From the NCBI GenBank assembly GCA_033064195.1, contig JARBJD010000048.1, positions 1-64,000 of the forward strand: a stretch of DNA of 64,000 bases. The letters are read 5' to 3'. Source of the DNA: Blattamonas nauphoetae. Taxonomy: Eukaryota; Preaxostyla; Oxymonadida. The position numbers and the translations under genes were made by a program. Positions 1 to 64,000 of this stretch are shown here, piece after piece (position 1 is the stretch's first letter; the number at the start of each line of letters is the position of its first letter). A model generated the notes under the pieces. That model had not been told where the DNA came from. It made no database searches and was given only the letters and a program-made list of their open reading frames with translations.

Positions 1-160
1 AATGGATTTGAGATGCGAAAATACAACAGCAGAAACTCAGTCTCAGTGGAATTCATCTGAAGGCAATCGTACTTGAAAATGAATCGTGTCCTCCATTCAT
101 TCATGGACTGAAAGCTACTGATTATATTATTGAATAAACACAAACTTTATTTTTGTATAA
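1..160. other. Left edge of element, no secure gene
   Basis: No frame here can be tied to a protein. A short open stretch runs from base 1 to a TGA near 58-60 and could be the end of a gene lying outside the window. Positions about 145-160 hold the T-rich/A/T-rich box that precedes the integrase start codon. Confidence 0.4.
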
Positions 161-2143
161 ATGAATACACGACAGATTAATACTTTAGTGAATAGGTTAC
201 TTCGGTGTACACAACACTCTCAAATCAAAATATTCAATGTCAAGTTCAATAGAGCCAACACTTTACCAGTATATGATGTCTATGATTCAAATGGAGAGTA
301 TGTAGCAAACGATGAGACATATTTTGAGGATTGGTTTAATGGTGGATTACCTCCTAATTTAACTATTTCAGATGGAACAAAAGTAGTCTCACAGTTTCTT
401 ATTGAATTCTTGGGAAAACGTTTTAGTGATTGGAGATGTGAAAAAGCATACAAGATGAATAAAGAATATCATCGAAAGTACAATCAACAAGTGACACCAA
501 TTCTCTCACCAAGAGTTCGAAGCCCTGCAGAGGCAAGACCAATCCCAATCCCAACTCCAGTGCAAAGACCAATAGTTATAGAACCACCTGAATATCTAAT
601 TATTCCTGGACAGAAGAGAAACTTAAAATCGGCTGGGTTTGAATATGAATATCCAATGAAGGAGAGGAAGTTCGAAGAGGATGATGAGGATGATGATGAT
701 GATGAAGATGATGATGACATCATACCAATTTCACAGATGCAAGATCCAATTGAGAGAAATCCCTTCTTCACACCAATCGTGTTCAACCACCCAGTGAGGG
801 AGATCAGACAGTATGAACCGACGACACAACAAGTTCTCAATAAATTGGCACATATGAAGGGATTTTTTGATCATCAACAGAGAAACGATTCAGAAGATGA
901 ACAGATCAAAGCTGAGAACTCAATAATGAAAAATCAAAAGCAGATGGAACACTGTATTACATCACACATTCTGGATGCAAATAAAATGAACAGAGACACA
1001 TTCGTTCGAGCCTCGATAAACAGAAAGATTGCGAACGAAGATCTTGACTTCATTCTGACTCACACAAAACAAATCCCATTCGGAGGAAGATCATTTCAGG
1101 ATTGGTATGAGGAATATGACCACAGATGGTGTGTAGCACATCCGAGGAAAATTCAGAGAGAAAAAGGAGGTGATGCGATGAGAATTGATCCTCCAATGAT
1201 TCCAAAAACAACGGAAAAAATTGTGTATCCATTTCGATCAAAAATGCAGTTCATGTCGAAAGCAATTACAGGTGATCCACAGAAGACATCAGACAGAAAG
1301 GTTCCTCAGAATTGTGATAGACCATACTTTTCTCCCAAGTTTGGATCCTGGGAAATTGATCTTGTATTTATCCAATCACCAACGTCGAAAACAGTGTTGC
1401 AGATCTATCTCTTTGCCATTAACATCAACACTAAATACCTGGTCGTCATTCCTGAACTGGATAAATCATGGAGCAAAGTCAAGACTGCAATCAATGATCT
1501 GATTCATCATCATGATGTACATGTCAACAACATTCGAGGAGATGGTGAAGCAGCATGGACAAGTGGAGAAGCATCAGAGTTTTTCAAGGATCAGAACGTC
1601 AGTACATATTTCACAAGCTCACCATTTTCAAATCACAACAGAATTGTCGATCGCGTGATAAGAACAATCAGAGATGGATTCCAAGACAATGCAACACAAA
1701 TAGCAAATCATTCACTGATGAATCAGATGGTGGAATTCTACAACATGACTCCTCATCGAGCGTACTGGAACAAGTTCACACCAGAGCAAGCACAAAACAA
1801 TCGTGAAATTGAAGCACTGTACATCTCCAGTTGTGAAGAACAATTAAAGAACATTCAAAAGCAACAGACAACACAGATGCTATGGAAGTACAAGCCAGGA
1901 AACATTCTACTGATTCACCTTGATTTGGACAAGACTGTTGCCAAGTTTCAGAAGAAGCGAAGACAGTTTCAATTCGTGGGGAAATTCATCGAATACAAAC
2001 ACGGAAATGTTGTAGCTAAACTCCTGAATGGACTGACGTGTCTGTCAAAAGTTGTCTACGTTCCAATCCAACACACAAAGTTCCATGCAGACTCAATTGA
2101 CGATTTAACTCCAGAATTCATTGCGGACTTTAATTTGGCGTAA
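161..2143 (+). CDS. Integrase of retroviral (rve) type, Polinton-like
   Basis: A 660-residue protein. The region around residues 390-560 has the order of a retroviral-type integrase core: a strand with EIDLVF, a second strand with RGDGEAAW, then the SSPFSNHNRIVDRVI helix region, followed by a basic C-terminal domain. The N-terminal third is different, with a proline-rich segment and a long Asp/Glu run near residues 170-185. Polinton integrases join the element DNA to the host chromosome. The start is the ATG directly after a T-rich box and TATAA. It is the first gene visible in the element and points the same way as most of the structural genes. Family assignment is by eye only. Confidence 0.8.
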   Translation: MNTRQINTLVNRLLRCTQHSQIKIFNVKFNRANTLPVYDVYDSNGEYVANDETYFEDWFNGGLPPNLTISDGTKVVSQFLIEFLGKRFSDWRCEKAYKMNKEYHRKYNQQVTPILSPRVRSPAEARPIPIPTPVQRPIVIEPPEYLIIPGQKRNLKSAGFEYEYPMKERKFEEDDEDDDDDEDDDDIIPISQMQDPIERNPFFTPIVFNHPVREIRQYEPTTQQVLNKLAHMKGFFDHQQRNDSEDEQIKAENSIMKNQKQMEHCITSHILDANKMNRDTFVRASINRKIANEDLDFILTHTKQIPFGGRSFQDWYEEYDHRWCVAHPRKIQREKGGDAMRIDPPMIPKTTEKIVYPFRSKMQFMSKAITGDPQKTSDRKVPQNCDRPYFSPKFGSWEIDLVFIQSPTSKTVLQIYLFAININTKYLVVIPELDKSWSKVKTAINDLIHHHDVHVNNIRGDGEAAWTSGEASEFFKDQNVSTYFTSSPFSNHNRIVDRVIRTIRDGFQDNATQIANHSLMNQMVEFYNMTPHRAYWNKFTPEQAQNNREIEALYISSCEEQLKNIQKQQTTQMLWKYKPGNILLIHLDLDKTVAKFQKKRRQFQFVGKFIEYKHGNVVAKLLNGLTCLSKVVYVPIQHTKFHADSIDDLTPEFIADFNLA

Positions 2144-2179
2144 CTTCAATAATGTTTCAGATATTTTTATTTCATTGAA

Positions 2180-2530
2180 ATGTCATCACTGAAAATATTA
2201 GAACCGTTTGATCCTGAGCAGAAAGAGTTCACAAACATCCACGACTTTCAGAGATACTTGGAGAAGAATAGAAAAGAACTGAATGAGTACACAACTCAGA
2301 AACTGAATAGGATGATCCAAATTGATGGATATCGAATAACAAAAATAAGAGGTGAGATAGCACTGAGGAAACGATACGATGATGCTTCCACTTCTCCCAA
2401 TTCACTATCGATTGATCAAAGATTATCAGACATTGAAGAATCAATTCGAGCGCTGACAGATACTCTCAGCATGAGGCTTCGAAGTCTTGACGAGACCATT
2501 GGGAACCTTCTACAAGAGCTCGCTGACTAG
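2180..2530 (+). CDS. Small coiled-coil protein of the element, function unknown
   Basis: A 116-residue charged protein. The C-terminal half (about residues 78-116) has heptad-like spacing of Leu/Ile (RLSDIEESIRALTDTL and onward), so a coiled coil is likely. The start is the ATG 16 bp after a TATTTTTATTTC box. It is tail-to-tail with the ATPase gene, with 15 bp between stop codons, and its stop lies inside a small hairpin. I do not recognise the family; oligomerising structural or regulatory roles are both possible. Confidence 0.6.
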   Translation: MSSLKILEPFDPEQKEFTNIHDFQRYLEKNRKELNEYTTQKLNRMIQIDGYRITKIRGEIALRKRYDDASTSPNSLSIDQRLSDIEESIRALTDTLSMRLRSLDETIGNLLQELAD

Positions 2531-2535
2531 GCGAG
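2519..2535. terminator. Small hairpin between converging element genes
   Basis: CTCGC and GCGAG pair around a 7-base loop that contains the TAG stop of the upstream gene. It sits between two converging genes and could mark transcript ends for one or both. The stem is short, so this is weak on its own. Confidence 0.3.
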
Positions 2536-2545
2536 TGCGACGCCT

Positions 2546-3400
2546 TTAGCAAGGCTCTCTGACCCTTCTGATTAAACCTTCTTTGTTGATCTCTGTCAGA
2601 GCAACTCCATCAGTGTTGTATCGAAGAATGACTGCTTCACATTTTTGTTTTCGTTGATACACATTCCAGAATTGTCGAATGTCAATTGGTGAGTTCAACA
2701 GAGGATAGACTCTACTGATTCGTTCTTTATTGAATCCTCCAAAAATCCACATCGAATCAATGTTTGACTTCATGTCAGCTGACAAACTGAAGAGCTCATG
2801 CATCGTCAGAAAGAACGTGAATTTCGGTTGTCGATTCTCCAGTAGTAAATCCATCATTGTCATTCTATTTTTGGATGCTCTTCGTTCACCTAGGATTCTA
2901 CGACAGTCATCAAGGAGGATAATCGTTTGGAGATTCTTGACTGAGAAGTCATCAATGTATAGAGCATCAAAGAGATCATCTCTGCATTCATCAGTGATTC
3001 TATTCTGCCATTGATTGTCAATAATCTCTTTATACGCTGCTTTTGATTCAGAGAGTTCCAACAGAAATGGAAGTGCATCATCATATTTGACTTTGACATA
3101 AGGAACGTTCAGTATTGGTTTGAATTTATCGAATGTTGGATCAATGTTCTTATCAGTGACGAAGACGAACAAGTGAAACAGTTCATTCCGAACCTGAACA
3201 TTTTGGAGTTTGGCAACCTCTCGAAGAGCATTGAATGTCTTCCCACTTCCTCTGTTACCAACGAGGACATTAACACTATTGCGATTGAAATTCAAGTCTG
3301 GATGTATTTGTGATTGCACTTCATGAGAAACATTTCTATTTGATGCTTCACTCAATTTCGCATTCACGTATGCTGTTAGAGACATAGATGATTTCTTCAT
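2546..3400 (-). CDS. Packaging-type P-loop ATPase (FtsK/HerA-like), Polinton-like
   Basis: A 284-residue protein with a Walker A motif GNRGSGKT at about residues 48-55 and a hydrophobic Walker B-like strand IILLDD near residue 160. Length and motif spacing fit the DNA-packaging ATPases of Polintons, virophages and related viruses, which drive DNA into the capsid. It is the only large visible gene on the minus strand apart from the fibre-like gene. It is divergent from the 320-residue gene at 3462, sharing 61 bp of A/T-rich DNA. A generic AAA-type ATPase cannot be excluded without a profile search. Confidence 0.75.
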   Translation of the reverse strand: MKKSSMSLTAYVNAKLSEASNRNVSHEVQSQIHPDLNFNRNSVNVLVGNRGSGKTFNALREVAKLQNVQVRNELFHLFVFVTDKNIDPTFDKFKPILNVPYVKVKYDDALPFLLELSESKAAYKEIIDNQWQNRITDECRDDLFDALYIDDFSVKNLQTIILLDDCRRILGERRASKNRMTMMDLLLENRQPKFTFFLTMHELFSLSADMKSNIDSMWIFGGFNKERISRVYPLLNSPIDIRQFWNVYQRKQKCEAVILRYNTDGVALTEINKEGLIRRVREPC

Positions 3401-3461
3401 TTGTGATTTAACTCTAATTAAAATATACTTTTGGTTTTTTTATTTTGTATGAAAACACACA
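3401..3461. promoter_or_regulatory. Shared divergent promoter with the element's T-rich box
   Basis: These 61 bp separate the start codons of two divergent element genes and are almost pure A/T. They contain a TTTTTTTATTTTGTATG-like run reading toward the plus-strand gene. The same kind of run occurs before most other element genes. Confidence 0.5.
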
Positions 3462-4424
3462 ATGTCACAAAAGATAGTGTACGTTCAACCACAAAGAAAA
3501 GCACAAGCGAAGAAACCAAAAATGAGATACGGACCGGAGACTCAAGCAGCATTGAAACGAATCTATGCCGACGATGATATTCAAACCAGACGCAATGATG
3601 CTCTGTGTAGTCTTCCATCAGCTCGTGAGTATATTGCGAGAACTGGACGAAATTGGACTGCGAAAGTAGAACAATATGGACAAGTTCCTGATGTGATGGT
3701 CTACGATAATGATACTGGAGATCTGATTGCAGTCAATGGTGCCATGCTAACTCCATACAACAGCAGACCAGTCAAAGAGACATACTATGCAATGAATCCA
3801 ACACCAGACATGCGAAGACTGAAACCATACACATCATTCAATCAAGAGAATGGAAGGAGAATCAAAGCTGTACATCGGAATTTCCTCAAAAATGGAACAT
3901 ACGATTTGCCAACCAATTATCGAGACATCAGCTATGAAGAGATGAAGACCAAACGATCTCAACAACCATATGCAATAATGAAGAGAGCTGTTGGTGAACA
4001 CATGACAGACACATTGGGAATAACTCGTGCAAATCGAAGCAATCCAGCTGATCCCAGCAAGAATGTGTTAGACAATATGGTGTTCAATTCAATTCAATCA
4101 CAGATTGCATCACTGATGTGGGATCAATGGCTTCATGATCATGTTCAGGACTACAATCCCAGTATGAAACAAAAGAAAGCCTTCAAGGATCAGATTTATC
4201 CAGTGTTTCTCCAAATGATCACTCAAGATACAACGTATTTATCGGAATACTGTACTCGCTATTCAACTCACATATCAACAGAAGTTAATAAACTGAAAGC
4301 CAAAGCATTCAAAACAGTCACAGATGATGATATCAGTGGATACCAATCTGAAATGCCTGGGTATTCTCGATTCGCACAGTTGGACAGTTCTGGAATGGGA
4401 GCTATCGATCGAGCAGAAATGTGA
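3462..4424 (+). CDS. Element structural protein candidate, 320 aa, unrecognised
   Basis: A 320-residue protein with a basic N-terminus (QPQRKAQAKKPKMRYGP) and a mixed alpha/beta body. There are no membrane segments or catalytic motifs that I can name. It lies between the ATPase and the capsid-like genes, where Polintons often carry minor structural proteins or a protease, but I see no protease triad. The basic head would suit a DNA- or capsid-associated protein. The function is inferred from position only. Confidence 0.6.
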   Translation: MSQKIVYVQPQRKAQAKKPKMRYGPETQAALKRIYADDDIQTRRNDALCSLPSAREYIARTGRNWTAKVEQYGQVPDVMVYDNDTGDLIAVNGAMLTPYNSRPVKETYYAMNPTPDMRRLKPYTSFNQENGRRIKAVHRNFLKNGTYDLPTNYRDISYEEMKTKRSQQPYAIMKRAVGEHMTDTLGITRANRSNPADPSKNVLDNMVFNSIQSQIASLMWDQWLHDHVQDYNPSMKQKKAFKDQIYPVFLQMITQDTTYLSEYCTRYSTHISTEVNKLKAKAFKTVTDDDISGYQSEMPGYSRFAQLDSSGMGAIDRAEM

Positions 4425-4467
4425 ATTTAAAAACATTAATATATATTTTTTATTTTTATAGAAAGTG

Positions 4468-5094
4468 ATGCAACCAATTCTAAGTTGTCAATTTACAAAA
4501 CACACAAGTTCTTCTTCAGTACCAACATCAATCACCAACAATGTCATCATCGAGGATAGGAGCAAAGCTGGCGTAGATAGTAGAGGATCGAAGATGGAGA
4601 TGGTCTCGCTAGAGGCTTCGAACCCTCCTTTGGGGAGAGAAAGAGTATGCTCTGAACCTGTGGTATCCAATGAACGAGGTGCTTATGATCCACCACTGGA
4701 GACATATCCATCAGCCCCCATTCAAAGCCGTTCAATACCACTTCGGGAGTACACTTCCAACATTTCAGCATTTAAAGATCAGTTATTACTCGTCTACAAG
4801 AATGCCTTCGCTTGTGAAAAGAAATTGTTGAATAACCTCATTGAACCATCAAAGAAACTGATCACAAACCAAAGTGATTTATGTGCTCTGATTGCGACAC
4901 TCACTGGAATCAACGATGTGGTGATCGAATTGGATGACCTGTCTGATAAGTGCTTATGTCTGAATAAACTCCCAGTGTTTAGAACCATTTTCAAGATCCT
5001 CGTTGGTGGAAAAGACATGAGTATTGCCTACAATGAAGCATACAACACTATTCTCAATTATGGCATTTCTCTGACGAAAGCGATACCCCGTTAG
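4468..5094 (+). CDS. Element protein, about 208 aa, unrecognised
   Basis: The ATG at 4468 follows a long A/T-rich box at 4441-4460, so it is preferred over the in-frame GTG three bases earlier. The N-terminal third is Ser/Pro-rich and poorly structured. The C-terminal half (from about residue 95) looks helical, with the pattern ISAFKDQLLLVYKNAF. The gene contains one copy (4603-4626) of a 24 bp box that recurs elsewhere in the element. Its stop codon begins a strong hairpin. Confidence 0.6.
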   Translation: MQPILSCQFTKHTSSSSVPTSITNNVIIEDRSKAGVDSRGSKMEMVSLEASNPPLGRERVCSEPVVSNERGAYDPPLETYPSAPIQSRSIPLREYTSNISAFKDQLLLVYKNAFACEKKLLNNLIEPSKKLITNQSDLCALIATLTGINDVVIELDDLSDKCLCLNKLPVFRTIFKILVGGKDMSIAYNEAYNTILNYGISLTKAIPR

Positions 5095-5123
5095 GGCAGA
5101 AATCTCTTCTGAGATTTTTGCCC
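5094..5123 (+). terminator. Strong hairpin directly after the stop of the 4468 gene
   Basis: GGGCAGAAATCTC (5094-5106) pairs with GAGATTTTTGCCC (5111-5123) around a TTCT loop, with one mismatch in 13 positions. It begins at the last base of the stop codon. Such a hairpin could end or stabilise the transcript. Confidence 0.55.
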
Positions 5124-5207
5124 CGCTAAAATTATAAATGAATTGTATTTTTTATTTTTACTTAAATAGACTTCGTCTCTTCAACACAATTTCTCAAAAT
5201 TGCATAA

Positions 5208-5516
5208 ATGGCACCAGGAAGTTTCAACAAACTCAAAAATATCGGCAAGCAATTCTTTCAATTCATCAAACCTCTAGCTCCAACATTGCTTCAAGTTGGT
5301 GGTGGATTGCTCTCACAAACGAACAGTAAATTTGGACAAACAGCAGGAGGAATACTCAATGGATTAGGTGGAATGATGGACGTTTATCAACAAAATAAGG
5401 TGATCAATCGTCAACAAAAACCGCAGATGATCGAGTACGAACCTCCACGAAATGGACGATTCTCAAATGACGATATGCCACTCTCGTCCAATTCCAAAAT
5501 TCAATTCAAAGGATAA
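5208..5516 (+). CDS. Small hydrophobic/amphipathic element protein A (MAPG family)
   Basis: A 102-residue protein starting MAPGSFNKLKNIGKQF, with an amphipathic helix and then a Gly-rich hydrophobic stretch (about residues 25-60). The next gene encodes a protein that starts MAPGWLSKLAAVGKN and has the same layout, so the two look like a duplicated pair. Small amphipathic proteins beside capsid genes in adenoviruses and Polinton-like viruses can be capsid cement or membrane-active proteins (pVI-like). That role is inferred from position and composition only. Confidence 0.6.
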   Translation: MAPGSFNKLKNIGKQFFQFIKPLAPTLLQVGGGLLSQTNSKFGQTAGGILNGLGGMMDVYQQNKVINRQQKPQMIEYEPPRNGRFSNDDMPLSSNSKIQFKG

Positions 5517-5535
5517 ACATTCACTAGTATTCGAA

Positions 5536-5554
5536 TATTTTTATTTTTATTAAA
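5536..5554 (+). promoter_or_regulatory. T-rich/A/T-rich start-site box (clear example)
   Basis: A run of the form AATATTTTTATTTTTATTA leads straight into AAATG of the next gene. Near-identical runs occur just before the genes starting at 161, 2180, 4468, 5208, 5926, 7870, 9620, 10904 (minus) and 13365 (minus). Confidence 0.55.
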
Positions 5555-5854
5555 ATGGCACCAGGTTGGTTATCAAAATTAGCAGCAGTTGGCAAAAACA
5601 TACTCAGAGTTGGAGCTCCATTTCTGAATCTCATTCCATTTGTAGGGCCTCTGATTTCAAAGGTAGCACAGACAGGTGTTGAGATGATTCCAGATGTGAA
5701 ATCGGATCAGCAAATCCATGCAGAAAAGATGGCTCAGTATGAGCAAGCAATGAATGAAGGAAACACTGCAGTTGCGAACAAGCTCAGAGGTGAAATACTG
5801 CGATTGGAAGAAAAGCTGAAACCGAAAGCGAAGAAACCAAAAAAGTCTCGCTAG
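5555..5854 (+). CDS. Small hydrophobic/amphipathic element protein B (MAPG family)
   Basis: A 99-residue protein starting MAPGWLSKLAAVGKN. It has a hydrophobic core around residues 20-45 (APFLNLIPFVGPLISKV), then a charged helical tail ending in a Lys-rich stretch (KPKAKKPKKSR). It shares its opening and layout with the preceding 102-residue protein, which suggests duplication. A hydrophobic membrane-active helix plus a basic tail is compatible with a capsid-interior protein that touches DNA. The family is not recognised with certainty. Confidence 0.6.
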   Translation: MAPGWLSKLAAVGKNILRVGAPFLNLIPFVGPLISKVAQTGVEMIPDVKSDQQIHAEKMAQYEQAMNEGNTAVANKLRGEILRLEEKLKPKAKKPKKSR

Positions 5855-5925
5855 AGGCTTCGAACCCTTTCAGAGAAAAAGGAACTAGAGTTAAAGCATA
5901 AATGTAATTTTTTATTTTTGTTAAA

Positions 5926-7785
5926 ATGAACTCACATTTAACACATCTGACAAACAAAAGAACTGGAGCATCATCATTGACTGGAAATACCACTGGAAGG
6001 ATAGAATACACACGAGATGACATTGGCCAAATACAACAGCAACTCATGTCTGAACATCACATTAATTACCTCATGAATGATGGAGCTCACAGTACTTCTA
6101 TTCAAGAATTGAAACCATCAGAGAATGCACGATTCTACACAGGACAAGAGATAATCATTCCGTTGACTGGTAATCAAGACATTTGTCAAATTGATGATTC
6201 CTTCATTACGTTCACCATGACTGCGACTCTGAAAGTTAATAATTGGCAAACAACAGCTGGTAAGGTTGGATCGTACATGAATGAGAGAATCTTCATCTTC
6301 GTTGGACTCAAGCATTCTGCATCAATCTTTCGTGACCTTACTGTTCTTCACAACAATCAGAGAATCATTCGCACAACAAACAATGATGTCTCAATGGAGT
6401 CTCACATCTACAATATGATCAAACCGAAGAGTCAATTGGAGAATCGTAAGCATTGTCACACTCCGTGGCAAAATGCTTGGAATCATGATGAATCGGTTGC
6501 TGGTGTTTATATTCCACTTTCGGATTTTACAACGACGTCCGGAACAGGAGTGTTTCAAGACACTATTGATGTGCCTATTCGTGTGTCGATTAATCTTGAA
6601 GATCTTCTGATATTCTCAGGGATGACTGACTATCCAAAATGTCTCTTTGGCGATTTGAAATTGAGTGTGCACATGAATGAAGATGCGTTTGTTTGTTGTT
6701 CTGTTAATCCTGAACTCACTTTGAAAGATACACTATCATCACTCGTCACTGGAACAGCATCAGCACCAACGATTAAAGCAGCAATTCTCAATTGTATTCA
6801 ACATCGTCCATATTTTCTGAACAATCTCAGAACCTCATGCACCAAGAACTTTGTTCAAATTGGTCAATCATTTCAGCAACCAACAGTAACAAAAGACATA
6901 GTTTGCTCAACAGCCAATGTCGTGACAACAGAACCAGAATATGTGGATCAGTACATCTCATTAAACGTCACAAATTATCGGATTGATGATGTGTATTGCA
7001 TGAGTGTTGGATACAAAATGAAAGATGGTGCGAAAGAGAATCTGAAGCAGATGTATCAGAATCGTCCTGGAACAATTCCAGCTGAGAAGATATCGTTCTA
7101 TCCATTTCAGAAGACGCCAACAGCAACAGGAATTGATTGTACTCAACAGATGGTCGTGGTGAATGCAAAGGATATTATACTCCTCTTCCGTCACTATGAC
7201 AATGAAGTCACATGTTTCCACAATCCAATGCAGAAGAATATCCAAGTGACTTTACAAAACAGGTATTATCCAGAACAACCGACTACAACTATTGGAGCTC
7301 GCTTTTATCAGTTCGCACTTTCAACTCTCAACCTTGATTCGTACCTAGCTGTTCCTGATGACTTGGAGCGATCACTTTCAGATTCTCTCGTTGAAGAGAA
7401 ACTCACTGGTGACGGAACATATCCCAATGAAACAATGACACGAGTTCGTCCAGTTCATGACAATACTGACTTCCTTCTGTGCTTCCCAACTCAACGTAGT
7501 GGATGTCCAACGAACTGCAATGATTCCATCAGTTCAAAAGGAAACACTGCGGTCACTTTGAGATCACATCCAATCTATCAGGGTAATCTTGACACATACT
7601 ACAATGTTTACAACCCAAGTCAAAGTGGAGGTGATATGACAACATTTACTCATCCTCCAGCACCGATTCTAGCAACCACTGCAACCACATGGTGGGTACT
7701 ACGATACTGTAATGGTGAACCAAAAGTTGAGTACTATCCTAATCACACACTGAAGGCATTGCACAAAGATTTGGGAATCATGTAG
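5926..7785 (+). CDS. Capsid-like protein 1 (candidate double jelly-roll major capsid protein)
   Basis: A 619-residue, beta-rich protein with regularly spaced strands. It is one of two long neighbouring genes whose products resemble each other. Both open with a segment like TGQEIIIPLTG or IGDEIEVPVCY, share HxxxSLW/HTPWQNAW-type and QYPNSIFGNLRL/YPKCLFGDLKL-type segments, and carry a NPxYQGNLDTYYN/INQGELDPYF segment and PPAPILAT near their ends. Size and gene neighbourhood suit the major capsid protein of Polinton-like elements. The fold itself cannot be shown from sequence by eye. It starts at the ATG after a TTTTTTATTTTTGTTAAA box. Confidence 0.6.
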   Translation: MNSHLTHLTNKRTGASSLTGNTTGRIEYTRDDIGQIQQQLMSEHHINYLMNDGAHSTSIQELKPSENARFYTGQEIIIPLTGNQDICQIDDSFITFTMTATLKVNNWQTTAGKVGSYMNERIFIFVGLKHSASIFRDLTVLHNNQRIIRTTNNDVSMESHIYNMIKPKSQLENRKHCHTPWQNAWNHDESVAGVYIPLSDFTTTSGTGVFQDTIDVPIRVSINLEDLLIFSGMTDYPKCLFGDLKLSVHMNEDAFVCCSVNPELTLKDTLSSLVTGTASAPTIKAAILNCIQHRPYFLNNLRTSCTKNFVQIGQSFQQPTVTKDIVCSTANVVTTEPEYVDQYISLNVTNYRIDDVYCMSVGYKMKDGAKENLKQMYQNRPGTIPAEKISFYPFQKTPTATGIDCTQQMVVVNAKDIILLFRHYDNEVTCFHNPMQKNIQVTLQNRYYPEQPTTTIGARFYQFALSTLNLDSYLAVPDDLERSLSDSLVEEKLTGDGTYPNETMTRVRPVHDNTDFLLCFPTQRSGCPTNCNDSISSKGNTAVTLRSHPIYQGNLDTYYNVYNPSQSGGDMTTFTHPPAPILATTATTWWVLRYCNGEPKVEYYPNHTLKALHKDLGIM

Positions 7786-7869
7786 AGACTCTCATCGGGA
7801 GTTCGAAGCCTCTGGCGAGACAAAACAGTAAAAGAAAATATTGATATTGTTTTTTTTATTTTTCTATAA

Positions 7870-9477
7870 ATGAGAAGTATCAGATCAAATCAATCCAAAC
7901 CAACATCGACATTAATTGAGCAAATTGAAGTACAATCATATCTGCCGAAACAATGGGATTCAGAACCTCATGTGTATTCAATTCAGGAAGTGCATCCTAC
8001 AAATCCTCCTATGCCTTGCAGAATTGGAGACGAGATTGAAGTTCCAGTATGTTATGATGGTCATGATGTGACTGAATTTGCGAAGAGTCATTTGCGTATC
8101 GATCTCACGATTACAGTTCCATATGAAAAACCACAACAATGGGGGAAAAGTAGTATATCTTACTTCGGAATGTTCTACGGTTTCAAGTCATCATCAGATG
8201 CAATTCGAGATTTGAGATTGGTGGACAGTAAAGGAAACATCATTGACAATTCACTCCAGAACAATCATGTTCACGAATCATTTCTGTATCACACTTTCAA
8301 GTCATATGAAGAGAAAAACAACATGAGACACTGCTACAGTCTTTGGGAAAATGTTCAGAGAATGGATCCGAGTGTGTGTGGAGCATATTTAATACCAATG
8401 GATGGTACAGAAACCTCCTATCCGTTGACTATTCCTCTCGTAATTCCATTTGTGAATCTCCTTCCACTGAGTACCTTCGATCAGTATCCGAATTCAATCT
8501 TTGGCAATTTACGTTTACGATTTCATTTAACGACTGATTCACTTGTGTATTGTCCCATTCGAGCATCAACTGTCATTCAAAAAACGATACAACAAAAATA
8601 CGATACCCCTCGTGCCGTGCCGATTGATACTTTTGTTCAACGAGGTTATCTTCAATTGATGCATAATAAAGAATTGTCATTTTTAACTATGGAGTTTACG
8701 CAAATTGGGAATCCAGTTCTACAATGTGAAAGACATAGAGGACCTAACCACGTCGAAGGAACAGCATCTAAGGATTCGCATTGGGATTGGATAGAACCTA
8801 AACAGACAACTTCAACTGTCCTCTCCTCATCTGTGGATAAAGTTGCTTCGATTTGTTACGGATATCAGATGACTGATGCAACGAAACAATCACTCTTTAA
8901 CACTTCCTCAAAAACGGTGTATGTCATCAAAGCAGAAAGAATTGACACACAATCATTTCAATCATCTGCAAATGCCATGGGAGTGAGATCAACCATCAGC
9001 ATCAAGCTCAACAATCTCATGAATCTAATGTGCTTATTCCCTGAAAGACCAAACGAATGTACAGTCTTTCGTAATCCTCAATATGTTGGTCACTTCGAAA
9101 TGCTTGGATCCAACTTTCCCAATTTCCCAATGTCAACCATCTCACCTGAGTTCTATCAAATGATGATGGTGAATGGTGATTTCATTGGTTGTTCTGCAAC
9201 GGAAGAGTTTGAGAATTCCATTTGTGAACCTCGCATTTGGGACAAAGGTAGTTTGGAAGATATAAAAAGGTACAAGAAAATAACACCATTCACAGATGCA
9301 ACTTGTTTCACATCTATGGTTCCAACTGATCGAAGTGAAATTGCTGGTGGTGAAGAAGGGATTTCAACTGCAGAATCAGTCAACATTGTCTTCAGAGGAA
9401 CACCTATCAATCAGGGTGAACTCGATCCATATTTCACTTCAACTCCAGAAGGACCTCCTCCACCTATATTGGCATGA
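7870..9477 (+). CDS. Capsid-like protein 2 (relative of capsid-like protein 1)
   Basis: A 535-residue frame clearly related to the upstream 619-residue protein through several shared segments in the same order (IGDEIEVPV, RHCYSLWENV, FGNLRLRFH, INQGELDPYF, PPPPILA). The two genes are 84 bp apart on the same strand, each with its own T-rich box. This gene appears to carry about one break. A tandem pair of capsid-like genes could give two capsid subunits, or one major and one minor shell protein. Similarity was judged by eye. Confidence 0.6.
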   Translation: MRSIRSNQSKPTSTLIEQIEVQSYLPKQWDSEPHVYSIQEVHPTNPPMPCRIGDEIEVPVCYDGHDVTEFAKSHLRIDLTITVPYEKPQQWGKSSISYFGMFYGFKSSSDAIRDLRLVDSKGNIIDNSLQNNHVHESFLYHTFKSYEEKNNMRHCYSLWENVQRMDPSVCGAYLIPMDGTETSYPLTIPLVIPFVNLLPLSTFDQYPNSIFGNLRLRFHLTTDSLVYCPIRASTVIQKTIQQKYDTPRAVPIDTFVQRGYLQLMHNKELSFLTMEFTQIGNPVLQCERHRGPNHVEGTASKDSHWDWIEPKQTTSTVLSSSVDKVASICYGYQMTDATKQSLFNTSSKTVYVIKAERIDTQSFQSSANAMGVRSTISIKLNNLMNLMCLFPERPNECTVFRNPQYVGHFEMLGSNFPNFPMSTISPEFYQMMMVNGDFIGCSATEEFENSICEPRIWDKGSLEDIKRYKKITPFTDATCFTSMVPTDRSEIAGGEEGISTAESVNIVFRGTPINQGELDPYFTSTPEGPPPPILA

Positions 9478-9619
9478 CATCAGGCTACATACTGGTTGTT
9501 TTGGATTGAGAATGGACAACCACGAGTGCGATATGTCATTGATCGTCGACTTCAAGAAGCTTATGAAGAAGTGAAGAGAGGATATTAAATTGAATATTTT
9601 ATTTTTGAAGAAAACACAA

Positions 9620-10030
9620 ATGGTGAAGCGCTATTTCTCAATTCAGAATTCTCACACTGCTCAATTGCCTCCTGATTTTACCAATTCCAGAAACCAAAAA
9701 TATGTTCACTTTCTCGACTGCAAACTTATCCATGTGAGAGAAGAAATTAATGGTAACTCAACTGTCATCTCAAAAGACATTCCTCAGCACATAACAATCC
9801 ATGGTGATTGGATTCAGACTGATGCATTCAATGACTCGTTTGTTGCTTTCTGTAATGAACAGATTGCGAAGCGAAAGAAGTGGGAATTAACTACTCGACA
9901 ATCAATTGTGAAGATCTGGTTCAAAGACAGTTCTGGTGACTCAATCGAGATGGAAACAACCGAGACAATCAATGGAAAAATAATCAAAGAGTATTATGAA
10001 TTTCTGGTTGATCTCATGTTGGAGTATTAG
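9620..10030 (+). CDS. Element protein, about 136 aa, unrecognised
   Basis: The ATG at 9620 is preferred to an in-frame upstream triplet because the T-rich box (about 9594-9606) lies just before it. The product is mostly beta-like with a C-terminal helix and no membrane segment. It follows the two capsid-like genes and overlaps the end of the convergent fibre-like gene by 17 bp. A small shell or vertex protein would fit this position, but nothing in the sequence proves it. Confidence 0.55.
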   Translation: MVKRYFSIQNSHTAQLPPDFTNSRNQKYVHFLDCKLIHVREEINGNSTVISKDIPQHITIHGDWIQTDAFNDSFVAFCNEQIAKRKKWELTTRQSIVKIWFKDSSGDSIEMETTETINGKIIKEYYEFLVDLMLEY

Positions 10031-10904
10031 TCATTGTGTCGATCAGTGAATTATATTTTTGTACAAGTTCATTGATGAGTGTCTGTTGATGTCCGACGAT
10101 AGAGGATAATTCCTGAATTGCTTTCACGCAGAAGCAAGAGAGTTCAGCATAATCAACTTGAAGACAATCTGGATTGGAATCATTCACAACCTCAGGGAAT
10201 ATTTCTTGGATCTGTTGAGCAATCACTCCAATGTGTTTCCTCTCACTTTCCTTCTTCAAACATTCACATTTCTCTTTACAGTTCCTCAAGTGTTCTTCAT
10301 CAGTCTCGCTCTCAATTTGCTTCGTCACTTTGCTGATCTTCGAGTCGAATGTGTTGAACTGATACTGCACGATTTCCACTTTATTCAGTTGTTCAAGAAC
10401 ATCGGGGTATGGTTCAATATTTCTTTTGACTCTTCTGTCTGACAGTTGAGAAAAACTTCCTGTTGTGGATATTGAAAACACTCCTGAACCAGTGTCCTCA
10501 TCGTAGTAGTACAAAGCTGGTGAGTCACACGGAGACCACATTATTATACCATCACCATTGAACTGAATTCCAGAAGTTTCTGAAAGCGATTGTGAGATTG
10601 ATATGCCAGACTTAAATGTTGATGCCGGATATGTTCCAGGATACTTCGGAAGTGATCCTTCTGAGATATTCCACTTCGCTCCATTCACATTGATCAATCC
10701 TCCTATTGTTGGTGTCGTGATCGATCCATTTGTGCTGACTACTTTCTGTATTGAAGATATCGCTGTCTGCTGTGCTTCTGTTGTCTTCTGAAGTGATTCA
10801 ATCACTGCCGAATTCTCGTTGGTTGTTGAGAGATTATGATCAATCATTTTCTCAATCATTTGTGAATTGTATTTTTGTCGACTCATTTTCGTTTGCTCTT
10901 TCAT
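10014..10904 (-). CDS. Fibre-like protein with S74 intramolecular chaperone domain
   Basis: A 296-residue protein. The C-terminal half carries the hallmark of the Peptidase_S74/intramolecular chaperone family: SDRRVKRNIEPYPDVLEQL followed by VQYQFN, then KHIGVIAQQIQEIFPEVV and a terminal coiled-coil-like helix. In phage tail spikes and related fibres this domain assembles the trimer and then cuts itself off. The N-terminal half has a coiled-coil stretch followed by a Gly/Ser-rich beta region that could be the shaft. In this element it most likely forms a host-binding spike on the capsid. It is transcribed toward the capsid-like genes, and its T-rich box lies inside the end of the next upstream frame. 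Confidence 0.75.
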   Translation of the reverse strand: MKEQTKMSRQKYNSQMIEKMIDHNLSTTNENSAVIESLQKTTEAQQTAISSIQKVVSTNGSITTPTIGGLINVNGAKWNISEGSLPKYPGTYPASTFKSGISISQSLSETSGIQFNGDGIIMWSPCDSPALYYYDEDTGSGVFSISTTGSFSQLSDRRVKRNIEPYPDVLEQLNKVEIVQYQFNTFDSKISKVTKQIESETDEEHLRNCKEKCECLKKESERKHIGVIAQQIQEIFPEVVNDSNPDCLQVDYAELSCFCVKAIQELSSIVGHQQTLINELVQKYNSLIDTMTNTPT

Positions 10905-11065
10905 AGAAAATAAAAAATGACAACTCCCTCATGAACATACGTCACCGGCACAGTATTTCTGACATACTCAGAGACCAGCGTATAGTTCTCTTCTCTCATT
11001 GATTCAATGAATGCTTGTTCTGAACATACTCGACGTCTTTCCTTGTACATTTCAGTTGGATTCAT
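10901..11065 (-). CDS. Short protein (54 aa) related to the three-repeat protein at 12763-13365
   Basis: The frame MNPTEMYKERRRVCSEQ onward aligns by eye with one repeat unit of the 12763-13365 protein: CSEQAFIESMREENYTLVSEY against CTKAKFLESMKNENCELISEY. It ends in an ATGA overlap with the fibre-like gene, and its last codons run through the T-rich box of that gene, so the tail may be incidental. It starts at TAAATG like other genes of the element. Confidence 0.45.
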   Translation of the reverse strand: MNPTEMYKERRRVCSEQAFIESMREENYTLVSEYVRNTVPVTYVHEGVVIFYFL

Positions 11066-12762
11066 TTAATACAAATTCAAAAATTCAGAATTAGATTTTC
11101 TTCCGTTGTTTTCTCAGTTTTGGATTTCAGACTCAGATCGAGGATCAATGGGTTCGATCTCTGATTTTTCACAAGTGCTTGTTTCGTTCCGATTCTTCGC
11201 GTTTTGGAATCTCCTGAACTCCAGGATCATCGTGGTATGCTTCATTTTTTCCTTTTTCCGAACTTTTGCAGAGTTGTTGATGGTTTCAGGATCGGTCGTG
11301 GATCTCGGAACTTTTCCGGAAAAAGGAGTATGCCACTCTCATTTCTCTCTTGTTTCACTCTTGTTTTAGAAGTTTTTGATGGAATTGTCACTTCATTTTC
11401 ACTAGTTATGTTTTCATTTTTCACCTCACTTCCGTCTTCGTTTTCTCATTGATTATCCTTTTTAACCACTTCATTCATGTTTCTTTCTCTGAAACTTTTT
11501 CTCTGTAAGTTCACACTAATTCTCGTTTACTGAGTTTTCCGGACTTTTGCAGAGATCCGCCATTCAACGGCTCACTTCATATCTCGGTATTTTTCCGGAA
11601 AATCCAACATTTCACGAACATTTTTGAATCATTTTTGTTGTTTTTAAGAGAGAAAAACCGGAACACAGACCTAATTTTCACTATTGGTGCCACATTTCAC
11701 ACCGTTTTCACGTTCGTCAATTTCCCTCTCAGTTTCATACTTGCCCGTTTCATTGTTGGTTGTTTCGCTTTCTTCTACTCTGTTTTTGTGAAAAAGTTGA
11801 TGAAAAGTTGACTAAAATGATGTGCTAGTGAAGTGAGAACGGCCCACAAAATGGAAGTGATATGAGCAAAATGAAGAGGAATGATGAACTAATTCGAGGT
11901 GAAATGGGGAGCAAAAGTGATGAAATGAAAGGGACTACAGTCGGTTTTGAAGTGACAAAAACGGTCAAAAGTTGAGAAGTGAAAACATGAAAAAGTGACT
12001 TTATGGGAGAACTATCCGACAAAATCTCCTCAAAATTTGAGCACACCTTACTCAGACAGTGAGAAAGAAGGATTTGCAGTGAAATTCAGATTAAAAAATC
12101 CATAGTGTCAAAATGTTGGTGCAAATGTGTCGTCAGAGGTGTGATCGAAAAACCGACCCTCCAGAGCGAACTATAGGTGATGTAAAACCAGAATTCTCAA
12201 AAAAGGGTTGTTTTAGTACGATTGCGAAGTGGTTGACGTGAAATCAATGAGAAATGAAAATTGACAAAAAATTGTGAAAACGATCGTGTGTCGAGGATCG
12301 TCAAAACCGAATGACGCGAATACCTGTCCACTATCGTTTTGACACCTACGGAGACCATCAGAGGGCGAAAAGTGACGTGTAGGAGAAGAGCGAGACGTCA
12401 CTTTCTCCTCCTTAAAAATTTTGTCATTTTCAAAATATGTTGTGGGGTCGGATCAAACTTTTTTTTCAAAAGTGCTTTTTTCCTAAAATTTCACCTATCA
12501 ACATCAATTTCGTAATTTTAGAAGGTGTTTGAACACAATTTGAGACATAAAGGTGTTCATAGTGGCGAAATCCGAACATCGACTTTTTCGTCACTTTTTC
12601 GACCTAAGTTCGGTACACAGTTCGACGAATTCTCAACCGATGTTGATCAGGATTGTCTTGATCGATGACCGACAGTGCCCCCGAGATTTTAGAATTTTTT
12701 TCAGAATTTTTCGAAATGGTTCTCACATTGGATTTCGTTGATTTGTGGTCAAAAATAGATTT
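11066..12762. other. Non-coding stretch with diverged repeats
   Basis: About 1.7 kb with no frame that resembles a protein. It is rich in short words such as GAAGTGA/TCACTTC and TTTTCCGGAAAA. Two diverged direct repeats of about 70 bp lie at roughly 11262-11330 and 11532-11606; both begin with a CCGAACTTTTGCAGAG-like word and end with CTCGG followed by TTTTCCGGAAAA. Some words also recur near 15.9-16.0 kb (GGGTCGGATCAAAC, GAATTCTCAAAAAAG), so part of this DNA belongs to a dispersed non-coding repeat. Confidence 0.45.
11262..11606. repeat. Diverged direct repeat pair, about 70 bp each
   Basis: Unit 1 is about 11262-11330 and unit 2 about 11532-11606. They share CTTTTGCAGAG near the left end and CTCGG plus TTTTCCGGAAAA near the right end, with more divergence between. 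No gene is attached. Confidence 0.4.
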
Positions 12763-13365
12763 TCAGTATTTTCGTGACCTATCATGGTACTTTCTCAAGT
12801 GAGGACGGTCTCCAAAATACAACCAATTATCCAAGCGAACGTAATACTCGTTCTTTGTTCGTAAATCGCGATATTTGAATGGCTCAAGTACCTTTGTGTA
12901 TGTTCCAATGAGTTCACAATTCTCTTTTTTCAATTCATTTTCAACAAACGACTGTGTGTAATGTTTTCGTTGACAATTATGAGCTCGATATCCTTTCATC
13001 CATTTCGAGGGAATCACTTTCCATTCGATTCCTTCGTACCGGTATGTGACAAGTGAATCAGCATACTTGTATTCAGAAATGAGTTCACAATTTTCATTTT
13101 TCATTGATTCGAGAAACTTTGCTTTCGTACAACAATTGGATACTTGAATGTATCTCTGACGATTCAGATGTGGTCTGTATCCTTTGACGAAATTATTGAC
13201 GTACGCTCGATAAATGTCATCTGGTTTATCTTCGTGATAATACTCGAAAGTACTCGCCGTGAGATATGTTGTTCCTTGTCGATTGAGAGTCGGAGGTGAT
13301 TTCATAATCAATTTTTCTTTCTCCAAAATTTCCAGTAGTTGAGTTGGTGTCAAGACAGAGCTCAT
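12763..13365 (-). CDS. Protein of three ~58-residue repeats, possibly belonging to the virus-like element
   Basis: A 200-residue protein from the ATG at 13365. This start is preferred to the far upstream ATG at 13455 because TAAAATG there follows a T-rich box like those of the element genes. The product is built of three repeats of about 58 residues, each with the pattern F-x-x-x-x-x-x-E-N/K-C-E-L-I-x-x-Y, then an aromatic strand, then W/F-x-x-G-x-R-x-H. Similar short repeats with a hydrophobic-aromatic core and a GYRAH/GDRPH turn are seen in accessory proteins of large DNA viruses and phages, but I cannot name a family. A related short frame lies at 10901-11065. Function unknown. Confidence 0.55.
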   Translation of the reverse strand: MSSVLTPTQLLEILEKEKLIMKSPPTLNRQGTTYLTASTFEYYHEDKPDDIYRAYVNNFVKGYRPHLNRQRYIQVSNCCTKAKFLESMKNENCELISEYKYADSLVTYRYEGIEWKVIPSKWMKGYRAHNCQRKHYTQSFVENELKKENCELIGTYTKVLEPFKYRDLRTKNEYYVRLDNWLYFGDRPHLRKYHDRSRKY

Positions 13366-13595
13366 TTTATCCAAATTAAAAAATTGAATAAAAAAAGAAA
13401 TCGAATTTGTTTTTGGAAAGTACTCAAAAAAAGCTTCAAAAAGGACACTTTTCACGAGGTCATTTTTTGGCTATTATTTTCAAATTTAGGGCACATTTTT
13501 GAGGTCATCGAAATGTCATAAATTCCTTTTAATACAAGATCCAAAAATGGTCAATCGGCATTGACTTTTAGTTTTGATTTCAAAGACTTTTTCAG

Positions 13596-14369
13596 ATTGG
13601 TTCTCCGTTCGCTTCTATAACTACTGAAAAAGAAGAAGGAAAACCATCCTCTCGTTTTTTCATTCGACGGATTGAAGGAAGAGACAGAGAAACGCTGGAG
13701 AGGGTGATCCTCGAGGAAGTTGAAATCGGAACGCTCATCGTCACGGACTCCCTCTCTTCATACGATCATCTGGATGAGATAGGATTTCTTCATGAAAAAG
13801 TCAACCACAGCGAAAAAGAATATGTTAATGCGAATGGATTCACAACGAATCACGTGGAAACTTTCTGGAGACATCTCAGACTCTCACTCCCTCACTTTGG
13901 AGTACCAAAGAGTCATCATGATTCCTATTTTCACACTCATCTCTATCGAAAGAATGTCGTGGATGAAATCCAGTTCTTCAAGGATTGTGGATCTGTGTCA
14001 GACGAACAACTTTCACTTCTCGAAGAACTCCAAAAAACAAATGTTGAATCGGAAAAAGAAGCTGACAAAATGAGGAAGGATGTTTCTACTCAGCGTCACC
14101 TCGAAAAAATTGCTCAAACCACAACGGAGTTGGCAGAGACCACGACACATTTCCAACAACTCTCGCAAGCAAGAGAGAAAGAAGTCCACAAAGTGATCGA
14201 GAAACAGAAGAGAGTTGAATCCTCGAAATTGACAGTGAAAACACGCTCTCAAACGAAGAACGGGAAGGTCCTTAAAAATTCACAGGGTCGAAAGAAAATG
14301 TTGAAAAAGAAAAAGGAAGTCAGAAAATCATCAATCCCCGGTGCACCAATTGCGAAAGTCCATCAATAA
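13596..14369 (+). pseudogene. Merlin-type (IS1595/ISXO2-like) DDE transposase remnant
   Basis: The frame holds the C-terminal half of an ISXO2-like transposase: GTLIVTDSLSSYDHL (second catalytic Asp), VNHSEKEYVNANGFTTNHVETFWRHLR (conserved H/N-x-x-E block with the catalytic Glu) and the closing HLYRKN. This is the core of eukaryotic Merlin elements, cut-and-paste DNA transposons that make 8-9 bp target duplications. The frame is open from about 13596 but has no usable ATG. The N-terminal part with the first Asp is not seen, so the copy is 5'-truncated. After the core comes a coiled-coil and a Lys-rich tail ending in TAA at 14367-14369. The same frame then continues into an OTU-like domain. 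Confidence 0.7.
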
Positions 14370-14387
14370 GTTACATCAAGCGGGGTT

Positions 14388-14879
14388 GTGGATTGCCACC
14401 AGCGTCTCTTTGACCTGTGGGGGGACAGATATGTGATTGTGAACGGTGAGAGAGTTCATGACAGACCAAATGATTGTCTCTACAATGCAGTCTGGATGTT
14501 TCTCACACCTGATGAAAAACGAGCCCATCCAGATCTTCGAAGAGATGTCATCAATTGGATGCACCAAGAAGCCAATCAACAACACCTAACCGACAATCTT
14601 CGATGGGATGATATGAACAAACCAGCAGAGCAACGAATCAGAGAGCTGGAAGAGTTTGCTCAATCGGAGGATAGCGAAGTGGAAGCCCTTGCTTGTCTTC
14701 TTGAGAAAACTCTTTATGTTCGCTGTCCTTTCGGGAGTGTGACTGCCTTCAATCCTGGGAAGCCTGTCATCAATATTGGATACATTCCAGGGCATTTCGT
14801 GGCAATGTTCAATCGGAGACAGCTGTACTCTCTCTTCTTCTATTCTCCTCATCTCACTTCACATGTATTGACTTTTTAA
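14388..14879 (+). CDS. OTU-like cysteine protease domain, in frame after the Merlin transposase
   Basis: A 163-residue frame with features of an OTU-type cysteine protease: NDCLYNAVWMFL (catalytic Cys at the start of a helix), HPDLRRDVINWMHQ (the conserved LR-helix) and PGHFVAMF near the end (candidate catalytic His). OTU proteases cleave ubiquitin chains. There is no good ATG; the open stretch follows directly, in the same frame, from the TAA that ends the transposase remnant. It was probably once one protein (transposase plus OTU) or an adjacent gene on the same transposon. The stop could be a disabling change in an old copy. The OTU call rests on motif order only. Confidence 0.5.
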   Translation: MDCHQRLFDLWGDRYVIVNGERVHDRPNDCLYNAVWMFLTPDEKRAHPDLRRDVINWMHQEANQQHLTDNLRWDDMNKPAEQRIRELEEFAQSEDSEVEALACLLEKTLYVRCPFGSVTAFNPGKPVINIGYIPGHFVAMFNRRQLYSLFFYSPHLTSHVLTF

Positions 14880-15096
14880 AAAAATGGTGAATAAAATGCC
14901 AGAGAAGTGTCGTACGCTTTCTTAAATGATAAAAACTCCCACATTCTTGTTTTTCATGTTTTTTTTGAAATATTTGATTTGTTTTCTGTGTCTGATTCTT
15001 TAGACAACGTCTTGCTGTTAGGCCCACATTCTGGGCATCCTCATTCTGTTTCCTGGCGACTGACATTCACTTCGACACTTGGGGAGGACCATATTA
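14880..15096. other. Short gap between OTU-like frame and foldback element
   Basis: No gene or repeat identified. The right flank of the transposase/OTU unit ends somewhere here, but no terminal inverted repeat matching a partner near 13.5 kb was found. Confidence 0.3.
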
Positions 15097-15689
15097 TAGT
15101 GGCGTCACCAATACGTTCCATGTCAACAATTCGTGCTTTTTTCTGGAATGATCACTTTTAGTCAAACTAAGAAAAAAATAAAATTTTAGAATTTTCTTCC
15201 CACTGGATCCCAAAAAATCCTCACAATAGCTCTTTTCAACCACTTTTTTCATGTGTTCTCGTCATAACTTCACAACCTGTGAACCAATTTTGATGAAATT
15301 TTCCACTGAAACGTTTGTTTGGTGAAATGAACATTTTGAAAAAAAATTGGAAAAAAAATCATGGGTATCTGGGACGATATGAAAAAAGGCTGTTTTTCGC
15401 CCAGAAAAATATCATGGGAAAAATTTTTATTTTTTGAGTGTCTTTTATCGATATGTTTACGAAAATAATGCTTTTTCTTCGGTCTCAAACGGATGTCTGG
15501 ATATGGAAAAATGATCGTCGAAAGTTTGGAAAATGTGTGGCGTTTCGCTGTATAACGTGTTTTGAGGTTTTCTCAGGATCCAGTGGGAAGAAAATTCTAA
15601 AATTTTATTTTTTTCTTAGTTTGACCAAAAGTGATAATTCCAGAAAAAAGCACGAATTGTTGACATCGAACGTATTGGTGACACCACTA
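15097..15689. mobile_element. Foldback/MITE-like element with ~114 bp inverted repeats, TTA target duplication
   Basis: The left arm (15097-15210) and right arm (15576-15689) are inverted copies of each other, with only a few mismatches over about 114 bp. They begin TAGTGG and end CCACTA. TTA flanks both sides (15094-15096 and 15690-15692), which fits a 3 bp target duplication of the PIF/Harbinger type. The 365 bp between the arms encodes nothing recognisable. High arm identity suggests recent movement or gene conversion between arms. It must rely on a transposase made elsewhere. Confidence 0.8.
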
Positions 15690-15692
15690 TTA

Positions 15693-16119
15693 GCGTGAGC
15701 CCATGAAATCCTACCCGACCCAAGTTCCATGAATGATGTCTGCGGACAGCGAGAGGGGAACCAATATCCAAGCAAGAGCGACTTACATTGAGATGACACA
15801 GAACCTACGTGAGGTAAGTTCAATTCTAATACGTAGGGGCGTCGCCGACGGTTATTGTGAGAATTTTGGATTTTTTTCGATACAAGGGTCGGATCAAACA
15901 TCATTTCTGAAAAAGAGTTTCTCTGATGTTCTTTGCACTTTTATGCAATCATTTCAAATTAATATAGAGTATTTTTCATGAAAAAAATCAATTGAACCGA
16001 ATTCTCAAAAAAGATTTGGAGAAACATTTTTATGGGTTGAAAACTTGAGATATGTGCGAAAGCATCGTGATTTGAGCCTACCACGTTCCGGATACGCAGA
16101 GATTTACAAAAGGTATTGT
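15693..16119. other. Non-coding spacer
   Basis: No frame resembles a protein. It contains words also present near 12.2-12.5 kb (GGGTCGGATCAAAC near 15886 and GAATTCTCAAAAAAG near 15997), so it is probably relic repeat DNA. Confidence 0.35.
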
Positions 16120-16208
16120 GTTCCGCAGATAGTTCTTTTTGTTCCGCGGATGGTGATCACGTTCCGCAGATGGGGTTGTTCCGCAGATGTGGTGGCGTTC
16201 CGCGGATG
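16120..16208. repeat. Short tandem repeat, five GTTCCGC(A/G)GAT units
   Basis: Five copies of GTTCCGCAGAT or GTTCCGCGGAT recur at about 16-21 bp spacing. A further GTTCCGGAT-like word lies just upstream near 16084. The spacers are variable. No gene overlaps. Confidence 0.65.
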
Positions 16209-16320
16209 AGGATTCATGCCTCTTTTTGCGGTTCAAGACACTTCAAAAATCTATGAACGAAAACTACGTGTTGTTTAATTGGGATATTGGACGGTCTGAC
16301 CTTTTGGAGAGACTCACGAT

Positions 16321-18832
16321 ATACTGGCCTGACCGGGGGTGACCGGTCACTTTTTCTCAAAAAGTACTGACGGTCAGTGACCGGGAGTTTTAAAAATATG
16401 GGTCAAATCAGATCAAAAATAAACCCATGAAATATGGTTTCGAGAACTCTTTTGATCCTATTTGAGCTTCTTTGGAATATTATCACTGTTTTCGCAAATT
16501 AATCGTGTTTTCAACATGTTTTTTCTCATAAATCTTCAAAACTCATGTCGAAATGTGTGATCCGGCACTTCAACCCACAATTAAGGTATAATATCTCAAA
16601 ATCAAGAATCGAACTCCACCACCGATGAGCGAACAATATTTTGTATTTTCAACTGCTGATTAGGTATCTTTCTCGTTCTCCCGAGCAAGATGCCAGATCA
16701 TCACAGACTGGAGATTATTCGCCGATTCGCAGTCACCCAATCTGCTCGATTCCATCTCCTCAACATCGTCCACACCGTTCTTCTCCTCTTTCTCGCAAAT
16801 TGAAAGGATACTGACAATGCCCGCTCTGTCTCTTTGTCAGCATCCTTTCGTGTGTCACTCTCCGTCCAATTCCTTCTTCTCACCATCTCAAACCACATCA
16901 GTGACGAGAATGGGAACATCTGTCTCAACACTAAGCTAAATCAACTCCTCATCCATTGTAGATTCCTACTCTGAACTGGGAACAACATTCTTCCTCGCTG
17001 TCGTTTCAATGACGCAGACTCCCGTTGGCTGAACCATCTTTAATCATCACCCTTTGCCACCTTGAAAATAGTGAGTGAATAATTGTGATTCCTTGACGAA
17101 CAGAATACTCATTTTCGAAATCGCATTGAAGAAGCGTGAGATTTCAAAAACGAAGAGAGTTCAAACACAAATTTGTGCTTAGTCTTTACAGCACCATGTA
17201 TCTTCGTTGATTCTGGAGACCAGAAATGGATGGACATCGTCACACAATCAGAATCTTCGATGTAATCAGCAGAATTTGAGAGATCATCTTTCTTTCGTCA
17301 CCAATCTTGCCAAAATATGTAGTCAACCATCAGATATCTTCACATTGACGACATCATCTTACCCAAATCTCACCTTTCAAGGCAAACACCCAATACTATC
17401 CAACTTCTCTATTCCATCAACATCGCTTATCCTTTCTGTCTCTAACACGAGTCAAATAAAGCAAACAGTTCAGCATTCCTCATAGACAAGTTTGGACAGC
17501 TTTGGTCCTATTACACAGTCAGATCTTCTGAAGCACTCAAAGTGTCAGATCATTCTCAACCGATCGGGACAGATACTTCACAAATTGACACGTAATCAAT
17601 CACTCCGCACGTCCATCATCACACCATGAAGCACTTTCCAACAAATTCGTCATATCCATTCGTTTAGACACGACTCGTTTCAAAACAGGACAAGATTCCA
17701 TCCATCACTCGTTTACGCTGTTTGATACAGCTGAGTTATCATTGAACACAGCGTTGGATTCCTTCTTCCGATTTAAACTTGAATATTCTCTGGATGAGTC
17801 TCCACAATTTGTCAAATTGAAACAATGTTTCTCTCCTGTTAGATGGTCACAATGAAGTATCTTCCTCCCGCTCAGACAAAGAAAAACACTGAATCAAATA
17901 CGTCAACAATATAGTTTTTGTTGGTGGAGAAGAAGAAAATGCAACATGCACACATTCCTCCATTCACCTGATCTCTCATCCACCTTCCTTCCCGCCCGAT
18001 CCCAACGGAATCAACTTGCTTTGTGCATGCTTTGATTGATGGAGATGACGAGAAGGAAGTTTGCATCAAGATCAGAAGATCCTCAGGACCTCTTGGACAC
18101 AGTCCAAAGTCAACTCCTTCTTCTGCGCTAAAACAAAGGCACTTTTGCTAGCATGACGCACGGCGATGATTTCTCGTCAACTCTGATATCGATACACATC
18201 CTGTCGTCTTCCTCGTGAGCACAGATTTAATGACGTCTTCTACAGGAATCACTGATTGTGGTTGTAGGAATGGATTGGGCTAGCGATTCATCGTTTTCGC
18301 CTCCACCCACTCTCTTGTTCCAGTACAGCATGAGCTCTTGTTAAAGATGCAACCGTCTCCATTCTCGTTGAAGCTATTTTCTGGTATTCGCAGAGCATTG
18401 CCGAAGAAACAGATGCGCCCAAGAACATTACGAAGCAGAGCGATTGAGAATGAAGACAGAACCGACGATATCATACAGCGAGTGTGGGGACGGAGTCGAC
18501 TGATTCGATATAGCATGGTACAGCTCGCATCATCATTTCGAACTTGTTGATCGAGTGAAGGAGATGTGCCGTTCAATATTCAATCATTTCTTCCTCATTG
18601 TGTCATTTTCCTTTCATCCTGAATTCTGCAAACTTTAGTTTTGGAATCATTTGATATCGAGACCTGTTTCTGAAGTTTTTGATCTGTCCACTCTCTTTTC
18701 AGTATCCTCTCATCCTTGCGGAAGATAAAATGCAACAATTTTGAGTCAATTCATCATCGAAAGTTGATCGAGCCCTTAGAAGAGAAGCGAGGTGACACTG
18801 ACCGAGCCAAAAGGCTCGGTCAGGCCAGTATA
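16321..18832. mobile_element. 2.5 kb non-autonomous DNA transposon (copy A), 8 bp target duplication
   Basis: The ends are TAT ACT GGC CTG ACC G and its inverse (16 bp inverted repeat). ACTCACGA sits immediately outside both ends (16313-16320 and 18833-18840), a perfect 8 bp target duplication. Subterminal DNA on the left (AAAAGTACTGACGGTCA) matches the right end of the element at 39387-41357. The other two ends also match each other (CGGTCAGTGTCAC), so both belong to one family. The interior has no credible transposase; short frames such as 17207-17485 and 18280-18576 look accidental. An 8 bp duplication fits hAT, P or Merlin-type transposases. Confidence 0.85.
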
Positions 18833-18960
18833 ACTCACGATGGTTAATCCATCAAATACTTCCATGCTCAATCCAAAGGTTAATCCATGGATTTCTACCA
18901 AAAAACCATTTGACAGTTATTAAGGGTTGATCACCACAAGGAGGAGAAAAGAAGGCAAAG

Positions 18961-19161
18961 ATGCTGCTGTGCATCGTTGTCAGTTCGTTCGTCAGCTATA
19001 GCTCTGTCTTTCTGAATTCTTCACCAGTCAAACACCAACGTTCTCCATCTCCGAAAAAAGAACTGTTTTCGCGAATTTGCCAATCCAATAACCAAATACT
19101 CCAACATTTGATTTTGAACTCGTTTTCACTACTTCAATATGAGATCACACACCGAAGATGA
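18961..19161 (+). pseudogene. Broken 5' copy of the large beta-helix surface-protein gene
   Basis: The first 15 codons (MLLCIVVSSFVSYSS) and the A/G-rich leader just before them repeat the start of the intact gene at 19317. After that the two diverge completely and this frame stops at residue 66. It is a duplicated promoter-plus-signal-peptide end without a body. The 2.5 kb transposon copy A ends about 130 bp upstream. It is possibly the remains of a tandem gene array. Confidence 0.65.
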
Positions 19162-19316
19162 TTCTATATTGATTGTACATGGAAATGAAACGTCACTATC
19201 AGACATTACTCCACAAAGAGTCGATTATTAATTCTAATTCTCTTCAATTTGAAATATTACCCAATGGTGGCTCTATTTTGGTCTGATCACCTAAAATCAG
19301 AGAGAAGAAGGGAAAG

Positions 19317-22300
19317 ATGCTGCTCTGCATCCTTGTCAGTTCGTTCGTCAGCTACAGCTCTGCCCTGGATCGAACTGACTGTCTCATGAAAGACATCCTT
19401 GCTGGACAGATGAATCAACAACATAATCTCCTGGAAGACGTCTTTCCACACGATGAATCAGCCAAAATGAAAAGTCTTCCGGCACAGATGGATTTGGATG
19501 GGATATTCACCAGTTCTGATCTGAAGATCGAAAACAGCCGAGTTACCATGAAAGGACACAACACAAGAACAATCATTCTTCCAAACAGCAGTGATCAGAA
19601 GTCATTGTCTCTCTTCCATCTGACCAACTCCACACTTCTGTTCCAGGACATCACATTCTCGTTGTTGACAGAAGGGTATGGAATAGAAAAGGGGTGGCCA
19701 CAGTCTGAACTGAGACAGAGTGTTTGGTGTGCGAAGATGGAAGGATCATCGCTCTCTACAGACAGATGCATGTTCATTTTGAGTGGACGAGAAAATCTCT
19801 TCGTGCTCTCATCGCCAGGGCCAGAAGCGACAAACCCGCCAAACTCAGTCGTCCTCCACTCCTGCTCATTCCACACGAAGGACGGGATTCTGTCCCCATT
19901 CTGCCAAATCGACCCAGAATGCTCCCTTTCATCCCACAACGACATTGCAGTTGTGTCGTGTCGCTTGTCAGACTTGCAGGTCGCTTCGTCGTCTGGCTTG
20001 GCTGTCTCGTCTTCTTCTTGTCGACGTCTCTCAATGTCGACAACGCTGAGCTGGCTTTCTTTGCGAAATTTGTCGAGAACAGTCGGAAGTGTGGAGTGTG
20101 GGATGGGATGTGAGGTTTCAAAGGAAAGTGTTTTGGGGAGTGAGTTGGATGGAGTGGAAGATGGGTTGTATGGAACAGTGACGAAACCACTCTGTACGAA
20201 GCATCCATTCATGAGCATGAACACGTCCTTCACAAACATCAGAAACTCTGAGGAACACGAACACAACCCGACGAACTTGACTCATGTTGGGCAGACATAC
20301 GACGCGAATCAAGCTTCTAATCGCTTCGGCCGAGTCGATCTGGAAGCTCCTGTCTCTTTCATCGAGTGCTCCATCACCTCCACAACACCAACAATCAATA
20401 TGAATTTTATCCATCTGACGAACCATGCAGACGACCTGACAATCAAGAGCTGCACATTTCAAGTGAACACGACATCGTCCGTCTTTGTCCGACTCATAAA
20501 TTGGCAACCAGCCATCGGGTCCTTCCCAACACTCACGATTGACAAGCTGAACTCGGAGTACAGCGCGACAGACAAGGGAACAAATCCACAGAGTGTCATT
20601 TACGTCTCTCGCTCTGTCACAGCTCACATCACAAACTCGAACTTCACTTCAACGGATGGATGCTCAGCCGCTCGTCCGCTTCTATTCTCCCCAGGCACGT
20701 TTATCCATCACATTTTTGGTTGTGTCTTCTCAGATGCAATCACCACGGCCGGCGGAGGAGTTATCGCCATCGGAAGTGGAGGTGACCTGATCATGTCTGA
20801 TTGTCTGATGCAGAACAACAGAGCGACAGCGAACGGAGGATGCATGTCAGTCAACTCACATTGTCTGACCTTCCATCGCTGTGTCTTCAAAGGGAATTCA
20901 GCAGTGAGGGGTGGGTGTATCACATCATCCACGCTCAGCCTGGGTGTGTGGGAGGATTGTCATTTCGAAGAGAACACAGCGACTGAAGGCCATCACTTCA
21001 GCGGAAACGACATTTACACCTCAGTTGGAACAACGGCATACCACAACTCAACTTTGATTGTTGGCTGCACGTCAACCTCGTCTGCACCGAAGATCAGTTT
21101 TTATCAATCGGCAACTGGCAACGGAGCTCATCCACAAGCAGAGATTCTCCTGCCTGACCCTTCAACGAAGACAGATTACGAGCAGAAGCTGTCAGTTGCA
21201 GTGGATGGGTCTGGATCGACATGCTCGGAAGCTCTGCCCTGCCAAACAATCGAAGATGCTCTTCTCACCATCAGCACAACTGGAAGGAATCGAATTCTGA
21301 TTGGGACAGGAACATTCGAAGACACAACAACAAGAACTGTTTCGGGGTCAGTGGAGTTGGTTGGGAATGGCTGGGTTCGCGACTCGTCGTTCTTCACGAC
21401 AGTGGTGTCGGGAGGGATGAAAGTTGGATCAGGTGGAAATGTGACTCTGCGTTCGATGACACTGCTCCCTTCGACTGCAACCACGATTGTTGTTGAGATG
21501 GAGGAAGAGGGTGTGCTCCGCCTCTCTTTCGTCCGAATCGATGAGATCAGCTCGCATTCGTCTTCTCTGATCTCGATCTCGAAAGGGACGACGACGCTGT
21601 TCCGCTGCTGGTTTGACAAAGTCAACTTAACGAGCTCAGCCTTCGTGTCAGTCTCTGGCTCTGCGTCTCTTAACGTGCTGGGCACATATTTCATGCTGAT
21701 CACTCGGACAAACGGGGAAGGAGCGAGCTGCATCGATTCGGAGTCAACTGGACAACTTGCATTAGACACATCGGATTTCGGGAATTGCTCGTCGTCTGGA
21801 GTGGCAGGAGCGCTCCATCTCAAAGGAATAACACCATTGGCATCACTAAACTTCAACCAAGTGTATTTCTTCAACAACGAAGCCAAAACAGAATCAACTG
21901 CGACAGGCGGAACTGTTCTCAAAGCTCATGACATGATTGTGGAAGGCTTTGACTCAAAGAACCTGTCGGAAAACAATGTCAAGTCAACCAGCCCACAAAT
22001 CAGCTTCCTTCGACTCGGACAGCCAACCAGCCTCAGTTTCAACAGAGATTTCGGATATTCGAACGATGGCGCTGGTTTTCCGCTCGCTGGAAAATACACC
22101 CAAGGCATTCCGCTGTCTCAATTCACCTCTCTCAAGATTATGACAGAACAGGTCTTCAGATCTGGGGAAATTGTGAGTCCAATTCTTTCCGGGCTGACTC
22201 TCACACTCGAACCACTTCTTGCTGAGTATGTCCACATCGAATGGCGATATGGAACCATCCATCCATCCACTTCGTCTGAGACACTCGTCACTACTGGACA

Positions 22301-25300
22301 GAACGCCACCTTTCAGTTCGCATTTTGTTCTCATATTTTCACAGCCGTCCCAACTGTCACTCCATTTGTCGTCAATCATCCAAGCGGATTCTTCGATTTA
22401 TTTTCTGGTTCGCTCAATTTCACATGCCCAACGACGAACTTGCCAGTTCCGCTCTTTTCACTTTCGACAGGGCAGCTTCGTCTTATTAACTGCATCTTCA
22501 ATGCTGTGCTCTCCTTCTCAGGTTGTTCAATGATCGAAGGAACAGGTGGATCAGTAATTCTGACTGGCGGAGTATTCAAGCAAATCACGTCGACTGGAAA
22601 TGGAAGTGTGGTCCATGCCACGTCAACCATAGTCAATGCCGACGGATCCAAGTTTGAAGGATGTCAGTCGAAGAATGGAGGAGCCATCTGGTTCGAAGCG
22701 ACGGGGACGAAGTATCTTCGAGTCAGTCATCCATCATCATCCACACATTCCACCACATTTGAGAATTGTGAGGCGGCGGAGAGAGGAGGAGCGATTTGTG
22801 TGGAAGGCTCTTCGTCGATCTCCAATCCCATCCGCTTCTTCACTGACAATATCAACCACGCTCGATTCTCAGGAAACAAGGCGACAGTGTCTGGAAACGA
22901 TGTTTTTGTGGGAAAGAATGTTTTTGGGTCGAGGAAGATTTCAGAAATTGGGTTATTCGGAGGAGGATCGCTGAGTGACTGGTTCCACGTTGTGATTGAA
23001 GATCTGGGGAAGACAGAGGAAGAGAAAGTGGATATTGGTCTTCTAATTCCGCTGCCGACAGTGTCAGTGAATGGATCAGTGAATGAACTGACGACAGGAA
23101 TGAGTGGGACAGACAATGATGCGTGCAAATGGACCTCGACATTCTGTGCGACACTTGTATATGCGATGAACTCACTTCGATCGAAGCACGATGGAAAGGA
23201 CATCGAGATGAAAGCGCAGTTTGTGTGGAACATGACATACACTGAACTGCCGATGCGAGTGAGTGACCAGAACGTGAAGTTGACAGGAACAACAGCAAAG
23301 GATCAAACGAAATGCAACGAGACACGAACAATTGTTGAGATGGATTCGAAATCTGCAGCTGGCTCTGCTCTGTTCACGATTGAAAACCAAGCAGTTTTCT
23401 CTGTTTCGAACATGGACTTGAAGATTCGAGAAGGACATGGACTCTTCGTTGTGGAGTCGACAGGGAACTCGCTGAGAATCGAGAATTGTGGGATGATTGC
23501 GTCTTCTGACTCGACATTATCGGAAAGTGTGATTTGTGTGAATGGAGGATCACTGGAGCTGGTTTCGAGTTTGTTGAACACAACCGAATTGCCAACCTGT
23601 TCTCTTTCTGTGGCTCTGATCTCTGTGAACTCAGCGACAGCGAACGTCATCCTCGACACAGTTTCGATTTCTGGATTTTCGTTCTCGTCGTCATCACTCG
23701 TTCATCTCGTGACAGAAACATCGATGACTGTGAAACATGTGAGATTTAAAAGATGCGTCCATTCTTTGGGAAATGGCCATCTGGTTCTGGTGGAAGGAAA
23801 CAATTTTGTTGAACAGATTTCACCAGCGAATTGGGAAGGGACATTCTCAGAAGACACGCCGATGGACTCGCTTTGGGGAAAAGATTCTACATTGTCGTCA
23901 TCTTCAGAATGGAATGAAGCGTCTCTTCTTTTCTATCTGTTCCGACCTGATGGAAAGATTGTGGCAGGAGGAACAGGAAACAAGGCGAGCACTCATCCAT
24001 TCTGCGGATCAGAACAGTTGATCTGCTCGACCCTGGAGAGCGCGCACACCTCACTCCGAAATGGATTGGACACAGTTTGGATTGAATCAGACATCTCGCT
24101 GATCTCGAAACTGAGAGTTGCGACGTCAGCGACATTGACATCTTCAACATCGACAAAGCGAGTTGTTTGGTTGACAGAATCTGGAATGATTGAGGTAGAT
24201 GGGATTGGGATCACAGTAACAATGACATCACTCACCGTCTCCTGCGACTCGAGCAGCATCTCTCCAACTCTGTTCTCTGTGAAGTCTGGAACTCTGGATG
24301 TGGACGAGTGTGTGCTTGGTGGATCGTCATCAGAGAATGCGCTGGTTCTTTCGTCGTTCGTAACATCACTCATCAGTGTTGGACAAGCAGGAGTTTTTGA
24401 TCTTCGCTCCTCAAAGATCTCAAATGTTGTATTCGCTCACTCGTCAGATGGAAGTGCTGTTGTTGTGGAAAAAGGAGGATCGTTCGTGACGGACTCCTCT
24501 GAGTCTGTGTCATCGATCCGCTCGAACGGGACAGGATCGCATCTGCTGATGTTTGGAGACAGTTTTGGAACAATTGCAGGAAGTGCCGAAATGAAGAAGT
24601 TGAAACCAGGGATTCCTGAAATTGGATTCTTCTCGTTGGAAGAGAGGAAGAGACTGGCCGGATCAGTGGATGGAGATGTGGAGAGCATTCTGTACGAATG
24701 GCATGAAAGGGAGTCTGGAGTGGTTCATGTTCGTCGGGAAGGAGTGGATGCAGCGAAAGGTGGGCACGCTTGTCTTCCGCAACAGACACTCTCGTTCTGT
24801 CTGACAGAGCTGGTGAGTGGTGGGAAGATTGTGATTGACTCTGCCTTCTCTCTCGCAGAGGCACTCGTGCAACCGAACTCAGAAATCACGATCAGCGCGA
24901 ACCCAATGAAGAACGAGGAGATTGGAGTGGAAGTGGAAGTAGTGGAGTTGGGCTCATTCTCGGTCAGTCAAGGTCATCTGACTGTCTCATCTCTCTCCTT
25001 TTCTACCGCGATAAAGGCAGGGCCATTCATGACAGTTTCCAATACTGGTTCATTGACGATCACGTCGTGCTCGTTCTCTGGATTCTCGTCCGGTTCATCT
25101 GGATCGGTTGTATCAGCGTCACTCGGAGATGCCAACACCCTCTCCATCACGAGCTCGAAGTTCTCGAACTGCAAGTCTGATTTGTCTGGAGGAGTGATTC
25201 ATCTGATTCTCTCGTCCGCAACTGAATCGTCGCAAATTGAGATGAAGGGAACATTCTCAGACTGTTTCTGTGGGAATGGAAAGAAGGGAGATTGGGTGTT

Positions 25301-27257
25301 TGTTGAAGGAACGAATCTTGAGAACCAGATTGATGCTCAGAATTGGAATGGCCATCCAACGACATTTGGAGATGAAAACGAGAATCGAATGTGGGGAACA
25401 GATTCGTCAGAATCATCACCGATCTTCTCGTCGTCCACCCTGTTGGTCTATCTTTTGGAGACAACACTGGACGAGGTGTTTGTGAGTTCATTGGGAAGAG
25501 ATGTGAGAGGATGTGGATTGGCTCGTTGGCCGTGCAAGACGATCTCGTCCTCGACGAGCCATCTTCTGAACTCGACGACATCGCAAGTGACACTCCACGA
25601 CGCCTCGTCACTGACAGAAGAAGTAGTGAACTCGTGGAACCATCTGATTGTGTGTGGAGATGAACAAACGTCGAAAGATGTTCTCGTTTCGTTGTCTGGC
25701 CGCTTTTCGATTCCCATCCTCAAACTCAGTCTCTCGTTCATCGCATTCGACACAAACGAAGGATGCTTCGCGACTTCGCTGATCACGCTGTCTGGAACTG
25801 GATCACTTTCAGTTGACTCTTGCTCGTTCAGGTCGTTCCACAGTTCTTCAAGTGGATCAATTGTTTGTGGAACAGTCTCATCATCGTCGTTCCTCAGTCT
25901 GACTGCGTCGTCATTCTCGTCGTGCAGGTCGGATGGAGATGGAGGAGTGATTTGGGTTCGCTGTGAGGAATCAGTGGAATCGTCGTCTCTGGTTGTGAAC
26001 TGCTCATTTGATACTTTGTGTGGGTGTGGAAGTGGAAGCAAAGGAGAGTGGGTGTTTGTGGAAGGATTTGGATTCGAAGATCTGATCTCCGCTCCAAACT
26101 GGGAAAGGACATCGTCATCTCTCTCCTCCCCAACCAACGACTCTCTCCTGTTTGGAGTTGACCGGAACGAAGCAGAGAGCTCGTCGTTCCACTCGCTGTC
26201 TCTTCTGTACTATCTGACAGAGTTTCGAGGAAGCACGATTTTCGTTGGGTCGAATGGACGAGACTCGAATGGTTGTGGACATTCGGAGCGAATGTGCAAG
26301 CGACTGGAAAGAGGCCACGCTCACCTGAAAGGGACGATGTCTCTGGAACTGTTTGTGGTTGAGACAGTGTCGCTGACATCTGTGCTGACCTTCGCTCCGA
26401 ACAACCTGGTGATCACATCGCAGATTGGGCGAGGGATTGTGAATGTGGAAGGGGAAGGGAGTTTCCGAGATGGGGATCTGACAGGGACTCACATCCTGAC
26501 ACTGAGCCAGCTCTGCTTCAATCTGGACGCTGCGACATGCTCGACGCTGTTCACAACTGGAGTTGGACAACTGATTCTGACATCGTGTTCATTCGCAAAG
26601 TCGGATGTGTTTGATTTGGAACTTGTGAATTTGGTTGGAGGTGAGGTGAATATCGACAACACGACTTTCATTTCGATCTCGTTCAGTGTGGTTCCTTTCG
26701 TGTTCTCTTCATTCTCGAATGTTCAATTGGAGAAGGTGAATTTCAAGAATTGTTCTGGTTCGTGTTTCCTGAAAGCATCTGGAAATGGGGAATCGAGCAA
26801 ACTGTTGCTTGATTTTTGCCATCTCTCTGGAAACCCACACTCGCCTTCAAACGACATGACTTCGGAAGAGCTGTGTTCGTGGTCGACAGGAATGATGGAA
26901 TTGGACTCGACATGGGCGATGTTGCACTCGGTGGACATCTCGAACGGGAGACAAGGAGGGATCCGACAGGTGGGTGGATGGCTGAGCTTAGCAAACGTGA
27001 ACTTTTCAGATAACACTCCGTCAGAGTCTTGTTTTGGATCAGTTCGACACAACATTGATTGCAGTGGAAACGGGACCGTGTCACTGCATTTGGAGGAGTT
27101 TGAATCGAAAAATCTTTGGATTGGAGGATCGGAGTGCTCAGTTGAGAATGGAAATGAATCACTGCTCTCTCCTTTCTTCGTTCCCACACTGTCGTCGAAG
27201 TCATCGTGTGTGCAGACAAAGAAGAACAAGACATTTTCTGTGACGATTGTTGGCTGA
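19317..27257 (+). CDS. Giant secreted/surface right-handed beta-helix protein (2,646 aa)
   Basis: A single intron-free frame. Residues 1-20 form a signal peptide (MLLCILVSSFVSYSSA). The rest is Ser/Thr/Gly-rich with many short strands of the form SLTITSCSFSGF or LTIENSRV, typical of pectin-lyase-like parallel beta-helices. A cysteine-bearing linker recurs about six times (for example GSTCSEALPCQTIEDAL, GCGLARWPCKTI, GCGHSERMCKRL) and seems to open each helix module. Two related modules also share a WVFVEG...NW-type segment. I see no C-terminal membrane helix or GPI signal; the protein ends SVTIVG, so it is either secreted or shorter than membrane-anchored relatives. Such proteins are abundant in oxymonads and trichomonads. 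A role in adhesion is plausible but unproven. Confidence 0.8.
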   Translation: MLLCILVSSFVSYSSALDRTDCLMKDILAGQMNQQHNLLEDVFPHDESAKMKSLPAQMDLDGIFTSSDLKIENSRVTMKGHNTRTIILPNSSDQKSLSLFHLTNSTLLFQDITFSLLTEGYGIEKGWPQSELRQSVWCAKMEGSSLSTDRCMFILSGRENLFVLSSPGPEATNPPNSVVLHSCSFHTKDGILSPFCQIDPECSLSSHNDIAVVSCRLSDLQVASSSGLAVSSSSCRRLSMSTTLSWLSLRNLSRTVGSVECGMGCEVSKESVLGSELDGVEDGLYGTVTKPLCTKHPFMSMNTSFTNIRNSEEHEHNPTNLTHVGQTYDANQASNRFGRVDLEAPVSFIECSITSTTPTINMNFIHLTNHADDLTIKSCTFQVNTTSSVFVRLINWQPAIGSFPTLTIDKLNSEYSATDKGTNPQSVIYVSRSVTAHITNSNFTSTDGCSAARPLLFSPGTFIHHIFGCVFSDAITTAGGGVIAIGSGGDLIMSDCLMQNNRATANGGCMSVNSHCLTFHRCVFKGNSAVRGGCITSSTLSLGVWEDCHFEENTATEGHHFSGNDIYTSVGTTAYHNSTLIVGCTSTSSAPKISFYQSATGNGAHPQAEILLPDPSTKTDYEQKLSVAVDGSGSTCSEALPCQTIEDALLTISTTGRNRILIGTGTFEDTTTRTVSGSVELVGNGWVRDSSFFTTVVSGGMKVGSGGNVTLRSMTLLPSTATTIVVEMEEEGVLRLSFVRIDEISSHSSSLISISKGTTTLFRCWFDKVNLTSSAFVSVSGSASLNVLGTYFMLITRTNGEGASCIDSESTGQLALDTSDFGNCSSSGVAGALHLKGITPLASLNFNQVYFFNNEAKTESTATGGTVLKAHDMIVEGFDSKNLSENNVKSTSPQISFLRLGQPTSLSFNRDFGYSNDGAGFPLAGKYTQGIPLSQFTSLKIMTEQVFRSGEIVSPILSGLTLTLEPLLAEYVHIEWRYGTIHPSTSSETLVTTGQNATFQFAFCSHIFTAVPTVTPFVVNHPSGFFDLFSGSLNFTCPTTNLPVPLFSLSTGQLRLINCIFNAVLSFSGCSMIEGTGGSVILTGGVFKQITSTGNGSVVHATSTIVNADGSKFEGCQSKNGGAIWFEATGTKYLRVSHPSSSTHSTTFENCEAAERGGAICVEGSSSISNPIRFFTDNINHARFSGNKATVSGNDVFVGKNVFGSRKISEIGLFGGGSLSDWFHVVIEDLGKTEEEKVDIGLLIPLPTVSVNGSVNELTTGMSGTDNDACKWTSTFCATLVYAMNSLRSKHDGKDIEMKAQFVWNMTYTELPMRVSDQNVKLTGTTAKDQTKCNETRTIVEMDSKSAAGSALFTIENQAVFSVSNMDLKIREGHGLFVVESTGNSLRIENCGMIASSDSTLSESVICVNGGSLELVSSLLNTTELPTCSLSVALISVNSATANVILDTVSISGFSFSSSSLVHLVTETSMTVKHVRFKRCVHSLGNGHLVLVEGNNFVEQISPANWEGTFSEDTPMDSLWGKDSTLSSSSEWNEASLLFYLFRPDGKIVAGGTGNKASTHPFCGSEQLICSTLESAHTSLRNGLDTVWIESDISLISKLRVATSATLTSSTSTKRVVWLTESGMIEVDGIGITVTMTSLTVSCDSSSISPTLFSVKSGTLDVDECVLGGSSSENALVLSSFVTSLISVGQAGVFDLRSSKISNVVFAHSSDGSAVVVEKGGSFVTDSSESVSSIRSNGTGSHLLMFGDSFGTIAGSAEMKKLKPGIPEIGFFSLEERKRLAGSVDGDVESILYEWHERESGVVHVRREGVDAAKGGHACLPQQTLSFCLTELVSGGKIVIDSAFSLAEALVQPNSEITISANPMKNEEIGVEVEVVELGSFSVSQGHLTVSSLSFSTAIKAGPFMTVSNTGSLTITSCSFSGFSSGSSGSVVSASLGDANTLSITSSKFSNCKSDLSGGVIHLILSSATESSQIEMKGTFSDCFCGNGKKGDWVFVEGTNLENQIDAQNWNGHPTTFGDENENRMWGTDSSESSPIFSSSTLLVYLLETTLDEVFVSSLGRDVRGCGLARWPCKTISSSTSHLLNSTTSQVTLHDASSLTEEVVNSWNHLIVCGDEQTSKDVLVSLSGRFSIPILKLSLSFIAFDTNEGCFATSLITLSGTGSLSVDSCSFRSFHSSSSGSIVCGTVSSSSFLSLTASSFSSCRSDGDGGVIWVRCEESVESSSLVVNCSFDTLCGCGSGSKGEWVFVEGFGFEDLISAPNWERTSSSLSSPTNDSLLFGVDRNEAESSSFHSLSLLYYLTEFRGSTIFVGSNGRDSNGCGHSERMCKRLERGHAHLKGTMSLELFVVETVSLTSVLTFAPNNLVITSQIGRGIVNVEGEGSFRDGDLTGTHILTLSQLCFNLDAATCSTLFTTGVGQLILTSCSFAKSDVFDLELVNLVGGEVNIDNTTFISISFSVVPFVFSSFSNVQLEKVNFKNCSGSCFLKASGNGESSKLLLDFCHLSGNPHSPSNDMTSEELCSWSTGMMELDSTWAMLHSVDISNGRQGGIRQVGGWLSLANVNFSDNTPSESCFGSVRHNIDCSGNGTVSLHLEEFESKNLWIGGSECSVENGNESLLSPFFVPTLSSKSSCVQTKKNKTFSVTIVG

Positions 27258-27635
27258 TCTATTGTATTCTTCGATACATGGCCTTGTTCTTTCTTTTCTA
27301 CTGTACTATCCCTTCGTGTTCCAGCCATTTTTGAATCACGGTTAGATCCATTTTCTATCGTTTACCCCTCCTCACTTCACTCATGTCTGTGAGCAGCCGC
27401 TGTGTGCACCTCGTTTTTGAGATAATTTCTTCTTTTCATCTCTCTGACACTGTTCTCCTGTCTCCAGCATCATCTCCCTCTCCCACGCTCAATCCAAAAG
27501 TTCATCCTTCGATTTCTTCCGTAAAACAATCACTCCTGTGTCAAAGTTTGATTATTTCTCATAAATATGCACATTTCCCATCTATTCTAAGATGATGGTG
27601 ATGACATTCCCAACAATCTCCCTGAACCATTCCCT
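27258..27635. other. Spacer before the kinase gene
   Basis: About 380 bp without a secure gene. The kinase frame is open back to a CTAAG acceptor-like site just before 27591, so an upstream coding exon may exist here. I could not find one that joins in phase. Confidence 0.35.
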
Positions 27636-29368
27636 ATGCAAGATATTGAACGAATCGGTGTCGGAACATTTGCAGAAGTTTATTTAACACAACTTCCCGG
27701 AATGGACAGGAAGGTGGCTGTCAAGAAAATCCTCCAAGACAGAAACTTCAAAGTCTCTTCAATTTCTTCTTCTTCACAGGATGTCGTCGACATGTTCTGT
27801 TGACTATTGCCTTCTTAGAATCGTGAAATCCAGATCATGAAAGTTTTGGATCATCCAAATTGTGTCAAGATGCACAACTACTTCATCTCAGAAGAAAAAG
27901 GAGTTTGCTCATCATCCATCGATTTCATTCCTTTGAAGAGTCAAAACTCCTATCTCCATATTGTGATGGAATATGTTCCAATGACACTCGCCACTTTAAA
28001 CCAACAATACGTCCGAAAAGGACAACGTGTTCCTCTCAACCAACTGAGAGTATGTCCTCCTCATTTCACTTATGTCCGCACTGCCATCGTTCAGATCTTT
28101 GCTTATCAGCTCTTCCGTGCGTGTGCCTACATCCATGGATTTGGGATCGTTCATCGAGATCTCAAACCTCGTATGTCTCTTCTCTTTATCCCACATTTTT
28201 GTCCCTCCCGCTTAGAAAATGTTCTTGTTGATCCAGTGTCCAATGAACTTAAACTTTGTGATTTTGGAAGGTCTTCTTTTTCGCCGAATCATCTCTCCAG
28301 TGCCAAAGTCATCCAAGAGGGAGATCAAAGCATCTGCTACATCTGCTCTCGTTTCTACCGTGCTCCTGAACTTGTGTTTGGTGCAGTACACTACGGATCC
28401 TCGTCAGGTATCCACATCTTCTCGTTCATCTCATTTCTCAACTTAGACATGTGGAGCATTGGATGCATCATCGCTGAACTTCTTCTTGGACGTCCTCTGT
28501 TTCAAGGAAACAGCAACGACGAACAGATGCGAATGATTGTTCAGGCTTTTGGCACACCAACACCGGAAGACATGGATCAAATGAGATCACGTTACGCCTG
28601 CCCTTATCCAAATTTAAAGCCAGCCATCTTTTCCAGAGTCTGACATTTTCTTCTTCAGATTGTTGTAGCTCTTCCCGAGTCACGCTTCGCCTGTCGTCGT
28701 CGATTTACTCTCAAAACTTCTTATCTATTCTCCATCACAACGAATGACAGCCGCCGAGGTCTGTTGTCATTCATTTTTTTAGTGTCCATCCTGAATAGGC
28801 ACTTACTCATCCTTTTTTTGACTCGCTCTCGGATTGTGTCCCAGATGTCTCCGCAACCAACCAAAATACGACACAAAATGTCCCCCCACTTTTTAATTTC
28901 CTTGATTCCGAAATGGAAATGAACGGGCCAATTCTTCACTCAATTTGGTCGAAACATGAATCACGTTTCCCTGAACCACAACTTGTGGGAACTTCCCCTT
29001 CCAAACTCGATCAGTTTCCCAACCAAGACGATTCATCAGACTCTATCTCGCCCACTCATCTCCCATCTTCGCCTCCACGCACCGTATTCCTTCCTCCACC
29101 GTTGGCCGATCCCTCCTCCACCGGGAAGATGGACCAGCTCACCATTTCTGTTCCAGCTGAAAATATAGCCTCTCGCCATGCGGGAATCTTGATTGTCCCA
29201 CCGAATACGGCGAAGTCGTCGCTTGGATCAAACCATACACCTCTTTCGCCCGGCTCCCACAAATCCCATCAGACACTCTCGCCGTCGCAACAATTCCATT
29301 TTACGTTTCCTCTTCCAGGTGATCCACAACCATCCCTTCCTCTCAAACCGAGGAAACCAAACAAATGA
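27636..29368 (+). CDS. GSK-3/shaggy-like protein kinase, nine exons
   Basis: Joining nine exons gives 466 residues that align with GSK-3 without gaps across exon joints. Visible are the glycine loop GVGTFAEVY, VAVKKIL (ATP Lys), NREIQIMK, HRDLKPQN, DFGSAK, the activation-loop ICYICSRFYRAPEL with the GSK-3-type tyrosine, and DMWSIGCIIAELL. Introns are 27753-27818, 27903-27938, 28050-28094, 28171-28215, 28271-28300, 28408-28446, 28638-28668 and 28759-28798 (30-66 nt). The exon sum is divisible by three. The C-terminal ~160 residues are a Pro/Ser-rich tail. The ATG at 27636 is the first in frame, but an upstream exon is possible. GSK-3 kinases phosphorylate primed substrates in growth and cell-fate signalling. 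Confidence 0.88.
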
Positions 29369-29539
29369 TCCCTGCTTAACCTGTTTGACTGTCTCTACGC
29401 GAATCACTTGATTATTTTCTTTTCGTTTGCTACCTATTTCTCTTTTTGATTGCCCGGACACGATTCGAGATATTACTCAATCCGATCTGGGTCAAAAATT
29501 TAATAATTTGTCTGATCATCCTCATTTTGTCACCTTGAC

Positions 29540-30545
29540 ATGTCTTCGGTTCCGTGGTATGTCCCAATCATTGGACAATTGAATGTCAACCCAGAGGTCA
29601 AATCAAAGCTTGATTCATTGTATTCTTCTCACGAAGAATTCATCGCGGCCATTGTCTCATTTGTTGAATATGACATCGACCAAAGTATCACAGACATCCA
29701 TGGGAGCGACCCCTCTCTCAAAGAGATGACAAAGCCTGTGATTGAACTCCTCTGTCTGTCTTTTTATCGACTTATCCAATCTAGCCTCATCAATCAAACA
29801 ACGCTTCCAATCGGCTTCACAGTTCAATCCTCCCTCCTTTACGACCCCGTCCTCTCAATATCCTCCTCTTGCCACCATTTCTCCCACTCAGCCCACCACA
29901 TTCACTCAGATTTCTGACCTGAAAGGAGACGAGCCAGAGACCCCACCATTTCAGACTCCATACCAACCAGTCCCTCAACCCACTCAAAACATTCAATTCC
30001 AAGCGGCTTTTCAACAGCCCATTCCCCGCCAGCTCGTTCAGAATGATCTTTCTCAACCGCCACCCTCCCACGCCCCTCATGTTTATGCTTCTCCCATTGT
30101 TTATCCACCACAGCCACCACCAAACCCTCCATCGAACCCACAGATCCTCTCGTCGACAATGAGTACAACTCCCACTCACCTTCACCTCACCTCTAATCCA
30201 CCATCACATGGCTATCAAATGAACCCTCCACTCGATACAACTCGCATGAATCTTCCAATGACGAGTATTCATCACGTTCCTCTGCAGGACCAGCAATTTG
30301 GGGTGTCTCAGATTGCTCAACCGCCTTTCAGCCACCCCCAAATTCCTCACCCACCATTCAATCAACCCATTCATCCACAACCGCAACCACAACATCTTTC
30401 CTCATATCTTCCTCCACCAATGCACCCCCATCCGCCAGAACCGTATCATGAAACTATCTCTCAGCCACAACCTCAAATCCATCCTCCATATCCCCAAGAA
30501 TATCCCATAAACAATGCCCAACCTCCTCACTCAACTCTGCCATGA
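29540..30545 (+). CDS. Proline/glutamine-rich protein, two exons, unrecognised
   Basis: Exon 1 (29540-29753) encodes a helical head (MSSVPWYVPIIGQLNVNP onward). A 31 nt GT-AG intron (29754-29784) joins it in phase to a long Pro/Gln/His-rich exon ending at the TGA at 30543. The tail has many PPQP, HPPF and QPQP runs and is certainly disordered. Such tails are found in RNA-binding, splicing and signalling adaptors. No domain is recognised in the head. The intron is inferred from frame continuity and its size, which matches those in the neighbouring kinase gene. Confidence 0.6.
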
Positions 30546-30735
30546 CATTTATGTTTCCTTTGTTGATTCAATCAGAGTTATAGGAGCTTCTTGTGACGCC
30601 TTGGCACTTTCGTTATTGAGCGTTGGATTTTGCTTCCAACATTCGACCTGTTTTGCTTGCATTCACTTCATGATCTATTCTCTATATTTTTATCCATTAC
30701 ACAGAGAATGGTGTGAAAATCCCATTTTTCATGAG

Positions 30736-33700
30736 ATGCCAAAAAATGTGACTCCAATCCCATCGTCCATCGATATTGTAACTCACCCAGCATTTTGGAC
30801 GAAAGTAAAGGCCCTCTTAGATATTCACATGCTCAGTGAAGACAGTCTTCTTTCTCTTCACGCAACTCTCTCGTCAAAGCACCGTTCCTTCAACTATCGC
30901 TCGAGCATTGAGTTATCTGAAGCATCATTCCTCACCTCGTGTGTTTTTTCTCCAGTTCTTGACCTTCTTTATGGGTATATTAGACCCGGAGGAGTGAGTG
31001 GAAGCCTTCTCTTCTCGCCAGTCCTTGAACACCCTCTCAATCCAACACAATACGAGGCCTGCCACCATCTTATTCTCTCAATGATCGATTCCATCCGAAA
31101 TGGGTCATATCTCACCACAATTCAACTCATTACCCAGTTCCTCTTCCTTTTGTCACATGACGAGTCGTCCCAGACCATCTCATACGCCTCATTCATTCCA
31201 CTCTTTCGCCCGCCGAAATTTCAAATCACCAAACAGAAGCAACCGCTTACTTCTAAGTTTTCGGAACATGATCTAAAGCTCATTACAGCTGGGCGATCTG
31301 GAATCTATCTGTTTGATGAAGATTCATCAACGGTTCTTCCTTTATCGAGGCTAAAAACCATGCTTTCCTCAGACAATACCAAGAGCTCATCTCTGTTGAA
31401 GCTTTCTTTTCTTGTCTTTGAACCTTTTGTCGGGTCACAGACTTTCTCAAGTTTCTTCAACAACTTTCTGTTTGCGCTCGGGATTACTCTGAAGGAATGC
31501 GAAACTCAATCTATTTCTGTTGTATTCAATGCTTTTTACGACAGCACCCCGCCCAATAGCTTTTTTATTGAGGGAGTCATCTCAGCAACACAATTCTCAA
31601 TTTCTTCGGCACAGCCGACCTCTGTCATGCCTCACCTCATCCGTACCCCAAACTCTCTGCAAATAAAACAATATTCTGAACGTAATCTTCATTCAAGCAC
31701 GCCTCATTCATCCCAAACTACTCAAACTGACACTCCTGAACCGCTCTCCGTGCAACCGCTTGAACCATATCTCTCTTCAACCACGTTCTCTCTCAGCACG
31801 GACGATGACTATGAGTCCAGATTGTCAGACTTTTCTCCCAAATTGGCGATCCCACAGCCAATGCACTTTCAGCCGCAAGACCTCGCGGTCCTCCGCGGAC
31901 ATTCGCCTTCGTCGATGGACGGGTCTGAAGTGGAACTGGTTGATGCGTCTGATCAGCCTCCTCCCACCTCCATCTTCGGTCACAGTGGCATACACCAGCT
32001 CCAACACTCTTCCACCGCGTCCACCAGCCTACCCACGCTGATGAGCCCCGATGGACTCCTTGCACAGCTGCACACCATCTTCGCCCTCCCACAACAATAC
32101 CTCTTCTTCCCAAAATTGTTCTCGGTGGGGTCGGCTGGGACAAGCACCTTTTCGGTCTCGCTGCATCTGCAGAAAACGCAAGACGCTCCTCCCTTCCACC
32201 CGCCTTCGGTTTACGTTCCTCTGCCGCCCATCACACAAGACACGAAGTTCTTCCCTCCCTCCTTCGTTTCTGTTCGAACCCTTCTCTCTGAATATTCAAC
32301 TGCTTCCCCATCCCCTCCCACGCGCACCTCGATCACCTCGTCGTCTTCCATCAAATCACCCTCTCTTCCCAAATCAGGCCCCTTCCGGCCTCCTCCTCTC
32401 TCCACCAGTCCCGTCACGCCTCTGCCCACTCCCGTCGACCCTCGCAGTCGCGCGCACAGTCAGGCGAGCACGACCAAGCCACTCATCATCGCCTCGCCAG
32501 GCACGCCCGTCCCGTTTCTGGGGCTCTCGCTGGCGCAGCTGATCGTGGCCTGCAACAAGTCGACGAGGCTCACATCACCCGACGTCAACTCAACCAAGTC
32601 GGCACCGATGATGCCTGGCGCCTTCCGCAACCATCTCCTCACCGCCCTGTACAACCAGGTGCTGGCCGCCCTTTCAATGAAGACGTCACCAACACACTTC
32701 CTGTCAACAACTGCGTACCTTCTGAACACGTGTCTGTTTCTGTTCAGCATCACCTGTCTTGTCTCCGACACTTCTCCCAGTTTGAGTGCACAGTCGTCGT
32801 TTGGGTCAGAGCGGCGTGCTTCGCTCTTCGGTGGCCCGTCTCGTGCTCCGCCTCTTTCCACGCTGTACAAGCAGCCCTTGCAGTACCTCATCTCGCTTCT
32901 TCTTCACCACATTGCGTTGTTTCTGTTCAACCGCTTTCTGCTTCCATTCGCCACCCACAAAGTTGTCGAGTCGTTGGACTTGACTGTTTCCCAGACGATG
33001 CCTTCGAAGAAGCTGACAGTGAATCCTCGCTCAGACTCGCTCTCAACAGGCTCGCAGTTCCTCACACGCTCTCCGTCGCTCACATCGCTCCTCTCAGCCA
33101 CGTCGTCCTCGCTGCTCTTCCCCACCTCTGATTTGTACTTCAACCCTGTCCCGCCATCGACGCCAGCGACCAAAGCTGTGCCTGTCATGAAGCTGCAGTC
33201 TTCCGTCAAGCCACCCCCTCCCTCGCGCTCTCACAGCTTCTCTCGGTCGGCCTCGTCGAAGAAGGAGGTTCCGCAGAGCAAGGCTCAGATCCCGTTCACG
33301 TCTGTCTCTTCTACTCCCGTCCCACAACCCCATCTCCAGCCCTCTCCCTCCCCTTCGCCCCTCCCTTCCCCCATCCAGTCAAACGCCTTTGCGAACGTGC
33401 AAGCGTCGACCACGTCGTCGGTGAACGTCCACTGCTTCATCACTCGACTGGAGATGATCGACGACGACGACATCTCGACGGGGATGTCGATGGACGACCT
33501 GGTGTTCCCATCGACGCGGCAGAACGGGCACAAGAAGATCAGATTGGAGGAGCTGCTCGGAGCACTGTCGGAAGCACAGGAGCTGTTGCAGAGTCAGACC
33601 ACACAACCAAGCGACCCCGACGACGATCACTTTGAATCGCCCAACCCAACATGCACTCTCTTCCCGCCGGCTGCTGTGGACGCCATCATGTGCGAGCTCC

Positions 33701-34812
33701 TTCTGATCTTCTCGACGAAGCTGACCGAAGCACTTCTTCAACCACCATTCGGGTTTTCGATGACGCGCGGATTCCAGCTGCATCTGTTCGTGTCCGAGCT
33801 GATCGACTGGGCCGCAAAGAACCTCACGCACGTCCAGCCGTTCGGGGCATACGCAACGAACCGCGAGCTCTCGACCATCGACCCATTCATCGCTGTGGTG
33901 CGGACAGACAACGGCGAGACAGTCACCCCAATCCCCCACCAGCCCTACCCGATTGTGTCGTCGTCGCTGCCAGCACTGTTCTCGTCGCTTGCTGAACTCT
34001 CGTTCATTCTTCTATCAAAGCCGTCACAGTTCACTTCTGTGTCTTCTCGCGCCCTTGTGACACCATCGTTCTCGCTGGAAGCGATTCTGCATGTGTTCAC
34101 TAGATTCAGCGTGTGTCATTTCAACAAGACACTTCCCGACCACGCCACAATCCAAATGCTCACATCGGAGAAGGTCGTTGCTGATCGAGCGCGCGGACGG
34201 AAGAGCGATCGAGACCGAGCGATGGCCGACATGATGCAGACACTGTCCGACTGTCCGCGCGCGGAAGAAGTTGTTGTGGACGAGACTGACCCCGAACTGA
34301 AGCTGGTGCTCCAACAGCTGGGCGAGGACACAGGAATCTTCAAATCCCCTCGACGTTCGTACGACGACGAGGAGAAGCCAGTCGTGCACCCCCCGCGCGA
34401 TGCACAGAGCATGCCGGAGATGAGCATGCACACAACGTCTTCGTCGGTCCAAAAGATGAAAGTTGGGACATATCTGTCTTCCTCCAACCGCTCGCACAGC
34501 ATTCGGGCAGAGACTCGTCAGCTGCTGACCGTGATCGAAGCGGACAGTGAAGGCCACACAGTCAACCAGCAGCTGATGGACGTGTCCACGAGGCTGTACG
34601 AAGAGATGATGGATAGGGCCGGATCGACAAACCTGAACATTTCCATTCCTGTCACTCCAATCTCGTCTATTCTTGGAAAGACAACCCAACGGTTCTTCAA
34701 CGACTCGTCGTACAAACTGCACGTGACCATCGTCAATCCGTACAACCAGCCAGATTCGCAGATCGTGCTTCAGACGTTGTTGTCACAGCTATCATATTCT
34801 TCATTTGGTTGA
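30736..34812 (+). CDS. Large protein with a possible DIL (myosin V tail-like) domain
   Basis: The frame is open from 30514, but the ATG at 30736 (MPKNVTPIPSSID) is the first that follows non-coding-looking DNA, giving about 1,358 residues. The N-terminal third is helical, the middle is Ser/Pro-rich and disordered, and the C-terminal part again looks helical. A pair of segments, PLQYLISLLLHHIALFLFNRFLLP and, farther on, LIFSTKLTEALL...GFSMTRGFQLHLFVSELIDWA, resembles the bundle of DIL domains in class V myosin tails and afadin, where LFN-LL and a later E-W pattern recur. DIL domains bind cargo adaptors. The similarity is weak. Further introns near 30.5-30.7 kb cannot be excluded. Confidence 0.5.
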   Translation: MPKNVTPIPSSIDIVTHPAFWTKVKALLDIHMLSEDSLLSLHATLSSKHRSFNYRSSIELSEASFLTSCVFSPVLDLLYGYIRPGGVSGSLLFSPVLEHPLNPTQYEACHHLILSMIDSIRNGSYLTTIQLITQFLFLLSHDESSQTISYASFIPLFRPPKFQITKQKQPLTSKFSEHDLKLITAGRSGIYLFDEDSSTVLPLSRLKTMLSSDNTKSSSLLKLSFLVFEPFVGSQTFSSFFNNFLFALGITLKECETQSISVVFNAFYDSTPPNSFFIEGVISATQFSISSAQPTSVMPHLIRTPNSLQIKQYSERNLHSSTPHSSQTTQTDTPEPLSVQPLEPYLSSTTFSLSTDDDYESRLSDFSPKLAIPQPMHFQPQDLAVLRGHSPSSMDGSEVELVDASDQPPPTSIFGHSGIHQLQHSSTASTSLPTLMSPDGLLAQLHTIFALPQQYLFFPKLFSVGSAGTSTFSVSLHLQKTQDAPPFHPPSVYVPLPPITQDTKFFPPSFVSVRTLLSEYSTASPSPPTRTSITSSSSIKSPSLPKSGPFRPPPLSTSPVTPLPTPVDPRSRAHSQASTTKPLIIASPGTPVPFLGLSLAQLIVACNKSTRLTSPDVNSTKSAPMMPGAFRNHLLTALYNQVLAALSMKTSPTHFLSTTAYLLNTCLFLFSITCLVSDTSPSLSAQSSFGSERRASLFGGPSRAPPLSTLYKQPLQYLISLLLHHIALFLFNRFLLPFATHKVVESLDLTVSQTMPSKKLTVNPRSDSLSTGSQFLTRSPSLTSLLSATSSSLLFPTSDLYFNPVPPSTPATKAVPVMKLQSSVKPPPPSRSHSFSRSASSKKEVPQSKAQIPFTSVSSTPVPQPHLQPSPSPSPLPSPIQSNAFANVQASTTSSVNVHCFITRLEMIDDDDISTGMSMDDLVFPSTRQNGHKKIRLEELLGALSEAQELLQSQTTQPSDPDDDHFESPNPTCTLFPPAAVDAIMCELLLIFSTKLTEALLQPPFGFSMTRGFQLHLFVSELIDWAAKNLTHVQPFGAYATNRELSTIDPFIAVVRTDNGETVTPIPHQPYPIVSSSLPALFSSLAELSFILLSKPSQFTSVSSRALVTPSFSLEAILHVFTRFSVCHFNKTLPDHATIQMLTSEKVVADRARGRKSDRDRAMADMMQTLSDCPRAEEVVVDETDPELKLVLQQLGEDTGIFKSPRRSYDDEEKPVVHPPRDAQSMPEMSMHTTSSSVQKMKVGTYLSSSNRSHSIRAETRQLLTVIEADSEGHTVNQQLMDVSTRLYEEMMDRAGSTNLNISIPVTPISSILGKTTQRFFNDSSYKLHVTIVNPYNQPDSQIVLQTLLSQLSYSSFG

Positions 34813-34889
34813 TTCTTTATTAGCGTTCTCCATTCTCGTTCCATGTGCACTTCGTTTTTTCCGTCTTTTTCTTTTGCCGTTCTCTCATA

Positions 34890-35311
34890 TGGGAGAAAAT
34901 TTTTGAAAACTTGGCAGCGTACCCACGCTCTTAATGGAGATGTATACCACATTTTTTTATCTTTTTCAGAATGAAGAGGACTCTGACTGCATAAATCAAA
35001 AAAATTTTTGTGTTTCGGGATAGATTAAAAAAACAGTTGAAAAAACGATCTAAGCAGTAAAACTGAAATTTGTATCATGGCAACATCTTATTTTTCCTTT
35101 TAAGTTTATTTTAATCAATTGCTAGACGAAAAAAATCCTAAAGAGTGAGAAAACGAGAGATAAACAAAATGGACCATTTCTTGTTGCTATCAACAAAATC
35201 ATGAAATGAACCGTCGAATCATGTTCATTCACGACACCTCCTCGACTATGCAAAGTTTGAAAAAAGTGGTACGGAGGCTGGTTTTTGCAAGTTTTCAAAA
35301 ATTTTCTCCCA
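34890..35311. mobile_element. Mariner-like MITE, 422 bp, TA target duplication
   Basis: The ends are inverted copies: TGGGAGAAAATTTTTGAAA at the left and its complement at the right, about 24 bp in all, with weaker similarity continuing inward. TA lies directly outside both ends (34888-34889 and 35312-35313). It encodes nothing. It sits in the spacer just upstream of the importin-beta gene and could affect that promoter. Confidence 0.75.
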
Positions 35312-35368
35312 TATTGAGTTTGGCAAAAAGATCTCACCCACGTTTCTTGTTTATTCTGATATCTTCTC

Positions 35369-38300
35369 ATGGAACAGAGTCCGGGTCAAACGTATAGTCT
35401 CTCCATGATGGATAGTGATCGTAATTTGTTTGTTTCAATCCTGCTCGGGACACTTAGACACGGTATGACCTCATCTTTCTTATCTCTCTCAGAAACTGTA
35501 AACCAGGCTCAATCTATCCTCAGCAGCTTCGAAAATGAAAATATTGTGTGTTATTTTCCTGAATATCAACGCGGTTTCTCCGTATAGGAACAATATTGCG
35601 TTCTATTGTCCGATGAATTAGGGAACGAGAACTCTCCAGACTTCAATTCTCGGATTGTCGCTGGTGGTCAGCTCAAGAATATGGTGAAAGCACAGGTATC
35701 TTTCTATCTCAATATGATCTAAATGTCCTCCATAGGGTAGAAACGAGAAAGATGCGAAAGCGAACCTATGGTTGGGATTTCAGCCTGAAAATCGAGTTCG
35801 AATCACAGACAATGTGTGCTGATTGATCATGATCATCTCCATTCAAGGCTAAACGAGCACTTCAATCAACAATCATACAGGTAGCTAATTCTGCAGCACT
35901 CGTAATCTCAGCGATCGGCGTCATCGAGGTTCAAAGAGGAGTGGACACTTCTCTCATCATGGAATTGCTCAAAAACATCCAGACCATTCAAACTGTTGAC
36001 ACAGACTTGCTTCCTAAAATCATTCAAGTCGGAAATGACCCAAACACACAGAGTCAAAACCCTTCCCTTCTTCCAACTCTCCTTTCTCAACATCGGCTTA
36101 ACATGAACCTGAAGCGTGCATCAATCACATCACTTCGATATCTGTGTGAAGATCTACCGATTGTCTGCCTGGAGAAGTTCCAAGACGAACTGTTAACAAT
36201 CATCGTAAGCACGTCACTCGATTATGCCAAAGTGTACCGCGATGAATCAGACGATGAAGCTGAAGTGGAAGCACTGTCTGCACTGCAGATTCTTCTTCCA
36301 GCAGTGCACGAGCGGATGTCTCAGAAGGGGCCTCGCGACATGATCATCAAGACGATTATGGGTCCTCTAGTGGCCATCCCGGAGCAAGGCCAGCCAGACA
36401 GGCAGTATGACCATCGTGTGAAGGGATATCGATGCCTGATCGACCTGGCCGACCTGTATTATCCGTTCATCACAGAATACGCCGAAACGATCTTCGAATG
36501 CACAATCAGCACCATCAAGAAGGACCAAAGCGAGATTATTTCGCTGGCAATTGAAGTTTGGAATGCGATCGTGTCGTTTGAAGCGTCGCTGAAGTTCAGA
36601 AACAGATTCCCGGAGCGAGCGAGGATGACAGTTGGACAATACTTTGCGAACACACACCCGATCGAACGGAATGCGGGTCTGACGGAGAAAGGGGCGGACC
36701 AGCTGACGAACCTGATGATGGAGACGATCCTGAGTGTCGACGAGGCGGATGATCCAACTTCGCGTCCAGACATTTCAGCTGCGCTGTCGCTGCTGTCGTC
36801 GATTCTGAGTGCAGTGGACTCAGACGAGCTCTTCACCAAGCTGAGTTCGTTTGTCCTGTCGAACCTGGTGATGGTGAGCGGGCAGGGGCAGAGTGTGCTG
36901 TCAGTCCAGCCCTGCGAGCAAGCGCCGTCGTTCAACTGTCGAGCAGGATCGGTGTATGTGCTTATTCTGATGGTGATGGGGACGATCATGGGATGGTCGA
37001 ATCTGCGACGAGAAGAGGACCTGCTGGAGTCTCTCCGGACGACGCCTGACGCGAAGAGCGCGTTTGAGGCTCGATCGAATCAGGCCACGCAGCACTCGCA
37101 GACTCTGAATGGGTTTGTGAAAGAGGCATTCAACATTCTTCTTCAGGGCATGCTGGGCGACGATTCATATGCAGTGCGGACAGCTTGTGCGTTTGCTGTG
37201 CACACAATCTGCGCTGAACTGCCGTTTCTGGTGATCCCGGAGAAAGTGACGCTGCGAGAGGTGGACGAGAAGTGGATGCAGACGATGGTGTCCCTCCAAC
37301 AAGGCCTGACCTCGACCGACTCGTTAGTAGCACGGGAATCAGCAGCGTCGATCAAAACACTGGCTCGGACGTGCACAGACGAACAGCGGAAGAAGCCATA
37401 CAACTTTGTGAACCAGATGCTGGGACAGCTGTACGAACCGTTATTTGGGATTCTGGCGCGAGGCGATGCGGGTGACGGAGCGCTTCTGGTGACACAATCG
37501 ACGCGGGCAATGGAAGAGATGATCAACAACTGCGGACTGGCAGCGAGAGTGGAGCTGTCGCGGAAGTTGGGGGCAGTGCTGGACGAGATGACGACAAACC
37601 AGAACCAACCAGTTGGGCTGCTGACAGCCGAACTGACCATCATCAAGCTGACGACACTGAAGATCGAGCACTCAATCCAGTCCCACTTCTCAAAACTGGC
37701 GGGAGTGTTGGCCAGGCTGACCCAAATCAACGACATGACGTTCCAGCAGACACTTCTGGACACGCTGAACATTGTGGCCCACTTCTCGAGTCCCTACGAC
37801 ACCTCGTTCTTCGAATCACTCGGCCCTTATTTAATGACCTGCCTCAGCCAGGATCAGATCTGGCCCATCCAACGGACGGCGCTGGATGTGATTGCGATGT
37901 TTGCAATGCAGCTGGAAGGGCGATTCGCACCGTTCGTTGCCACAGTGCTACCTCCGATCTGCGAGATGTTCACGAGACAGACACAAGTTCCTGGTCATGT
38001 TGGGCTTGCTGTGGACGAGCGGGTGCTCCCGTCAGCGCTGATGTGCATCTCGGACACGATGCTGTCCACACACGTGCCGTGTCTGTTCATGTTGGAACCG
38101 ATTCTGAACATCATCCGACTGGCACTTCAGACACCGATGAACCTGGACGCGCCGAGGGAGCGCCGAGCAAACGTCGTTGAGTTGTATTCCAACGCTCTGC
38201 AGACACTCATCACAATTTACAAGAAGTTCACCCCGCAAGCAGCGACAACGCCAGAACTGCAGGCAGCGTACCAGTTCCTGGAACACACGTACTGCCCGGC

Positions 38301-38622
38301 GTTCATCGGAATCCTGTCCGAGCTGTGCATGAGCATCACAACAGCTGTGGACGCATCGTTTGCAGGCGAGCACACACTCACCCATCTTGCGATGAGAACA
38401 GTCGACCTTATGGGGAACGACTTCATCGACACACTCGCGTCCACCTTCTCTTTGTTTCTGGACTCGTATCCGTCCTGCCAGCCACACTTCTTTGTGGGTG
38501 ATGACATTGTGTTTGGAATCAAGTTCCTGTTGAATGTGTGCAGTGCTGTCAAGTCAAGCTCAATCCAAAACAACATCCAACAGCTTCGACAAAAGGTTAC
38601 TCTTTTCCCTCTGAGTTCGTAG
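35369..38622 (+). CDS. Importin beta (karyopherin beta-1 type) nuclear transport receptor, five exons
   Basis: Five exons give 1,035 residues of helical HEAT repeats. The N-terminus contains RIVAGGQLKNMV, matching the importin-N box (R-x-A-A-x-x-L-K-N), and IGVIEV, the second HEAT repeat signature. The long last exon (from 35848) continues the array to KVTLFPLSS. Introns are 35463-35492, 35546-35587, 35696-35735 and 35814-35847 (30-42 nt); all fit in phase. The start at 35369 (or an inner ATG near 35405) is the first in frame. Importin beta carries cargo, alone or with importin alpha, through nuclear pores under Ran control. An importin-alpha-like gene lies at 53708-55931. Confidence 0.85.
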
Positions 38623-39112
38623 TGCAATTGGGATGTCGTCTTTTCGGACCCAGTGTCCTCGGACTTTCACATGTGAATCGACAACAAACAGAGAAATGAA
38701 TCCTCAATGATCCTCATCTGGCTTCTTCTTGTTTTGGAGCATAATATTCATTTTATATCACTTGATTTTGAACTCGCTCATCAGTGTTTTGCTCAAAACT
38801 GTTCGAAACCACTTTCAGAAATAAAAAACAATGGGCGACATTTATCGACCACTTCTAGTCAATATAATTAGATGTTGATGCCAATCATCACACAGCTCTT
38901 CGCTTTTCTCACATGTCTGAAAGTTGGAAACAAAACTTACCCTGCAGAGCGTTGGACTAGAGATGAGTCTGTCATTCTTCTTCGTTTTCATGATGTTGAA
39001 TCGAACAGTTATTATGACGGCGGATTTGGGGTTTATTACAACTTGTTGAAAACAGTCGATACTTCCACAATTAAGGAATGCGAAGGTGTCTCTGGCGCAG
39101 TCGCTGTTCGTA

Positions 39113-39330
39113 CAGGGTGGCCCAAAAGTCTGAAAAAAGAAAGGGCCGATCAACGACTGATTTGACAGATTCGAAGCTTTATCATGATTTCTCTTTTTCA
39201 CAACGTAACTGGCATTCTCATCATATTATCTCCCCTCAACATCATTGGCAAGAAATCCCTGTTTGAGTGCCAACAAGTGAGTCTTTGTCGCGATCGGCCC
39301 CTTTTCTTTTCAGACTTTTGGGCCACCCTG
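39113..39330. mobile_element. Tc1/mariner MITE, 218 bp, inside the MRH gene
   Basis: The ends are CAGGGTGGCCCAAAAGTCTG and its inverse, a classic mariner terminal pattern, and similarity extends about 40 bp. TA flanks both sides (39111-39112 and 39331-39332). Removing the element plus one TA restores CGT-ACA-AGC in the MRH reading frame. It encodes no protein. Confidence 0.85.
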
Positions 39331-39386
39331 TACAAGCTCTCTAAGACCTTACTGTACTGTGATAGGCTATAAATCCACAGAAAACA

Positions 39387-41357
39387 TAGGCATGGCTGAC
39401 CGGCCAAAAGTGCCGGTCAGTGTCACTCCATAATTATTCAAAGGGTCAGATCTCTGTTATTTCTTAAATTACATGAAATGAACAAGAAAATGACAAAAGA
39501 GCTTGTATTCATGTCCAGATTTACTAAATGAATCGTTATCCATGATGTGGATCGACTAAATCGTCAAGTTGTGTTTTTGACTCCTCATATTTCTCTCTAC
39601 AATTGCTTTGGTGGATCATTTTCCTCTCTCTAGGTCCTCTTTCATGCAGTTACATCATCTCTTCTCAACAAGCTGAACAAATAAATTGGAATGGAGGGGA
39701 AAAACAACGCAACAGATCAAAGGCGTGTTGGTGCATCAATGAGGAGATGATGTGCAATCAGTATATTCCAAGTATTCATCTGGATCTTTGCTCCTGTTTG
39801 GTCTTCTTCATCTTCTGAATCAGGTTAGTGTGCTCTCTCCATGCTAAAAGGTGGTGGGCTGACCATTTTCGAACGAGTGGACGAGCTTGGTGATAATCGC
39901 AGATGCTTGGAAGGTGTTTGGAATGATACTCACTTTCCTATTGGCGTTCTCTGGCAGATTCTTCGATGTTTCTTCCTTCTTTGTCATTCACCTCAATCTT
40001 TTCCGTTCACTCCGTCCTCGGTCTTCTATTTGAAGTGAAAGAACAGATGTGGGCTGTTCCCTTCTCCTTCTGTCAGTTTAGCCACAGACAGATCCTTCGT
40101 TTCGTCGCACTCGTCTGAATCCGACATCTCGTCCTTCCTGTGGGTCATCTACCTCTTCCTTTGTCATCCTCAGTCTGCATTCCTGTCTCGAGCAGTTATG
40201 TCATTCCAGAATCGGATTTTCATTTGTTTGTGTCCACCCATGATCTTCCGACGGACACGACAACTCCAATCTCGTGCCCCTTCGCCTGTTCTATGAAAGA
40301 CGAGAGAGGGAAGAGTGACGGATGCGTACGTGTCACAGCACGTTCTGAAATTGATGACGAAGTGAAGTTGAATCCACTCGACGTTCAGTGAGATGTGGGA
40401 GTGAGAGAGTGTCGTCTGCAGGAATGTTGTGATTAAGGTGAGGGTCTGACTGGCAGTGTCAGTTGCTTGTTCTTTGGGAGGGTGGGTGGGAGAGTTGAAT
40501 GCGATGTGAGTGACTCGGGACGATCAACGAGCATTCTGACCCCATCATCTTCCTTCCTGTTCTCATCCTTCTTGTTCTCCCCGCAATCTTCTTTCCCTTC
40601 TCCCTCCTCACACGTCTCGTCCTTCATCAATCTCTCAGATGCTTCAGACACTTCCAACCCAAACTTCGTCATTTCATTCAAACTCGACATTGTTGAGATG
40701 ATTCGATTTAGTTATTTCAGAAGTCGTTCGAACGTAAAGTGAGGACGGAAAGAACGATGGGATGGGCAATGTGAACGGCGATGTCTGTGAATAGTGGTTT
40801 TCATCGTTGGGTTGGCCATTTGGCCGATCTGCGAGTGGAGACATGGAAAATTGGACTTCTTTCGATTCTGGGATCGTGATTGAATCTTCTTTTGTTTAGT
40901 CGTTCATGTCTACCTTGTTCCTTCTCAGACTTCACTCCAAATCGGAGAGTTTTGTTCAAGTTTTGGCAGAAGACAAGATTGTGAAAGAGACAAAGGAATA
41001 ACTCGAGTCATTGTTATTAAATACTTGTTTTCCACACAGAATTATCACGAAAGCGCTTGTCTTGAAATGTGATCGGGATCAAACCCATTGATCGTTGTAT
41101 TCGACATAGATCGCCTTTCACTGGTGTTTGGAGATTGGATTCCTTTGAAAGTGATTTAATTATCACGAATAGAGTCATTTCTGTGTCTAATTCTTGGTTT
41201 CTGTCACACCTCATGTCATAACTCATTTCTCTGTTTAATTTGAAAAGACTTCGGAGAAATGGTATATTCAGATTCTGGGTTCCCAAATTTCTCCGGTCAG
41301 TGACCGTCAGTACTTTTCGGTGAAAACTGACCGGTCAGTGCCGGTCAGCCATGCCTA
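39387..41357. mobile_element. 1.97 kb non-autonomous DNA transposon (copy B), 8 bp target duplication, inside the MRH gene
   Basis: The ends are TAGGCATGGCTGACCGGC and its inverse (18 bp). AGAAAACA lies immediately outside both ends (39379-39386 and 41358-41365), a perfect 8 bp target duplication. The right subterminal region shares TCAGTGACCGTCAGTACTTTT-type words, inverted, with the left end of copy A at 16321. The left end shares CGGTCAGTGTCAC with the right end of copy A. No transposase frame is visible inside. Removing it with one AGAAAACA restores the MRH frame. Confidence 0.87.
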
Positions 41358-41441
41358 AGAAAACATCTCCGAACTCACAGACGGCCGTGAAGGCTTTACG
41401 ATCAGCTGTATTCTTTTTCTCCTTTGACTGTTCCAGATAAT

Positions 41442-41845
41442 CAGTGGGTTAACGACCAAACGCAAACCACAATTTCAAAATTAGTATGGATTGATCTCAT
41501 TCGTGACATGAAAAAAGATTTGTTTTGTTTTAATTTTCAAGAAACCAATACTCTCGGGAATCTAAGAAGACAACCGAGACGATGATGGTGAAGACAACGG
41601 ATACTGTCCTTTCCAGTGATCACCCCTTTTCAATTTATGTCTTCCCGGGGTTGTACGAAAGTGGTGGCAGAATCACCAATTTACTGGGACGAATATACAA
41701 CCAAAAACATTTAAGGATTACGTAATTGTCTTCTTCGATATACAGAGCTCTCTTAACAATTGTTTTTTTTTATTTTCCGGAACCATGAAAGATCAATCCA
41801 TTCTAATTTCGAAATTGTGGTTTGCGTTTGGTCGTTAACCCACTG
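41442..41845. mobile_element. MITE with ~55 bp inverted repeats, 404 bp, inside the MRH gene
   Basis: The left end begins CAGTGGGTTAACGACC and the right end is its inverse, with near-identical inverted repeats over about 55 bp. A dinucleotide AT flanks each side (41440-41441 and 41846-41847), probably the target duplication. Removing the element with one AT restores the frame TAT-AAT-GGA-AGT of the MRH gene. No coding capacity was seen. Confidence 0.8.
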
Positions 41846-42393
41846 ATGGAAGTGGAGATAACACGTTCGAGATTACATGGCTTTGTAACCGTACTGTGAA
41901 TGTGACTAAACTGACCTCAGCGTGTGCCACCTTTTTTTCTTGATTATAATCATTGTTTTTCAGAGAAGATACAACACTTGAACTCGGAAACACTGGAGGA
42001 TGCCCTGGGATCTATCCATTGATCAAGGGAGTGAATCTGGATCTGATGCACGGTTCGAACCCTCAAAAAGAGGTTATCCACTTTACGGTTACAGGACAAG
42101 ACATGAAGGGAAGCGGAGCAGATGTCCCAACTGTCAGCATCTATCCAGTCGGAAAGAAAACGGCGGAGAACACGGTTGCTCTTTCCAACGTGGAAGTTCT
42201 CGAAGGGAATACTGTTGTGAAAGGGAACTACCATCGTGCGACAGCGAACATCTCGAAAGGGCTGTCGTACACACTCGAAGTTGCTGCAGGTTCGGAAGTG
42301 AGCAACCTCTTCACATTCACCACCATTGGATCTCACAAGGTCCTCTCGCTGTCCCTTTCTTTGCTATTGTTGTTCTTTGGCTTTTTCGTTTAA

Positions 42394-45300
42394 GAGGAGT
42401 GTTCAAACACGATTAACCATCCAATCATGTTACTTAATTACACTTTCTTTTTCGAAATACGATCGGAAGCGTAGGGTTGTGCATTGTCCCACTTTTGATG
42501 GAGAATACTGCCCGACACGACGACTTGATTCGGCTGTACAATGTTTTTCTTTTTTTGAATAGAGGCACAATTAGTTTCAATTTTCTGTAAATGATAATTT
42601 AGAGAGTTAGACACCTTGTGATAAAAAATTGGACACCAAAAAATTCTGAGTGACACGAAAACTGTAACACAAAAAAAATGATGGACATGTTCATCACGAC
42701 ATGACACGTGATTCACTTCATCCTGCTCGACCGCTCTGATATTTCGTCATTTTTCCTCCACGATTGGAACACATGAGGAGGCTGTCGCCACATGAAAGAA
42801 CGAAATCGACAATACTTTCTTGTGGGATCGAGTTCGTGGCACGCACGATTGTCTTTCGAAGTGAATCAATTATGACATTAATCACATAATTTTCAAAAAA
42901 AAGTGAGAAAGGTTTTCCCCGAAGGTGTTTGATGGTGTTCATGTTGGAAGAACCCGTGGGATGAAATTCTTAGCTCATATTTCCCTTTGATTCTAGAAAG
43001 TTCCATTGTTTTCCTGTTCCAGACCGTGATATCACTGAGAAAGACATGCGTGTGGAGGGGATGGTACATTTTGGCCTTGGTTCGTCACTTGATGGGAGAC
43101 TCAGAGGAAGCTTCAAAAGCATACTCTTTCCGCGGAAGACAACTTTGGCAGAAAAACGAATCCCAACCCATCCCCAAATCCTGAGTTAAAAGAGGTGATA
43201 TGTGACCTTGATCCTTGGCAAGGTATGTTTTTTCCGTCTGTCATTGTCGAATGTCTCTGGTCCTCTCCCTCTTGAATTTTTTGAATCCTCAAACATTCAA
43301 AGCTCATCAATTCAAACCTTTCGAACGAGTGTTCTTTGCGAAAGCGAAACGTTTTTGAAATTGATTGGAACGTGACGGAGGAACTCTGGAAGATGAATTG
43401 AGACAGTTTGGATTCATTTTGAAGATGCATTGGAAGGAAAGGCTTGACTTGCTGCTTTTCAGATTTCTCTTCAGTTGACCGACTGTTCTGTAGGACTTGG
43501 TTTTGATTTCGATCTAAACATTTTTCTAGATCTTGATGATGTCAAGCTGTGGTGGGCCTTTTCATTTCGCGATTCGCTGTCAATCATCGACGATCAGCGT
43601 GATGGTGAACTTGGAGACGGTATTGACAGAGCCTCCAAGAGGAAGAGCTGTCTCATTTCTTCCCTTTCTTCTTCGTCTAGCCTTCATGATCTATCTCTGC
43701 GCGGACATTGACAATCATTGTTCCATTTGTGAGTGCAATCCGAGGTGAATCACATGTCATGTCGTATGACGAATGTCCCCCTACAGTTGCATTTCATGTC
43801 ATTCTCTCTTATTTTTCACAGTTGTTCTTCCAAAAAAATCACAGAGATGTATAACTCAAGGTAGTTGAAGTGAGTGAAAAATGAACTCTCAACTCTCTCT
43901 TGTTCTGTCAAAAAACAAAAATTACTGGTGGATCTACAGCGGAAAATGTAAAACTGCAAGGACGAGATGAGATGGCACTGAAGTTCAAACATGGTTTATT
44001 CTCTTCTTTGGGGAGTATGCTAGTGTTCTTTTAGACGCTCACAACCAAAACGGCCTTATTGGTTTGTTTGTGAGACATTGGTCCACTTGGGGGATTGATC
44101 GGATCTCAATTATTAAGACAAGGTTCACTTGCCTAATTGGAATTTCACGAACAAATTTGGAGACAAAACAGAGAAATGTGGAATCATTATTAAAATGGAA
44201 CGATGAACGGAGAAAAGAGTGAAAAGTGAATTGTGACAATCCACAGCGGCCCGGCTCTTTCGAATTGATTGAAAATCAGAAACCGACAAATGTGAATCGG
44301 TATCTTAATCACAAATCTCGTCATGTTTTTCTTCTTCCTTCAAGTTTAAGAGTGAGAGATTGTTGCATTCTTGCTCGAGTTGCACATCTTGCTTGAACAA
44401 TGGAGTTTGAGCATTTTCCGACTGAGACATCTCAGAAAAGGTCTGGTTGGGTCAGAAATCAGAGTTGGAAGAATAATGGATGAAAGGAAGGAGACATTCA
44501 TTGCTTTCAAAGACTCACAGAAATCACTTCCATTTCGCAGGCGGTGATCCTCCAAATTTTCGTATCCGACCGAATTTCTGCATTCAACAGAATACATCTT
44601 GATCTTTGTCTGTGAATACACAATTTCAGCGAAAGTGGACGGAATGAGAGAAAGCAGTGCAAGAGAACGGCGAGATATCATCATACAGTCTGAAATAGTT
44701 GAGTAAAATGGAGGACACACAGTATATTTGTGGATATTTGCATGGTTTCATCGAAGTGCAATTTGACAAATGGTTTCGAAAAGAGTCGTTTTCACTGAAG
44801 ATTGACTGCTATACTTGTATTTTGGGAGAGTGTTGCCAAAAATGTCGGAAGATTTAGAGACTGTACAAAAGAAAGCTGAATAAAAATACAATATACACCG
44901 TTGATGTGCAGAAAAGTTTCATCTGTCGTATCAAGTTGAAATACTTTTTAGATGTGATCAGAAACGCATTTTGAAGTACGAAAGGACAAATGATGCATGC
45001 GGTGATAATGACAGTCGGATGGGCTCGATGGATGGAGAAAGAGAAGACGATCATCCCATGTTGTTTGTTTTTCTCGACACTTCGCCACGATTGTTACTCT
45101 GCGTCTATTTTAGGAAAACTACAGATGAATCCAAAGTGGATAATGAATCAGATTCAAGATAATTATTCTTCCGTTAGACTTGCAGTTTTGCATCTTCCGC
45201 TGTAGTCGCCGTGACGCGCAGTATATTCATCCGTTTTTCGAGAAAATGAGTCCTCTGATTCTGTTCCTTCCACCAGAGACGAGGCTCGATTTGCTTGTAT

Positions 45301-45513
45301 CAAATCCAATCCTCATGACTTCCTTACGGCTGCCTTATTAGTCTGCTTGTTTCGAAAGACGTATTAAACGAAGGAGAGGACAATGAAAAAGAAAACAATG
45401 AAATTTGTGAAATATGACAAATGAAATGGATGCTTGTTACGTGTGATGACGCATATTATCCTCAGGGCGATCCCAGTTGCAGCAGAACAACCCGAAGATG
45501 ATAATCAAAGAAC
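42394..45513. other. Three-kilobase stretch with no secure gene
   Basis: Several short frames exist but none is convincing. At 42718-42942 (minus) there is a 74-residue frame that may be an exon. At about 43020-43190 (plus) the frame WRGWYILALVRHLMGDSEEASKAY resembles one TPR of N-terminal acetyltransferase auxiliary subunits (NAA15), perhaps a gene relic. At 44346-44720 (minus) a frame with an N-terminal hydrophobic segment could be a secreted protein. No inverted-repeat element was recognised. The stretch may hold decayed genes. Confidence 0.35.
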
Positions 45514-46423
45514 TTAACAACACGTCGAAGACTGCTTTGGGATTGGGGCAGGGGTTTCGACTTTGAGAGTATCAGTCAAAACATCGGGCTCTCTGAAGAC
45601 GAAAAAAGTGTTCAGATCAACTGTGGAAGGCATACTCTTGCTGTTTCTTCTGTAGAGCAAGTTGGGCGAGAGCAACGAAGACTACCACACAAGAGATGAT
45701 AGAAAACACAGAATCACACCATCTTCGACATTTTGTGCTGTCTTGGCCGAAGCATCAAAGTACTTGTAAGGCGAAGCGAGCGATTGACTAAGTTCCTCAG
45801 CTTGTGTTGACGAGACCTATGACGATGATGAACGATGACTTAACATCAATACCAGTCGGGATTCAGGATTTAGATCGATTTTGTTCCCTACAATCACAAA
45901 TGGGAATGTGGATGTTTGATCGTTGTCCAGGGACTGCAGAAAGAAGTCATGCCACATTCTGATATTGTTGAAAGAGTCCTCAGTATTCACATCAAATACC
46001 TGTCAACATGAAACCAGAGTAAAAAGGCATACAAGGCAGCATGCATCAGCACCACGAAAATAAGAAGAAGATAGAGTCTTGAATCGTTCTTGACCTGCAG
46101 TATCCCAAATCTAAACAATAAGAGCAGGTTGTTTTTCATACTTGGAGGAGGACAGGAATATCATCAAGGAGAAGTTCCTGAGTGTAAAATTCTTTGGTGG
46201 AGGAGGATGTGAGAAAGCGCTTGATAAACCTGTTCCAAGTGTGGCTTTGTACTGTTCCTTGAATGTCTTGTGGATATATTGTTCCAATAGAGAGGTTTTC
46301 CCAACACTTTTCAAAACAGAGTGAGAAAGTGAGAAAAAAGAGATACTTGCAGTCTCCAATGAATACAACCTTGAGGGTCACTTTGTTGTTAATAGTGGAG
46401 TCAAAAAAGGTCGGTTGCTCCAT
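45514..46423 (-). CDS. Rab7-like small GTPase, eight exons
   Basis: Eight exons give 216 residues: [18 protein letters not shown] (P-loop), YKATLGTEFYT (switch I), [20 protein letters not shown] (switch II), [24 protein letters not shown] and a C-terminal STCC for double prenylation. Introns are 46307-46346, 46192-46229, 46111-46141, 46000-46032, 45817-45852, 45682-45719 and 45593-45635 (31-43 nt); the exon lengths sum to 651. The sequence [14 protein letters not shown] and [10 protein letters not shown] fits Rab7 better than Rab5 or Rab11. Rab7 directs late-endosome and lysosome traffic. The start codon is the only ATG before the P-loop. Confidence 0.9.
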
Positions 46424-46685
46424 CGTAAACCTTGTTTCAGAAAGATGGGGGTGAGAGCGCCCATAAATCGACCAATCTCGACCTCGTCACTTATGTTATC
46501 TGCCTTATTCACACTAATGTGGAAGTAGGAATTTATAAAAGGAAGAAATTTACAATAATTGGAAGAAAAAACACGAAAACACCGAGAGAAAAAAGAAGCT
46601 ACCTGCAACGATAAATACGAGCAGTGAACCGAAGTTCTTCTAAAATCAAGAAAAACACATCACAAAGATGCTATAGGAGTGCAAT

Positions 46686-47541
46686 TTAAGATTTAGGGTC
46701 GTTGTATGGTGAGGAACTCGCATTCTGAGCGGTGAACGGCTGGTCGCTGTATGCCGGTTGAACAGACTCTGCAGGAAACGATATTTCCTGTGCGCCTTCC
46801 ACTCCTCCCGTAGGTTGTTGGGGAACCGAATAAGCTTGGTAGTTCTGGACATTGTTTGGAAGGATGGTTTGATTTTGTTGAACAGTCAAGATACGTTCGA
46901 CTGGTACCTCATGCGCAGGATCTGTGAGGATAAATGCTTCTATCCATTCTACACATTGTGTAGCTTCTTCTGGTGTGAGGGTGAACAGTGAGTCGAAAAG
47001 AGTATCGTCACTCATGGCGAGAACAAAACTGCGGTTCACGTTGGTTTGGCTGAGGAGAGGATATTTGTATGCAAGTTGTAAAGTCTTGAGCGCAACATCT
47101 TTGCAATTGTGGTGGTTCTTTTTGGTGTGGATCGAGCGAGAACAGGCGACAGCAGAGCAGCAGGAGCGAGATGAATGATATTCCAGTTCACCATCTAATG
47201 ATATCGTGAGATGGTGATAGTTTTGTTGGCGAAAGATCATTATCTACCGATATAGAGAAAAAAGAACGCCGATACGTAGAGAAATAGCAAAACAAGCACT
47301 AACAAGGTTCCCGGCTGAAAAAAATACAGAAAAAGAAGTCATACAATGAAAGTGAACCATTTCATCCCAAAAGATACCCCAACAATGATTCCCACAGCGA
47401 TGAGGACGGCGACGAAAAATACCACAGAAACAACGCATAAATTGGGTTTCTCTACAAAATAAACTCGAAAATACTCACACTTGATATATCAATGGGAGTG
47501 GTGGGTGGCTGAATGATTCGAGTTTGAGGTGTTTGATTCAT
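46686..47541 (-). CDS. Small membrane protein with two adjacent TM helices, four exons, unrecognised
   Basis: Four exons give 236 residues (introns 47452-47480, 47315-47377 and 47195-47247; total divisible by three). A short Pro/Thr head leads to two hydrophobic helices, CVVSVVFFVAVLIAVGIIVG and LLVLVLLFLYVSAFFFLYI. A Cys/His-rich stretch (SRSCCSAVACSRSIHTKK) follows, then a longer soluble part and a Gln/Pro-rich tail. It looks like an ER or endosomal hairpin membrane protein. No family recognised. It is divergent from Arp2, with 20 bp between the start codons. Confidence 0.65.
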
Positions 47542-47561
47542 GTTTGATGGGTTCGATCAAG
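47542..47561. promoter_or_regulatory. 20 bp divergent intergenic region (membrane protein / Arp2)
   Basis: Only 20 bp separate the ATG of the minus-strand membrane protein from the ATG of Arp2. Transcription start signals for both must overlap coding or lie within this gap. No TATA-like word is obvious. Confidence 0.5.
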
Positions 47562-48992
47562 ATGTCGGAGGCTCGTATCGTTATTTCTGATAATGGAACG
47601 GGCGTATGTTCTTTAATGCCTTAAATTTCATGATACTTGCTGATTTTGTTTATGTCACTCCTTTCTCCGTTCAGTACGTCAAAGCTGGCTTTGCTGGCGA
47701 GAAGATCCCAAGCCACATGTTTCCATCAATGGTTGGACGCCCTATGATTCGTTCGGAAGAAATGATCGATAATATTGAAATCAAAGTATCTTGATTGTCA
47801 TCTCAACGACTCATTTTCTCGAATCACAAGTCAATTCTATTTCCTTGAATCGTGCGCAATCTCTAACAAAATTTGTTCACTCATCATCTCGCTTTTTTCT
47901 CTCCTCAGGACATCATGTGCGGATCTGAGGCTGCCGCTGTTCGCCAGATGCTGGAATGCACATATCCAGTGGCTAATGGAATCATCAGGAACTGGGAAGA
48001 CATGTACCATCTGTGGGACTACACCTTCTACGAGCGTCTCAAGATTGACCCCAAAGAATGTCGTGTTCTGTTGACCGAAGCCGCAATGAATCCCGTGAAC
48101 AACAGAAAGAAAATGTTGGAAGCCATGTTTGATAAATACCAGTTCCAAGCAGTCCATGTTGCAACTCAAGCCGTTCTCACACTTTATGCCCAAGGTCTGA
48201 CAACTGGTGTTGTCCTTGATTCTGGTGATGGTGTCACTCACATCATCCCTGTGTACGAATCGTACGGCCTTCCAAACAGCGTCCGTCGTCTGGATATTGC
48301 TGGTCGTGATATTACAAAATATCTTATTGATCTTCTGCGTCTGAAGGGGTCTGATATTTCTTTCATTCACTTTTTCTCAGATACACCTTCAACCGAACAG
48401 CAGACTTTGAAACTGTCAACAAAATCAAAGAAAAATGCTGCTACGTTGGTCTCGATATTCCTCTTGAGAACCAGCTTGGAACTGAAACTACTACACTGAC
48501 TGAATCATTCAAGGTTTTTCTCACAATTTTCTTTTCATCAACTACCTATCATAGCTCCCCGATGGTCGAATTATCAAAGTGGAAAGGGAACGATACATGG
48601 CTCCTGAATGTATCTTCCGCCCAGGTCTCCTCGATATTGAAGGAGAAGGCATTGGAGGTCAACTATTCAGCTCAATCAACGATTCTGATATCGATCTTCG
48701 CAAAGCTCTCTACGAACATATTGTGCTTAGTGGAGGCACAACAATGTTCCCTGGCTTCCCAACACGTCTCGAGAAGGAACTGAAGGGACTTTACATCAAA
48801 AACGTGTTGAAGGGCAAGAAAGACGGAAAACTCAAAGTCAAAATCCACATCGAAGATCCCCCGCGTCGAAAGTTTTTTGTGTTCACTGGAGCGAGTGTTT
48901 TGGCCGAAGTTGGAAAGGATGCGCCAGAATTCTGGATTACACGCCAGGAATACCTGGAAAAGGGGGCAGATGCCGTTGTTAAGAAGCACTAG
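47562..48992 (+). CDS. ARP2: Actin-related protein 2 (Arp2), five exons
   Basis: Five exons give 387 residues close to Arp2 throughout: [105 protein letters not shown] and [22 protein letters not shown]. The last block distinguishes Arp2 from actin. Introns are 47604-47674, 47786-47908, 48349-48380 and 48514-48554, all in phase. Arp2 with Arp3 and five other subunits nucleates branched actin filaments. The normal length and full set of nucleotide-binding motifs argue for a working protein. Confidence 0.95.
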
Positions 48993-49087
48993 CGCCTTTC
49001 CATGATTTTGTTCATCTTTTTTTGCTGTCATCTTGTCCTATCACTGTCCATCTCAATCACTCTCAATCAATCCCCAAGTGTGAATCT

Positions 49088-49982
49088 TCATGTATTCGGA
49101 TGTTGAAATGAAATACGACTAAAAAGTGTCTCCCAAGAGTAGTTTATTTTTTCCAGTGGAGTCTGTGTGGAGCGTGAGGAGAGAGAGAAAGATACCAGGT
49201 CTCCATATCGTTTAATCTCGAGCCAAACTGTCTCTGAGAATTTCTCCTCCACCGGGGTAAAGTTGAAGGAAAAGTCAGGCACGGTTGGGCTTGGCTGATT
49301 TAGCAACAGACGACTGTTTTCTGCACATTGTCTGGCGACATCCTCAAATGTCATACCTCTGAAATAATGGAAGAATTCAGAAGAAGTACCACATACGGTT
49401 GAGAAACATCATTTATTTGCGACAATGCAGAAATTTGAAAGACTATTCCTTTCTGTTCGTCCTGGTTACTTTGCATCGTAAGTAAACACTTAGAGAAAGA
49501 AATGAGGTCATGAACATGACTTTGAGGTGTCCATGTATATGTTTCCGGACATATGAGCTGAAATACAAGATTAGTGATGTGGACAGGAGTTGACAAACGA
49601 TACCATCCTTTCCGATAAATGGGCATGTTAATGGCGTCAGAAATTGAAAAAGCGGTGCTTCATTTGGAAAACTAGAAGAAATCAGAATAAGTTGATCAAA
49701 AAAGCATACTGCTCCGGAAACTGGATGATGAACTTAAACTGACCCCCTTGAAAAGGCCCATAGGTGATGAAGATGACACCATCCCACCGTAAACAGCAAA
49801 GAGTTGATAAGAAGTTAATGATAAAGACATTTGTTATTCAGAAGAGAAACAATGACGATGAGAGAAGAAGAAGGCATATTGTTGGAGTTGAATCGTGATT
49901 GAACAACCCAAACACCACGAATGTTTCTATTGGAGAGTTCAGTATATTGTTCGAGAAGAATTCGATATCGTTCAACTTCCAT
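49088..49982 (-). CDS. Ubiquitin E2/UEV-like (AKTIP/FTS-like) protein, five exons
   Basis: Five exons give 228 residues with the E2 order: LLEQYTELSNRNIRGVWVV (N-terminal helix and strand), RWDGVIFITYGPFQGGQFKFIIQFPE, FPNEAPLFQFLTPL, GKDGILICPETYTWTP and HDLISFSKCLLTM. Cys in ILICPE sits near the E2 catalytic position, but the surroundings differ from classic E2s, so a UEV or AKTIP-like adaptor is as likely. Introns 49672-49709, 49558-49598 and 49359-49396 are normal GT-AG. The first (49789-49879) has no GT-AG solution and fits AT-AC instead. It is divergent from the C9orf72-like gene by 32 bp. Confidence 0.7.
49789..49879 (-). other. Candidate AT-AC intron in the E2/UEV-like gene
   Basis: On the minus strand the 91 nt begin ATATGCC and end TTTAC, joining AAC-A to GG-TGG so that FNSN runs into RWDGVIF. 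No AG dinucleotide exists on this strand between the two conserved coding parts that could serve as a normal acceptor. A one-base frame break is the alternative explanation. Confidence 0.4.
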
Positions 49983-50014
49983 GAAAATAGAAAAACTAAT
50001 GAGTCCGATCGATC
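49983..50014. promoter_or_regulatory. 32 bp divergent intergenic region (E2/UEV-like / C9orf72-like)
   Basis: The start codons of two divergent genes are separated by 32 bp. No recognisable core motif. Confidence 0.45.
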
Positions 50015-51138
50015 ATGATTCGCCTCCCTACGAATGAAATCCCGTTTAGAGGCTCAGAGAGTGTTCATGGGATCGTCTATAGCCGATGGGATAACATTAT
50101 TGGGCCATGCGTAGAGAAAGTGTGGATTCCGCATTTTTTGTCACTTTTTGATTCTACCCGAAAACCCAGTATTGGCAAGGAAGCGTTGAATTCACTCAAG
50201 ACCAACTTCTAACCATTGCTAGACAGTCTCTAAGCTCAACCACAGAGGAAAAAACGAACCAACTTCATAAGGACGTCCAGATTGTCCTTTTATCCAATTT
50301 GAGCATGTTTCTGACTAACTCTCATTCTATCACTTGCCACCTCGTTTTTCTCTAACTTTTCACAGATTATTTGCTCGTAGCCTCCAAATTCACAGTTCCA
50401 TCTCGATATGGCCAAAATTCGGCATCTTTGTCTATTCTGGTCCCACTGTCTGACTAACTTCTTCCACTGATTTTTCCCGTGATTCTCCCTCTGGCAGAAT
50501 ATTCTACACAAGATTTTTGGAGATTTCTCAAATTATTGTCGATTTCCTACACGTACTTTCGATTCGATTGGCGAATCTTCTTCGCGTTTTTCGCTCCTTT
50601 TTTCTTCATGGATTTAGACAACAGACAAACCATTTCCTTATTATGGGAGGATTCTTGCTCACAGCTCCCTAATTTTTGATGCTATTTTTCTATCTGGCGT
50701 CCCTCGGCCTCAAATAGAGTCTGTCTACATTCTCAATGTCATTTTCTTCTCTATTATTCCGGTAGAGAGACATATCTCACCCCACAATACGAAGAATATC
50801 TACAGGAGCAGTCGTTTCTCCAACGGTATTTTTCATTCTTCCCTTTCTTGCCGTCTAGATGCATGACATCTCATCTCAGAACAAGCGGCTACTCTGTAGT
50901 GATTGGTGAAGACATAGCCCATGTTAACCGAGTTTGTGCCATATATTCATTTCTACTATGTTTCTCTCGAAGATGGTAAAGACCTTGTTGATACTTACTC
51001 CACAACACATCCACACCTCCAGACTCGCCATCAAAACTGTTCAATCTGTATCCCCAAGTCATGTCGAACGAAAACTTAACCATTATTCGTCCGAAACCAT
51101 GTCTGGCGTCAGTTTTGGTGCTTTTTCACAAACAATAA
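50015..51138 (+). CDS. C9orf72-like longin/DENN protein, multi-exon
   Basis: Exon pieces in order match C9orf72: VYSRWDNIIGPCVEK (against AYWDNILGPRVR), a longin strand DVQIVLLSN...YLLVASKF...ASLSILVP (against FVLSEKGVIIVSLIF...YGLSIILP), and MTSHLRTSGYSVVIGEDIAHVNRVCAIYSFLL (against ISSHLQTCGCSVVVGSSAEKVNKIVRTLCLFL). The first intron is 50120-50169. The second fits best as a GC-AG intron starting near 50303. Further ones are about 30-65 nt. The frame ends at the TAA at 51136-51138, shorter than the animal protein, so more exons may exist downstream. C9orf72 acts with SMCR8 and WDR41 in lysosome and autophagy control. Confidence 0.65.
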
Positions 51139-53650
51139 ATGCGACACGCTCGGCCGAACTTCCGGGAGGTTCTCCAACACTCCATCAAATTTACTCAATC
51201 AACTCCGCCGCAAAGGTTCCCGAAACTGACACTCAAACTCTTTTTCAACCACCTCCATCCCTAATAATTCCAACCAAGACAGATACCTCACTCCATTCAT
51301 CGCCTTCATCTTCCACAGTTCCTCCTGCTCCTACTGAGCGACGCCGAACGACTTTTCAGCAAAATCCTGCTAAAATAGCTCTTTCTCAGTTTCAGGACAT
51401 CTATGTTGGGTCATTTTCATCTCTTGGTGTCTTTGGGATGAATTCGAATACCATGCGATCGATCCGACAGGAACAGAAGGAAATCCTCAAACAACAAAAA
51501 CCCCTTCGTCCTAAACACCGAACCACCAGTGTTGCTTTTCTTAGTTCTCCGTTGGTTCAACAAGAAATCTGTGACAACGACGAGTCCACTCCAACGATGC
51601 CCAATCAAAATTCACTTCCATCACCAGCCACCCCAGATACAAACACAGACAAAGAAGACATTAACGAGAAATTATTGACTCGATCTTCATTCACTCTCAA
51701 ACGCCTGGAGCGACGGCGGCAGAGTCGTGACGAGAAGGAAGACGCCCAAAAACAGCGTTCCAACAGAAAATCTGAACCAAACTCGCCAGTTCAAAGCCAG
51801 ACAGTGCAACTTGGATGGACAGAAAGCGAAGGCGAGGTCCAACTTGTGGTCGGACGAACAACAACGACAGACACACAGCCACGCTGGCATCGGCCACACA
51901 AAGTCAGCAAAAGGTTTGAAGACCTTGAACGAGGAAATGACATGAAACACAACCCACACAAACTTCGGGAACGGCGAATGTTTGGGATCTCTGAATCGAC
52001 GCCCAATTTCACCGATCCCCTCACATCCCACAGTGACTACCAACTCCACCTTGACGAAGTGGATGTGGTGAGCTCAACTGTCAACACTCCTCTCCTCAGT
52101 CGGAACAGATGGCGCGAGGTCCTCCCCACACTCGACGTCGGTCGAAGACGAGCCGTTTTCGAGACACCCGACCGACGCGAAGGGATCTCCGGAATCCACA
52201 CGCCTGTCCTCTCCCACAACTTCTCCGAACCGTATCTGGAGCAGTACAACAAAGACACGAGTCCATCTCTTCGGACGATCGATCCTTCACAACCGATGCT
52301 CGGCATGGCCAGTCTCCGATCGTCCGCGTCGGTGAACAGGCTGACATCGGCGAAGTCGTTGTCCACACTCACTCCGCAGTCGCTGACAGAGGTGGAGGAG
52401 GAGATGGAGATGGTGCAGGAGAGGGACTCGCTGGTGTACTCGGGATATACGCCGGGGTTGACAGTGCAGGGCGTGGTTGGAGTGTGTTGACTGAGTTGCT
52501 TTCTCTTTCTTTTTCGTTCTCTGTTTCTCTCTGGTTTTCTCTGTCTTCATTTGTTTCCCTCTCTTCCTCGTCTCAGACTGATCTCTCTCCTCTTGTCGTC
52601 CACCACTCCCCCCATCCCATCACCGTCATCAACCTCAAATCACGCACTGTCCACACCACTTTCAGCAAACCCGGCACGTCCTCATCAACCCCAACATCCC
52701 ACTCCGCCTTCCTCTCCTTCGTCAAACAGTATGATAGCTACGCTGCGAATCAAATGAACATGTCCGAAACAGCCAAACAGCAGACAGAGAAGCAATTAAC
52801 ACTCAAAATGGAGAAGATGTCCCTCACCGACGACGATGACCATCCGACGCCCAACACAGACACTTTCGGGCTTGTTGACGTGAAGTTTACACTCCTTCCA
52901 AGCAAATCCCCGACTCCCCCCGTTCGAAGCAGTCCTGTCTCACCAACACCGAGTTTCGGTGGATCTGCTGCAGCCACTCCAACACCCACACTCACCACAT
53001 TCACACTCAAGCCACTCTCCTCGCCACAATCGTACCTCGAGTTCGCTGGGCTTGACTCGCCGGTCAAACCGATCCCGAGTCTCGCCTCTTTCAAAGAGTT
53101 CGATTCGACACTCCGCGGATTTGATTCGAAGGCTGTCCCGATCCCACGAGAACTGTCGTCGTATCTTGTTCCTCGTGAAGCAGCATCTCCTCTGATCTTC
53201 CACCTCTTCTCCGACATCACACGCCTCGACCGCTCTTCCAACAGCATTCTGGGCGAGCGGGTGAAACGACTCCACTTTCGAGCCATCTTTTTCATTCTTT
53301 TTATGCTGAAAACACGCGGCATCCCTCTCATCGCCACAAAATTCCTCCAACACTCCAACTACCTCTCTCCCGACCTCCTCAGCGACACCCTCTTTGCACA
53401 GCTGGACCCCGAGAATCCACTCACCCCAACACAGGACCAGCAGACACTCACGCCAGCTGAGCGAGAAACGGTGCTGAAGGTGGTGGAACAGGCGTTGAAT
53501 TACCTCATGCTGAACGAACAATATATGTACGACGACCTTGGAGTGCTGAGTGGCATTGGGGGACTCTTCATCCCGCATTCCGAGAAGACCATCCAGCTGT
53601 ATTCTGGGTCGGGAGCGCAATTCACTCAGTTTCTTATTCACCTCTTCTGA
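51099..53650 (+). CDS. Ser/Pro-rich protein of about 818 aa, two exons, unrecognised
   Basis: Exon 1 runs from an ATG at 51099 (or a later one) to 52481. A 95 nt intron (52482-52576, GTGTG...CTCAG) joins it in phase to 52577-53650. The N-terminal two thirds are disordered, rich in Ser, Thr, Pro, Arg and Asp, with a possible short domain FQDIYVGSFSSLGVFGMN. The last ~160 residues look folded and helical (PLIFHLFSDITRLDR, RAIFFILFMLKTRGIPLIATKFL, AQFTQFLIHLF). The start overlaps the end of the C9orf72-like frame by 40 bp, so either that gene ends earlier or the two are one spliced gene. No function assigned. Confidence 0.5.
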
Positions 53651-53707
53651 TGGTGTATGGAGGACATCGTTCTATGTGTTTTCTTTATTTGAAAAATTGA
53701 ATTTCGT

Positions 53708-55931
53708 TCACATTTCTGAATCAATGAAGTCATCTCCTCTCAAACGTGTAATCAGGTCTGTAAGCTCGATGGCTCGCCGTTTAAGGCTATCTTCCCGACT
53801 CCTCTTCAAGTCTCGCACAAGGGGTAAGAGTTTGGCTTCCAAGAATTGTTCCAGAGTGCGATCAACAATTTCTGGAGAATCAGTCTTTTTCAGAAGGGCA
53901 AGAGTGATTTCAATGAGAATTCGATGCCGTACGTGAGAATTCTTGTTGAGGAGAGCATAGGGCCACCAAAGAATGGAAAAGAGATTTCCTTCGACGAGGA
54001 TTCCGGCAAGTTCTGGACCTTCACATGAGATGTTCCGAAAGAAGTGGAGAATTTCTAAACGCGATATGGGAGCACTCTGATAGACATTTTCCAACACTTC
54101 AATTGCCAGTTCAGTCGAATTGTCCGCGTTCGGGAACAGTGTCGAGAGGGTGGTTTTGATTTGTTGTGTCGTTCCGCCACTAATGTTCGATAAAATAAAC
54201 ACACACTGTTTGATCAATTGATCGGAATAAATTGAAAATTGTGTGAAGACTTTGAAGCTAAATGTGGTTGGGGAGAGACGACACTGCTCGATGAACTCCT
54301 CCTCCTTGTGAATGGGCGGTGGATTATAATGACCAAATGACGACCCATCAAATTCTGCTTGTAACAGTCTTAAGAGGGGATTCCATGCAGATGAGTGCTT
54401 TTCAGACGTAAATGTTGAGAGAAAGCGCTCGACAGATTCGCGGGAGGCCCGCTGAGGATTAAAGCGAAAACTCAGACAATCGTCAAGAAAATACAGGAGT
54501 CGACCGAGAATTTGTGCGACACCGAAGCCAAGGAGAGTCTATAACATGAGATGACGAAAAAAACAGACATCAACGGCGTCGTCGTTCAAAGCGAACATTC
54601 GCCCGGTTTCTTGTAAGATGACATGCAGCATCTGATATTCTTCTTCGAGTTTCATCTCAAGACGGTCTATAACATGGAATTCTGATTCTGTGATGATTCG
54701 AATTGTTGGTTCAATTTCGTAGTTGTTCACATGCCTCCAACTGATCAGACAACCTAAATATGAGCCGACAAGCAAAGTTTCGATAAAATTCTCGATGCTC
54801 CGCTCGAGAAAGAGAGGAAGGTGAGCCAGAAATGGCTGATTTGTCGTTTGATCATTGTCGACGATGCCACCAATCTCAATATTGCTATAAGCGGACGTCA
54901 ATTCTTCATTGTCGTAGGTGAGTGCTCTGAAAGTCATGAAGACACGTGCAGCAACATAAAGATCGTCAGCGAGAAGGAATGGCGAGAGAAATTGAAAGTA
55001 GACAGGTGCAAGTTCACTTTGTGAACAATTGTCGGCAAGAGTCGACATAAAATTGACAATGGAGACCGTCAAGCTGGTATTCTTTCCTAGTTGGATCTGA
55101 ATAAGGCGGTGTTGAGTTGATCCAGTAATCTGACATTTATGGAGAAGAGTGTGCAATATTGGCTGAAATAAGTTCAAGATATTCCAATGAATAAGAGCTT
55201 GAGCGAAATCCGGATTCTTGTAACATATTGCTTCCAACAACTCGATGATCTGGAGGAATTGAGGCGAGACAAGCCGCATACAGCAGTGTTTTGTTTGAGA
55301 TTTTGAAACTGAAGTAGTTGTAATGCCTGGGGAAAAAGTCCTGAATTGATAATTGATTGATGGGATGCGCTTTCAGAGTCCGCTGGAAGATTATGATGGA
55401 AACATGTCAAACCGACTTCAGCAAGGATATCCAGAAGACAAAACTATCAAAAAATGATTTCGAAGGTGAAGAGAGACTTGAGCTTGTGTGTCAAAAATTG
55501 TGGGAAAGAGAGCTGTGAGGATGTCGATCCCGTTCGACCTTAGGAAAACCTGGCATGCACTCTTACTTTCTGCTGTTGAAAGATAAAAAAGGAAAACAAA
55601 TACAGCAATAGTGAAAAATGTTTCTGAGTGAATGTATTGCCTCGTCAGAAGGAGTCGTGGGCAATTCTTTCAGTGTGTCTTGAATGATATCATGGACAGT
55701 TTGTCTTGCTGAAGAGGTCATATCAACGTCCGGTGATTGACTTCGTGATCGTTTCTTTTTTGAATTCATGTGGTGAAATGTTCTTCTCTTATTCGTTCGA
55801 AGACGGATGTGACCATCAGTTTCGGAATCCTTTGTCTGATCTTCATCATTATCGAAAGAACGGAGAAATTGACGATTCATGGGATTCGATGATTCGGAGA
55901 GGAGATGATCAGGCTGAAGCGCGCCAGACAT
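53708..55931 (-). CDS. Importin-alpha-like ARM-repeat protein, five exons
   Basis: Five exons give 698 residues (introns 55573-55603, 55444-55477, 55250-55281 and 54539-54568; 30-34 nt; total divisible by three). The N-terminus has a basic IBB-like stretch RLRTNKRRTFHHMNSKKKRSR. Helical ARM repeats follow, including LSNISGGTTQQIKTTL, close to the importin-alpha LSNI-x-G-x-x-x-Q-I-x signature, and ELLEAICYKNPDFAQ. It is longer than usual (about 530) because of a large insert around residues 350-480. Importin alpha binds basic nuclear signals and hands cargo to importin beta. The ARM assignment is firmer than the importin-alpha one. Confidence 0.55.
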
Positions 55932-55983
55932 TGATAGTGTGGGACGATCTCGATTGAATCACATACGAAAAACATCCTCCCCC
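55932..55983. promoter_or_regulatory. 52 bp divergent intergenic region (importin-alpha-like / cyclin B)
   Basis: The start codons of two divergent genes are 52 bp apart. The upstream in-frame GTG of the cyclin frame at 55939 lies inside this gap and is not used as the start. Confidence 0.45.
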
Positions 55984-57154
55984 ATGTTTGGCCAAAGACA
56001 AAATGCCCTGACCTCGATCACAAATCAATCTTCAAACATTATGAGTGCGAAAGATAGCATCACAAGAGCCACAACCGCGAGTTCTCAATCAGGTGTTTCA
56101 AGGACACGTGCTCCTGTGGGACAGCCCGCCCGTCCAGCTGCAACCGTCCCGACTGATTTGAAACCAATACCGGTCTATAATATCCCCCTCTCAGAAAAAC
56201 GCGAAGACCTTGATTATGAAGACAGACACCAGCCGATGATGTGCACTCCATTTGTGAATGAATCCTACGAATATTTGAAAGAATTGGAGGTCTGTTCTAT
56301 TACTTTGATTTTTTCGTCGAATTCACTCAAATTTTATTGCTCAATATTTCATCTGGGCGTTTTTAATTCAAATTTTTCCTCAAAATTTTTCTTCACATAT
56401 GTTCTCTCATTCCACACAGATTCGATGGAGAGTTACTCCAGGCTACATGAACCTCCAGAACTCTATCACTCCTAAGCATAGGGCATATTGTGTCGATTGG
56501 TTAGTGGATTTCCACAAGAAATTATCGTCACAGTACAAAGTGCCTCTACAGCTCGACACTCTGTACCTGACTGTCAACATTCTGGACAGATTCCTCTCAA
56601 AAAGTGTGGCTCCGCAAGACAAGCTCAATCTTATTGCTGTTGCTTCATTCTTCATCGCAAGCAAATTTGAAGAAACATATTACCCATCAATCGAACATCT
56701 GATCAAGTCCGCCCCATCCCCACTCCGAAAATCGGAGATTCTCAGAATGGAAAGCACAATTCTGGATACGCTGCAGTTTAAATTGGGAGCACCAACCTCC
56801 TACCAGTTCCTCAAACGCTACGCCAAAGCTTCTCGTGCTGACCAAAATGTGGGCATGATTTCGCGGTTTCTGTGTGAAAATGCCCTCACAAGCTACTCGC
56901 TCTCAACCAATTACACGCCTTCCATGGTTGCCGCTGCATCGGTCAGCCACGCACTCACAATCGTTGGCCGAGCCCCATGGACAGCCACTCTCCAACATTA
57001 CACTGGATACACTCACGCTGACATCATCAACTGTATGATGGAAATGCAGGATGCCGTTCGAAAGACTCCATTATTGAAAACCCAGGCCGTGTACAGAAAG
57101 TACGCCCAGGCAAAGTATTTGAAGTGCGCCATCGTTGCTTCTCAGAAAATTTAA
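55984..57154 (+). CDS. B-type mitotic cyclin, two exons
   Basis: Two exons (intron 56290-56419, 130 nt) give 346 residues. The cyclin box begins RWRVTPGYMNLQNSITPKHRAYCVDWLVDFH and continues LTVNILDRFLS and ASFFIASKFEETYYP, then IDxxLQF-like and the C-terminal cyclin fold. Near the N-terminus QNALTSITN closely resembles the destruction box of cyclin B (R-x-A-L-x-x-I-x-N) but has Gln in place of the first Arg, with an Arg one position earlier. The ATG at 55984 is chosen because the upstream open frame has only a GTG. Cyclin B activates Cdk1 for mitosis and is destroyed by the APC/C. Confidence 0.9.
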
Positions 57155-57407
57155 TTCTAAACATGTCTCACAACACTTATGGACTTCTGATCTTCATTTT
57201 CATCACACTTCAGAACTAATTTTTCTCTGATCTTGATCGCCAAAATCCGTCGCAACTAGCAGATTCCCAGCCTGTTATGTTGAAGAATTCGTCTTTTGAT
57301 TATTGAAACAAGTAAATGTGGAGCAAGGAGACGGAAAAAGGGTGATATGAGAAGAAAGATAGGTCAAATGAAGAAGGATCTCAGTCAAAAAAGAAATCAA
57401 GAACGAA

Positions 57408-60400
57408 TCAAGGGTCAGAACCAGTCTCATCGCTCTCCGTTCCCCACACCGTCACACTCTTAGCATAGCTTCCGAGTGCCAGTGCAGGAAACGGAGTGTG
57501 TGGTGACCAAGCGAAGCATGAGACCGATCCAGATGGATATGACGAGGAGGAGAAGGTGAGGATGGGGTTGCTCCGCTGAGAGGATGTTGTGTGGAGGGAC
57601 GAGAACGTCGATTCCATCGGCGAATGTCGTTCTGAGTGTGATGCTTCGGGTGTTCTTCGCTGGCTTGGTGTCTCCGCTAATGTTGAGAATCCCATGAAAG
57701 GATCGGATGGGTCGAGTGAGTGTGTAGTCGAGTTGAGTGGAGGGTCGTCCGACGTGAAGATGATGTCCTCGTCGTCCCCGCTTCTCTTCTCAAACAGCAT
57801 TTCCGAGTTGAGACTGTACACATCTTCCTGCGACAGCGACATCGACGATTCAGCATCGTCGACAGGATTTGTGTTCTGTTCGCTTTCGTAATCACGCAGG
57901 TCGAACTCCTCGTCATCGAGAGTGTCTCTGTTGGACTGGCCGACGTGTCTGAGAGTGCCTGTTTTGGTTGAGAAGACGAGGACGTTCCCGTCATCGCCGA
58001 CAAACGCCATCTCGCCTTCGTCGTTCCACTCAATCAGATCCTCGCTGCCGGTGCCTGTCCCACTCCCCACTCCAATTCCCAACCCTCCCGTCTTCGCGAT
58101 ATTCCGTTCATCGTTCCTTCTGCCTCGTTCTGGCATGAAGTGAGGGATTGTCTGGTTAGTGCCGATTGTTGGGCCAGAAGACGAAAGATGGGTGTGCGGG
58201 AATGTGGCCACAACTTCCATCTGTCGCATGTCGAGCACGCTGACCACTCCACGCCCGCTCACACCCAAATACTGCCCATCCAGCGACCACCCCAGCTTCT
58301 TGAGAGGATGAGCGAAGGTGATGCAGCGGACAGCAGATGACGAGACAACAGGTGAGTTGAATGGCGAGAGAGGCGAGCGAGAGGAGACGACAGTTGGGTT
58401 GATTGTGGGATCGATCAAAACGAGATTCCTGTCTGTGCTGCATGACGCCACAATTGTTCCCTCTGGATTCCACGACAGACTGCCGATGGGCGCCGAATGA
58501 ACTTGATACACTCCGATCGCTGGGGATTGTCCGGTCGAGTGAGGAAGAGATGACAAGACGCTTTCACCGCCTGACAACGACCCAACATCCCACAAACACA
58601 CTCTGCCGTCTCCTCCGCTCGACGCGATGATCGAGGCTGTCCCAGCAGGCTGCCAGTGAAGCCCCGAAATGTACGACAGATGCGAATAGCTCGCCAGCTG
58701 CGAGTTCGACCCAAACACATTTTGGGAAGGCGAGTTCGCTCGCTGTGGAACATATATCGCACGAGACTGGAAGGAGGACGACGACGCAATGCACTTCTTG
58801 AGGTCGGTGTTCCACAGGGCGACTGTTCGGTCGTACGAAGCAGAAGCGAAGTACGAACCAGACGGATGGAAGGACACAGCTGTGACAGGAAGTTTGTGAT
58901 GGGCGATCTGGGTGAAGGCTGGGGTCGATGCAGAGACAGAGAAGTCCAGCATTCCGATGTGGTTCCGCAGGTCGAAGAGGAGAAGCGGCTCGGTTGGGGA
59001 AAACTCAAGAAACGTCAGAAAAGCCGACGATTTGTGAGAATATGCTGGGATGGGTGGGACTCGATCCGGCCTGGACGATTTGGCGGTGTTGAGTGTGGCT
59101 GTTGTTGAAACGTACGTCAGCTGCGGACACTCTGGTGACTCAAACGTGTTCCAGTTGAACGAGCGGAGAGGAGCAGAGAAGAACGGGTACGTGCCTTGTT
59201 GGTACTTCTGCGTGGCGTTGAATTGTGATGTGGGGAAGGTCAGATAATCGATCGACGAGCGGGAGGGAATCGATTGCCGAGCGAGATTGTCGAACGAGGC
59301 TGTGCTTTGGCGTGTCGGGGAGGGGGTGTTGGTGATGGAGGGTGGAAGCGACATTTTCTGCTCGTCTTTCAGCTGCTGTTTCCGTTTTTGGATGTCGAGG
59401 CGGCGTTCGTGTTCTTCTCTTTTGTGCGAGATCTCCACTCGTCGTCTCTCGAGTGTCGGTCGTACAAACGAGACTGTGATTTGAAATTTGCATCCGACAG
59501 CGAGACTGCAGCCGTCAGAGCTCCAGCGAGTGTGGAGGATGGGATGCGAGAAGCTCATGCCCATTTGGCTTGCCGCAGATGACGAGAGAGTCTTGCTCTG
59601 CGTGGCAGACAGCGAGAAGAGGAACGGGAGAGATTGCGTGAAGAGGCGGATGAGTGGCGCAGGGGGGAGTGTCGGGAGGGTGACGAGCGATTGGCCCGTG
59701 TATCCTGTTTCCTGACACTTCTCTTCCATCCGATCAGCTTCGCTTGGATCTTCTGCTTCTCCGAACGTTGGCATCGGTGATTCTGATTCCGGAACGACAG
59801 CATCGATTGATTCGATCGTCTCGACCGAATCGTCGAGTTGAGAGTTCTGTGGAGTGGGCGGAGTGAACAGGACGTCGTTGAGTGAGTGCCGTGCGTGCTT
59901 GTCTCGACGCTTGGAGTCGTATTGTCTGCGAGACCCAGCATTCCGTTCGGCCTGCGGAGGAGTTGTGAACTGTGGGTCGGTTTCGAGTGTTGGGGTGTTG
60001 GACGATTTGGGCTCTTCGGCTGCTTTTCGTTCTTCTTCGCGTCTTCTTTCTTCTTCCTTCCGTTTCTCTTCCTCGATGCGCTTCTCTTCTGCTTTCCGAT
60101 GTTCTTCCTCTTCTCTTTGTCTCTGCTCCTCCCTTCTTCTCTCCTCTTCCTTCATCCTCTCCTCTTCTTTTCTTCTTTCTTCTTCCTTCCTCCTCTCTTC
60201 CTCTTTCCTTTCTTCTTCCTCCTTCCGCTTCCTCTCTTCCTCCACCTGTTCCTCCTCCTTCTTCGCCGATCCATCTGGTATCTTCCCCATCGCCTTCTTC
60301 TTCTGCTTCGCAGCGAGTGCGAGAGGGTTGAGTGTGTGAGTGAGTGTCTTCATCGAAACAGGCGGCTTCTGAACAGGCGGACTCTCCTTCTTTTCTTCCT

Positions 60401-63400
60401 TCACTGGCTCCGGAAGAAACATAATCTGGAGTGGTTTTGCTTTTGGGCTGGATTGAGCGGTTGTGGGGGGAGAGGAGTCCGGAGTGACGTCCAATCGATG
60501 GGTCGGGTCTTGCTGGTCGTCCTCGACAGACACGATGTGGATGACTGATGGACTCTTCTTGTGTCTGATCTGAACAGTCTTCCCTGTCTTGTTCAGCAGC
60601 GGGTTGCTGTTCCACACCATCGTTGATTGTGGAGAGGGCTGGGGCTTGGCCTTGGCATTCGGGTCGGAGAAGAGGAATGTGCGAAGTGGGAGGGAGTTGA
60701 GTGACGTGAGAGTGAGTGTGGTGTCATTGCACGATGTGAGGCGAGTGAGGAGGAGTGGCGACTTTTGGGTGAGTGGCGTGAAAATGAAAAAAGTGTGTGA
60801 AACAGAAAAAGTGGGGGAATCTTTCAGCTCAATCTGAGCCTGCTGGATGACGCGTCTTGTCAGCGGGGAGAGCTGCGGTGAGTGTGTCGGGATGACGAGC
60901 GAATCCTTCAGATTCGCACTTGCTCGTCGAGATTGTGTCTTGCGAGTGAGTGTTGTGGAGATGGAAAGGGGCGATGGTTTGTCAACAGGGCCTTGGTGTC
61001 TCGAGTCGAACACGCGCGATGATCTGTTCTTGCTTTTAAAAGTGAGTTCGGCGAGCGAGTCGTCAGCAGTGTCATCCGACGTGTTTGACGACATCTTCGG
61101 GCTGGTCTGTGGGGGAGAGAACAACTCCATCACATCCTGGATCCCCGCAGTGCTCTTCGCCTTTCCCGTTGGCTCGCTTCGGGTTCCAGTCTCTGCCCTG
61201 CTCATCGTGGCGTATTGATGGGTGTTCTTCTTCGATCCTCCAAACTGCATTCCTGTTTGGAATGTCGATCGACGTGTAAGTGCCTTGTTGTCTTTCGCAG
61301 CAAACACGACAGTGTTGGACTGAACAGAGCGGAACACGTCGGTGGGCTTCTTGATTGGGTTGGTGGAGGAGACAGACGAGCCGTATTGCGAATAGCCTGT
61401 CACTTTCTCTCGCAGTTCTCGCTCTCCCTTCAGCCATTCTTTGTGTTTGATGATTTTGATTCTGTAGTCGTGCTTGTGGATGCGGCTGAGCGAGACAAGT
61501 TGCTTCCTGTTTGTGTGTGTTTTGAGGGTGAAGTTGGGCGTGAATGTGAAGGTGAGCATTCCGAGTGTGTTCTGACACACTGTCGAAGATCCATTGACAA
61601 GAATGGCGTTTGTGGACGGGTTCACAGTGAATTCGGGCGAGTTGCTGAAAGTGGAGAAGAAGTTCGTGTCGCCAAGTGAGTTTCCTGAGCGTGTGGACAT
61701 GAGCGAGAATGTTGGTTCTCGCGGCGACGGAGAGGGCGGGAGAATCTCAGATGTTGGGGCAGAAGACCAGAGTGGATGGGTGACAGTGAAATCCTGCATC
61801 TGTGGGGGAAGAACCGCTTTCAAGACTTTGTCCAGAACGGTGTCCAACTCTGCGCCTGTCGGTTTCTCCCCAACATCTGGATTTGCGCGAGTCAAAGTCT
61901 CGATCTCGATTCCTCTCCTCACCTTCTCCCCCAGTTTCGTGAGGAACTTGGCCTGTCTCGTTCGCTCAAAGATGGTTGAATAGACAAGCGAATACACTGG
62001 CCGAACGCGATCCGGAAGTTGGGTGAGGTCGGAATACAACTCCCGCAGTGTCTTCGTCCTCGTTTCCACATCTCGCTGTTTCGTGAGCTCGACAGGCTCG
62101 ACATATCGTGCGACCATCAGCTTCCTCGAGCGTTCTCTCTCTGCTTCGTATTCTTTCGCTGACAACAAGCTCTGAATGCCACTTTCATCGTATTTTGGGT
62201 TCTCGACACCCGTGATGGGAGGAGGCTGCTGTTTGAGAGTGGAGAAGTCAACTCTGTTGAAGAATGGGTGAGAGATCACGTCCTGCCCACGAGAATACAA
62301 TCGCTGAACAGGTTTCCCGTCCGGCCCGATTTCTGTCGTCACTCCGATCCCCAATCGCTTCGCTGGGTTCAGTATGAGCAGCTTTTTGATCAAATCTTTC
62401 GCGTCTTCAGGAAATCCGTATGGCCAATAAATTTCTCCACCCAAAATCTTTTCGTAAGTCTGCTGAACGCCCTGGCCCACGAATGGCGACACTCCGAGGA
62501 ACAGTTCATAAGCTAAGCAGCCAAACGCCCACCAATCCACCGAAAAAGAGTAGGAATCGCCGCGGACGACTTCGGGGGCAACGTATTCGACAGTGCCGCA
62601 GAACGTGGAGAGCATGTTGGGTTGGTGGGAGAGGGTTGAAAAGAAGTTGTTGGCTGTGAGGGGCTGAGAGGGGTCGGGGTGGAGGGGTGGAAGAACTGAG
62701 GGATTTGGGAGGTATTCAGGAGCAAGAATGGGGAATTCGTCGCTGTCGGGTGAATCTGAAGTGGATGCACCACCAAACTGGAAGGAGAACGAGTTTTGCC
62801 CGATTTCGTTGCCTTCGTCCTGCAATTTCTGGATATGTTCATGATGCCTCGTTAGCTTCTCGCGCATCACATTTGGGATGTACACACGTCGGGCGACGCC
62901 AAGATCGATCACTCTGAGGTGACCATCCTCTCCCAACATCAGGTTTTCGGGTTTTAGATCTCGATGAACGATCCCGAGATTGTGCAGGGCTGTAATTGCG
63001 AGGGCAAATTCGGCGAGATAAAAAACAGCATCGTCTTGGGAGAAATCCTTACATTTCAAGATCCTCTGCAAGAGCTCGCCTCCAGAGAGGAATTCCATGA
63101 CAATATAGAGTGCTTCATTATCTTCGACGACTTCATATGTTTGGATGATATTCGGGTGATATGGGAGACCGTTCCGGATGTAAAGGAGAGTCGCGCCTTC
63201 CGTTCGAGCGTATCCTTCCATCGACGACGAGCGAAGATAATCCAAAGCAAGAATCTTGACAGCTAATGTCGGTGTACGAATGTTGATGGCTGGGGGGAGG
63301 CCTGGGTTGGCGATGGAGATTGTGCGATGGAGTTGTTTGTGATCTTGAAGTGAATTGCGATTAAATGAATTATTGCGATGTGACGATAAAGAAGGCGATA

Positions 63401-63935
63401 AGGAAGAACCAATTGACGGAGAGGAAGGTGGTGATTTTGCTTGATGACGTGATGAGGACAGAGAGGGATGTTGGAAAGGGCGTGGATTGCACAGAACAAC
63501 TTTTCCAAAAGATCCTTTTCCAAAGATGCCCTCCTTCAAAGAATAACGTTGTGAGAAATCAACTCGCGGATATTTCAATTTTGAGAAGTCAGACTTCTTC
63601 GATGGAAGGACGAATCGATTATCGAGCATGCCTGGTCCACCCTGTGCGTCCTGAGCGGGCGGAAAATCATTGTGTCCGGTAGGAGGGGGAGAAAACAACT
63701 GTTGGAGCATATCGGAATATCCTTGAGAATCTTTCATGAAAGCAGATGAATTTGCGTTCGACGAGAATTCACCCGTGTGAGATCCGGATGATGAGTTCTT
63801 ACTACGCGTATTATAAGATGAAACAGACCCATTTTGTGTCAATGTTTGGTTAAAAGGATCCAGAGATGGAGTGAGGGGTGTTTTGGGTGAAGTTTTGGAT
63901 CTGTACTGTGGGTTGATTGCATCAAGCTCGTCCAT
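57408..63935 (-). CDS. AGC-family kinase fused to a C-terminal WD40 domain (2,175 aa)
   Basis: One intron-free frame. Residues 131-150 hold GKGSFGKVV, Lys227 is in AVKILA, 324-331 is HRDLKPEN, and 344-346 is DLG instead of DFG. Then come TFCGTVEYVAPEVV and DVISHPFF, an AGC-type core. Two long inserts interrupt it: about 70 Ser-rich residues before Lys227, and about 90 residues between DLG and the activation-loop Thr. A Lys/Glu/Arg coiled coil lies at about 1215-1315. From about 1640 to the end there are WD40-type units (SFHPSGSYFASASYDRTVALWNT, GGDGRVCLWDV, SWNPEGTIVASCSTDRNLVL). The WD40 part loosely recalls THOC3/TEX1. Kinase substrates unknown. Confidence 0.75.
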   Translation of the reverse strand: MDELDAINPQYRSKTSPKTPLTPSLDPFNQTLTQNGSVSSYNTRSKNSSSGSHTGEFSSNANSSAFMKDSQGYSDMLQQLFSPPPTGHNDFPPAQDAQGGPGMLDNRFVLPSKKSDFSKLKYPRVDFSQRYSLKEGIFGKGSFGKVVLCNPRPFQHPSLSSSRHQAKSPPSSPSIGSSLSPSLSSHRNNSFNRNSLQDHKQLHRTISIANPGLPPAINIRTPTLAVKILALDYLRSSSMEGYARTEGATLLYIRNGLPYHPNIIQTYEVVEDNEALYIVMEFLSGGELLQRILKCKDFSQDDAVFYLAEFALAITALHNLGIVHRDLKPENLMLGEDGHLRVIDLGVARRVYIPNVMREKLTRHHEHIQKLQDEGNEIGQNSFSFQFGGASTSDSPDSDEFPILAPEYLPNPSVLPPLHPDPSQPLTANNFFSTLSHQPNMLSTFCGTVEYVAPEVVRGDSYSFSVDWWAFGCLAYELFLGVSPFVGQGVQQTYEKILGGEIYWPYGFPEDAKDLIKKLLILNPAKRLGIGVTTEIGPDGKPVQRLYSRGQDVISHPFFNRVDFSTLKQQPPPITGVENPKYDESGIQSLLSAKEYEAERERSRKLMVARYVEPVELTKQRDVETRTKTLRELYSDLTQLPDRVRPVYSLVYSTIFERTRQAKFLTKLGEKVRRGIEIETLTRANPDVGEKPTGAELDTVLDKVLKAVLPPQMQDFTVTHPLWSSAPTSEILPPSPSPREPTFSLMSTRSGNSLGDTNFFSTFSNSPEFTVNPSTNAILVNGSSTVCQNTLGMLTFTFTPNFTLKTHTNRKQLVSLSRIHKHDYRIKIIKHKEWLKGERELREKVTGYSQYGSSVSSTNPIKKPTDVFRSVQSNTVVFAAKDNKALTRRSTFQTGMQFGGSKKNTHQYATMSRAETGTRSEPTGKAKSTAGIQDVMELFSPPQTSPKMSSNTSDDTADDSLAELTFKSKNRSSRVFDSRHQGPVDKPSPLSISTTLTRKTQSRRASANLKDSLVIPTHSPQLSPLTRRVIQQAQIELKDSPTFSVSHTFFIFTPLTQKSPLLLTRLTSCNDTTLTLTSLNSLPLRTFLFSDPNAKAKPQPSPQSTMVWNSNPLLNKTGKTVQIRHKKSPSVIHIVSVEDDQQDPTHRLDVTPDSSPPTTAQSSPKAKPLQIMFLPEPVKEEKKESPPVQKPPVSMKTLTHTLNPLALAAKQKKKAMGKIPDGSAKKEEEQVEEERKRKEEEERKEEERRKEEERRKEEERMKEEERRREEQRQREEEEHRKAEEKRIEEEKRKEEERRREEERKAAEEPKSSNTPTLETDPQFTTPPQAERNAGSRRQYDSKRRDKHARHSLNDVLFTPPTPQNSQLDDSVETIESIDAVVPESESPMPTFGEAEDPSEADRMEEKCQETGYTGQSLVTLPTLPPAPLIRLFTQSLPFLFSLSATQSKTLSSSAASQMGMSFSHPILHTRWSSDGCSLAVGCKFQITVSFVRPTLERRRVEISHKREEHERRLDIQKRKQQLKDEQKMSLPPSITNTPSPTRQSTASFDNLARQSIPSRSSIDYLTFPTSQFNATQKYQQGTYPFFSAPLRSFNWNTFESPECPQLTYVSTTATLNTAKSSRPDRVPPIPAYSHKSSAFLTFLEFSPTEPLLLFDLRNHIGMLDFSVSASTPAFTQIAHHKLPVTAVSFHPSGSYFASASYDRTVALWNTDLKKCIASSSSFQSRAIYVPQRANSPSQNVFGSNSQLASYSHLSYISGLHWQPAGTASIIASSGGDGRVCLWDVGSLSGGESVLSSLPHSTGQSPAIGVYQVHSAPIGSLSWNPEGTIVASCSTDRNLVLIDPTINPTVVSSRSPLSPFNSPVVSSSAVRCITFAHPLKKLGWSLDGQYLGVSGRGVVSVLDMRQMEVVATFPHTHLSSSGPTIGTNQTIPHFMPERGRRNDERNIAKTGGLGIGVGSGTGTGSEDLIEWNDEGEMAFVGDDGNVLVFSTKTGTLRHVGQSNRDTLDDEEFDLRDYESEQNTNPVDDAESSMSLSQEDVYSLNSEMLFEKRSGDDEDIIFTSDDPPLNSTTHSLDPSDPFMGFSTLAETPSQRRTPEASHSERHSPMESTFSSLHTTSSQRSNPILTFSSSSYPSGSVSCFAWSPHTPFPALALGSYAKSVTVWGTESDETGSDP

Positions 63936-64000
63936 GATTGATATGGAGGTAAATTGACCAAATGGGGTGTTCCGTGATCCTGTTTCTGACCGGGATCGTG

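Follow-up and report, generated by a model that had tools for sequence, protein, structure and literature searches.

Can a gene that carries three unrelated transposons in its exons, and still reads cleanly once they are taken out, be a working gene, or did it die only recently? The question is raised by a gene (gene A) at positions 38872-42393 of the window, the whole 64,000-base stretch analysed here, which corresponds to bases 1-64000 of a 336,993-base contig (C423) of Blattamonas nauphoetae, an oxymonad flagellate of the cockroach gut. The assembly searched holds 88.3 Mb in 837 contigs; the genome paper describes the published assembly as 879 contigs, 88.54 Mb and 44.96% GC (PMC10703272). 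Elsewhere in the window, positions 1-15000 form a block that by eye resembles a Polinton/Maverick, with integrase-, packaging-ATPase- and capsid-looking frames. A Pfam scan of seven frames of this block recognised two, a Peptidase_S74 (10017-10904) and an IS1595-type transposase domain (13704-14366).

Removal of the three elements (E1, E2 and E3), each with one copy of its duplication (TA, AGAAAACA and AT), together with two introns of 29 and 42 nt, leaves gene A as 281 codons plus a stop, with no internal stop (Table 1). The three elements with their duplications and the clean frame of 282 codons described in the earlier note were confirmed; the inverted ends are present too, and the count of 282 includes the stop. 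An intron-2 donor two bases downstream breaks the frame. In the annotation, gene A is represented by the hypothetical protein BLNAU_7768, a 218-aa fragment model around the last exon only.

Table 1. Features of gene A, with window positions, and inserts of its paralog B.
Feature	Position	Strand	Evidence
Exon piece 1 (start codon to TA duplication)	38872..39112	+	open frame; 81% identical to paralog B in an 80-aa alignment; joined frame
E1, putative mariner-type MITE, 222 bp including both TA copies, ~41-bp inverted ends	39111..39332		inverted repeat 93%; identical copy on C427
Exon piece 2 (3' end = AGAAAACA duplication)	39333..39386	+	joined frame; paralog B colinear, gap-free
E2, putative hAT-like non-autonomous element, 1971 bp, 18-bp perfect inverted ends, 8-bp duplication	39387..41357		C812 sibling 99.5%
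AGAAAACA copy 2	41358..41365	+	direct duplication; copy 1 at 39379-39386
Exon piece 3	41366..41407	+	joined frame
Intron 1, 29 nt, GTATTC...TTCCAG	41408..41436	+	joined frame; paralog B counterpart intron
Exon piece 4 (3' end = AT duplication)	41437..41441	+	joined frame
E3, MITE, 408 bp, 58-bp inverted ends (97%), AT both ends	41440..41847		inverted repeats; C13 copy identical
Exon piece 5	41848..41921	+	joined frame
Intron 2, 42 nt, GTGTGCC...TTTCAG	41922..41963	+	joined frame; paralog B counterpart 1 base shorter
Last exon, hydrophobic C-terminus and stop	41964..42393	+	joined frame; partly within BLNAU_7768
B1, 1294 bp removed			TA duplication
B2, 7960 bp			duplication ACATCT (or ATCT, depending where ends are set)
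B3, 1061 bp			TCA duplication

E1 has TA at both ends and terminal inverted repeats of 41-42 bp at 93%, and it is probably a Tc1/mariner-type MITE, a name that rests on the duplication and the ends, no transposase having been seen. Among nine siblings aligned end to end, six have TA ends and three TT or AA. Duplications of 8 bp were found for E2 and for all four other copies examined, which together with the short inverted ends suggests a hAT-like non-autonomous element. The last 213 bp of E2 (41145-41357) are common to many short elements at ~89-93% (40 of 780 candidate places scored), so that E2 seems to be a long relative of an abundant MITE. Eight copies of E3 were read, one identical (on C13) and five more at least 99.5% identical. 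On C445 (736218-738425), a long open frame begins at or close to an E3 copy, which may be another exonic insertion; that frame resembles, by eye, the surface-type family at window positions 19317-27257.

A search of the whole assembly with exon 1 revealed two places, gene A itself and, on the minus strand, an 81% identical place at C423:94316-94555, and a search with the last exon returned gene A, three pieces of the same paralog (paralog B) and one distant match of 26% on C24. Paralog B lies on the same contig, ~41 kb further along and on the opposite strand (~83.3-94.8 kb of the contig), and its match to gene A includes 221 bp before the start codon and extends 24 bp beyond the stop. It is free of E1, E2 and E3 at the matching sites and carries three other inserts (B1, B2 and B3), at whose sites gene A is uninterrupted. 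Joined, paralog B gives 281 codons plus a stop and aligns to gene A without a gap. Because its coding length is the same at each of the three gene A sites, exactly one duplication copy belongs to the original gene. Neither search detected a third close copy in the assembly, and the neighbouring gene end (37800-38860) has no further copy there besides the stretch upstream of paralog B.

Regarding the inserts of paralog B, no open frame of more than 100 codons was found in B1. A TNA-type 3-bp duplication (TAA, TTA, TCA or TGA) flanks nine of ten B3 siblings and is absent from the one on C778, whose left end is altered; we take B3 to be PIF/Harbinger-like. B2 contains a nested element (C423:88557-91875) whose inverted ends measure 248 bp (98.8%) and whose duplication is probably TAA. 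The core of this element is a copy of C423:71620-75642 that has undergone serial deletion, and some of the deletion points show short repeats. The block structure of B2 was also considered as a spliced retrocopy and rejected, since five gaps were checked and had no intron borders, some of them having short joint repeats, and the blocks are therefore read as serial deletion.

Comparison of the two copies by codon count revealed 68 nucleotide differences (dS = 0.112, dN = 0.077). In simulation, 68 random substitutions leave no stop with a chance of 0.08. Furthermore, there is no indel in 846 coding bases, compared with three or four (depending on the aligner) in ~316 bp of flanks and introns; if indels fell evenly, arithmetic gives a chance of ~0.006-0.02 for none in the coding part. 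These low chances indicate that the reading frame was probably kept after the duplication. The divergence is uneven, with dN of 0.33 and dS of 0.25 in residues 61-110 and a single change in residues 236-281. The block with dN above dS, set between nearly identical protein ends, may be a fast-changing block or may have undergone gene conversion on either side. The protein is hydrophobic at its C-terminus and in an N-terminal stretch, which suggests a secreted or membrane-anchored, surface-type product. No Pfam family was found at E<=1 for gene A or gene B, and comparison with PDB gave only weak matches to bacterial fucose lectins (best E 0.0078), so that the label "MRH-type" given to the gene earlier, on first impression, is not supported.

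The age of the insertions can be read from their copies elsewhere. E1 and its copy on C427 show no difference over 222 bp, E3 and its copy on C13 none over 408 bp, and E2 differs from its C812 copy by eight mismatches and one gap in 1972 aligned positions (99.5%). For B2 (2-kb end only) and B3, many copies are listed at 99-100% (rounded values), several of them at 100%. In all, five of the six elements (all but B1) have copies elsewhere at 99.5% or about that. Since the landing of an element cannot predate its split from the sibling, the inserts of gene A are at most about 0.2-0.4% old, in line with the suggestion of the earlier note that they might be very recent, although gene conversion among element copies could make them appear too young. 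The A-B divergence (dS as above) is far older. One to two substitutions, at most three, are expected in the 846 bases of gene A since insertion, and in simulation two random substitutions leave no stop with a probability of 0.93. With insertions so recent and so few substitutions expected, clean frames are the expected state. B1 stands apart, with best nearly full-length relatives at 74% and partial relatives at 82-93%. An attempt to date it through its relatives gave no date, as identity to each of the four that were read is 71-74% across the full alignment. B1 could be old, or could be the sole recent mover of a sparse family; the lack of siblings above ~74% near full length would fit an earlier insertion into a gene whose frame was still kept.

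What is less expected is the clustering. Six independent insertions fall within 1.7 kb of otherwise clean A and B coding sequence, or ~3.5 per coding kb per copy, compared with ~0.07 nested insertions per kb in young members of these families, a rough background counted by eye (~6 insertions in ~84 kb of young E1, E2, E3, B2 and B3 copies; the B2 copies on C490 and C99 each contribute one of the six, at a shared position, and these two may go back to one event; a broken copy on C278 was excluded). A count of five or six recent insertions over 1.7 kb greatly exceeds this background. So many clean insertions in one gene had already been called odd, and the oddness grows with the three more in paralog B. 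Possible contributors to the clustering are a local insertion hotspot, strong transcription of the gene with open chromatin, and selection for loss followed by relaxed selection. Young copies of E1 (C136 and C488) and of E2 (C96 and C22) are themselves split by stretches of ~1.2-4.7 kb with joint overlaps of 5-8 bases, a sign of very active transposition.

Overall, we consider it likely that the locus reflects a dispensable duplicate pair that transposons inactivated recently and in the ordinary way. A and B would be a lineage-specific pair, under constraint until recently, whose product is probably secreted or surface-located; different DNA transposons would then have struck both copies during ongoing transposition and disabled them too recently for stops and frameshifts to build up. 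Each element left the usual target duplication, so its computational removal with one copy must restore the frame. Reciprocal empty sites, near-identical copies of five of six elements and conserved genes free of kilobase interruptions support recent loss, as does an annotation limited to a fragment model. We infer that neither A nor B now yields its complete protein and that relaxed selection, perhaps during culture, acted on the pair. If the loss is recent, the pair shows two paralogs after their first insertion and before decay, and offers a case in which to test why insertions cluster.

Insertions this young are often polymorphic. It is conceivable, if rather unlikely, that the culture or other strains also contain an intact allele, or a cell lineage without some or all of the inserts, while the assembly caught the inserted version, and that the gene works in some cells. 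The k-mer completeness of 98.24% given in the genome paper leaves a small share of reads absent from the assembly (PMC10703272). However, the exon-1, last-exon and neighbour searches of the assembly give only A and B at close range, and, while several chaperonins appear as near-equally scoring pairs on separate contigs, which indicates that diverged copies can assemble apart, no such copy shows up for A or B.

Rescue at the RNA level, with the elements spliced as introns either exactly or with some codons gained or lost, is very improbable. Frame-preserving, stop-free GT/GC-AG pairs were found near the ends of five of the six inserts (19 for E1, 11 for E2, 10 for B2, 4 for E3 and 1 for B1), and the right end of E1 has a TTTTCAG acceptor resembling those of gene A. 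In addition, E3 and B1 lie within 6 nt downstream of natural splice acceptors, and could be absorbed by a longer intron 1 (five codons lost) and a longer intron 2 (24 codons lost), respectively. However, such inexact pairs also arise by chance in sequence this long, and B3 has no in-frame option near its ends. Exact removal by GT-AG or GC-AG is available at none of the six junctions in any phase allowed by the direct repeats, and AT-AC ends are possible only for E2 and B2.

It is even more doubtful that the pair is a reversible or locally tolerated target, whose exonic transposons are removed exactly (from DNA in some cells or stages, or by an unusual RNA route) as a transposon-gated switch of a surface protein. 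In this reading, insertions of this kind would not be tolerated elsewhere in the genome. Such a switch would explain both the absence of close siblings of B1 and the six-fold clustering.

Other genes were also examined for signs of general removal of exonic elements. Chaperonin searches gave 43 matches in 14 genes plus two lone weak places, with a largest internal gap of 264 nt, and kinesin searches 69 matches in 37 places, with a largest gap of 399 nt. For long surface-type genes, 75 matches (86 of 492 candidates scored) showed by eye no kilobase split within the 500-residue query. In all these searches, pieces of a badly broken gene could rank too low to appear among the matches. The genome paper gives a BUSCO score of 76.6%, similar to the 75.3% of Monocercomonoides, and reports that the predicted gene set contains 76 of 79 ribosomal proteins (PMC10703272).

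The empty sites of 31 complete siblings (9 of E1, 4 of E2, 8 of E3 and 10 of B3) were also analyzed by measuring the open frame at each. None had at least 300 nt of open frame on both sides (expected 10.1 at random positions and 4.4 at TA/AT- and GC-matched positions, P = 0.007). Two had at least 200 nt (expected 13.3 at random and 6.6 at TA/AT-centred, GC-matched positions, P = 0.02), and at 140 nt there was no clear difference (7 of 31, matched expectation 10.0, P = 0.16). The random control overstated the deficit, which was weakened by matching for TA/AT and local GC. Left out of this set were E1 copies with nested inserts (C136, C488) or shortened (C236), a partial E3 copy (C33) and distant E3 relatives, split E2 copies (C22, C96) and shorter E2 relatives, all siblings of B1 and B2, and B3 siblings beyond ten. 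A codon-usage score of the empty sites gave no clear separation of cases.

Among the ways of removal raised in the earlier note, exact canonical splicing is thus excluded by the junction letters, and regular removal is disfavoured by uninterrupted conserved genes and by the few siblings in long open frames. Ciliate-like DNA elimination, in which exonic insertions are tolerated because they are precisely excised in an expressed nucleus or life stage, would suit six duplication-precise, frame-clean exonic insertions across two paralogs and a possibly old B1, but splice junctions, conserved genes, sibling sites and gene-set completeness make it the least probable reading of all.

A literature search for oxymonads and transposable elements retrieved titles and abstracts containing neither word, and transposons of this lineage seem little described. 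We know of no germline/soma nuclear split in oxymonads, and exact removal, if true, would be the first such system known to us in this group (our search was not exhaustive). The internal eliminated sequences (IESs) of Paramecium and Blepharisma are described as TA-bounded, MITE-derived exonic elements whose exact removal restores the frame (PMC3464196, PMC9942856), and the inserts of A and B share these features. In contrast to an IES system, in which conserved genes are commonly interrupted, the chaperonin and kinesin families of B. nauphoetae are uninterrupted at the kilobase scale, and the duplications are of several lengths. Introners, as described in PMC9860276, are non-autonomous DNA elements that have inverted ends and duplications and lie within coding sequence, again like the inserts of A and B. 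However, the latter have no exact GT-AG/GC-AG removal, and the sibling copies read lie mostly outside long open frames. Duplicate genes recently inactivated by DNA transposons and MITEs are known. A and B share with them non-coding exonic elements, inverted ends, target duplications, near-identical copies elsewhere and an otherwise intact frame. What sets A and B apart is that a single gene pair carries six independent insertions from different families and yet shows no stop or indel.
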